Below, piece after piece: positions 1 to 32,976 of a stretch of DNA of 32,976 nt. The translations under genes were made by a program, and so were the position numbers. Source of the stretch: a virus. Within the stretch, counting starts at the first letter, position 1, and each line of letters starts with the position of its first letter. The notes under the pieces were generated by a model that was given only the letters and a program-made list of their open reading frames with translations, ran no database searches and was not told where the DNA came from. The DNA is taken from positions 1 to 32,976 of the IMG/VR virus record IMGVR_UViG_3300021170_000053; one strand, 5' to 3'.

Positions 1-1
1 C

Positions 2-1015
2 GGGGCGGGGTCGAGCAGCCTCTGGCTGGTCGCGATGCCGAAGCCGATGCTCCAGGAGTGGCTGATCCAGCCGTACGGGGTGGCGATGGCGCTGGGGGTG
101 GGCGGGTTGTTGGCACTGTGGACGCACGGGTTCGAGCCTGGCGCGCAAACGATGGCGGTGCGGGCGGCGGGCGTGGCGATGCTGGCGCTGGGCTTCTGGG
201 TCCACTCTGCGCTTGGGCTCGTGCTCGTGCCGCTGTGGCTCTGTCGCCTGGCCTGGTGCCTGGGCCCGGGACCGCAGAACCCGGAATGGCACACTTATCT
301 CGCCAGGACGCATGGGCCGCCGCTCGCCATCGTGCTTGGCTTCCAGGTCGCAACGATGGCCTACCTGCATGCGGTCGGAGCCGAGCCTCAGTACCTCCAA
401 CTCGCACCTCTGTCGTCACTGGGGACCGCCATGGAGCACATCAGCGCCGCCGAACCAATCTGGAGTTGGACGACGGCGCTCGTGGGATTCGGCTGCCTGG
501 CCATCCATCGACGTTCTGATCGCCGCGAGCGTGCGACTCGCGCCGCCTGTCTAGTCCTCGCGGCCGTGGCATCGAGCATCCCGGTGGCGATGAACGGCTG
601 GGTCGTCGCCAACCTCAGCGCCGCTCGGTACTTCCTGCCGATGCTCATGCTATGGCAGATGGCCGCAGCGCTCTGTATGCAGGATGACGAGCCTGGGTGG
701 TCGTGGGCAAGCCCCAGTTTGGCGTGGATGCTCTCGATGGCGCTGGTGACGTTCGGCCGGCCGTCGCTCGAGCGGATCCACGGACGCATCGTCGGCACGT
801 CGCTACGTCCGTGGGTGCTCGACGCCGACCACTGCACGGCGCTCTCCGGTCCCTACTGGCATGTCTGGCCTGCCGTGCTCGCCATTCGCCAGCAGCGCTA
901 CGACTCCGGCAACCAGCAGCCCATCTACGGCCTCGCAACGCGCGGAGAGTTCACCCTGGACCTGCTGCGAGCCGAGCCCAATGTCGTCGTCTGCGAGCTG
1001 GGAGAAGTGCCGTGA
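2..1015 (+). CDS. Multi-pass membrane protein, 5' end cut by window edge
   Basis: The frame is open from base 2, and the first ATG (35) has no Shine-Dalgarno, so the gene probably begins outside the window; starting at 35 it gives 326 residues. The protein has about six to eight hydrophobic segments (counting from the ATG, near residues 15-30, 41-75, 95-112, 142-156, 168-190, 198-215 and 225-240) and then a soluble C-terminal tail of about 80 residues. It should sit in the inner membrane. I recognise no catalytic motif; a GT-C-like or other polytopic enzyme is possible but unsupported. It ends in a 4-nt overlap (GTGA) with the next gene, so it belongs to the same transcription unit as the small genes before the terminase. 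Confidence 0.6.
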   Translation, partial: GAGSSSLWLVAMPKPMLQEWLIQPYGVAMALGVGGLLALWTHGFEPGAQTMAVRAAGVAMLALGFWVHSALGLVLVPLWLCRLAWCLGPGPQNPEWHTYLARTHGPPLAIVLGFQVATMAYLHAVGAEPQYLQLAPLSSLGTAMEHISAAEPIWSWTTALVGFGCLAIHRRSDRRERATRAACLVLAAVASSIPVAMNGWVVANLSAARYFLPMLMLWQMAAALCMQDDEPGWSWASPSLAWMLSMALVTFGRPSLERIHGRIVGTSLRPWVLDADHCTALSGPYWHVWPAVLAIRQQRYDSGNQQPIYGLATRGEFTLDLLRAEPNVVVCELGEVP

Positions 1016-1173
1016 CAGAAGCAGAGGCACGCAAGCAGCTCATCGAGGCGCACCAGGCGCTGCAGAAGACCGCGGTCGACGACGCGGCAGCGTACCGGGC
1101 CCGCCGCGAGGCCAAGAACAAGGCGGTGCGCATCTTCGTCGCCATCGTTTGCCAGGAGGGAAACCATGGCTGA
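1012..1173 (+). CDS. Small hypothetical protein (53 aa)
   Basis: A GTG start overlaps the upstream stop by 4 nt (GTGA), and the frame runs into the start of the next gene with an 8-nt overlap. The product is charged and Ala/Lys/Arg-rich in its first 40 residues (helix-forming), with a short hydrophobic stretch (VRIFVAIVC) near the C-terminus. No family is recognised. The gene is supported by its tight fit between two coding frames and by the compact style of the cluster, not by homology. Its 3' end carries the strong Shine-Dalgarno AGGAGGG (1154-1160) of the next gene. Confidence 0.5.
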   Translation: MTEAEARKQLIEAHQALQKTAVDDAAAYRARREAKNKAVRIFVAIVCQEGNHG

Positions 1174-1624
1174 ACCGCTCTGCGAGTGCGCAACGACCGA
1201 AGCCTCGGTGACGCTGACGTGGGCTCCGGACACCTGCGCGCGCTGCTTCCGCAAGCTGCCGCCACCTCCGCTCCCGCCGAAGTCCGAGGTCCTCCGCGCC
1301 GCGCTGGCGGGCGAGCGCATCACCGAGCTGGGTGGGCTCAAGGTGCCGCCGATGGTCGCCTCGGCACTCGCTGCTGGGCTCCACGGTGGAGCGCCGCCCC
1401 CGCCAGGACCTGGCAAGCCGCCGAAGCGTCACGAGGTCGTACGGGCCACCTGCTGCGACAAAGCCAAGGGCGACCCCTCCGGCAAGGGCTTCGACGTCTG
1501 CGTGCAGAACCACCGCTTCAATGAGGGGCCGTGGGATGGCTGGGAACTGGACAACGACGGCAGCTGCTCTGGCCCAATCTTCTTCTGTCCATTCTGTGGC
1601 ACGAAGCTACCGGAGATCACATGA
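1166..1624 (+). CDS. Cys-rich small protein with C-terminal zinc-ribbon-like motif
   Basis: The ATG has a near-perfect Shine-Dalgarno (AGGAGGG, 5-nt spacing). The 152-residue product has an N-terminal Cys group (C6, C8, then CARC), a Pro-rich linker and a C-terminal Cys group ending in FFCPFCGTKLPEIT. The CPFCG knuckle is typical of small zinc-ribbon proteins common in phages and mobile DNA. It probably binds zinc structurally; a nucleic-acid-binding or protein-docking role is a guess. The stop overlaps the next ATG (ATGA), indicating coupled translation. It is one of several Cys-rich products in this first part of the window. Confidence 0.7.
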   Translation: MAEPLCECATTEASVTLTWAPDTCARCFRKLPPPPLPPKSEVLRAALAGERITELGGLKVPPMVASALAAGLHGGAPPPPGPGKPPKRHEVVRATCCDKAKGDPSGKGFDVCVQNHRFNEGPWDGWELDNDGSCSGPIFFCPFCGTKLPEIT

Positions 1625-2280
1625 GCGCACCCAAGGTCATCTCGCACAACACGCTGGACCTCTCGGCTGTCGTAGTCGTCGAGGATGGATCGGCCGACGA
1701 TTGCGGTCAACGGTTCTCCGTCTCGGGCATCGACTGCGCCCAGTTCAACCAGAACCCGGTGCTGCTCTACGAGTACAATGAGAACCAGCAGCCAATCGGG
1801 TTCTTCGATAGTCCGTTGTGGGTCGAGGGTGACAAGTTGCTGGGTCGCCTGAAGCTCTATCCCGGGCTCGTCGGCGAAGATTTCCATCGGCTGCTGCTGG
1901 CAGGAGACCTCATCCCTGGCATCGCCGGTGCGTTCTTGCGTCGTGAGGGTGATGTCTTCACGAAGTGCAAGCTGCGAGGCGTGTCGCTCATCCGCTCAGG
2001 ACGCGTCGGCGCTGAGTTCCCGTTGCTGCCGCCCGGGCCGTTGCTCTGCTCGCACTGCGGCCCCGTGCTGGCCGACGCAAACGCCAAGGTCGACGACAAG
2101 CCGGTCTGCCTGCGCTGCTACGCGATGCACCTCGAGGCGAAGCTGCGCGACGCCAAGGCGCTACTCGCCGAGCACCAGTTCTGTGCAAGCGACGATGGCA
2201 CGCGCGGCGGCTCATGTCCCGAATGCGGTGGATGTCAGGCGCACGATGCCACGTGCAAAATCAGCAAGGCTCTCTCGTGA
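1621..2280 (+). CDS. Degenerate prohead-protease-like protein with zinc-finger C-terminus
   Basis: The 219-residue protein starts at ATG 1621 in a 4-nt overlap. Residues about 15-133 follow the same pattern as the true prohead protease encoded at 8384: QNPVLLYEYN matches KNPIVLYQHS, then PIG, then WVEGDKLLGRLKL against WVEDGMVKSTIKF, then GDLIPGIAGAF against GSLRATSVGF, then KLRGVSLIRSG against LLLEWSIVKVPS. The catalytic positions of that family are not kept: His is Tyr52, Ser is Ile/Ala101-102, and Glu is Gly120. It is therefore probably an inactive S78-fold protein. Residues 143-212 hold CSHC, CLRC, CPECGGC and further Cys, suggesting two zinc sites. Role unknown; capsid accessory or regulator of the active protease is speculation. 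Confidence 0.55.
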   Translation: MSAPKVISHNTLDLSAVVVVEDGSADDCGQRFSVSGIDCAQFNQNPVLLYEYNENQQPIGFFDSPLWVEGDKLLGRLKLYPGLVGEDFHRLLLAGDLIPGIAGAFLRREGDVFTKCKLRGVSLIRSGRVGAEFPLLPPGPLLCSHCGPVLADANAKVDDKPVCLRCYAMHLEAKLRDAKALLAEHQFCASDDGTRGGSCPECGGCQAHDATCKISKALS

Positions 2281-2738
2281 CCGACCCCAAGCCACACTCC
2301 GTTGGCTACGTAGGTCATGTCTCCTTCGACATCCGCGACGCGGAGCGCAGCAGCGACGAGACCGGGCCTCAGTTGCGCGAGGCGGTCAGTTGCTCGCTGC
2401 GACTGCCCATCACCCGCGACTTCGACATGACGTTCGATCGCTTCGTCGTCGGCGACAACGGCTGGCCTGCCATCCTCGCCGCACCGCAACCCGTCTCGTT
2501 CACCTACTCGGTTGCCGTGCGACTGCGTCTCTCGTCGCACGGCAACCGCGTCTCGAAGGCGTACTTCAGCGCCGTCGAGACGCATGGTCGGGAGAGGGCT
2601 CACGCGATGTTCGCGACGCCGCCAGCGCACCGAAAGCGCCACCGCGGAGTGCTCATTCCGCCGTGGACCGAGATTCGATTCAAGGGCCTAGTCGAGCCGA
2701 CCGCAGACCCCCTCGTGTTCAACGTGAGCCTCCAATGA
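2277..2738 (+). CDS. Hypothetical protein (153 aa)
   Basis: The GTG start lies in a GTGA overlap with the upstream stop, and the end is an ATGA overlap with the RNA ligase gene, so translation is probably coupled on both sides. The product is soluble, rich in alternating hydrophobic/polar segments (for example FTYSVAVRLRLS and IRFKGLVEPTADPLVFNVSL), which suggests a beta-rich fold. There is no signal peptide or membrane segment. I do not recognise a family. A longer reading from upstream in-frame ATGs is possible but would overlap the coding end of the preceding gene extensively. Confidence 0.6.
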   Translation: MTDPKPHSVGYVGHVSFDIRDAERSSDETGPQLREAVSCSLRLPITRDFDMTFDRFVVGDNGWPAILAAPQPVSFTYSVAVRLRLSSHGNRVSKAYFSAVETHGRERAHAMFATPPAHRKRHRGVLIPPWTEIRFKGLVEPTADPLVFNVSLQ

Positions 2739-3841
2739 CCGCAATGCTGCTTCAGACCTACCTCCGGGCTGGCAATGACCCAGCCACGCTGACCACGCGC
2801 TACGGCATCGCGGTCAAGCCGCATGCTCGATACTCGTACCTGCTGATGTTCAAGTACGACCAGATCAACAGTCCGTTCGCCGAGCCTATCGTGCGCGAGT
2901 GCCGCGGCGTCATCCTCGACAGTTCCAGCGATTGGGCTATCGTCTCGCGGCCATTCGACAAGTTCTTCAACCACGGCGACCCGCTAGCCGCGCCCATCGA
3001 TTGGTCGACCGCGCGCGTGCAAGAGAAGCTCGATGGCTCTCTGATTTCGCTCTACTGGCACTTCGGCGAGTGGCAGATCGCATCGAGCGGCACGCCAGAC
3101 GCCAGCGGTCACGCCGGGACCTCGGCGCAGACGTTCCGCCAACTGTTCCTGGAGGTCATGGCGCGTCACGGATACGAACTGCCGCCCGTGCGCTTCGCCC
3201 ACTGCACGTTCATGTACGAACTGATGACGCGGTGGAACCGCATCGTCGTCCAGCACCCGGAGCCGCGCGTTGTTCTGCTCGCCGTGCGAGAGACGGAGAG
3301 CGGCGTCGAGATCCCGGTGGAGGCGTTCAAGTCAGACCCAATGCCGCCCGTCGTGCGCTCGTTCCCGCTCCAGTCGTTCGACGACATGGCCGCGACGTTC
3401 AGCACCATGAATCCGCTGGAGCAGGAGGGCTACGTCGTGGTCGACGCACAGTCGAACCGCGTGAAGGTGAAGCATCCGGGCTACGTGGCGCTGCACCACA
3501 TGATCAGCAGCACCGGCCCCAAGGCCATCCTGGACATCATCCGCAAGGGCGAGACGACGGAGTTGCTCACCCACTTCCCGGAATGGACAGAGGAGTTCAA
3601 CGCCATCCAGGCGAAGTACGATGCGCTCGTAAGCAAGGTCGACGCCGACTACGAGGCGCACAAGGGCATCGAGAGCCAGAAGGAGTTTGCCATTGCGGTC
3701 AATGCGCGCACCGAACTGCCCGCGGCGATGTTCTACAAGCGCAAGGGTGCTGGCACGACCAAGGACTTCCTGGCCGCGTGGCACGTGAAGCACCTCATGG
3801 ACAAACTCGGGCTCCGCGAAGTGCCGCCCGGCGAAGCCTAG
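2735..3841 (+). CDS. rnlA: T4 Rnl1-type RNA ligase
   Basis: ATP-dependent RNA ligase that would join 5'-phosphate and 3'-OH RNA ends through enzyme-AMP and RNA-adenylate intermediates. At 368 residues it matches T4 Rnl1 (374). Visible motifs: the RECRGVI and SRPFDKFFNHGDP region before the active site (residues 54-83), nucleotidyltransferase motif I KLDGSL with the adenylated lysine at K98, motif III FMYELMTRWNRIVV (159-172), motif IV EGYVVVD (231-237), and motif V VKVKHPGY (243-250). The C-terminal third is helical, as in Rnl1. The start is the ATG in an ATGA overlap. In T4 this enzyme repairs tRNA cut by host anticodon nucleases and also aids tail-fibre attachment. Its place in an assembly operon, with no polynucleotide kinase in the window, leaves either role open. 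Confidence 0.9.
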   Translation: MTAMLLQTYLRAGNDPATLTTRYGIAVKPHARYSYLLMFKYDQINSPFAEPIVRECRGVILDSSSDWAIVSRPFDKFFNHGDPLAAPIDWSTARVQEKLDGSLISLYWHFGEWQIASSGTPDASGHAGTSAQTFRQLFLEVMARHGYELPPVRFAHCTFMYELMTRWNRIVVQHPEPRVVLLAVRETESGVEIPVEAFKSDPMPPVVRSFPLQSFDDMAATFSTMNPLEQEGYVVVDAQSNRVKVKHPGYVALHHMISSTGPKAILDIIRKGETTELLTHFPEWTEEFNAIQAKYDALVSKVDADYEAHKGIESQKEFAIAVNARTELPAAMFYKRKGAGTTKDFLAAWHVKHLMDKLGLREVPPGEA

Positions 3842-3850
3842 GGAGCAAGC

Positions 3851-3967
3851 ATGATCGATGACCCCGGCAAACCACAGCAGACGCGCGTCGTCGATGGCGT
3901 GCCCATCCTCACGATCTCGTGGCGACGCCTCGGCGCCCGCAGTGCTCGTGCCCACGCTGCAACGTAG
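3851..3967 (+). CDS. Possible small gene, perhaps frame-broken
   Basis: This 38-codon frame begins with an ATG preceded by GGGAG at 3841-3845. It reads MIDDPGKPQQTRVVDGVPIL and then loses protein-like character (LGARSARAHAAT). The -1 frame, open from 3862, continues with a zinc-ribbon-like stretch (RRPQCSCPRCNVARLRF) and ends at a TGA (4012-4014) that overlaps the next ATG by 4 nt, the junction style of this cluster. A single -1 shift or one-base indel would give a protein of about 53 residues with a Cys knuckle. I cannot tell whether this is a sequencing error, a decayed gene, or two short frames by chance. No canonical slippery heptamer was seen. Confidence 0.3.
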   Translation: MIDDPGKPQQTRVVDGVPILTISWRRLGARSARAHAAT

Positions 3968-4010
3968 CGAGACTGCGGTTCTCCTGCGCCACCATTGGAC
4001 AAGGCTCACC

Positions 4011-4574
4011 ATGACCCCCAACGACCTCCGCGAGATTCACAGCAAGGCGGACCCCGTCGCAGCGTTCTTCGACATCGCCATGACGGGCACCGAGCACGCC
4101 AAGCGCTCCAGCATGAAGATCGCCCGCGGACTCAAGGCGCGCATCCTCCGCGTCGACAAGGACGCCGCCGGCAACCCCATCACGGTCGTGCGCGTACGCC
4201 GACGCGAGGTCGAGTCGTACCTCCAGCGTGAGCAGCAGATCGGCGTCGCCAAGACGCTGCTGCCACCGCAGGCGCGCATCGCGGTGAAGCGCGAGGTGCG
4301 CGAGATGCGCAAGAAGCTCGACCAGGATGCGGCCAAGGGAGAGCCGATCGTTGCCCTGCTCTGGCACTTCGAGACGCCGCTGGCGCCAGCGATGGTCGAG
4401 TTGCTCAAGACGCATCCCGTGCGCGTCATCAAGACCGAGTTCATCCGGCCCAACAACGTCGACTTCCTCAACGAGGAGCAGCTCACCGCGCGTCGCGCTG
4501 CCATGCTCGAGAAGCACGGGCGCCCGCTCGAAAAGGAAGCCCCCGAGACGCCGGCCGAGCCGGCTGCGCCTTGA
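4011..4574 (+). CDS. Hypothetical protein (187 aa)
   Basis: The start at ATG 4011 is preferred because it lies in an ATGA overlap with the upstream frame; in-frame ATGs further 5' code an implausible Arg/Ser-rich extension. The product is highly charged. Residues 1-60 are helix-prone, 55-110 are rich in Arg/Lys (VRVRRREVESYLQREQQIG), and the middle has ALLWHFETPLAPAMVELL and VRVIKTEFIRP. The tail is acidic and Pro/Ala-rich. No Walker motif, membrane segment or known domain is seen, so it is not the missing terminase ATPase. A DNA-binding small-terminase-like role is possible by position only. Confidence 0.65.
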   Translation: MTPNDLREIHSKADPVAAFFDIAMTGTEHAKRSSMKIARGLKARILRVDKDAAGNPITVVRVRRREVESYLQREQQIGVAKTLLPPQARIAVKREVREMRKKLDQDAAKGEPIVALLWHFETPLAPAMVELLKTHPVRVIKTEFIRPNNVDFLNEEQLTARRAAMLEKHGRPLEKEAPETPAEPAAP

Positions 4575-4576
4575 CC

Positions 4577-4879
4577 ATGCTCCCCGAGGTCGAGGCGCCC
4601 TGGCGCGAGAGCTTCGAGTTCAAGGGCGTCGCGTACACCATCGAGGTACCGCCCGTGCTCGTGGTTGGCTCGGTGCTGTATGGGTGCCGCGGCAACGAGT
4701 TCTTGGCCAAGGTCCATCTCGTCATGCCGCGGCTGCGCCGTGGCGACGCCCTCGTCTTCCCCGTGACGAAGCAGGTGACGCCCGACGATCTCGCGCTCAT
4801 CCAAGCCGCCTGGCGCGCCGTCGAGCCGTTCACCAAACCGAGCGAGTTCGACTTCTCGACGCTGCCGGGGGCCAAGTGA
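4577..4879 (+). CDS. Hypothetical protein (100 aa)
   Basis: The ATG at 4577 gives 100 residues; a TTG at 4571 in a TTGA overlap would add two residues and fits the junction style of its neighbours, so either may be used. The protein is compact, with beta-like segments (FEFKGVAYTIEVPPVLVVG, FLAKVHLVMPRL, DALVFPVTKQV) and a final helix (DDLALIQAAWRAVEPF). No cysteine cluster and no known motif are present. It ends in a GTGA overlap with the next gene, so the two are likely translated together. A small structural or chaperone-type phage protein would be consistent, but nothing proves it. Confidence 0.6.
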   Translation: MLPEVEAPWRESFEFKGVAYTIEVPPVLVVGSVLYGCRGNEFLAKVHLVMPRLRRGDALVFPVTKQVTPDDLALIQAAWRAVEPFTKPSEFDFSTLPGAK

Positions 4880-5436
4880 ACAGCGCCGCCGAGGTGCGCG
4901 CCTTCGTCCTGCAGGGGGTCATCCGTCGCAAGATGGCGCGGTTGGTGCGCACGCCTCTGGTCGTCGACGGCATCCAGTACCAGCTGCGCGGCCCCTCGTT
5001 CGAGGACGCAGCTCGAGCCTGGATCGAAAGCAAAGAGGACGAGATCAAGCAGCGCGCGATCCTCGTCGTGCGGTTCCTCGAGCGCTACGGCGAGCGCGTC
5101 TTCGAGGATGGCGACGCCGACGTCCTTCTCATGGACGACCCGAAGAATGCGATCCTCACGCACTGCGACCCCATCCTGAAGGACTGGCTCAGCACGAAGG
5201 CTCCCAAGAAGGACGAGGCGCCCGGCGCGCATCCCGCCTTCGAGTCGGCGTTGGATCTCGACATCGAGCTGAGCGCCGGCAGCTGCCGCATCTGCGAGAT
5301 CGCTGTCGATCGGGACTGCTACCACCGCAAGGGGCAGATCCTCATTCGTTGCGCAGTTGAGCCGTGCAGTCACTACGTCCGCGCCGCTGGACAGCAATGC
5401 GCGGTCCACGAATACTCGACGCCGAGGTCAACGTGA
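4876..5436 (+). CDS. Hypothetical protein with C-terminal Cys/His cluster
   Basis: The 186-residue product starts at a GTG in a 4-nt overlap. Residues 1-115 are soluble and mixed alpha/beta, with a helical stretch around residues 40-75 (SFEDAARAWIESKEDE onward). Residues about 137-178 hold a Cys/His cluster: CRIC, then C, YH, C, CSHY, C and H, consistent with one or two zinc sites. A Pro/Ala/Lys linker separates the two parts. The gene is sandwiched between GTGA overlaps and lies two genes before the terminase nuclease. Function unknown; it could be a nucleic-acid-binding partner of packaging. Confidence 0.6.
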   Translation: MNSAAEVRAFVLQGVIRRKMARLVRTPLVVDGIQYQLRGPSFEDAARAWIESKEDEIKQRAILVVRFLERYGERVFEDGDADVLLMDDPKNAILTHCDPILKDWLSTKAPKKDEAPGAHPAFESALDLDIELSAGSCRICEIAVDRDCYHRKGQILIRCAVEPCSHYVRAAGQQCAVHEYSTPRST

Positions 5437-5807
5437 GCGAAGTCCTGGCATGTCTCTTCTGTCGCGCCACGCTGATCGGCAAGCAGACGATCTGCTGCGC
5501 CAGACAAGGCTGCAAGCGGGCCCACAAGGCGCACCTGGAGAACCTCGAGTTCCTCCGCGCCCGCGTGCGCGAGCAGCTCAAGTGCCGGTTCTGCGCGGCC
5601 GCCTCGCTCGAGGGCAAGCCCTACTGTGACACCCACCAGTACGAGAAGACGCCGTGCAGCAAGTGCTTGCGCGGCAAGGTGCTGCGCCACATCGGTCCCG
5701 GCCGGCCCAAGACGATCTGCGTGAAGTGCGAGGCGCGAGCGATGGACCGCGGCGGCAGCGGTCGCCGGCGCAGCTTCAGCGACGAGACGACGGGGCTCAA
5801 TCCATGA
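5433..5807 (+). CDS. CxxC-rich putative zinc protein
   Basis: The GTG start in a GTGA overlap is preferred over upstream in-frame ATGs, which code an unrelated Arg-rich leader. The 124-residue product is dominated by cysteine pairs: CLFC, CC with a following C, CRFC with YCDTH, CSKC and CVKC. This suggests three or more zinc knuckles separated by basic helices (KRAHKAHLENLEFLRARVREQ). The tail is basic and Ser/Arg-rich. A nucleic-acid-binding role is likely from composition. It lies directly before, and overlaps by 4 nt, the terminase nuclease gene, so a small-terminase or DNA-recognition role is worth considering, though unproven. Confidence 0.65.
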   Translation: MSEVLACLFCRATLIGKQTICCARQGCKRAHKAHLENLEFLRARVREQLKCRFCAAASLEGKPYCDTHQYEKTPCSKCLRGKVLRHIGPGRPKTICVKCEARAMDRGGSGRRRSFSDETTGLNP

Positions 5808-6736
5808 TGGGTGCGCCGACGACGACTCGGTTCGCGATCGGCATGGACGTTGGCAAGACCAACGACCCCACAGCGCTTGCGATCATCGAGGAGCCGACAT
5901 CTGACGAGCTCGCCACGCTGGCCCAGAAGCAGCGCGATGCCTGGATGGCCAAGGCGCGCGAGATTCTCGGGCTGAAGGCACCGCCCCCGCCACACCAGCT
6001 CCGTCTGCGCCAGCTGCAGCGGTTGCCGCTCGGCACGAAGTACCCTGACCAGGTCGCCTACGTGATGGACGTGATGTCGCGTCCGCCGCTCTACAAGAAC
6101 TGCGAGCTGATCATCGACGCGACGGGCGTCGGTGCCGCCGTCTGCGACATGTTCGAGGACGCCGGCTGCGAGCCGATCGCAGTGACGATCCATGGCGGCG
6201 TGTCCGAGACGGTCATGGGGGGCGGCCGCAAGTTCCGCGTCAGCAAGACCGACTTGATCAGCTGCGCCGAGGTCATCCTCCAGAACCGGCACATCGGCGC
6301 GCCGAAGGCACCCACGGGACGCGGCGCTCTCGCGGAGTGGGACGAGCTCGTCAAGGAGATGCAGAACTTCCGCCATCGGCCTACCAAGAAGCCTGGACAG
6401 GATGCGTTCGAGGCGCGCGAGGGGCAGCACGACGACCTGGTGCTGGCCTTCTCGTTGGCGGTCTGGCGCAAGCGTCCTCCGGGTGGGCGCGTGCTCATCT
6501 CGGGCATCGGTGACCTCGGCGCTGGCTTCAACGCGCGGCTCGAGGCGGAGCGCGCGGAGTGGCAGGCCGCGGGTCTCCAGCACCCCTTCGATCTGAAGGC
6601 CCAGGACATCCTGCGCGCTCAGGAGGAAGAGGCAGCGCAGAAGCTCAAGTTCCGCGCGCTCGTCGAGCCAGAACCGATCGATGTGAGCGTCCGCCAGGCG
6701 CTCATCGACAAGCACCGAGAACCCAAGGGAAGTTGA
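5804..6736 (+). CDS. Terminase large-subunit nuclease domain, stand-alone
   Basis: A 310-residue protein with the RNase H-like nuclease fold of the large terminase, which cuts concatemeric DNA at packaging start and end. Visible acidic sites: D15 in FAIGMDVGKTNDPTALAII, D105 in LIIDATGVG, and D210/D211 in HDDLVLAFSLAVW, the usual metal-binding spacing for this domain. It lacks the N-terminal ATPase half: no Walker A/B motif is present, and complete terminases are about 450-650 residues. No other protein in the window has a clear packaging ATPase signature. The ATPase is therefore either a separate gene outside the window or the gene has been split. The start is ATG 5804 in an ATGA overlap; a second ATG follows at once. 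The portal gene follows, the standard order. Confidence 0.85.
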   Translation: MMGAPTTTRFAIGMDVGKTNDPTALAIIEEPTSDELATLAQKQRDAWMAKAREILGLKAPPPPHQLRLRQLQRLPLGTKYPDQVAYVMDVMSRPPLYKNCELIIDATGVGAAVCDMFEDAGCEPIAVTIHGGVSETVMGGGRKFRVSKTDLISCAEVILQNRHIGAPKAPTGRGALAEWDELVKEMQNFRHRPTKKPGQDAFEAREGQHDDLVLAFSLAVWRKRPPGGRVLISGIGDLGAGFNARLEAERAEWQAAGLQHPFDLKAQDILRAQEEEAAQKLKFRALVEPEPIDVSVRQALIDKHREPKGS

Positions 6737-6768
6737 CCGCGAGCGCTCATCCGCTCAAATCTGAGCGC

Positions 6769-8331
6769 ATGTCCGCCTTCGACCGCATCAAGCAGCTCGT
6801 TGAGCCTCGCCACAAGACGATCGCTCGCCAGCTCTTGAGCGATCCGCACGTCGGGCTGATGAAGTCGATGGCCGAGACCAGCGAGGCGCTCGGGCTCTAC
6901 CCGCGCACCTACGCTCGCGACAACACCATCGAGTTGACCGAGCGAATGGTGAGCAACGCCGACTTCCAGGAGAAGGACGGCGCCCCCGTCGTCTGGGCCA
7001 ACCCCCTCGCCGAGACCGACGCCTACGGCCTCATCCGCAGCATCTTCGTGACCGGGCAGCTCCCCAAGCGCGGCACCAAGGAGCTGATGGTCGCGTACTC
7101 GACGATGCCGCGGCTGCGCTCGGCCGTGCAGCGGCTCGCCCGCGACATCAGCAGCGTTCCGATGAAGCTGTACTGGGCGCCCACGTCGGCGGGCAAGTGG
7201 TACATGCCCGAGTACAAGAGCATCGCCGACCACGCGAAGCGCCACGCCATGAAGAAGGCGCTCATGGAGAGCGGCGACCTCCAGGAGCTGAGCCCGGACC
7301 ATCCAGCCTACGTCTTCATGCGAGCGGGCAACCTGCGTCTACCAGGTCGCAAGTCGCGCTACATGATGCAGGTCTTCAAGCTGCTCAAGGGCGACTGCTA
7401 CGCGATCTTGGTGCGCAACAACAAGGGCGTGCCGATTCGGTATTACCCAATCCCGCCCTACTGGGTGATCATGGCGCCGACCGCCAATCGCCCGTTCCAC
7501 CGCTGCCAGTACGGCACCTGGTACTGCGACGTCCCCGAAGAGAACATGATGTGGTGGATCGACGCCGATCCAGCCAACCCCTACGGCCGCGGCGTCGGCG
7601 TCGGCGAGTCGCTCGCGGACAACCTGATGACCGAGAAGGCGGGCTCGCGCTACCAGCACCGCACGCTCGCGAACAACGCCAGCCCCTCGCAGCTCGTCAC
7701 CGTCGAGGGAGCGAACCGCATCCAGCTCGACGAGCTCGAGCAGCGGTTCAACGAGAAGCACCTCGGCATCGAGCGCGCGGGCAAGCTGCACTTCACCGGC
7801 ACCAAGATCGACGTCAAGAGCCTCGAGCAGAACTTCCGCGAGATGGAGCTCATCAAGCTCCGCACCTACGAGAGCGACACCATCGCCGAGTGCTTCCACA
7901 TCCCCAAGGAACTCGACGGCAATCTCTCGACCGCCAATCGCGCGGCCGCCGGCGCCGTCCGCTATTTCTACCTCGAGTTCACGGTGACGCCGTGGGTCGA
8001 GGACGAGAAGGAGGACTGGAACTACGAGATGGGCTCGCTCTTCAACGGCGAGATCGTCGCCGACTACGAGCCCTTCGTCCCCGCCGACGAGGACAAGATC
8101 CAGGCCTTCATGACGCTGCGCCCCAGCGCCTTCACCGAGGACGAGGTCCGCGAGGCGGCCGGCTATGACCCACTCGGGCCCGCCAAGGGCGGCGATGCGC
8201 GCTACCCAATTCCGACGGCGGCGCCAGCGCTGCCACCTGGAAAGCCGGCAGGAAAGCCGAGTCCGGTGAAGCCCGCGGCGACGCCGATGCCGAAGCCGCC
8301 GACGTCGGGATCTGAGGGTGACGAGCCCTAG
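6769..8331 (+). CDS. HK97-family portal protein
   Basis: Dodecameric ring at the capsid vertex through which DNA enters and leaves. The 520-residue product has the order seen in HK97 gp3-type portals: an N-terminal region, the segment MPRLRSAVQRLARDISSVPM (roughly residues 110-130), a middle clip/stem region with RYYPIPPYWVIMAP, GRGVGVGESLADNL, and the helix-rich stem with FREMELIKLRTYESDTIAECF and IPKELDG. The C-terminus is Pro/Ala/Lys-rich and probably disordered. ATG 6769 is chosen; a TTG at 6733 that overlaps the terminase stop (TTGA, preceded by AAGGGAAG) would add 12 residues and cannot be excluded. It lies directly after the terminase nuclease and before the protease, the canonical position. 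Confidence 0.9.
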   Translation: MSAFDRIKQLVEPRHKTIARQLLSDPHVGLMKSMAETSEALGLYPRTYARDNTIELTERMVSNADFQEKDGAPVVWANPLAETDAYGLIRSIFVTGQLPKRGTKELMVAYSTMPRLRSAVQRLARDISSVPMKLYWAPTSAGKWYMPEYKSIADHAKRHAMKKALMESGDLQELSPDHPAYVFMRAGNLRLPGRKSRYMMQVFKLLKGDCYAILVRNNKGVPIRYYPIPPYWVIMAPTANRPFHRCQYGTWYCDVPEENMMWWIDADPANPYGRGVGVGESLADNLMTEKAGSRYQHRTLANNASPSQLVTVEGANRIQLDELEQRFNEKHLGIERAGKLHFTGTKIDVKSLEQNFREMELIKLRTYESDTIAECFHIPKELDGNLSTANRAAAGAVRYFYLEFTVTPWVEDEKEDWNYEMGSLFNGEIVADYEPFVPADEDKIQAFMTLRPSAFTEDEVREAAGYDPLGPAKGGDARYPIPTAAPALPPGKPAGKPSPVKPAATPMPKPPTSGSEGDEP

Positions 8332-8333
8332 CA

Positions 8334-8384
8334 ATCCGGTGGTGAAATATCCCGGATGAATCAGCGACACCAAATCTGGTGTCG
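8334..8384 (+). promoter_or_regulatory. Tandem hairpins between portal and protease genes
   Basis: The 52-nt gap holds two inverted repeats. The first is ATCCGG (8334-8339) with CCGGAT (8352-8357) and a 12-nt loop. The second is a perfect 8-bp stem CGACACCA/TGGTGTCG (8365-8372 and 8377-8384) with loop AATC. The second stem ends on the first base of the GTG start of the protease gene. There is no U-tract, so a simple terminator is unlikely; RNA stability or translational control is more plausible. Confidence 0.6.
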
Positions 8385-9832
8385 TGAACGCGCAGACACA
8401 CGCCTCGTGGGTGAAGTCGCTCACTGAGGGCAAGCCGGTTCGGAAGTTCGCCGTCGCTGAGAAGGCGCCGGCGTACGACCCGCTCGCGCACACGGCGACG
8501 TTCATCATCAGCACGAAGACCGTCGATCGGGACAAGGACGTCCTCTACCCCGAGGGCTGCAACCTCACCGACTATGCGAAGAACCCGATCGTGCTGTACC
8601 AGCACAGCAGCCACGAGCCGGGGATGCCGATCGGGCATGCCCTGCGCACCTGGGTCGAAGACGGGATGGTCAAGTCGACCATCAAGTTCGACCAGTACGA
8701 CCCCGCGACCGGCGTCGGCAACAAGCTCGCGATGGAAGTCGAGAGCTGCGTCGCGAGCGGATCGCTCCGCGCGACCAGCGTGGGCTTCATCGCCGAGCAG
8801 CGCGCGCCCAACGACCAGCGCCCGACCCGTTGGGGTGGCTTCGGCTACGACGTCCTGAAGTGGCTGCTCCTCGAGTGGTCCATCGTCAAGGTCCCCAGCA
8901 ACCCCGATTGCGTCATCGATCAGAAGGCCCTCGAGGCTTTCTTGGATCAGGAGCCGTCCATGTCCATGCCTCTGACCCCAGCTCCTGCGGCTCCCGACAC
9001 CAAGGGCACCAACCCCGAGGCGACGCCGCCGACCGCGGCCGCGATGACCGCGCTGCACGAGAACATCTCGGAGGCCCAGAAGCTCTGCAAGTCGATCGGC
9101 GAGATGCACTCCTCGATGAAGGAGATGCACAAGACCGCGAAGGACATGCACGAAGTCCACGCGGGCCTGGTCGAGGACCACAAGGGCAACAACAAGACGA
9201 TGAAGGGCCAGCTCGACATGATGGCGAAGCACATCAAGGACCTCGCTGACTCGAGCGGCGTGCAGAGCGCGGTCGACGAGGCTGAGGCGGCGTACCGCGG
9301 CGAGCTGGGCACCAAGATGCTCGCCGCCGAGAAGATCCTCAACGACCCCGCCTCGACCCGCGAGGCGAAGCTGGCCGCCGCCGACGAGATCAAGAAGCTG
9401 CAGAAGCTGCAGAAGAAGAGCGGCAAGGTGCTCAGCGCCACCTCGCGTGACTTCGTCGTCAAGGCGATGGCCGCGCACGAGGTCGCCTACGGGCACCTCA
9501 AGGCCCTCCTGAAGTCCGCCGACGACGCCGACATGGACGACGGCGATGACGACGAGGACGACGACAAGGCCGGCGACACCGAGCAGGTGAAGGCCGAGAA
9601 GAAGACGCGGCGCGACGCGAAGGCGGCGAAGCGCGCGGAGAAGAAGGCCGCGGCCGACGCCGCCCAACTCGAGCTCGACATCAAGGCCGAGGAGAAGCGC
9701 GTCGCTGAGCTCTACGCCAAGGCGGCGACGGGCGATGCCGAGGCCAAGAAGCAGGTCGCCGAGTTCGAGGAGCTCGTCAAGAAGGCAACGGCCGAGGCGG
9801 ACGCCAAGGCGCAGGGCAAGACCAACTTCTGA
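8384..9832 (+). CDS. HK97-type prohead protease fused to scaffold domain
   Basis: A 482-residue fusion. Residues 38-180 are a peptidase S78 (prohead protease) domain that would mature the capsid by cleaving scaffold and capsid N-termini. Likely catalytic residues are H74 (IVLYQHSSHEPG), S132 (SLRATSVGF) and E164 (LLLEWSIVKVPSNPD). Residues about 190-482 are Ala/Lys/Glu-rich and helical, a probable scaffold; they include an unusual Met-His heptad-like run (EMHSSMKEMHKTAKDMHEVH) and an acidic patch around residues 384-398. Only GTG 8384 starts this frame after an upstream stop at 8357; it lacks a clear Shine-Dalgarno and is overlapped by a hairpin. It lies between portal and capsid genes, as expected. 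Confidence 0.9.
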   Translation: MNAQTHASWVKSLTEGKPVRKFAVAEKAPAYDPLAHTATFIISTKTVDRDKDVLYPEGCNLTDYAKNPIVLYQHSSHEPGMPIGHALRTWVEDGMVKSTIKFDQYDPATGVGNKLAMEVESCVASGSLRATSVGFIAEQRAPNDQRPTRWGGFGYDVLKWLLLEWSIVKVPSNPDCVIDQKALEAFLDQEPSMSMPLTPAPAAPDTKGTNPEATPPTAAAMTALHENISEAQKLCKSIGEMHSSMKEMHKTAKDMHEVHAGLVEDHKGNNKTMKGQLDMMAKHIKDLADSSGVQSAVDEAEAAYRGELGTKMLAAEKILNDPASTREAKLAAADEIKKLQKLQKKSGKVLSATSRDFVVKAMAAHEVAYGHLKALLKSADDADMDDGDDDEDDDKAGDTEQVKAEKKTRRDAKAAKRAEKKAAADAAQLELDIKAEEKRVAELYAKAATGDAEAKKQVAEFEELVKKATAEADAKAQGKTNF

Positions 9833-9845
9833 ACGAATTTCACCT

Positions 9846-9881
9846 AGCTCGGAGACGGGCTGATTGGGCGCCACCCGGCGC
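9846..9881 (+). promoter_or_regulatory. Tandem hairpins before the major capsid gene
   Basis: The 61-nt gap holds two short stems. The first is AGCTCG/CGGGCT (9846-9851 and 9856-9861) with a GAGA (GNRA) tetraloop and one G-U pair. The second is GCGCC/GGCGC (9868-9872 and 9877-9881) with loop ACCC. They lie just 5' of the capsid Shine-Dalgarno (CGGAGA, 9881-9886) and may process or protect the abundant capsid message. Confidence 0.5.
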
Positions 9882-9893
9882 GGAGACAAAGCG

Positions 9894-11288
9894 ATGGCGA
9901 CTGGAACCCAGGTGGCAGAGCCCAACGCAGCTGCTGCGGCATATGCCAAGCGACTCGCTGAGGAGGCGACCAAGGCGCACACGACCGCGCCGCCTCCCGG
10001 ATCGCGGACCGACCTGCCCAGCAGCGACGTGGCGCCATTCACCAAGGCCTACACGCCTTGGCAGAACAGCATCAAGTCGATGCCGGCGCGGCAGGGCCAG
10101 GACTTCTTCGACTACCACGACCCTCGTCTGACCGACAAGAACGTCAAGTCGAAGCTGCCGCACTTCACCGCCGGCGCCGGCACGGATGCGATCCGCTGGC
10201 TGCTCATGTCGCGGTCCGCCAAGTCGCTCGGCGGCAACCCGATGGAGAACATGCAGAAGGCGGTCGAGGAGAGCGACGACGCCCGCATGAAGGCCGGCTG
10301 GTCGAGCCTCGACAAGTACCTCAACAGCCTCAACGCCATGGACCGCAAGGCCCTCGTCGAGAGCACGATGGTCGACGGCGGCGCGCTGGTGCCGCCCGAG
10401 TTCAGCGCCGAGTTCATCTACCTGCTCCGCGCGAGCACGGTGGTCCTGGAGAGCGGCGCGTCGACGATCAACATGAAGTCGTCGCAGCTGACCATCGGTC
10501 GGCAGAACCTCGCGGGCACCGCCTTCTACGAGGGCGAGACCCAGGCCGTCACGGCCAGCCAGCAGCAGTTCGGGCAGCTCCAGTTGCAGGTGAAGAAGCT
10601 GATGGCGCTGACGCCGATCAGCAACGACCTGCTCCGCGATGGAGGCCCTGACGTCGAGGCCATCGTGCGCGACGACCTCATCCAGGTCGTGGCTCTGCGC
10701 CAGGACCTGGCGTGGCTGCGCGGCGATGGGACGTTGGGCACCTGCAAGGGCATCCTGAACCTCGTCAACAGCCTCAACCTGCTGCAGGCGACGCAGGGCG
10801 GCTCGAGCGCGACGTTCCAGGAGATCGCCTTCGACGTCGGCCGGCTCATCGCCGCGCTGAAGAACGCCAACGTCGACAAGTTCGCCCCGGAGACCCAGTG
10901 GGGCTGGGTCATGTCGCCGCGGTCGGAGCAGTACCTCCGCACCGTCAGCTCGACGTTCGGCGTCTTCCCGTTCAAGGACGGGATGGACCGCGACGGCGAG
11001 TTCTTCGGCATCCAGTACAAGACCACCACGGCCGTCCCCAACACCCTGGGCACGGGCGGCAACGCCTCCGAGGTCTACCTCGTCGCGTGGCCCGCGGCGG
11101 TGGTCGGCATGAACATGCCGCTCGAGCTGCTGGTCTTCCCGAACGGCACGGCGCCGGACCTCAACGGGACGATCATCTCGGGCATCAGCAACGACATGAC
11201 GTGGCTGCGCGCGATCACGCGTCACGACTTCAAGCTGCGCTACGACCTGGGCGCCGCGGTCCTGCAGAACGTGCTCTGGGGCACCTAG
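9894..11288 (+). CDS. HK97-fold major capsid protein
   Basis: Main shell protein, 464 residues. ATG 9894 has GGAGA about 7 nt upstream; an upstream TTG would add ten residues without support. Residues 1-150 are Ala/Lys/charged and helix-prone, the delta-like region normally removed by the prohead protease. From about residue 160 the HK97 pattern begins: GGALVPPEFSAEFIYLLRAS (N-arm/E-loop approach), the TAFYEGETQAV strand, KKLMALTPISNDLLRDGG (spine helix region), LRGDGTLGTCKGILN and the A-domain end FKLRYDLGAAVLQN. The gene follows the protease/scaffold directly and is bounded on both sides by hairpin pairs. Confidence 0.93.
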   Translation: MATGTQVAEPNAAAAAYAKRLAEEATKAHTTAPPPGSRTDLPSSDVAPFTKAYTPWQNSIKSMPARQGQDFFDYHDPRLTDKNVKSKLPHFTAGAGTDAIRWLLMSRSAKSLGGNPMENMQKAVEESDDARMKAGWSSLDKYLNSLNAMDRKALVESTMVDGGALVPPEFSAEFIYLLRASTVVLESGASTINMKSSQLTIGRQNLAGTAFYEGETQAVTASQQQFGQLQLQVKKLMALTPISNDLLRDGGPDVEAIVRDDLIQVVALRQDLAWLRGDGTLGTCKGILNLVNSLNLLQATQGGSSATFQEIAFDVGRLIAALKNANVDKFAPETQWGWVMSPRSEQYLRTVSSTFGVFPFKDGMDRDGEFFGIQYKTTTAVPNTLGTGGNASEVYLVAWPAAVVGMNMPLELLVFPNGTAPDLNGTIISGISNDMTWLRAITRHDFKLRYDLGAAVLQNVLWGT

Positions 11289-11319
11289 CCGCAGGCCAGG
11301 AGCCGAAGCAGTAGCCCAT

Positions 11320-11374
11320 GGCTCACCTCGCAAGGGGTGGGCCTTCGGGCGTGTCGGGCCCGCCTTCGCGGCCC
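11320..11374 (+). promoter_or_regulatory. Tandem hairpins after the major capsid gene
   Basis: The 98-nt gap holds a 10-bp stem (11320-11329 with 11334-11343, two G-U pairs) closed by a GCAA (GNRA) tetraloop. A second stem spans 11356-11374: GGGC and CGC against GCG and GCCC with one bulged C and loop CTTC. No run of T follows, so these are more likely stability or partial-termination elements than strong terminators. The next gene's Shine-Dalgarno (AAGGAGA) follows at 11375. Confidence 0.6.
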
Positions 11375-11386
11375 AAGGAGACTTCG

Positions 11387-11986
11387 ATGGCACTGCCCCT
11401 TCCCAAGGATCTCAAGTCGGAGATGTCGCTCCGCCCCGCGATCATCCCCGGCGCGACTGGCCCCACCGCCTCGCTCGTCGCCAACAGCGGCGTCGCGATG
11501 TCGACCAACCAGTCGGCCAACCTCGCCATCATCGATCGCCAGGGTGAGTCGACCTGGCCGAGCGGCGGCGGCACAGGCGGGCCCACCAACGCGGACCTCG
11601 CCCAGAGCGCGGTCTTCTCGCTGCAGGTCGACACCGGCGCCAACACGCCGGTCCTGACCAGCTGCACGGCGAACATCGAGACGTCGAGCGACCAGGTCAC
11701 CTGGGCCGCCTACGTTCCTCCGACCGTGCCGGGACTCGGCTCGAACCCGGGCGCCCTCGTCGCTGGCACGGCCTGCGGTCTGGCCACCCAGCTCGGCTGC
11801 ACCGTCCTGGGGCCGACCGGCATCGTCAACATCGCGGTCGACCTGAGCGGCAGCACCTGCAAGCGGTACATCCGCATCAACCCGAAGCCGACGTTCTCGG
11901 GCGGCTCCTCGACGGTGTTCGTCGAGAGCTACTGCGCCCTGGGTGGCTTCGCGGCCACCCCCGTGCAGACGCCCACCAACCCGTAG
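11387..11986 (+). CDS. Candidate capsid decoration or head-surface protein
   Basis: ATG 11387 has a strong Shine-Dalgarno (AAGGAGA). The 199-residue product is rich in Thr, Ser, Gly, Ala and Pro with beta-strand-like segments (AVFSLQVDTG, VNIAVDLSGS, YIRINPKPTF, STVFVESYC) and no signal peptide. A central part resembles an Ig/jelly-roll-type beta sandwich in composition only. Its place right after the major capsid gene, its own hairpin-bounded message and its beta-rich low-charge composition fit a decoration protein on the shell. No family-specific motif was recognised, so this is position-based inference. Confidence 0.55.
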   Translation: MALPLPKDLKSEMSLRPAIIPGATGPTASLVANSGVAMSTNQSANLAIIDRQGESTWPSGGGTGGPTNADLAQSAVFSLQVDTGANTPVLTSCTANIETSSDQVTWAAYVPPTVPGLGSNPGALVAGTACGLATQLGCTVLGPTGIVNIAVDLSGSTCKRYIRINPKPTFSGGSSTVFVESYCALGGFAATPVQTPTNP

Positions 11987-11996
11987 TTGCAGCACG

Positions 11997-12035
11997 GTGG
12001 GGCTTCGGCCCCACGCCACCACGGAGCTTCGGCTC
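11997..12035 (+). promoter_or_regulatory. Tandem UUCG-tetraloop hairpins
   Basis: The first stem is GTGGGGC/GCCCCAC (11997-12003 and 12008-12014), a perfect 7-bp stem closed by the extra-stable C(UUCG)G tetraloop. The second is GAGC/GCTC (12024-12027 and 12032-12035), again with UUCG. They fill the gap after the candidate decoration gene. Lacking a T-run, they probably act as RNA stabilisers or attenuators. The next gene's Shine-Dalgarno (AGGAGA) follows at 12038. Confidence 0.65.
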
Positions 12036-12048
12036 GCAGGAGAACACC

Positions 12049-12666
12049 ATGCAGCTTTCACCGACCAAGCAGCACCCGGATGGGGGCGTCGTCGTCGAGG
12101 CGCTCATGGCCATCGGCTCGCCGATCCACCTCAACATGGGGGAGGTCTTCGGCGTGCCGCTGCGGCCGAGCCAGAAGCAGAAGGAGGAGGGCAAGTGGGA
12201 CGACCAGGCGCGCTACGTGGCGGCCGAGGCGTTCATCGCCCTCATCGTCAACCCGCGCAACAAGGAGCCGGGAGCTCGCCGGTACCTGCCGGTCGTGCTG
12301 CGCGAGAAGGTGAAGCTCGAAGACCAGATGAAGCAGCTCGACGACATGTGCCGCCACGTCGCTCGAGGCGTCTACGAGGTGAAGTTCTCCCAGGGCTACG
12401 TCGACACCCTGCTCGAGAAGGGCGACCTCAACCCGGCGCAGAAGGAGCATCTCACGGCCAAGTTCACCGAGGCCAAGGCGCTCCGCGTGAAGCACGACGC
12501 GGCCGTCGCCAAGCGCATCGCCGAGGGTGGCCTGCCCAACGGCATGGGTGAGCACCCGCTCGAGGCGAGCTTCCGCGAGCTGCAGGAGACGGTCGCCACG
12601 CAGGCGAAGCAGATCCAGCGGCTCACCGAGAGCCTGTTGGCGTCGAACGCCGTCGCCAAGAAGTAG
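12049..12666 (+). CDS. Hypothetical protein with C-terminal coiled coil (205 aa)
   Basis: ATG 12049 has AGGAGA about 5-6 nt upstream. The protein is soluble and largely helical. Residues 15-110 contain HLNMGEVFGVPLRPSQKQK and a region with AEAFIALIVNP; residues 110-165 are charged helix. The last 45 residues form a likely coiled coil (ELQETVATQAKQIQRLTES). There is no recognised family. Its place between the candidate decoration protein and the connector genes suggests a head-module role, such as minor capsid or assembly factor. Only the coding call is firm. Confidence 0.65.
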   Translation: MQLSPTKQHPDGGVVVEALMAIGSPIHLNMGEVFGVPLRPSQKQKEEGKWDDQARYVAAEAFIALIVNPRNKEPGARRYLPVVLREKVKLEDQMKQLDDMCRHVARGVYEVKFSQGYVDTLLEKGDLNPAQKEHLTAKFTEAKALRVKHDAAVAKRIAEGGLPNGMGEHPLEASFRELQETVATQAKQIQRLTESLLASNAVAKK

Positions 12667-12668
12667 CC

Positions 12669-12827
12669 ATGGCCGAGGTCCATCAACGCAAGGTCGTCTA
12701 CTTCGACCGTGACCGCGGTGAGCTCGCGGTCGAAGTGACGAAGGTTCCGCAGCCGCAGCACGTCCGGTCGAATGACCAGACGACCACCAAGCAGGTTGCG
12801 GCCAAGCCGCAGGAGAGCACGCCATGA
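12669..12827 (+). CDS. Small hypothetical protein (52 aa)
   Basis: ATG 12669 lies 2 nt after the upstream stop, and the frame ends in an ATGA overlap with the next gene, which makes it a likely real gene despite its size. The product starts MAEVHQRKVVYFDRDRGELA and continues with a Lys/Gln/Thr-rich, probably disordered tail. Its 3' end contains the Shine-Dalgarno AGGAGA used by the next gene. No family recognised. Confidence 0.55.
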   Translation: MAEVHQRKVVYFDRDRGELAVEVTKVPQPQHVRSNDQTTTKQVAAKPQESTP

Positions 12828-13369
12828 AGACCCGAGTCCTCGCCACCATGGGCCTTCTGGCCCTCGCCGTCGCTGCCTTCACCTACCACGGCATCGACAA
12901 TGCCGGAGCCACCCCCGGATCGGGCGCGCCCACCATCGGTGGCATCGGTCCGACGCCCACCTTCCCCTTGCAGGTGAAGGCCTACCAGCAGACCCGCGTG
13001 GGCCTGACCAGCGCCGCGGTCGCCAACGTCCCTGCGGTGCCGCTCAAGAACCGCAACACGGTCAAGGTGTGCCTGAGCCAGGAGAGCCTGACCCTCATCG
13101 ACGCCGGCTACCTCGGCAACTACGCCAAGTTCCGGTTCGACAACGGCATCGTGGGCATCGGCACCCCCTTCCTGCTCGATGCCGGCGTCGCCCCCGGTCT
13201 GGAGCTCTCCTTCCCTGGACTCCCCAATCAGATGGCGCAGGTCTGCACCGACGAGATCGCGACGCAGAGCTGGCCGGATGCTGGAGGCTGGGTGACGGGT
13301 ATTGCCAACGTCCAGCTGATCGACGCCGGCGCGGAGGTCTTCGTCGACGTCATCGAGAAGGCCTACTAG
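12824..13369 (+). CDS. Exported or membrane-anchored protein in the head module
   Basis: The 181-residue protein begins with a basic residue pair and a hydrophobic segment (MKTRVLATMGLLALAVAAF) that looks like a signal peptide or N-terminal anchor. It is followed by a Gly/Pro/Thr-rich linker and then a beta-rich domain with two cysteines (VKVCLSQESLTLID, QVCTDEI). After export these could form a disulphide. Repeated DAG triplets (LIDAGYLG, LLDAGVAP, PDAGGW, IDAGAEV) recall the DGG/DAG-rich proteins at the right end of the window. A signal sequence on a gene between capsid and connector genes is odd. It could be an envelope-located protein rather than a virion part. Family unknown. Confidence 0.6.
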   Translation: MKTRVLATMGLLALAVAAFTYHGIDNAGATPGSGAPTIGGIGPTPTFPLQVKAYQQTRVGLTSAAVANVPAVPLKNRNTVKVCLSQESLTLIDAGYLGNYAKFRFDNGIVGIGTPFLLDAGVAPGLELSFPGLPNQMAQVCTDEIATQSWPDAGGWVTGIANVQLIDAGAEVFVDVIEKAY

Positions 13370-13402
13370 GCCACCACCCCTCACGCCGCACGGAGAAGAG
13401 CC

Positions 13403-13675
13403 ATGATCGACAGCAACAAGCCCAAGAAGGCCGAGCAGATCGTCCGCTACCTCGAGCACTCCGGCAGCCACAACGCCGGCGAGATCGGCGGCTGCACCAA
13501 GCAGGAGGCCGCAGTGCTGGTGGGCAAGAAGCTCGCCAAGCTCGTCTACTTCGACGACGCCGGCGTGGAGATCACCGCGCAGGTCGAGGCGGCCGCCAAG
13601 GCCAAGCTCGAGGCGGCGAAGAAGGCGGCCGAGGAGAGCGCGAAGAAGGCCGAGACCGAGAAGCCGAAGGCGTAG
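13403..13675 (+). CDS. Small protein with helix-turn-helix-like N-terminus and Ala/Lys tail
   Basis: ATG 13403 has GGAGAAGAG upstream. The 90-residue product has a compact N-terminal part, AEQIVRYLEHSGSHNAGEIG, with the spacing of a small winged-helix domain (helix, short turn, second helix KQEAAVLVGKKLAKLV, then a strand pair). Its last 35 residues are almost pure Ala, Lys and Glu, likely a long single helix. Many connector-region phage genes encode such small proteins without known role. A DNA contact is possible from the fold guess but not shown. Confidence 0.6.
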   Translation: MIDSNKPKKAEQIVRYLEHSGSHNAGEIGGCTKQEAAVLVGKKLAKLVYFDDAGVEITAQVEAAAKAKLEAAKKAAEESAKKAETEKPKA

Positions 13676-13688
13676 ACCCGAGGATGGA

Positions 13689-14717
13689 ATGCCGCTGGCG
13701 CTGGGAGCCCTGACCGACTATGTGACCGTCTCGTCCTACCCTGGATTGACGACGGTCGCGCAGCCGTTCTGTGAGCAGCTCATCAACGTCGTCAGCGGTA
13801 AGATCCGGGACTACCTCAACCGGACCCCGTACTACCAGACCTACTCGATCGCCAACCCGGACAAGGTCCGCGCGTACGGCGGTCCTGTCCTGCGTCTGAA
13901 CTCCACGCCGATCGCGCTTGGCGGCACCATCAACACGCCGCCGACCGACAACAACCACGGCTGCATCACGCAGATCAGCGTCGACAACTGGCCGGAGAAC
14001 CCGGGCGGCGGGTACGTCATCCCGAACGACACCTACGAGTTCGACGCGCAAGACGGAGCTGAGGCGGGCAAGGTCTACTGCGCCAACAACTGGAACAGCA
14101 CCGGTCTCCTCGAGTCGAACCTCAACTTCACCAACCGCGTGTCGCCGGGCACGGAAGAGGCGACCGTCTGGGCCGTCTACTCGGGCGGGTGGATCACCAA
14201 GCCTCAGAGCTACGGCGGAGCCGGTGGGCAGACCTGGCCCTGGCCGGGCGCCGGCGTCCTGGTGCCGCTGGGCACCCTGCTGCTGACCGGCGTCAGCCCG
14301 AATCAGATCCTCTGGCAGTCGGTGCCGAACGGGCTGGGCCTCGCCTCGGGCGACACCGCCGACACGACGGGCGGGTCGATGCCGTCGTTTGCGGCCTCGC
14401 CATCCATCGGCGCCCAGCAGCTCGACGGCACCGTGCTTTGGATGGCGCTCGGCAAGGCGGGCGTGCCTGGCTTCGCTGGTGCGGGGACGGTGCTGCTCGA
14501 CGGTGCGGAGATGGTAGGCGGCGCGCGCATCGCTCTGCCCGACGACCTCGAGCAGGCGTGCATCGAGGAGATCAAGGCCCGCATCCGCGGGAGCGGCCGC
14601 GACCCCATGGCGAAGAGCCAGTCCCTGCTCGGCACCAGCGTCAGCTATCGCGACCCCACGGTCAGCGGGCTGTGCCCGGATGCGCAGGCGCTCTGCGCGC
14701 CCTACCGGCGGATCTAA
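13689..14717 (+). CDS. Head-tail adaptor (gp6-like) with inserted beta module
   Basis: Probable ring protein docking under the portal. Residues about 15-52 (VAQPFCEQLINVVSGKIRDYL) and 280-342 (LPDDLEQACIEEIKARIRG followed by the final AQALCAPYRRI) match the helical layout of gp6/gp15-type adaptors, which are normally about 100-200 residues. Between them sits an insertion of about 200 residues rich in Gly, Trp and Thr, with DTTGGSMPSF and DGTVLWMALG (residues 220-256). That is a variant of the GTTG-x-EPxW...DG-x-x-W motif also seen in the big tail protein at 24682. The start is ATG 13689 after GAGGATGGA. The gene ends in a TAATG overlap. Confidence 0.65.
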   Translation: MPLALGALTDYVTVSSYPGLTTVAQPFCEQLINVVSGKIRDYLNRTPYYQTYSIANPDKVRAYGGPVLRLNSTPIALGGTINTPPTDNNHGCITQISVDNWPENPGGGYVIPNDTYEFDAQDGAEAGKVYCANNWNSTGLLESNLNFTNRVSPGTEEATVWAVYSGGWITKPQSYGGAGGQTWPWPGAGVLVPLGTLLLTGVSPNQILWQSVPNGLGLASGDTADTTGGSMPSFAASPSIGAQQLDGTVLWMALGKAGVPGFAGAGTVLLDGAEMVGGARIALPDDLEQACIEEIKARIRGSGRDPMAKSQSLLGTSVSYRDPTVSGLCPDAQALCAPYRRI

Positions 14718-15073
14718 TGATGGACTGGACCTTCGAGATGGTCAACAGCTTCTATCTTGGCGTGCGCACGGGCGCGGCGAGTCAGGGCGGGACGACTGTG
14801 GGCTCAGGAGGTGCGTCGTACGCGGCGCAGACGGGTCCGTTCATCTGCAAGCAGAAGAGCGTCACGCGCTACGTGAAGGGGCCCGGCGACACTCAGATTC
14901 CGATCAACACGATTCTGATCTGCTACCAGCCGGTCAAGGTGACGGACAAGGTCTGGCCGAACGGCGTCGACCAGACCAACGAGCTCAACGCGCGCCCCGT
15001 GCTGTCGGTGACGACGGAGTCGCAGCTCGGCGAGGACGGCACCGTCCTCTACACGGTGGGGTTCCAGTCGTGA
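14717..15073 (+). CDS. Probable head-closure (stopper) protein
   Basis: The 118-residue product starts in a TAATG overlap with the adaptor gene (a second ATG follows at 14720) and ends in a GTGA overlap with the gp10-like gene. It is beta-rich (FICKQKSVTRYVKGPGDTQI, NTILICYQPVKVTDKVWP) with a Gly/Ser/Thr-rich loop near residue 20-35. No firm sequence motif of a stopper family was recognised. The call rests on the fixed gene order adaptor, stopper, gp10-like, terminator that is common in siphophages. Confidence 0.45.
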   Translation: MMDWTFEMVNSFYLGVRTGAASQGGTTVGSGGASYAAQTGPFICKQKSVTRYVKGPGDTQIPINTILICYQPVKVTDKVWPNGVDQTNELNARPVLSVTTESQLGEDGTVLYTVGFQS

Positions 15074-15444
15074 GCGCGTTCCTCCAAGGCCTCGACGCCA
15101 TCATGGAGCGCTTCGACGAGCTCTCCGACCTGGTGCCGCAGGGCGCCAAGCGCGGAGCCCTTGCCGGAGCCGAGATCGTGGCTGCTCGAGCTCGCGACCT
15201 CGCGCCGCGGAAGACCGGCCACATGGCGGACCGGCTCGTGGCGCTGCCGACCGAGGACGGAGCTGAGATCGTCGGCACGGCCGACTACACCGAGATCCAG
15301 GAGACGGACGACTCGCTGCACCACGAGAACGGTCAGGCCCACTTCCTTCGCGACGCCCTCGACCAGTGCGAGGGCCAGGTGATGGACGAGATCGCCAAGG
15401 GCATCAACGAGAGCCAAGAGACGGTCTGCGGAGGTGCCAAGTGA
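15070..15444 (+). CDS. HK97 gp10-like neck/tail-completion protein
   Basis: The GTG start lies in a GTGA overlap. The 124-residue product follows the HK97 gp10 pattern: an N-terminal helix (FLQGLDAIMERFDELSDLV), then a helix ending in LAPRKTGHMADRL (the family's typical AP-x-x-TG-x-L site at residues 50-60), a beta segment with ADYTEIQE, then GQAHFLRDALDQ, which matches the usual Pro/His-Phe-Leu-x-x-A end. This protein family sits between head closure and tail terminator and helps join the tail to the head. It ends in another GTGA overlap. Confidence 0.8.
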   Translation: MSAFLQGLDAIMERFDELSDLVPQGAKRGALAGAEIVAARARDLAPRKTGHMADRLVALPTEDGAEIVGTADYTEIQETDDSLHHENGQAHFLRDALDQCEGQVMDEIAKGINESQETVCGGAK

Positions 15445-15956
15445 GCGCCCCCTTCCAGCCCGAGCAGGACATCGCCACCGCGGTCGCCAGTGCCGGCGCC
15501 GTCTGGGGTGGCTCGACGGTCGGCGGCGTCTTCGCGCTCATCAAAAACACCAACCTGTTCTTCGGTCAGCCGCGTTCGACGTACGAGGAGGGCCTCCAAG
15601 CGGTTGGTGCTGCGACTCCGGGGCTCTGGATCGACACGGAGACGGTGCCGTCCAAGAGGCCGCAGACGTTCCTGAACGCGGCCGAGTCGGGCTCGTACTT
15701 CTGGGCGGGGATCCGGCTCTGGGTCGTCACCGTGCCTGAGCAGACGGGCATCGACCTGAAGGCCCAGGGGATGCTCGTCGCGCGGCAGCTCCGCGACTAC
15801 TTCCACACGAAGGTCTACACCGGCAGCGCCAGGCTCGGAGCCTACATCATGGCGCTGTGCATCGACCCTGGCGATGTGCGGATCCGAAAGTTCACGGATG
15901 CGCGTCAGGTGCAGGTCTACACCGACTTCGAACTGCAGTGGGCAAACGTGAACTGA
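15441..15956 (+). CDS. Probable tail terminator protein
   Basis: The 171-residue product starts at GTG in a 4-nt overlap. It has an N-terminal helix (EQDIATAVASAGAVWG), strands (VFALIKNTNLFFGQP, IRLWVVTVPEQTG), a long helix (GMLVARQLRDYFHTKVY) and a final strand VQVYTDFELQWANVN. This alpha/beta layout and length match gpU-type tail terminators, which cap the tail tube. It lies between the gp10-like gene and the tail tube gene, the usual place. No diagnostic motif was recognised, so position carries much of the weight. Confidence 0.6.
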   Translation: MSAPFQPEQDIATAVASAGAVWGGSTVGGVFALIKNTNLFFGQPRSTYEEGLQAVGAATPGLWIDTETVPSKRPQTFLNAAESGSYFWAGIRLWVVTVPEQTGIDLKAQGMLVARQLRDYFHTKVYTGSARLGAYIMALCIDPGDVRIRKFTDARQVQVYTDFELQWANVN

Positions 15957-15979
15957 GGCCTTGCCTCTGAGGTGACACC

Positions 15980-17176
15980 ATGGCTCTCGTCTCTTCCGCA
16001 GGATTCCTTGGTCAGGCCCAGGTCGCCCCCGACAGCGCGGGCGCGCCCGGAACGCAGGCAGCGCTCTCTGAGACGACCGGCTGGACGCTCACGCCGAAGC
16101 TCAACACTCCCGATGCGAGCGTGTTCGTTGCCGAGGGCATGGGCACGGTCATGGCGACCCGCGACCCCGAGCCGAGCATCAACGGCATCTACGACTTCGG
16201 CGACGGCGGGCTGACCAATATCATCCAGTCGGTCTTCCCGAGCATCATCGGGTCGCCCTTCGTGCCGCAGACGCGCGTCTGGCCGCTCCTGCTCGAGTCG
16301 TCGACGGCCAGCACGCTCGCCTCGGCCTACGTCTCCGAGCTGACGTTCGACACGAGCGACCCCAACGCGCTGACCAAGTTCACGGCCAAGTTCGGCTTCG
16401 ATGGCACGCCGACGACCCCGTACACCACGGCGACGACCTCGTCGGTCATCGCGCCCACGACCTCGCTGAATCCGGGCGTCGCGTACAAGGCCAGCGTCAG
16501 CATCAACCTGGTCGGCGTGTCGACCGCGTTCACGACGACCACGCTGACTCAGATCGGCGCGACCAACAGCTACCAGATCCCGACGGGCAAGCGCGCCCTC
16601 GACGTCACTGTCGCGCTGGTGCTCGGCGGCGGCGCCACCGCGGGCAACAGCTACACGGTGGACGCCTTCTTCGGAGTCGTCACGCCGACGACGCCGTACA
16701 CCGCAGCCCCCACGGTCGTCTCGGGCAGCTGGTGGCCGATGACGAAGCTGATCGGCGTGACGAAGTGCACGACGACGATGACGTTCAACCTGGACGCCAG
16801 CGTCACCGACATCAACCAGGCTGGCTACGTCAAGCGGGCGCCGACCACGCGCGACGTCAAGATGTCGCTCATGGTCGTGGGCCTCGCCACGAGCATCCCG
16901 CAGCAGAGCGGCGGATCCAACATCGGAGCCGTCACCTGGCGCGCGCTCTGGGAAAACCGGCAGCTCATCCTCGTCGAGCACGACCCTGATGGCCAGCAGC
17001 AGCGCGTCTTCCGGGGCTGGTTCTACATCGACCAGATCCCGGAGAGCCTCACCGTCGACAAGGTCGTCCAGCAGAGCATCAGCCTCAAGGGCGCCAACCA
17101 GACACTCCGAGGCGCGGTGGGCAACAGCGGGTCGGGAAAATTGGTCTACGCCGGGTTTTCATGCGGTGCAGTTTGA
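15980..17176 (+). CDS. Major tail (tube) protein
   Basis: ATG 15980 follows GAGGTGA. The 398-residue product is beta-rich, Thr/Ser-rich and lacks long helices. It shows the pattern of siphophage tube proteins: SETTGWTLTPKLNT, then a VMATRDPEPSINGIYDFGDG segment, then a strand-rich core and late WRALWENRQLILVEH and GWFYIDQIPESL. A central Thr-rich region (about 150-245) may be an Ig-like insertion. The last dozen residues (GKLVYAGFSCGAV) lie in sequence that looks AT-richer than the rest and immediately abuts the antisense HNH gene, so the natural C-terminus may have been altered by that insertion. No sheath features were seen. Confidence 0.7.
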   Translation: MALVSSAGFLGQAQVAPDSAGAPGTQAALSETTGWTLTPKLNTPDASVFVAEGMGTVMATRDPEPSINGIYDFGDGGLTNIIQSVFPSIIGSPFVPQTRVWPLLLESSTASTLASAYVSELTFDTSDPNALTKFTAKFGFDGTPTTPYTTATTSSVIAPTTSLNPGVAYKASVSINLVGVSTAFTTTTLTQIGATNSYQIPTGKRALDVTVALVLGGGATAGNSYTVDAFFGVVTPTTPYTAAPTVVSGSWWPMTKLIGVTKCTTTMTFNLDASVTDINQAGYVKRAPTTRDVKMSLMVVGLATSIPQQSGGSNIGAVTWRALWENRQLILVEHDPDGQQQRVFRGWFYIDQIPESLTVDKVVQQSISLKGANQTLRGAVGNSGSGKLVYAGFSCGAV

Positions 17177-17180
17177 ACGA

Positions 17181-17945
17181 TTACGGCAACTTAGCAATCA
17201 AGCCAACGGATACAAGATGAAGGTACTGGCGTTCGATATGAGCAATGAACTCCACATCGGAATGAGCCCGCTTGGCCATGTTGCATCGGCCGCAGCAGGG
17301 GACGGAGTTTGCTGCCGTGTACCCGGTGGCATTCTCACGTCGGTCGATGCCAGTGTAGAGAAAGAGACCCCATCCGCGACTGGACCTACCGGACGGTTTG
17401 GCGCCGCAGTAGTAACAGACGCTCTCGACGAGAGCGTAAAACTCGACATCGGTCAGCGCCCATTCGATACCTCGGATCTTGGCGTTGTGTCGGTAGTGAA
17501 GAAGAATCTCCGTCCGTCCGCCATGGCCGGCCGGGTACTTCTTGTTGTTGCCTTCGCGCTTCAGGCATCCACAGCTCTTGGTGTTGCCGCCCAGGAGCGC
17601 GTATTGGACGACGTTGATGGTCCGACCCTCAGGCTGGCAGTCGCATTGGCATTCCCAGAGAGGATCTCGGCCCTTCGTGCTGGACAGGCGAACGACCACC
17701 AGGCGGTCGAATCTCTTGCCAACCAGGTCGCGAGGCTTCTTCAGGCAGCCGCAACTCACGCGACCGCTTTTGAGGAGATGAGTCGACGTCTCGAACTCGA
17801 CGCCGCAGTCGCATCGACAGAGCCAGAGCGGAGACGTGACGCCCTTGGTGCCAACAGCACTGCGGCGTTCCGTCGGTGCCAGCACAAGGATTTGACCAAA
17901 CCTGTTGCCGACCTGACTTGGCGGCTTCGGACCAGTTCTTGACAT
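17181..17945 (-). CDS. HNH homing-type endonuclease with duplicated zinc-binding repeats
   Basis: The only clear minus-strand gene, 254 residues. Two N-terminal repeats (residues 13-70 and 75-129) each run GxRFxxLxVL..., W-x-C-x-C-x-C and SCGCLK, a zinc-binding DNA-recognition unit found in phage HNH endonucleases. The HNH domain spans residues 177-225: CYYCG, GIDRRENATGYTAANSV, CCGRCNMAK, so the Cys ligands and Asp/Asn positions are intact. It would cut DNA at an allele lacking the insertion and so spread itself. It sits between the tail tube and chaperone genes, in antisense, 4 nt from the tube stop. Its sequence is visibly richer in A/T than its neighbours, a sign of transfer. Confidence 0.9.
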   Translation of the reverse strand: MSRTGPKPPSQVGNRFGQILVLAPTERRSAVGTKGVTSPLWLCRCDCGVEFETSTHLLKSGRVSCGCLKKPRDLVGKRFDRLVVVRLSSTKGRDPLWECQCDCQPEGRTINVVQYALLGGNTKSCGCLKREGNNKKYPAGHGGRTEILLHYRHNAKIRGIEWALTDVEFYALVESVCYYCGAKPSGRSSRGWGLFLYTGIDRRENATGYTAANSVPCCGRCNMAKRAHSDVEFIAHIERQYLHLVSVGLIAKLP

Positions 17946-17959
17946 GGGAGCACCATAAC

Positions 17960-18232
17960 ATGACCACCGAAACCGACACGTCCAACGAGCCCATCGAGCC
18001 CGAGAACGAGGTTCCCGTCGTCGAGCAGCCGCCGGCGATCCTCATCGATCCCACGCCGGCGGCGCCGGCGCCTGACAGCGTCAAGAAGCGAGCTCGAGCC
18101 GCGTTCGATGCCATCGAGAAGATCACGGGCCCCAACGCGGAGGCGCGGCACTGGCTGTCGATGCCCAAGACGCGCGACGGCGTGCCCACCCCCGTCGAGC
18201 AGCTCGAGGCGATGCTGAAGTCGCTCACGTAG
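17960..18232 (+). CDS. Small acidic protein (90 aa)
   Basis: ATG 17960 has GGGAG 14-10 nt upstream; longer readings from 17876 would run through the 5' end of the antisense HNH gene and are not supported. The first 38 residues are acidic and Pro-rich (likely disordered); the rest is helical (VKKRARAAFDAIEKITGP, VEQLEAMLKSL). It lies between tail tube and tail chaperone, where small assembly factors are common. No family recognised. Confidence 0.6.
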   Translation: MTTETDTSNEPIEPENEVPVVEQPPAILIDPTPAAPAPDSVKKRARAAFDAIEKITGPNAEARHWLSMPKTRDGVPTPVEQLEAMLKSLT

Positions 18233-18248
18233 TCCCACGCAGTCAACG

Positions 18249-18262
18249 AGGCGGAGACGCCT
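18249..18262 (+). promoter_or_regulatory. GNRA hairpin before the tail chaperone gene
   Basis: A 5-bp stem AGGCG/CGCCT with a GAGA tetraloop lies in the 43-nt gap, just 5' of the Shine-Dalgarno TAGGAG (18265-18270) of the chaperone gene. It resembles the hairpins around the capsid gene but is single. Confidence 0.45.
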
Positions 18263-18275
18263 GCTTAGGAGCAGC

Positions 18276-18794
18276 ATGAACACCGAGAGCACCATTCCCG
18301 AGAAGACCGAGGTCGAGTTCGTCGACGTGACCGACGCCGCGCAGGAGCGCGCCGAGATCGAACGCCCGCGGCAGGGCAGCTGCCAGTACATCATCCACAA
18401 GGCGGCCAAGAAGCGGTACGTCGCCGTGCGGCCGAGCGGGTCGTTGCTCGAGAAGCTGGTCGCCAAGACGCAGAAGAACGTCACCCGTGTGCCCGGCAAG
18501 GGCCAGGACGCGCAGCAGGAGTTCCAGTACGCAGCCCGCGTCCGCGAGGCCTGGGCCTGCATGATCTGCCTGCACGCCGTCGATCCCTCGTCGCAGCCCG
18601 AGAAGCCGGTTGCGGGCAAGCCGATCTACGAGCCGTCGATGCGGACGGACCAGGCGGCCGAGAAGATGGTCAAGCAGCCGTACGAGATCAACCACCCCGA
18701 CGGGCTGCTCAACGACGTTGGCGCGCGCCTGGTGAAGTGGCTCAACGACGGCACGAGCCTCGACGAGCAGGTGGAAGAGGCAAAAAACGGCTGA
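18276..18794 (+). CDS. Tail assembly chaperone, short form (gpG-like)
   Basis: The 172-residue product is the zero-frame form of the tail chaperone, which binds the tape measure and tail tube during tail assembly. It has an N-terminal acidic segment (TEVEFVDVTDAAQERAEIE), a central basic beta/alpha part and a helical C-terminus. The Shine-Dalgarno AGGAG precedes the ATG. Its last codons before TGA are GCA AAA AAC GGC, containing the slippery heptamer A AAA AAC at 18782-18788. A fraction of ribosomes should move to the -1 frame and continue to 19090, giving the 271-residue gpGT-like form. Position directly before the tape measure gene supports the role. Confidence 0.8.
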   Translation: MNTESTIPEKTEVEFVDVTDAAQERAEIERPRQGSCQYIIHKAAKKRYVAVRPSGSLLEKLVAKTQKNVTRVPGKGQDAQQEFQYAARVREAWACMICLHAVDPSSQPEKPVAGKPIYEPSMRTDQAAEKMVKQPYEINHPDGLLNDVGARLVKWLNDGTSLDEQVEEAKNG

Positions 18795-18810
18795 AGGCCT
18801 CCCCCGGCCT
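18782..18810 (+). promoter_or_regulatory. Programmed -1 ribosomal frameshift signal
   Basis: The slippery heptamer A AAA AAC sits at 18782-18788 in the correct phase. After a 6-nt spacer a 5-bp hairpin AGGCC/GGCCT (18795-18799 and 18806-18810) with a 6-nt loop follows. A Shine-Dalgarno-like AGGTGG (18769-18774) lies 7 nt upstream. All three parts of a bacterial -1 frameshift element are present. Confidence 0.85.
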
Positions 18811-19090
18811 CATGCGCATCCTCGCGATGTGCATGGAGACGGGATGGCCACCCTTCCCAGGGGCAGTGACGGAGTGGAACGACGAGGACCTGTCGCTGGC
18901 CCTGGGTGGGTTCGGAATCAAGCAGGACGCCGAGCTGGAGATGCTGGAGAAGTCGAAGGCGGAAGCGGCTGAAGCGGCAGCGCAGCGAGCGAAGCAAGGT
19001 CAGCCTCCGGGCACGAAGAGCGGAGGCGGTGCAGCAGGAAGGACCAGCGCACTGCCGATTCAGACGCCGGTGATCTACGAGGAGGACTGA
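18788..19090 (+). CDS. Tail chaperone frameshift extension (gpT-like part)
   Basis: This is the -1 frame part of the chaperone, 100 residues added after Asn171 when the ribosome slips at 18782-18788. It has no convincing start of its own. It begins RLKASPGLMRILAMCMETGW, contains WNDEDLSLALGGFGIKQDAE, then an Ala/Glu/Lys helix and a Gly-rich tail. The long form is made in smaller amount in lambda-like tails and recruits the tape measure protein. It ends with a strong Shine-Dalgarno (GAGGAGG) for the tape measure ATG, which follows the stop by 1 nt. Confidence 0.8.
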   Translation, partial: RLKASPGLMRILAMCMETGWPPFPGAVTEWNDEDLSLALGGFGIKQDAELEMLEKSKAEAAEAAAQRAKQGQPPGTKSGGGAAGRTSALPIQTPVIYEED

Positions 19091-19091
19091 C

Positions 19092-22000
19092 ATGGCTGCC
19101 GACCTTGGAGACCTCACCGCGAAGATCGGCGCCGACAACAAGGACTACATCGCGGCGATGGCTGCCTCCAAAGCGGCCGTCGCCGACTTCGCTCGAGCCA
19201 ACGACCTCAGCCTCGGTGAGGCCTCCAGCGTGCTCCGGGCGTGGTCGTCCGACCAGAAGTCCCAGCTCGCCGCGGCTCAGCGTTCGGTCGAAGAGTACAA
19301 CCGGATGGTCGAGAAGGGGATGAAGGACGGCGCCAAGGCGGTCAAGGACTACAACAAGGACTGGACGGCCGCGCTCAAGGACAACCAGGCCCGCACCAAC
19401 GAGACCTGGGAGTCGATCGGCAGCGGAGCTGCGGCCATGGCCGCGATGGTCGTCGCCGCGATGGCTGCCGCCGTTGCGGGGATGGTCGCCTTCGGAGATC
19501 AGGCGATCGATGCCGCCAACCTCATGGACCCGCGGGGCGCTGACGAGTGGTACGCCTCGGTGCAGCGCCTCAAGGACGCCTGGGTGACGTTCTCGGGCAC
19601 CATCGGCAAGGAGCTGCGTCCCGAGCTCGAGAAGCTCATGGACGAGATGGTCAAGCTCATCCACTTCATGGACACGGTCGACTTCAGCAAGATCGGCTCC
19701 GACGTCGAAGACCTCGCCCACAAGTTCATGCTGCTCGTCTCGCCCGTGCAGACCCTCTCAGCGATGTTCGGCGAGATGACCGGCAAGGCCATCGGTGGGT
19801 CCGAGGCCTTCCAGAAGATGGCTGGCGAGGCTGCCGGCGCCATCGAGAAGCACTACCAGGCTGCAGGCAAAGAGGGCTCCCCGGGGCCGAGCGCCGACCA
19901 GCACTACAAGGATGCGGCCGAGATCCGCGCCGCCGGCGCCGCGCACCTCCGCGAGCTGCGCGAGGAGGGCAAGGAGGAGCGCGAGCGCGCGCAGGTGGCC
20001 GGCGCCAACTTCGCCAAGGCGACACAGGCCGCTGAGGTCGAGAAGGAGGCGGCGAAGACCGCGTACGACCTGAGCAACAAGACGCTCGGCGACAAGGCGG
20101 CGATGCTGAAGCTGCAGCAGGCCGCCGACGAGAAGACGGGGCAGGCGGCTGCGACGAACCTGGCCGCGGCCAAAGCGGTCATGGATGCGTTCACCTCCAA
20201 GCACAATGAGACCAAGGAGAAGGCGGCGTTCGAGCAGGCCAACAAGGTGCTCGAGAACCCCGCTGGCAAGAGCCCGGAGGCCCTCGCTCGAGCGTCGGTG
20301 ACCCAGAAGGACTTCCTCTTCGAGCAGCAAAACCGCATGAAGATGATGGCCGACGTCGCCAAGGCCCAGGCCGAGGTCGACAAGTCGCACCTGCAGTCGA
20401 CCAAGGACGCCGATGCGATCCAGGTGAACACCTTTGAGAAGGATCGCCAAAGCGCCAAGGACTCGGCTGATGCCCAGATGCAAGCAGCGCAGCATGCCTA
20501 CGAGATGAGCAACAAGACCATCACCGACGACATGGCCCTGCTGGAGGCCAAGAAGGCGTTCGCCGTCGACGACGCCAAGCGGGCATCGGACAAGGATGCT
20601 GCGGATCTCAAGATCCTCCAAGCCAAGCAGGCCTTCGCGGAGCGCATGCATGCCGAGGACGACAAGCGGCAGGCCACTGGCGAGGGAGTAGCCAAAGCGG
20701 CTCTTGGTCCGGCAGGCGGCGCTGTTGACGTTGGGAAGGCCCTGGCGACGGGAGCGGACCCCATTACGGCGTTGATCTCGTTCGTCGCTCAGATGCTGAT
20801 GGCGTCGTCGAGCTTCAAGATGCTGACGACGGCCCTTGCTCCACTCATTCAGCTCGTGTCGGACCTACTCGGGCTGATCGACCTGCTCTACCTGGGCCTG
20901 CTCCCAGTCATCGCCATCCTCGACGTGATCAACCCCGTGCTCACGTTCTTCTCGGCCGCGATCTCCGACGTGCTCAATCTGGTGCTGCTGCCGTTCCAAC
21001 TTCTCGGGTCCATCCTTGGAGCGATCCTCGCGCCGCTCCAGGCGTTCATGGACTTCTTCACGAGCGGCATCACTGACGTCATCATGGCCCCGTTCAAGGT
21101 CCTGGGCGACATCTTCAACGCCATCGTCGCGCCCGTGAAGGCGTTCGGCGACGCAATCAAGACCATGGCGGATGACGTGATCATGGCCCCGTTCAAGGGA
21201 CTTGCCGACATCGGCAAGGCGATCGAGGCCCCGCTCCAGCAGTTCTCCACGGTCCTTCAGCAGTTCATCGGAGGGCCTGCTGCAGCTGTGACCCTTGGTC
21301 TGACTCAGCTCGGAAAGCTCTTCGGCTATCTCAGCGAGTCGTTCTCCCGTGCCGCTCAGGTCTTCGATCCGGTTCGTTCGATCGTTGAGACGCTGGTGCA
21401 GGCGCTCGGTGCCAGCTTTGGCCCCATCATCGGCAAGCTCGGCAACGGGATGCAGATGGTCGCCAACATCCTGCAGGCGGCGCTGGTGCCGGTTTTGCCG
21501 CTGCTTGAGCAGGCGCTCCAGAGCCTCGCCAATGGGATTGCCGGTCCGCTGGGTGATGCCATCGGGACGATCTACAACTCGGGGTTTCAGATCGCGGCCT
21601 TCGTTTCCCACAGTGCAGGGGCGCTCTCCCTGACGTTCAGCAGTGTCCTAGGACAGCTGTCGGCATGGGTTACCGACATCGACACAGCGCTGAAATCAAG
21701 TGCGCTCAAACCGCTGGGCGATGCCCTCTACAATTCAGCCATCGCACTGCAAACGGCAGGCAACGACCTCAACACAGCTGGCGACGCCTTCGCTCAGGTC
21801 ACGTGGAAGGCCACCAGCTCGGTCATCGCCCTCGCCGTCGCTGCCGACGCGGCCAACACGCAGCTGACCAACCTCCCCGCGAGCTTCAACGTCGCAGAGG
21901 CGTACAACCAAGCCATCGCAGCTGGAGCAATCGGTTCCGGCGGCACGAACAACCAGAGCCAGTCCGGCCTCAGCATCCTAGGCTCGGTCATGGAGGTCAT

Positions 22001-22277
22001 GAGCACGCTGAGCCTCACTGCTGCCAATGGTACCGATCCGAACACGGCGCTTGGTGCCACCAACCCAAGCGCTGGGCATGATCCAAACCATCGCGACTTC
22101 CGCACCAATCGCGGCGGCGACGGAGGGACCACGATCTACATCGAGAACCTCACCGTCGAGGCGAGCAACCCCATGGACCTCTTCGACGACCTGGCCAACC
22201 TCAACTCCGCTCAAGGCAACGGGTCCACGATGGCGCCCTCGAGCCGTCCCGCGCGACAAGAACTCGCCTATCGGTGA
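19092..22277 (+). CDS. Tape measure protein
   Basis: 1,061 residues, the longest helical product here, directly after the chaperone. It sets tail length; at the usual 0.15 nm per residue a tail of about 160 nm would be expected. Visible parts: an N-terminal helical region, a hydrophobic stretch near residues 112-135 (MAAMVVAAMAAAVAGMVAF), a long Ala/Lys/Glu coiled-coil region (about 220-540) with a repeated motif YDLSNKTLGDKAAML / YEMSNKTITDDMALL (from 325 and 470), and a large hydrophobic region (about 558-720) with three repeats of about 33 residues. The last part ends in a Gly/Asn-rich, charged tail with TIYIENLTVEA. No lytic enzyme domain was seen. The hydrophobic segments may insert into the host membrane during DNA entry. 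Confidence 0.9.
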   Translation: MAADLGDLTAKIGADNKDYIAAMAASKAAVADFARANDLSLGEASSVLRAWSSDQKSQLAAAQRSVEEYNRMVEKGMKDGAKAVKDYNKDWTAALKDNQARTNETWESIGSGAAAMAAMVVAAMAAAVAGMVAFGDQAIDAANLMDPRGADEWYASVQRLKDAWVTFSGTIGKELRPELEKLMDEMVKLIHFMDTVDFSKIGSDVEDLAHKFMLLVSPVQTLSAMFGEMTGKAIGGSEAFQKMAGEAAGAIEKHYQAAGKEGSPGPSADQHYKDAAEIRAAGAAHLRELREEGKEERERAQVAGANFAKATQAAEVEKEAAKTAYDLSNKTLGDKAAMLKLQQAADEKTGQAAATNLAAAKAVMDAFTSKHNETKEKAAFEQANKVLENPAGKSPEALARASVTQKDFLFEQQNRMKMMADVAKAQAEVDKSHLQSTKDADAIQVNTFEKDRQSAKDSADAQMQAAQHAYEMSNKTITDDMALLEAKKAFAVDDAKRASDKDAADLKILQAKQAFAERMHAEDDKRQATGEGVAKAALGPAGGAVDVGKALATGADPITALISFVAQMLMASSSFKMLTTALAPLIQLVSDLLGLIDLLYLGLLPVIAILDVINPVLTFFSAAISDVLNLVLLPFQLLGSILGAILAPLQAFMDFFTSGITDVIMAPFKVLGDIFNAIVAPVKAFGDAIKTMADDVIMAPFKGLADIGKAIEAPLQQFSTVLQQFIGGPAAAVTLGLTQLGKLFGYLSESFSRAAQVFDPVRSIVETLVQALGASFGPIIGKLGNGMQMVANILQAALVPVLPLLEQALQSLANGIAGPLGDAIGTIYNSGFQIAAFVSHSAGALSLTFSSVLGQLSAWVTDIDTALKSSALKPLGDALYNSAIALQTAGNDLNTAGDAFAQVTWKATSSVIALAVAADAANTQLTNLPASFNVAEAYNQAIAAGAIGSGGTNNQSQSGLSILGSVMEVMSTLSLTAANGTDPNTALGATNPSAGHDPNHRDFRTNRGGDGGTTIYIENLTVEASNPMDLFDDLANLNSAQGNGSTMAPSSRPARQELAYR
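20967..21275 (+). repeat. Three internal repeats in the tape measure gene
   Basis: Three consecutive units start at residues 626, 662 and 695. Each reads D-V-(L/I)-x-x-P-F-x-x-L-x-x-I-x-x-A-I-x-A-P followed by a linker of about 12 residues; units two and three both begin DVIMAPFK. The spacing of 33-36 residues suggests duplication of an amphipathic helical hairpin unit. Confidence 0.6.
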
Positions 22278-22280
22278 TCC

Positions 22281-23177
22281 ATGTCGCTCATCACCTTGAA
22301 CGGGGTATCAGCCAACGTCCACCTGACGAACGGAGTCTCGCGCTCCGAGGTTGAGATCGGCCCAGGGCTCGAGCAGGCCTACGATGGCACCGCCAATCGC
22401 GACACCTACGGCTACAAGCGCGAGTGGAACTTGTCCTACTGGGTCGACACCCAGGCCAACGTCGCCGCCTTCCGCAACCTCCTCAACTCGGTCACGGCCC
22501 CTGCGTTCTCTGGATCCGATCACTTCCAGATCGACAACCAGCCGTTGCACTGGCGTGTCGACACGAGCCTCGCCTATAGCGACAAGGGAGCCCAGAGTCT
22601 CACGCTGAGTGGCTCAACGCCGGCAACGCTCGCGCTGAGCGGAGGCAAGTGGGCCACGGGTGGTGTGATCAGCCTGCCTGCGGCGGTCAGCCAGGCCGAC
22701 TTCGGCATCGGTTACTCGCTCGGGGTGACGGGCGGCATCTTCGGATGCTGGCACAACGACGCGGGCACCAACAATGCCTACCTCTTCGGTTGGACGGGCA
22801 CTGCGTCTGGGTCCGTCGTCATCAAGTTCATCTATCTCAATGGCGTCGCACAAGCGCTCGCGTTCCCATCCTGGTTCAGCCTGGGAGCGACGCAGTTCGC
22901 CATCTTCGGCACTGGTGTCGCCACCGATGCGATCAGCGACCCGTTCTTCTACCCATTCGCACCTGGCGATGCGACGACGTGGGCCACAGGCCTGAGCACC
23001 CAGCAGCTCGCAGGGCAGTGGCCAAATGCCTGCTACCTCGCGCTGGCGGGCTCGCTCGGCACGGCGAACGTGATGTGCATCGCTCCGGCGAGCAAGGTCT
23101 ATGTGGGCCAGCTACCAGGGCAGGGAGCCTTTTCTGAGACCAATGAGCTCATGGATTTTGTGCTCCGTGAGGTGTGA
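22281..23177 (+). CDS. Distal tail protein, paralogue A
   Basis: 298 residues, starting 3 nt after the tape measure stop. The N-terminus (ITLNGVSANVHLTNGVSRSE, then YDGTANRDTYGYKREWNLSY) has the style of Dit-like proteins that form the ring at the tail tip, and the position after the tape measure fits. A long C-terminal beta domain follows, with GGIFGCWHNDAG, DPFFYPFAPGDATTW and a final ELMDFVLREV. The next gene's C-terminal half matches all these landmarks in order (IMGCWHFDSG, DVFLYPFLPASVSVW, EWLDFVLQQE), so the two are tandem paralogues. Confidence 0.65.
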   Translation: MSLITLNGVSANVHLTNGVSRSEVEIGPGLEQAYDGTANRDTYGYKREWNLSYWVDTQANVAAFRNLLNSVTAPAFSGSDHFQIDNQPLHWRVDTSLAYSDKGAQSLTLSGSTPATLALSGGKWATGGVISLPAAVSQADFGIGYSLGVTGGIFGCWHNDAGTNNAYLFGWTGTASGSVVIKFIYLNGVAQALAFPSWFSLGATQFAIFGTGVATDAISDPFFYPFAPGDATTWATGLSTQQLAGQWPNACYLALAGSLGTANVMCIAPASKVYVGQLPGQGAFSETNELMDFVLREV

Positions 23178-23179
23178 AC

Positions 23180-24673
23180 ATGGCGGGCACGAATAATTCA
23201 GCGCTGTTCGTCGCGGCGCGCACGTCGAAGCTCTCGGGCGCAACGTCGCTGATCCCAGCTGCGCAATCGCACACCATCGCTTTCTGGTTCAAGGTCGATT
23301 CGATCATCGCGAACGCGACGATCTTCGACAAGGGCAAGAGCGGCGACGACTACACCGTCAACATGGACGGGTCGGGCAACATCCAGGTCTTCTACGCTGC
23401 CGGAGCCTCGGTAACCCTTGGCACAGTGGTCACCGGAGCGTGGCACCACATCGCCCTCGCCAACACGTCAGGGACCAGCCTCCAGCCATACTTTGACGGG
23501 GCTGCAGTCGGCGGCGCAGTCGTGACTACGGGGCCCACCAATGCCTCGTCGTTCGTCTTCGGCGACGACCCGGCCTTCACTCCTCGCTACTTCTCGGGAC
23601 GTGTCGCCGAGGCTGCGGTGTGGTCGGGCACGGTGCTCAGCTCAGGACAGGTTGCCGCAGTCGAGGCCCTCGCCGCCGCGGGTCAGACGCTCAGCTCCGC
23701 AGCAGTGGCGCCGACCCACTACTGGAACATGTTCGTGCTCGCGAGCGGCGCCTATGCCGACCAGATCGGCGCCATCCCGCTCACGGCGACCAACGTCGTC
23801 ACGGTAACCGACTCGCCCATTGCGGTGACCAACGCGGTTGGGACTGGCTACCTCTTCATCAACGGCATCCCGCTGACGCCGCGGCTCGACACCGGAATGT
23901 CTCGTGCCGATCAGGAGATCGGCAACGACGGCCAGCGTGTCATCGACGGCACCCTCCAGCGCGATACACGCGGGTTCAAGACCAACTTCTCGTCGACGAC
24001 GACGCCTCAGTCGCAGATCGATGCGCAGGCCTGGCGCCAACTGATCCGCGGCGACGGGGACCATTGGTCGTTCACGGCACCCAGCCTCGTCAGCGGCATC
24101 ATGTTGAGCGACAAGGATGCCAACGTCATCACCATCACTGGCACCGCCAGCTACAACACCTCGTTGGGCAAGTACGGGTCGGGCTTCATCGCGCTGCCCG
24201 CAAGCACGGACACCGCAGCCTTTGCTGGCTACAACCTGGCAGCGGGTTGGATCATGGGCTGCTGGCACTTCGACTCGGGGGCGTACCACAGCTACCTGAT
24301 GTTCGGCAGCCAGGCAGGCGGAGCCGTCACCTACAAGGACGGCGTGCTCAGTGGCAACCCGCCGTGGGCGCAGCCAACCTACGGACCCAACGTGCTCACG
24401 TTCACCGGCACGGTCGGCAACGCCTTTGCGGCGATCAGCGACGTGTTCCTCTACCCGTTCCTGCCCGCGTCGGTCTCGGTCTGGGCGGCAGGGATGTGGA
24501 CCTGGCAGCAGACGCAGCTCTGGCCGACCAGCCCCTATCTTCAGAGCAGCGGCGACTTCGGGTCGTTCACGTGCCAAGGCAAGGCAGAGGCGTCGAAGCT
24601 GTTGCAGATCGCCCTGGCTGGCGCATGGAACGTCAACGCCGAGTGGCTCGATTTCGTGCTGCAGCAGGAATGA
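23180..24673 (+). CDS. Distal tail protein, paralogue B with added LamG-like domain
   Basis: 497 residues from ATG 23180 (GAGGTG about 5 nt upstream); a GTG at 23174 overlapping the previous stop is an alternative. Residues 1-215 form a LamG/concanavalin-A-like beta sandwich: HTIAFWFKVDS, DKGKSGDDYTVNMDGSGN, GAWHHIALANTSG, YFDGAAVGG, YFSGRVAEAAVW. This fold usually binds carbohydrate. Residues about 220-497 (GYLFINGIPLTPRLDTGMSR onward) repeat the whole of paralogue A. The protein thus looks like a duplicated tail-tip subunit that gained a glycan-binding head, a likely contact with host surface polysaccharide. Confidence 0.7.
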   Translation: MAGTNNSALFVAARTSKLSGATSLIPAAQSHTIAFWFKVDSIIANATIFDKGKSGDDYTVNMDGSGNIQVFYAAGASVTLGTVVTGAWHHIALANTSGTSLQPYFDGAAVGGAVVTTGPTNASSFVFGDDPAFTPRYFSGRVAEAAVWSGTVLSSGQVAAVEALAAAGQTLSSAAVAPTHYWNMFVLASGAYADQIGAIPLTATNVVTVTDSPIAVTNAVGTGYLFINGIPLTPRLDTGMSRADQEIGNDGQRVIDGTLQRDTRGFKTNFSSTTTPQSQIDAQAWRQLIRGDGDHWSFTAPSLVSGIMLSDKDANVITITGTASYNTSLGKYGSGFIALPASTDTAAFAGYNLAAGWIMGCWHFDSGAYHSYLMFGSQAGGAVTYKDGVLSGNPPWAQPTYGPNVLTFTGTVGNAFAAISDVFLYPFLPASVSVWAAGMWTWQQTQLWPTSPYLQSSGDFGSFTCQGKAEASKLLQIALAGAWNVNAEWLDFVLQQE

Positions 24674-24681
24674 GGTGATCC

Positions 24682-27600
24682 ATGCGTACGCTCACCACAG
24701 CTCAGAGCCAAGTCGTCACCAACCAGGTCCGCCACACGGCCGCGCGCTTCCGCTGCCGCGATGCAGTGACGCCAACCACGCTCGCTGCCGGATCGAGCGG
24801 AGCCACCGCACCGGCCACGCTCAACGTCGCCTCGACTGCCGGATTCGCATTCCAGGGTACGGGCAACTGCAAGTTGAGCAACGGCGGGTATGGCGTCTTC
24901 ACCTGGACGGGCAAGAGCGGCACCACGTTCACCGGATGCACCTGGAACACCACGACGACGCTAGGTGCGACTGGGGTCGCTGTCGCCTCGACGCCGGACT
25001 ACACGTTCATCGGCGGAGCGAACGCGGTGGCTCAGCAGAACTGGCTGAAGGACATCTCGCGCACGGAGAACATCGACAGCTACATGGCGACGGCGACGAT
25101 CCATATCGTTCGCGACAACTATGCACAGAGCACGGCTCCGCTGATGACGCAGTCCGTGATCAACAACAACGGTCCGGCGTTGGCGCTGCATCGTGAGTGC
25201 TGGATTGAGACTGCGGTACTGCCGATGAACGGCATCGCTCCGGTGGCCACCGATTGGATCATGGTGTTCCACGGCTTCACGGACACCGTCGATGCGGCGA
25301 ACGATCCGATCACGATCACAGCCTCGGACCTCTGCGGCGAGCTGCAGAAGACGCAGATGGAGCTGGCCTACGACTACGGCATCTGGGATCCAGGCCACAC
25401 GCTGATCGTCGGCTACCGCGCTCAGGCGGCGGGCCAGTCTGCGGTCCCGCCAGCCGACAACACCTTCGCCTACTGGTTCGAGGTGACGACGGCAGGCACG
25501 ACGCAGGGAGGGCCGTGGAAGCCCAACACCGCCGTCATCAGCACGGGTGGCGGTGGCATCGGCGGGCTCGGTGCCATCGGCGATGTCGTTTCGCCGACCG
25601 TTCTTGCATCAGGCGGGCAGCAGACCTACTGGAAATGCACTACGGGGGGCACGACGGGCGCCACAGAGCCAAACTGGTCTGCCTTCTCCACCTCGAACCC
25701 AACCGTCACCGACAACGGCGTCGTCTGGACGCAGATGAATATCGACGCCGCTGCTGGCACGGCGGCCATCCCGGACCCGCTGACGACCTACCTGGCGGGA
25801 GCAAATCCGGGCGGCACTGGCACTGGTGACGGCCAGACCATTCCCGAGTTCGGGAGCTCGACCCTGGTCTGGACCCTGCGCATCCCCCGGGCACGAGCGA
25901 CGTCGCATGCCTACACCGCAGGACAGGTCATCGTCACCACCAACGGCAACCTGACCCAGTATTGGGTCTGCGTCGTTGGTGGCACTTCGACGTCAACGGC
26001 ATCGACCGCTGGCTTCCCGCTGACGCCGACTCTTGGCCAGGTCGTCACCGATAACACGGCGTCGGGCGGCTCGCTCTCGCTCGTGCAGTGGAGTGCGATG
26101 GGGACGCCCGGCGGCAACCTCGCCGAGGTCGTGATCAAACAGTTGCTCAACGACTTTAATGCTCGCATCTCGATGACGCTGGTCGTCGTACCCAACGGTA
26201 GCCAGCCCAACACGGGTTTCTACTTCGGTCCCTACCGCCAGCAGCAGGAGGACGTGCTCTCGGCCGTGACCGCCCTGGCGCTTCAGGTTGGCTACGACCT
26301 TCGGATGCTGTGGAACGCATCGATTGGCGACTTCTCTCTGACGATGTCCTACGTCAAGCGACCGCAGACGACGCAGCTCGCATCGGCCAGCGCTGGAGCA
26401 TCGCTGCCTGTGGGGACGCTGACAGTCGCGAACACCAACGGCTTCGCATCGAGCGGTACGCTGACGGTGCCGACGACAACGGGGATTTCGAGCATCACCT
26501 ACAGCGGCTTGACGGCGACCACCTTCACTGGCTGCTCGGGAGGGTCCGGCACGCTTGGTGTCGTCAGCTCGCGCGTCGTTGCTGTGCCGGTGGTGAGCCC
26601 GTCGGAGACCTACGCGGCGTACTACTACAAGGACATCCAGACGCTGAAGCAGGACATTAGCCTGATCCGCAACCGCGGCGGGCTGACGTACACGGACAAC
26701 TCGTACATCAACGGGTTGGCGAGCTCGTACGACCTCACGGTCAACTCGACGCCGCAGCGCAAGTACATCACCGACAGCGACCCTCAATCATCGCAGCAGA
26801 GCGCGTACGGTCCGCTCTACTTCGCCGTCAGCGAGGGCTCGACGCTTCAGACCGACAACCCGACGTCAGCATTGGCGTTCTTGGATGCCATCATCTCGGA
26901 CCTGTCGCAGCCCGTCCTGAATCAGACCGTGTTGATGAAATACCAGCCACAGACGCAGATCAACGACCAGGTCAAGATGCTGGCGAACTTCGTTCACTAC
27001 GACACCGACCAGACCGAAGCGATCGTCTCTCAGACCGACAACATCAGCGCCAAGGCGGCAACGACCACGCTCGGCCTGCGCGGCAACCCGACGGCGGGAT
27101 TTCGCAAGTACCACAACAAGGCTGTCGCCCAGGGCAACGTGCCGGTGCCGGTCATCAAACCGCAGCCGCAGCCGACGGGTCAGTTGGCGATCGGGACCTT
27201 TGCAGGCGGCGTGCTGACCTTCAACGTGCCGATGAAGCCAGCGCTCAACTGGCAGTACACGGAGGTCCACCTCTCCACGGTCTCGGGCTTTATCCCAAGC
27301 GCTGCGACGCTTGCGACGGGCGGTATCGCCTTCTCGGGTGCATTCACGCCGCAGGGTCTGCCTCCGGGCGTGAAGCACTACTGCCGTCTCGTGCATCGCT
27401 TCAAGTTCAACACGGCGAGCTACCAGCCGACGCCGCAGTTCTCGTTCTTCACGCTCGGCCAGAGTCTCGTCTATGGCATCACATCCAACACGGTTGCGGC
27501 GGCGACGTCAGGCACGGGCGGCGAGAATTTCACCACGCCACAGCCCATTCCGCTGGGCACCAAGCTCTCAGATCCCGGAGGCGTGTTCAACACGTCAACG

Positions 27601-27990
27601 AGCACGTGGACGCCAACTGTGCCTGGCAGGTATCTGCTCAACCTTCAGGTCAGCTTCAGCTGGGGCACAGGCAACACGCGAGCTGAGTCCATCCAGATTG
27701 GCGTGCTGAGTAGCATCGCAGGAAATTACTTCTCGCTTGTGGTGCCGGGCGCTGCAGGAGGCGGAGCGTTCGGCCCCGTCACCGTGGCCATGCAACCCCT
27801 CATGTTCAATGTGACACAGAGCCAGATAAACGGCGGATTCAACGTGGTGATGAACGTGAACATCGCAGGTGGCAACCTGACGGGTGCTCCGGCGGTCGGA
27901 ACCTTCCAGACGGCCACGGGCGGCACCTCATACGGCGCGACCTCGGTGTCCGGCACGCAACTCTCGATCGTGCAGATCCTCGACAGCTGA
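24682..27990 (+). CDS. Large modular tail hub / receptor-binding protein
   Basis: 1,102 residues. ATG 24682 has GAGGTGAT upstream. The N-terminal region (about 1-30 and 105-260, with NWLKDISRTENIDSYM and HGFTDTVDAANDPITITASD) looks like a tail hub/baseplate core. Inserted beta modules are visible: two copies of an AxLxVAxTxGF...TTFTGC unit (about 31-100 and 566-635), a CTTGGTTGATEPNW...DNGVVW unit (about 310-350) and a weaker relative near 400-470. Residues about 830-925 look FN3-like. The end (about 930-1102, with PLGTKLSDPGGVFNTSTSTW and VPGRYLLNLQVSFSWG) resembles a C1q/TNF-type jelly roll, a common receptor-binding tip. Probably the main adsorption protein; the target is unknown. Confidence 0.65.
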   Translation: MRTLTTAQSQVVTNQVRHTAARFRCRDAVTPTTLAAGSSGATAPATLNVASTAGFAFQGTGNCKLSNGGYGVFTWTGKSGTTFTGCTWNTTTTLGATGVAVASTPDYTFIGGANAVAQQNWLKDISRTENIDSYMATATIHIVRDNYAQSTAPLMTQSVINNNGPALALHRECWIETAVLPMNGIAPVATDWIMVFHGFTDTVDAANDPITITASDLCGELQKTQMELAYDYGIWDPGHTLIVGYRAQAAGQSAVPPADNTFAYWFEVTTAGTTQGGPWKPNTAVISTGGGGIGGLGAIGDVVSPTVLASGGQQTYWKCTTGGTTGATEPNWSAFSTSNPTVTDNGVVWTQMNIDAAAGTAAIPDPLTTYLAGANPGGTGTGDGQTIPEFGSSTLVWTLRIPRARATSHAYTAGQVIVTTNGNLTQYWVCVVGGTSTSTASTAGFPLTPTLGQVVTDNTASGGSLSLVQWSAMGTPGGNLAEVVIKQLLNDFNARISMTLVVVPNGSQPNTGFYFGPYRQQQEDVLSAVTALALQVGYDLRMLWNASIGDFSLTMSYVKRPQTTQLASASAGASLPVGTLTVANTNGFASSGTLTVPTTTGISSITYSGLTATTFTGCSGGSGTLGVVSSRVVAVPVVSPSETYAAYYYKDIQTLKQDISLIRNRGGLTYTDNSYINGLASSYDLTVNSTPQRKYITDSDPQSSQQSAYGPLYFAVSEGSTLQTDNPTSALAFLDAIISDLSQPVLNQTVLMKYQPQTQINDQVKMLANFVHYDTDQTEAIVSQTDNISAKAATTTLGLRGNPTAGFRKYHNKAVAQGNVPVPVIKPQPQPTGQLAIGTFAGGVLTFNVPMKPALNWQYTEVHLSTVSGFIPSAATLATGGIAFSGAFTPQGLPPGVKHYCRLVHRFKFNTASYQPTPQFSFFTLGQSLVYGITSNTVAAATSGTGGENFTTPQPIPLGTKLSDPGGVFNTSTSTWTPTVPGRYLLNLQVSFSWGTGNTRAESIQIGVLSSIAGNYFSLVVPGAAGGGAFGPVTVAMQPLMFNVTQSQINGGFNVVMNVNIAGGNLTGAPAVGTFQTATGGTSYGATSVSGTQLSIVQILDS

Positions 27991-28027
27991 TCGTCAGCGA
28001 ACGCCAGCTCTCGGCATAGACTGCGCC

Positions 28028-29854
28028 ATGCTCGCACCCATCGTCGTCGGCTCTCGCAAGCCTCACCCCGAGGTGGCGCGGCTCTGCGCCGCGGCCGCCG
28101 CGGCCTGCCAGCTCGGAGACCTCAAGGAGGCAGAGCGCCTCTGCCACGCAGCGCTCGACATCGACTCGAGGTGGAGCGAGGCCGTCCACATCCTCGGAGT
28201 CGCGCTGGCGCGCTTCGGCAACCATGGCGGCGCCGTCAAGCGGTTCCGCCAGGCCATCGCGCTGCACGGCAACGTCGCCGAGTACCACGCTAACCTCGGC
28301 AACGCGCTCTACCTGACCGGCGACTCACCGGGGGCGGTGCAGAGCTACAAGGAGGCACTCCGGCTCGATCGCGACAACTACAGCGCCCACTTCAACCTGT
28401 CCGTGATCTTCACCGAGCAGGGGCGGTTCACCGAGGCCGAGGAGCACTGCCGCGCCGCCATCGCGCTGCATCCCGAGCGGTTCGAGCCGCAGTATGGGCT
28501 CGGCGTCATTCAGCGGAGCCTGGGCCTGGTCCAGGAGTCGATCGCCCAGAACGAGCTCGCGGCCGAGCTCGGCACGGACTGGCGCCCGCGCACCAATGCG
28601 GCCTTCGCGATGCTCTATAGCGACCGCCACACGCCGGAGCAGGTCGCTGCTGCGCACCGCGCTGCAGGCGCCTTCATCGAGGGCAAGGTCGGTCGACCCG
28701 TGGTGCAGTTCAAGAACGACCGCAGCTTCACGCGCCGCATCCGCGTCGGCATCGTCTCGGCCGACCTGCGGCGCCACGCCGTCGCCTGCTTCCTGCTGCC
28801 GCTCCTGCGCAACTATGACCCCAAGACGCTCGAGATCACGGCCTACGCCGAGGTGGCTCGACCCGACGACTGGACTGAGGGCATCAGGGATCTGTGCGGG
28901 CGCTGGTGCTCGACGGTCGGCTTCAGCGATGACCAGGTAGCCAAGCGCATCCGAAGCGACGAGATCGACGTCCTGATCGACCTGAGCGGCCACACGCAGG
29001 GACACCGCCTCTTCGCCTTTGCGCGCCGCGCCGCGCCCGTACAGGTGACCTGGCTGGGCTACCCGCACAGCCTCGGCATGAAGCAGATCGACTACCGGCT
29101 CGTCGACGCCATCACCGACCCGCCCGGGCACGACGAGTTCGCGACTGAGAAGCTCGTCCGCATGGACCCCGGCTTCCTCTGCTACGACCCGCCGGTCCAG
29201 AAGCTCCCCATCTCGCCATCCCCCTGGCGCAAGCGCGGGTGCGTGACCTTCGGGTCGTTCTCGATGCTGCCGAAGTTGAGCCCCTCCTGCCTCGAGGCCT
29301 GGGCGGAGCTGCTCAAGCGCGCGCCGTCGTCGCGGTTGCTGCTGAAGACCCAGGCCTTCGGCGACGACGCGGCCAGGAAGCGCGTTCGCTCGGACTTCGA
29401 GAGGCTCGGCGTCGACCCAGAGCGCATCAAGGCGGTGGGCTTCGAGAAGCGCTGGAGCTCCGCCCTCGAGCGCTACGGCGACGTCGACATCGCGTTGGAC
29501 CCGTGGCCCTACTGCGGAACGACCACAACAATGGAAAGTCTATGGATGGGCGTGCCCGTGATCTCGCTCAAGGGGGCCACCCACCACAGCCGCGTCGGAG
29601 CGAGCATTCTGTCGCAGGTGGGGCTCGAGGATCTCGTCGCCGCCAACGTCGAGGAGTACGTAGCCAAGGCCCTCGAGCTCGCGACGGACCCACTGCGGAT
29701 GCACATGCTCCGAACTGGGCTGCGCGAGAAGATGCGAGCCTCGCCGCTCTGCGATGGAGAGGCGTTCGCGTCGCGGTTCGAGGATACGGTCCGCGGACTC
29801 TTCGCGACCTGGTGTGACGCACAGGCGTTGGCAACAGCGCCGTCGCTGAGGTAG
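28028..29854 (+). CDS. TPR-containing O-GlcNAc-transferase-like enzyme (GT41)
   Basis: 608 residues. Residues about 14-185 are four to five TPR units (DLKEAERLCHAALDID, AEYHANLGNALYLTGDSPGA, SAHFNLSVIFTEQGRFTEAE), which bind the protein substrate. Residues 236-600 are a SPINDLY/OGT-type catalytic domain: RVGIVSADLRRHAVACF (H250 at the conserved His position), DVLIDLSGHTQGHR, RAAPVQVTWLGYPHSLG, LLLKTQAF (K440 at the usual Lys), GTTTTMESLWMGVPVI and HHSRVGASILSQVGL. It would move a sugar, typically GlcNAc from the UDP form, to Ser/Thr of proteins in the cytoplasm. No Shine-Dalgarno precedes ATG 28028; a TAGACT box 5 nt upstream could be a promoter. Targets may be virion or host surface proteins, an inference from neighbours. 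Confidence 0.9.
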   Translation: MLAPIVVGSRKPHPEVARLCAAAAAACQLGDLKEAERLCHAALDIDSRWSEAVHILGVALARFGNHGGAVKRFRQAIALHGNVAEYHANLGNALYLTGDSPGAVQSYKEALRLDRDNYSAHFNLSVIFTEQGRFTEAEEHCRAAIALHPERFEPQYGLGVIQRSLGLVQESIAQNELAAELGTDWRPRTNAAFAMLYSDRHTPEQVAAAHRAAGAFIEGKVGRPVVQFKNDRSFTRRIRVGIVSADLRRHAVACFLLPLLRNYDPKTLEITAYAEVARPDDWTEGIRDLCGRWCSTVGFSDDQVAKRIRSDEIDVLIDLSGHTQGHRLFAFARRAAPVQVTWLGYPHSLGMKQIDYRLVDAITDPPGHDEFATEKLVRMDPGFLCYDPPVQKLPISPSPWRKRGCVTFGSFSMLPKLSPSCLEAWAELLKRAPSSRLLLKTQAFGDDAARKRVRSDFERLGVDPERIKAVGFEKRWSSALERYGDVDIALDPWPYCGTTTTMESLWMGVPVISLKGATHHSRVGASILSQVGLEDLVAANVEEYVAKALELATDPLRMHMLRTGLREKMRASPLCDGEAFASRFEDTVRGLFATWCDAQALATAPSLR

Positions 29855-29866
29855 GTTCTCGGGGTA

Positions 29867-29921
29867 GCTCCGAGGCGCAGCGGTAGGGCGCCTGCCGTAC
29901 GCGCCAGCCCATCCTCGGAGC
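29867..29921 (+). promoter_or_regulatory. Stem-loop burying a Shine-Dalgarno
   Basis: A perfect 9-bp inverted repeat GCTCCGAGG (29867-29875) and CCTCGGAGC (29913-29921) encloses 37 nt with competing GGCGC/GCGCC stems. The GGAG at 29917-29920, 6 nt before ATG 29927, is the likely Shine-Dalgarno of the next gene and lies wholly in the 3' arm. Folding would block translation. The inner stem AGGCGC/GCGCCT (29873-29878 and 29888-29893) would compete with the outer one, so a two-state switch is possible. Confidence 0.6.
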
Positions 29922-29926
29922 CGCCC

Positions 29927-30385
29927 ATGCAGAAGTTCCTTCGCTTCGCGCCACTGCTCCTCGGCGTCCTTCTCATCGGGCTCGAGCTCGGCCACCGCGT
30001 CGACGCAGCTTCAGCCCCGGTGCTCTACCCGCAGCCCAACTGGCAGCCCCCGGGGCCGGTCAACTCGCTCCCGCCGGCCTGTGCTGATGGCCCGTGCATG
30101 AGCCTCGACGCTGGCACCGACTTCGTCTGCTACTTCACGCCGCTCAGCTCGCTCCAGCTGACCGGCGGGTCGACAGCCAACGTCAACTACCGCGTCACAT
30201 TGGATCCCGACGGCGGCACGTTCGCGAGCGCGGCCGACACGCCGCTCTTCGCGACGCAGACCGTACTGAAGACCCTACAGCCGGTGTCGACCTTCGCCGT
30301 GACTGATGGCGGGAAGTCGCTCGCGGCGGTCAGCATGCATTTGAGCGCGGCCGATGCCCTGGCCAGCGCGAGCCACTGCCCCTAA
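29927..30385 (+). CDS. Exported protein (152 aa)
   Basis: The N-terminus (MQKFLRFAPLLLGVLLIGLE) is a good signal peptide with likely cleavage after VDA (residues 25-27). The mature part is Pro-rich at first, has three Cys in PPACADGPCMSLD and VCYF plus one near the end, and a beta-rich body (NVNYRVTLDPDGGTF, KTLQPVSTFAVTDGG, AAVSMHLSAAD). It would act outside the cytoplasmic membrane or anchor there. It starts a run of exported proteins that follows the glycosyltransferase gene. The product is not a recognised family; a virion or host-surface role cannot be told apart. Confidence 0.65.
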   Translation: MQKFLRFAPLLLGVLLIGLELGHRVDAASAPVLYPQPNWQPPGPVNSLPPACADGPCMSLDAGTDFVCYFTPLSSLQLTGGSTANVNYRVTLDPDGGTFASAADTPLFATQTVLKTLQPVSTFAVTDGGKSLAAVSMHLSAADALASASHCP

Positions 30386-30387
30386 GC

Positions 30388-32121
30388 ATGCGCCGCCTCG
30401 CGACATTGCTGGCGCTGCTCTGTGCTGGGTCAGCTCAGTCCCAGGCGGTCGGCGGCGACCTGGACGGCATCCTCAAGAGCCTGGCGCGTTCGCCCGTCGT
30501 CTTCCGCGACTCGTTCGTCGCCAGCGGTCCGCTGATCCTCGACACACCCAACACGGTGGCGCACGTTACCTGGAACGGCACCCAGCTCGTCGACAGCTTC
30601 GGCAACACCTGGACGCAGAACGGCACGGTGCCGCAGGTCGCGGGCGCGACCGTGAGCCCGATGTTTCCCAGCGGGTTCAACAGCGCGCCGAGGAGTGGGG
30701 CGGGGCCGTACTCGTCTAGCAACTACTATTCGGCGGCCATCGCGACGCCGATGAATTTCGCAGCCGCCCCGTTCTCGTTCTGCGAAGTGTTCATCCCCAA
30801 GGTGGCGGTTGCTGGTGCATCCATTGGAGCCAGCCTCAACGGGTCTGCGACCACGGGCTATGGATGGATCACCGACGGCACCGGGCTCGGCATGAACTTC
30901 TACGCGAACTCGATTGCCACCCTTGCAGCGGCGGGGTCCGCGGTACTCAATGGCCTCAACATCTTCTGCGGCGGTAATGACGGAACGAACACGATCTCCA
31001 AAGGCAATCTGATGGCGATGGCCGTGACGAACACGGCAACGCACCCGTATACGCAATCCGCGGCGACACCAGTGCAGCTTGGGTACAATAGCACCGAGGT
31101 AGCGTTCAGCGGAACGATACTGGAGGCGTGGTACTCCACTGACGTTCCGACGGACGCACTCTTCACCGCCATTCAACAGCGCGTGCTCAACGAGGTCGCC
31201 GACACTGGTCAGATCATCGCAGACGTGCGCGCCAGCACCACGACCTACCGCACCAACGATGTCCGCTGGATCGCTCCGGCAAACGTGCCGACTGTCGAGA
31301 TGCTCTCGGATGGCGGCGGTGGACTGCTGGTCACGGCGGCGGCGACGGAGTACCTACTCAATAACACCGCTCCTGCCACGCAGACCACGGCCTCGCTCGG
31401 GACCGGCGCCTACACCGGCAACTCGCTCGGCACGGGAGGAGTCACCTTTAGTGTCGTAGGGGCGACAGCGACAGGGCTACCCTGCACGACGACGACATTC
31501 CTAGACGTAGGAGAGGCTGGCGACTGTCATTTCACGGTAACCGTGGCCGGGACGGTGCTGGCAACCGTCGTTGGTTCGGTCACGTTCGAGCAACTGACGA
31601 ATACGGCCTATCGAGTGCCGGACATCATCGCAGCAGGCACGGCCACGACGGTCATCGCCGATGTCATCAGCGTCACCAATCCAGCCACCCTCAATGGCAA
31701 GCCGTGGTGCATGGGAGCGACCGTTGCGCCGTACGCCGGGACTTGGGCTGTAACTGGGTCGGCAATCTCGGCCGGCGCGAGCCACACGGGTGCGAACAGC
31801 GTCGAGTTGGACATCAACGCCTCGCTCGCGGACATCGGGCTTGTCTACGATGCGACCCCGACACTCAAGCAGCAGTCGTTCACGTTGGCCGACTCCAAAG
31901 CGCACAAGCTGCTCGTCTGCAACGCAGCCGGGACGATCACTCAATGGGTCGATGGCGCACTGGTGTCAGGCGCAGGCAGTGGTGCCGGTACGGGGATCCT
32001 TGGCGCCAACCCGAGCACTATCTACCTCGGGAGCGAGGCCGGGGGAACGCCAGGTGGGCAGGCGGTCTATTTGCAGAATGTGCTGATCTGCAACTCGTCC
32101 GCGGGCGGGAGCTGCAAATGA
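30388..32121 (+). CDS. Exported protein with two LamG-like domains
   Basis: 577 residues, starting 2 nt after the upstream stop without a clear Shine-Dalgarno (likely coupled). The signal peptide is MRRLATLLALLCAGSAQSQA with cleavage after SQA. Residues about 38-275 and 415-577 look like LamG/concanavalin-A-type beta sandwiches; the second has HKLLVCNAAGTITQWVDGAL, ILGANPSTIYLGSEAGG and AVYLQNVLICN. A Thr-rich Ig-like part (about 320-410) lies between. Four to six cysteines could form disulphides after export. Such domains usually bind glycans. It may be a surface lectin, a fibre made with a leader, or a host-coat protein. Ends in an ATGA overlap. Confidence 0.65.
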   Translation: MRRLATLLALLCAGSAQSQAVGGDLDGILKSLARSPVVFRDSFVASGPLILDTPNTVAHVTWNGTQLVDSFGNTWTQNGTVPQVAGATVSPMFPSGFNSAPRSGAGPYSSSNYYSAAIATPMNFAAAPFSFCEVFIPKVAVAGASIGASLNGSATTGYGWITDGTGLGMNFYANSIATLAAAGSAVLNGLNIFCGGNDGTNTISKGNLMAMAVTNTATHPYTQSAATPVQLGYNSTEVAFSGTILEAWYSTDVPTDALFTAIQQRVLNEVADTGQIIADVRASTTTYRTNDVRWIAPANVPTVEMLSDGGGGLLVTAAATEYLLNNTAPATQTTASLGTGAYTGNSLGTGGVTFSVVGATATGLPCTTTTFLDVGEAGDCHFTVTVAGTVLATVVGSVTFEQLTNTAYRVPDIIAAGTATTVIADVISVTNPATLNGKPWCMGATVAPYAGTWAVTGSAISAGASHTGANSVELDINASLADIGLVYDATPTLKQQSFTLADSKAHKLLVCNAAGTITQWVDGALVSGAGSGAGTGILGANPSTIYLGSEAGGTPGGQAVYLQNVLICNSSAGGSCK

Positions 32122-32849
32122 GCCAGCAAGTCCGCATCGGATTCGTCGCCGCCGTCGCCGCGATCCTAGCCGCGCTCGCTCTCCAGCATGGCTTCGTCGC
32201 CATCCCCAACGCGCCATTGCCCGACGGTGGCGCGGTCTTCTCGGATGGTGGCTACTGGGGCGCCGTCTACACGACGGGGCTCACCGCCAACTCGTCCTGC
32301 ATCAGCTTCCCCACGGGCTTCGGCAACGACGGTGGGCTGGTCACCGTGCGTACCCAGTCGCTCCTGCTGAACCGTCAGGGCATGGATACGTGGAACCTCG
32401 GTCACTACAACGACGGAGGCCCTCCCTGGGCCTACGCGGTGGCCGAGTTCCAGGCATACCCGGCAGTGCTCGTCGACGGCGGCGTAGACCTCGCGCAGAC
32501 CGTCAACCTCCAGCAGCCTCCGGGGATGTGGGTGAATCCCGACGGCGTCAACAACGGTGACTTCCTCCAGATGGGCTCGCCGCTCAATCCGCAGTGCCAG
32601 GTGACGTTCGTCGGCGACGTAGGCACACCCAACTCGGTGCCGTTCCCCTGCGCGTGCGCGCCGCTAGTCGGCAGCTGCAGCGTGGCCGTGTCGGATGGAG
32701 GCTGGGGTCCTGGTGTGCCGGACCTGACTTACGGGGTCGGAGCGTGGCAGAACGACGCCGGGTGTGAAAGAAAGTCGTGCTTCGAGTTGGCCGGGGTCGG
32801 TCCAACATCCATGCAGCCGGGCTGCTACCTGCCGGATGGAGGCTTCTGA
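32118..32849 (+). CDS. Membrane-anchored or exported DGG-rich protein
   Basis: The 243-residue reading from ATG 32118 (ATGA overlap) is preferred over longer upstream starts, which lie inside the LamG gene. The N-terminal segment RIGFVAAVAAILAALALQHG is a signal peptide or uncleaved anchor. The rest carries repeated DGG triplets (LPDGGAVFSDGGYWG, NDGGL, NDGGPPW, VDGGVD, SDGGWG, LPDGGF) and eight cysteines, mostly in the last 90 residues, likely disulphide-bonded. The DGG/DAG style also appears in the exported protein at 12824. Function unknown. Confidence 0.6.
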   Translation: MSQQVRIGFVAAVAAILAALALQHGFVAIPNAPLPDGGAVFSDGGYWGAVYTTGLTANSSCISFPTGFGNDGGLVTVRTQSLLLNRQGMDTWNLGHYNDGGPPWAYAVAEFQAYPAVLVDGGVDLAQTVNLQQPPGMWVNPDGVNNGDFLQMGSPLNPQCQVTFVGDVGTPNSVPFPCACAPLVGSCSVAVSDGGWGPGVPDLTYGVGAWQNDAGCERKSCFELAGVGPTSMQPGCYLPDGGF

Positions 32850-32938
32850 TGCGGCGCACCGCTCGATTCCTTGCCGACGCCGCGCTGTTCGTCGGCGTGA
32901 TGAAGCTCACCGCATGGGTGCTGCTGCCTGGCTGGTGA
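32849..32938 (+). CDS. Very small membrane protein (29 aa)
   Basis: The ATG overlaps the upstream stop by 1 nt (TGATG). The product is basic at the N-terminus (MRRTARFLAD) followed by one hydrophobic segment (AALFVGVMKLTAWVLLPGW), enough for one membrane span. It fits the overlap style of the neighbours. Being so short, it may be a coincidence of reading frame. Confidence 0.4.
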   Translation: MRRTARFLADAALFVGVMKLTAWVLLPGW

Positions 32939-32961
32939 TGAACCTAAGACGGAGACATGCC

Positions 32962-32976
32962 ATGGACAGGAATGAC
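32962..32976 (+). CDS. Start of a further gene, cut by window edge
   Basis: ATG 32962 follows a Shine-Dalgarno-like CGGAGA (32950-32955) at about 6-nt spacing; the frame is open to the window edge (MDRND). An ATG at 32938 in the same frame, overlapping the previous stop, is an alternative start. Nothing can be said of the product. Confidence 0.35.

Follow-up and report, generated by a model that had tools for sequence, protein, structure and literature searches.

A second S78 prohead protease homologue, apparently inactive and with a cysteine-rich tail, in a virus that also encodes an intact protease

Why does a virus with an intact prohead protease encode a second protein of the same kind from which the active site appears to have been lost? 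The question is raised by an IMG/VR virus record, a linear sequence of 32,976 bases, which is called the window below. The window encodes an intact S78 domain in the protease P0002 and a second S78 domain, the core of P0001, a protein described in the initial annotation as an apparently dead paralogue of P0002 with added zinc clusters. The features discussed here are listed in table 1.

Table 1. Features of P0001 and of the head gene region in the window, with the evidence for each.
Feature	Position	Strand	Evidence
P0001, 219 aa: inactive S78-fold domain (predicted) and Cys-rich tail	1621..2280	+	homology; overlaps with flanking genes
S78-homologous core, residues ~9–126	1645..1998	+	hhalign 9–128 and 18–123; BLASTP 6–120
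Tyr52 codon, catalytic His column	1774..1776	+	His in 104/104 comparable S78 domains
Ala102 codon, catalytic Ser column	1924..1926	+	Ser in 104/104; gapless SVGF/AGAF match (BLASTP)
Gly120 codon, third catalytic (Glu) column	1978..1980	+	Glu in 104/104; CKLEEVS/CKLRGVS match (hhalign)
Cys-rich tail, residues 143–219, probable zinc sites and intervening helix	2047..2277	+	Cys positions; helix in models
T4-type RNA ligase, near P0001	2735–3841	+	PF09511 1.7e-14; phrog_562 1.1e-50
Portal protein	6766..8331	+	PF04860 3.8e-30
P0002, intact S78 protease fused to scaffold-like region; His, Ser, Glu present	8384..9832	+	phrog_617 5e-26; NF045541 3e-13; S78 profile 4e-43
HK97-type major capsid protein	9864..11288	+	PF05065 3.4e-31

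The P0001 open reading frame reads as a real gene, intact and tightly packed, since it overlaps both of its neighbours (its ATG lies in the stop of the upstream Cys-rich gene, as ATGA, and its stop in the GTG of the downstream gene, as GTGA), is preceded by GGAG and has a GC content by codon position (0.65/0.45/0.80) resembling that of the genes around it. It is located among small genes whose families are unknown; the portal gene begins 4.5 kb further downstream, and the protease and capsid genes follow at a distance of about 6 kb. The slot between the portal and the major capsid protein is occupied by P0002, not by P0001. The GC content at third codon positions is 0.80 in P0001 and 0.80–0.83 in its neighbours, as compared with 0.94 in P0002 and 0.92–0.95 in the head genes. 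The same difference separates the genes of the left end (35–2738) from the head genes (6766–11288), as if the left end of the window had a history separate from theirs.

Sequence comparisons establish that residues ~9–125 of P0001 are homologous to the HK97-type (S78) prohead proteases. P0001 scores 20.2–20.5 bits against a profile that was made from 27 S78 proteases of metagenomic origin and contains no protein of the window. None of 5000 shuffled sequences reaches this value (best 4.4 bits), and a chance similarity is thereby ruled out. The profile–profile comparison proposed in the initial annotation bears out the S78 relation, with hhalign E-values of 1.4e-7 for residues 18–123 and 3.2e-10 for residues 9–128 when a nearer S78 subfamily is used. 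The best pairwise match is a metagenomic protease, L126 (BLASTP, E = 6e-11, 28% over 121 aa), and a further protease, L129, is found at 8e-10. Both S78 proteins of the window match phrog_11321 of PHROGs (6.7e-8 for P0001, 2.1e-19 for P0002). Matches obtained by phmmer with P0001 as sole query (125 loci, then 29 further) are S78 proteases, as are nearly all of its sequence matches among the loci examined, and the fold landmarks NP45–46, L49 and PIG58–60 are retained. The Pfam family PF04586 is not matched by P0001, and P0002 too scores below its cut-off (17 vs 21 bits); a sequence search of solved structures with P0001 gave no S78 match and chance-level hits only. The direct alignment with the protease at 8384, from which the relation had originally been proposed, is real but poor (BLASTP, E = 4e-4, 22% over 79 aa).

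The predicted structure of the core is consistent with an assemblin-type fold. An AlphaFold2 model computed from an S78 alignment, and not independent of the homology because this alignment contained S78 rows, has a block at residues 31–120 with pLDDT 76–93 (pTM 0.54). The closest structural match of the model core is T4 gp21 (5jbl; Z 8.8, 117 residues, 3.2 Å), followed by herpesvirus proteases (Z 5.4–7.5), and in BFVD the model matches viral prohead proteases with E-values down to 2e-10. The structure prediction suggested at the outset thus agrees with the S78 relation, with S78 rows in its input. The model of the single sequence is poor (mean pLDDT 37), and its tail helix (~164–184) reaches about 65.

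The catalytic positions of P0001 were compared with those of 107 distinct S78 domains, of which 104 are readable at each catalytic column. The substitutions reported in the initial annotation are all recovered: tyrosine stands for the catalytic histidine, Ala102 (Ile101 under another register) for the serine, and Gly120 for the glutamate. The histidine column is secure, as Tyr52 sits within the well-aligned half of the protein. At the serine site VIQAVSVGF of L126 aligns without gaps with LIPGIAGAF of P0001. Taken alone, the second half aligns weakly with the broad profile (63 of 3000 shuffles score equally) and better with the profile of the nearer subfamily (3 of 3000). Whatever the register, there is no histidine in residues 10–88 and no serine in residues 65–121 (S64 and S122 flank this stretch), so that P0001 is not an ordinary S78 protease. 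An alternative alignment with the LLE strand at residues 134–155 was not retained, as CKLEEVS pairs with CKLRGVS in the nearer subfamily; it is further disfavoured by the hairpin modelled at 97–125, and the catalytic set is missing either way. The survey is partly biased, as many loci were fetched with patterns derived from active proteases; in the unbiased subset, 53 S78 loci reached through the capsid protein, all readable ones are active. We consider it very probable that P0001 is an S78-fold protein without protease activity.

The second particularity of P0001 is its tail, in which the motifs CSHC, CLRC and CPECGGC occur as first described. There are nine cysteines in 77 residues: those of the three motifs (143, 146, 163, 166, 199, 202 and 205), C188 and C212. 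A helix at 164–184 is present in both models. The LIM profile gives 13.1 bits on the tail, below its cut-off of 22.9, the TFIIB zinc profile likewise remains sub-cut-off, and the tail as sole query found no similar tail among phage records. Zinc binding is plausible, as judged from the cysteine spacing. Other small Cys-rich proteins are encoded near P0001 on the same strand (1166–1624, 4876–5436 and 5364–5807, all +); among these a weak match to DUF6980 (0.011) is given by 1166–1624 only.

The gene pair was looked for in related genomes, as the initial annotation had proposed, and was not recovered there. In a set of 50 complete related records a single S78 match is present in 35 and a pair in none, and of all loci examined only the window contains two S78 domains. 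At the sensitivity used, viral contigs, genome contigs, phages and plasmids yielded no further protein of the P0001 type: scans of viral contigs, for which P0001, P0002, the neighbour at 2277 and the capsid protein each served singly as query, gave no confirmed match, searches of genome contigs with two alignments gave nothing, and the plasmid search gave only weak hits. The combination of an active and a dead S78 protein looks private to this phage. P0001 is not generally needed for head maturation, since 35 related records encode an S78 protease but lack P0001.

P0001 shares with the HK97-type prohead proteases (S78; PF04586, phrog_11321) a homologous core of about 115 residues, the landmarks and the predicted fold. 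It differs from them in the replacement of His, Ser and Glu, in a shorter loop before the last strand, in carrying a Cys-rich tail instead of a scaffold-like C-terminus, and in its position outside the portal–capsid interval. T4 gp21 and the herpesvirus assemblins, the best structural matches of its predicted core, are active enzymes and have no sequence-level match to it. The literature on inactive S78 proteins yielded one comparable case, from giant phages: in the Salmonella phage SPN3US, gp117 is described as homologous to, but diverged from, the prohead protease gp245, with relatives in 201phi2-1 (gp206) and PhiPA3 (gp143), and profile searches are reported to align its Ser126 and Asp144 with catalytic residues and to find no aligned His (PMC5694885). 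To the knowledge of its authors, a protease paralogue within a phage genome was unprecedented (PMC5694885). Like gp117, P0001 is a diverged prohead protease homologue with an incomplete catalytic set in a genome that also encodes an active protease. It is nevertheless a different case, compared here by description: the giant myophages have phiKZ/T4-type proteases (S80) whereas P0001 is of the S78 family in an HK97-type head gene set, all three residues are gone where gp117 retains an aligned Ser and Asp, and P0001 has added a Cys-rich tail, which the available part of the gp117 description does not mention (PMC5694885). The earlier statement that no named family has this arrangement holds for the exact arrangement, but not for the principle of an active protease accompanied by a homologue that lacks part of the catalytic set, of which gp117, as far as described, is an example (PMC5694885).

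P0001 is most likely a pseudoprotease, that is, a protein that has the S78/assemblin fold but no catalytic function and would act by binding other proteins, a reading supported by the retention of the fold landmarks while the active site is gone. Since the phage has an intact protease as well, P0001 is free for another job. The fold could serve as a protein-binding module recognising the targets of prohead proteases, i.e. P0002, the scaffold or the N-terminal arm of the capsid protein, and these are partners of first choice because the fold recognises them in relatives; the Cys-rich tail, with zinc bound, would provide a second contact. By such binding P0001 might delay or tune head maturation, or enter the prohead as a non-cutting partner. 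To this main reading, a binding module that acts on head assembly through the protease fold and the zinc tail, we assign a probability of roughly 0.35–0.4. P0001 could be co-expressed with the head genes, as it lies on their strand and no terminator-like site is present on the + strand in 1–12000; no conserved partner was found, which counts against a role in head maturation, as do the distance from the protease and capsid genes and the difference in third-position GC. A narrower version, in which P0001 would regulate or time capsid maturation through P0002 or the capsid protein with the zinc tail as a docking element, by analogy with pseudokinases that act on kinases, is rather unlikely. Pseudoenzymes are well known in cells; to our knowledge they have hardly been described in phage head assembly. 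If the main reading is correct, P0001 offers a testable example of a protease fold turned to binding, and it may be a natural brake on the maturation of the capsid.

The position and base composition of P0001 are no less suited to an accessory gene than to a capsid role. The dead protease fold may have been recruited outside head maturation, with a Cys-rich tail that attaches to nucleic acid or to a host protein, for example in host takeover or counter-defence; its gene would then be part of the accessory cluster that also encodes the RNA ligase. RNA ligases of the T4 type, such as the one encoded near P0001, can mend tRNAs cleaved in host defence, so that the surrounding cluster may be accessory. 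Because P0001 lies among small genes of unknown family, next to the Cys-rich gene 1166–1624 and close to the ligase, shares the base composition of these neighbours and is absent from relatives, we regard this tentative explanation as nearly as likely as the binding of head proteins, although a search of a defence library gave no match, no counter-defence family was found, and the shared strand and uninterrupted stretch mentioned above fit it less well. It is a more doubtful explanation that P0001 is a remnant in decay: a protease copy, acquired or arisen by duplication, whose active site is gone and which drifts without function. The loss of the whole catalytic set, the lack of relatives found in the same state and a very long branch (3.5–5.8 changes per column vs medians of 0.7–1.25) would fit such decay. 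The intact gene and tail make drift less likely: the frame is open, both ends overlap neighbours, codon bias is normal, the landmarks are conserved, and a tail with regularly spaced Cys pairs has been added.

The origin of P0001 cannot be fixed by trees because of this long branch. The term paralogue was used initially; in the sense of an in-genome duplication it is not borne out, as P0001 is nearer to the proteases of other phages (6e-11 and 8e-10) than to P0002 (4e-4) and the two are paired in 0 of 200 bootstraps, with AU tests that do not reject the pairing (p = 0.545 and 0.32). On this sequence evidence the safe wording is a second S78 homologue, and the label of a duplicate of P0002 is withheld. 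We therefore think it improbable that P0001 arose by in-genome duplication of the 8384 gene and forms mixed oligomers with P0002 in which it is the non-catalytic subunit, even though both genes are present in one phage and T4 gp21, which has the same fold, is pentameric (PMC9958956); the difference in third-position GC is a further argument against it. Least probable is that P0001 is a structural part of the virion: it matches proteases and not tail tubes, the tail genes are distant, and a Cys-rich tail would be unusual in such a protein. This possibility derives from a reuse of the assemblin fold, since Fokine and Rossmann are said, in citations by PMC9958956 and PMC5957328, to have proposed in 2016 a common origin of procapsid proteases and tail tubes. 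Tail tubes would thus be a non-catalytic use of the procapsid-protease fold, as with P0001, but their divergence is much older, and the sequence of P0001 is still recognisable as S78.

Several other genes of the window are of separate interest. The protein at 5654–6736 (+) is terminase nuclease-like (phrog_27743, 1.3e-29; phrog_5909, terminase large subunit, 0.0016). The terminase ATPase part was not seen in it, and the phrog_2 profile has no match across the window; this part may be split off or lie beyond the contig. A TPR protein at 27884–29854 (+), which adjoins the tail genes, contains a glycosyl transferase family 41 (O-GlcNAc transferase-like) domain (PF13844, 8.7e-46). Between tail genes, on the opposite strand, there is an HNH/endonuclease VII-like gene (17181–17945, −; phrog_374, 3e-26), possibly a homing endonuclease.

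Follow-up and report, generated by a model that had tools for sequence, protein, structure and literature searches.

Near the tail end of the structural genes of an uncultured phage lies a gene for a GT41 glycosyltransferase that resembles the plant enzyme SPINDLY more closely than the O-GlcNAc transferases (OGT) in both sequence and fold. We favour, at somewhat better than even chances, the reading in which this cytoplasmic enzyme O-glycosylates a virion protein of the phage itself, the first choice being the Thr-rich protein encoded from position 24682. The sequence analysed, hereafter the window, is an IMG/VR linear virus record of 32,976 bases, representing a fragment of the phage. The features needed below are the following:

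2816-3841, + strand: RNA ligase of the T4 Rnl1 type (phrog_562, 5e-50), preceding the packaging genes
9864..11288, + strand: HK97-type major capsid protein (PF05065 3e-31, TIGR01554 3e-35)
11387..11986, + strand: small S/T-rich protein (21.6%) encoded by the next gene downstream of the major capsid gene; by composition a candidate substrate
15980..17176, + strand: 398-aa protein, S/T 22.6% (highest of the set), perhaps a tail-tube protein, judging from its position; candidate substrate
24682..27990, + strand: Thr-rich 1102-aa protein of the structural module, S+T 21.8%, directly upstream of the GT41 gene; candidate substrate by adjacency
28028..29854, + strand: GT41 glycosyltransferase gene, 608 aa, TPR and catalytic domains (Pfam, structure search, AlphaFold)
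28067..28612, + strand: TPR superhelix, residues 14-195, about 5.5 helix pairs (model secondary structure, Pfam TPR)
28718..29836, + strand: GT41 catalytic domain, two lobes, residues ~231-603 (Pfam, AlphaFold model)
28775..28777, + strand: codon of His250, equivalent to SPINDLY H495 and human OGT H558 (alignment/model; PMC9715652)
29273..29275, + strand: codon of Lys416, equivalent to SPINDLY K665 and human OGT K842 (alignment/model; PMC9715652, PMC7949088)
29345..29347, + strand: codon of Lys440, equivalent to the guanine-reading SPINDLY K689; Leu866 in OGT (PMC10027727)
29471..29473, + strand: codon of Arg482, at the position of SPINDLY A731; OGT-like, equivalent to the uridine-reading OGT Arg904 (PMC10027727)
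29510..29512, + strand: codon of Tyr495, equivalent to SPINDLY Y744; Cys917 in OGT (PMC9715652)
29927..30385, + strand: 152-aa protein with a signal-peptide-like N-terminus (from sequence)
30388..32121, + strand: 577-aa protein with a signal-peptide-like N-terminus (from sequence), S+T 20.8%; candidate substrate

Gene, phage surroundings and fold

The open reading frame at 28028-29854 (+) runs from ATG to stop over 608 codons with no internal stop, and its GC3 (0.90) is like that of the neighbouring genes. The phage genes of the window all lie on the + strand (RNA ligase, terminase-like, portal, prohead protease, HK97 capsid, a tape-measure-like protein of 1061 aa, LamG), and the GT41 gene is placed at the tail end, after an unbroken + strand run of structural genes and far from the major capsid gene, which it does not adjoin. 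The first-pass annotation had put the gene in a phage tail operon, and its coordinates proved exact; a continuous phage structural run precedes the gene, which is not in evident bacterial flanking DNA, the possibility that the annotation had set against a phage origin.

The 24682 protein is among the most S/T-rich of the window set; over 49 residues it matches a head-decoration PHROG (phrog_20658, 1.3e-8), and it has no Pfam match, so that 'tail hub', its label in the first-pass annotation, is tentative. Its C-terminus looks C1q/TNF-like by eye, and a structure model of this part reached just pLDDT 35. Three genes follow the GT41 gene (29927, 30388, 32118), at least two of them encoding signal-peptide-like N-termini, and the N-terminus of the 32118 protein is also of this kind. 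Family searches gave no match for the 30388 and 32118 proteins, whose first-pass label 'lectin-like' is likewise tentative. When IMG/VR was scanned with single proteins (GT41, capsid, portal, 24682 and 30388), no direct relative of the phage turned up, and tblastn against 50,697 phage records returned distant matches for capsid and portal and none for 24682 or 30388.

Some further observations concern other parts of the window. A polytopic membrane protein (2-1015), perhaps truncated at the left end of the record, has no family match, and the two proteins just before 24682 (22281-23177 and 23174-24673) apparently have in common a repeated domain recognised by eye ('INGxxxxxRLDxGxSRxxxEIG...DGTxxRDTxGFK'). 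Between the GT41 gene and the next lies a GC-rich hairpin with a tRNA-D-arm-like core (29858-29925), which was rejected as a tRNA or structured RNA, having no tRNA call, no Rfam match and a fold just 1.8 sd better than that of shuffled sequences.

The window protein is a GT41 enzyme. Glyco_transf_41 (PF13844) matches it with E=1e-45 and 156.5 bits against a Pfam cut-off of 25, besides many TPR matches, and in a six-frame search both halves of the catalytic domain score above the cut-off for this profile. An AlphaFold model based on an alignment of 24 relatives has high confidence (mean pLDDT 93.2, pTM 0.90) and consists of about 5.5 TPR helix pairs followed by two Rossmann-like lobes of GT-B type. 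From end to end the model aligns with Arabidopsis SPINDLY (Z 55, rmsd 1.7, 589 residues, 32% identity), as compared with Z 50 for TtOGT, Z 43 for XcOGT and Z ~36 for human OGT, and ranking solved structures by sequence likewise places SPINDLY (E=8e-112) ahead of TtOGT (3e-86) and human OGT (2e-64). A fold search of a library of viral protein models returned partial TPR or GT-B matches and no full-length GT41 match. The initial description of a full TPR plus GT41 catalytic domain with conserved motifs, for which a GT41 profile search had been proposed as a check, is borne out by the PF13844 match over both catalytic halves, by the TPR matches and by the model. The TPR superhelix is expected to bind the protein substrate.

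Active site and sugar donor

SPINDLY activity is abolished by mutating H495, K665, K689, Y744 or E752, or V497 to Arg (PMC10027727, PMC9715652); H495A is inactive (PMC9715652), and K665, equivalent to OGT K842, is essential in both enzymes (PMC9715652, PMC7949088). H495, V497, K665, K689, Y744 and E752 are all kept in the window GT41, as are T747 and T748, and the catalytic His250 and Lys416, whose loss from a structure model would have spoken against the initial reading, are present. S496, N661, N662, H728 and A731 of SPINDLY are replaced by A, S, M, A and R, respectively; changes at S496, N662 and H728 weaken SPINDLY without abolishing its activity, N661 contacts phosphate, and the nearby NTT loop is altered as well. 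Compared with 23 relatives, near-invariant positions are altered (S251A, N412S, H479A, T348S, T349L), A479 standing in place of the guanine-stacking His. These alterations may reflect changed specificity or weakened activity. Judged from its residues, the enzyme probably retains activity, and its specificity may have shifted.

The donor of SPINDLY is GDP-fucose, not UDP-GlcNAc, and it transfers fucose rather than GlcNAc (PMC9715652, PMC10027727). Donors are discriminated by K689/A731/Y744 in SPINDLY versus L866/R904/C917 in OGT (PMC10027727), and the window enzyme has K440/R482/Y495, two SPINDLY-like residues and one OGT-like, matching the OGT signature at one position of three. Prokaryotic GT41s with a mixed signature have been termed an 'intermediate' group (PMC10027727). 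Arg482 is weak evidence, since the residue at position 731 differs freely from one bacterial relative to another in the alignment. A guanine-reading Lys would clash with uridine, and a bulky Tyr with the N-acetyl group, leaving little room for GlcNAc (PMC10027727, PMC9715652).

Arabidopsis SPINDLY (a protein O-fucosyltransferase; PDB 7y4i, 8dti) has TPRs and a two-lobe catalytic domain in common with the window enzyme, but it has about 11 TPRs against about 5.5, and the window enzyme is phage-encoded. The human and Drosophila O-GlcNAc transferases are also GT41s with TPRs and the catalytic His and Lys, but they are 22-25% identical to the window enzyme, contain an extra intervening domain and, of L866, R904 and C917, have only the Arg in common with it. 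Thermobaculum terrenum OGT (TtOGT, 5djs) and Xanthomonas XcOGT (2jlb) are, like the window enzyme, bacterial-type GT41s with TPRs, TtOGT having Ile at the guanine-reading position where the window has Lys. Long named OGTs, both carry Tyr at the 744 position and have poor or no O-GlcNAc activity, and such activity on bacterial proteins is undemonstrated for either (PMC9715652).

Given the mixed signature, the nearness to SPINDLY and the precedent of XcOGT and TtOGT, the name O-GlcNAc transferase used in the first-pass annotation is unwarranted. The SPINDLY counterparts of Lys440 and Tyr495 favour GDP-fucose, and from sequence a GDP-sugar donor (fucose or a relative) is more likely than UDP-GlcNAc. 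Whichever client is assumed, a true O-GlcNAc transferase using UDP-GlcNAc seems rather improbable: membership of GT41, the OGT-like Arg482 and the binding of UDP-GlcNAc analogues in XcOGT structures despite a Tyr at the equivalent position (PMC9715652) would fit it, whereas the clashes predicted between Lys440 and uridine and between the N-acetyl group and Tyr495 (PMC10027727, PMC9715652) and the clearly closer sequence and fold of SPINDLY argue against it.

Viral relatives, their neighbours and their pockets

Profile-guided scans of IMG/VR (56, 20 and 76 loci, overlapping) yielded 75 non-redundant viral GT41s at 73 loci, around which a simple ORF picker predicted the neighbouring genes; these were clustered, and PHROGs served to identify the representatives. 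A major capsid gene lies within two genes of the GT41 gene at 26 of the 34 loci with a recognised capsid gene, against 12 expected when the capsid gene takes a random place in the gene order of its locus (P=5e-8, kinship ignored), in a survey with a crude ORF picker, a simple null and many short contigs, some perhaps misclassified as viral. When each GT41 group (50% identity) is represented by a single locus, this holds at 6/9 against 1.8 expected (P=0.003). The adjoining capsids belong to four families (phrog_10, 283, 3437, 9953), with the GT41 gene either before or after the capsid gene. The orders found are portal-protease-GT41-capsid (L043, L044, L045, L047, L050, L052, L053), capsid-structural protein-GT41 (L051, L054), P22-like capsid-small protein-GT41 (L042), GT41-capsid (L010, L014, L015, L020, L022) and portal-GT41-capsid (L017), and in 102 of 115 cases the neighbour shares the strand of the GT41 gene. 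Elsewhere the GT41 gene follows very large fibre-like proteins (L024, L026, L028, L031) or tail-spike-like proteins (L034, L039), and these loci are a closer analogue of the window than the capsid-adjacent ones.

Ser/Thr richness was considered as a pointer to the client and set aside, S/T content being slightly higher upstream of GT41 (13.9% vs 12.4%, P=0.005) with no excess downstream. GT41 was absent from the 50,697 deposited phage records searched, a collection that may lack the records closest to the window. Our literature search found no paper that describes a phage GT41 or SPINDLY; one hit, PMC9602057, mentions GT41 once, among viral auxiliary genes.

Several loci have unusual surroundings. 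At seven of them (L010, L015, L018, L019, L026, L031, L045), radical SAM/SPASM proteins and a PfkB-type sugar kinase lie within 10 kb of GT41, along with a cytidylyltransferase-like (RfaE-type) nucleotidyltransferase and split TPP-dependent E1/transketolase-like subunits, which together resemble a phage-borne pathway, for a sugar nucleotide or a cofactor, encoded next to the transferase. At L145 (964-9135 and downstream), GT41 is flanked on both sides by S/T-rich-repeat proteins, one of 2723 aa ('LSTTDIQSLKSTQVAAL'), which are obvious client candidates; this record is perhaps a prophage or a bacterial piece. L004 encodes a 364-aa GT41 (151-1245) that has no TPR domain, shortly upstream of apparent packaging and head genes.

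The nearest catalytic domains to that of the window GT41 are viral L003 (51% identity) and L060 from Rhodocyclales (50%). In catalytic-domain trees it falls among bacterial SPINDLY-like enzymes on a long end branch, a placement without good support. Viral and bacterial GT41s interleave, with 17 changes of virus label in a quick tree, at least five of them forced by well-supported branches, which suggests several captures of GT41 by phages. The window pocket, DHAVLSMKKARYTTE, is of ordinary bacterial type: the SPINDLY-like enzymes L060 (Rhodocyclales), L062 (Phycisphaerales) and L138 (Alphaproteobacteria), whose catalytic domains are 47-50% identical to that of the window, have the same pocket type ending in YTTE, although they are chromosomal and often several per genome.

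Unlike that of the window, the pocket that dominates capsid-adjacent phage loci is DHSAW.RKKH.[HQ]G[VI][ED]. In this second type, found in the majority of phage GT41s, the loop P[HQ]xGGV replaces PYxGTTT, with the changes V497A, N662R, Y744 to H/Q, T747G and T748V/I/M, while K665, K689 and H728 stay; its holders are most phage GT41s in L010-L055 and L146-L200, together with bacterial L202-L204 and L213-L221. The pocket was absent from about 120 bacterial GT41s in a first comparison, where 36 viral rows formed one clade; these bacterial sequences had, however, been selected for closeness to the window GT41. A wider bacterial draw contained the same pocket (HSAW...RKKH...[HQ]G[VI][ED]), so that it was rejected as virus-specific, and once the wider rows were added to the tree viruses and bacteria were interleaved. 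In the bacterial genomes G279, G391, G443 and G398, a first look gave 35 to 53 GT41 candidates, several side by side.

Candidate clients and significance

In the mechanism that we favour, the enzyme would be soluble and cytoplasmic, a protein O-glycosyltransferase guided by its TPRs and belonging to the SPINDLY-like GT41 branch, acquired from bacteria and produced late in infection alongside the proteins of the tail. The TPR superhelix would grip an unfolded Ser/Thr-rich stretch of the client, and the catalytic domain would add one sugar to Ser/Thr, taken more probably from a GDP-sugar than from UDP-GlcNAc. The client would most likely be one of the phage's own virion proteins, with the 24682 protein, encoded just upstream, as first choice, and assembled virions would thereby carry surface sugars. 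The TPRs of GT41-family and like enzymes bind clients, and the Ser/Thr sugar is added in the cytoplasm (SPINDLY, FlmG: PMC9715652, PMC7591256). Mycobacteriophages are reported to attach O-linked sugars to their capsid and tail proteins and thereby to lower antibody binding (Freeman et al. 2023, cited in PMC11652166 and PMC12363180); in Che8, Corndog and Myrna a phage-encoded glycosyltransferase acts on these proteins, and in the two citing papers the mycobacteriophage transferases bear no GT41 label, whereas the window enzyme is a GT41.

Decoration of the phage's own particle is probable because relatives of the enzyme in many uncultured phages adjoin capsid genes, and the window and its class alike have the transferase gene among phage structural genes, a criterion for phage virion glycosylation. 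Since the window gene is distant from its capsid gene, this argument from the class carries over only in part. The virion-protein target proposed in the first-pass annotation thus agrees with viral GT41s as a class and less well with the window itself, whose GT41 neighbours are the 24682 protein and exported proteins. Against a virion client, the window pocket, as read from sequence, is not that of capsid-adjacent phage loci, and S/T content by itself is weak evidence for a client.

As the main rival, though unlikely in our view, the enzyme would be directed at the host, glycosylating a surface or appendage protein such as flagellin or pilin in the cytoplasm before export and so changing the receptors or motility of infected or lysogenic cells. 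The window GT41 is of bacterial type, interleaved with bacterial GT41s, and its position at the end of the tail module, by genes for exported proteins, is a common site for accessory genes. An analogy is offered by Caulobacter FlmG, also a soluble enzyme with a TPR domain and a C-terminal transferase, whose TPR domain selects flagellin for cytoplasmic O-glycosylation (PMC7591256); unlike the phage-encoded window GT41, FlmG is chromosomal and adds pseudaminic acid to its flagellin client. The co-location of viral GT41s with capsid genes points away from a host target, as does the window itself, in which no flagellin or pilin gene was recognised. Modification of the downstream exported proteins (29927, 30388, 32118), for instance to aid their arrival at the surface or adhesion, is improbable: their genes are adjacent and on the same strand, and the 30388 protein is S/T-rich, but Sec-exported proteins depart the cytoplasm fast, in an unfolded state, which limits modification, and neither the IMG/VR scans nor the 50,697 phage records yielded relatives sharing 30388. 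That the gene is a captured passenger, functionless in the phage and drifting, would fit the altered near-invariant positions, including the lost guanine-stacking His and N412S, and the long end branch; with the frame open throughout, GC3 like that of its neighbours, a confident fold and every SPINDLY-essential residue kept, we regard it as very unlikely.

To our knowledge, sugar-bearing phage particles are known from just a few cultured phages. Intact TPR-GT41s lie by capsid genes in several capsid lineages, and none was found in deposited phages. We tentatively suggest, as a possibility short of an even chance, that uncultured tailed phages hold a large unreported class of captured SPINDLY-like GT41s which, encoded beside capsid and tail genes, put monosaccharides derived from GDP-sugars, perhaps fucose, on capsids and tails by TPR-guided cytoplasmic O-glycosylation, evolved several times. 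If so, virion glycosylation would be common and repeatedly evolved, through an enzyme family famous in plant and animal signalling, and, because each enzyme would have a candidate client encoded next to it, these phages would provide simple bacterial systems for how TPR-GT41s choose their clients and donors.
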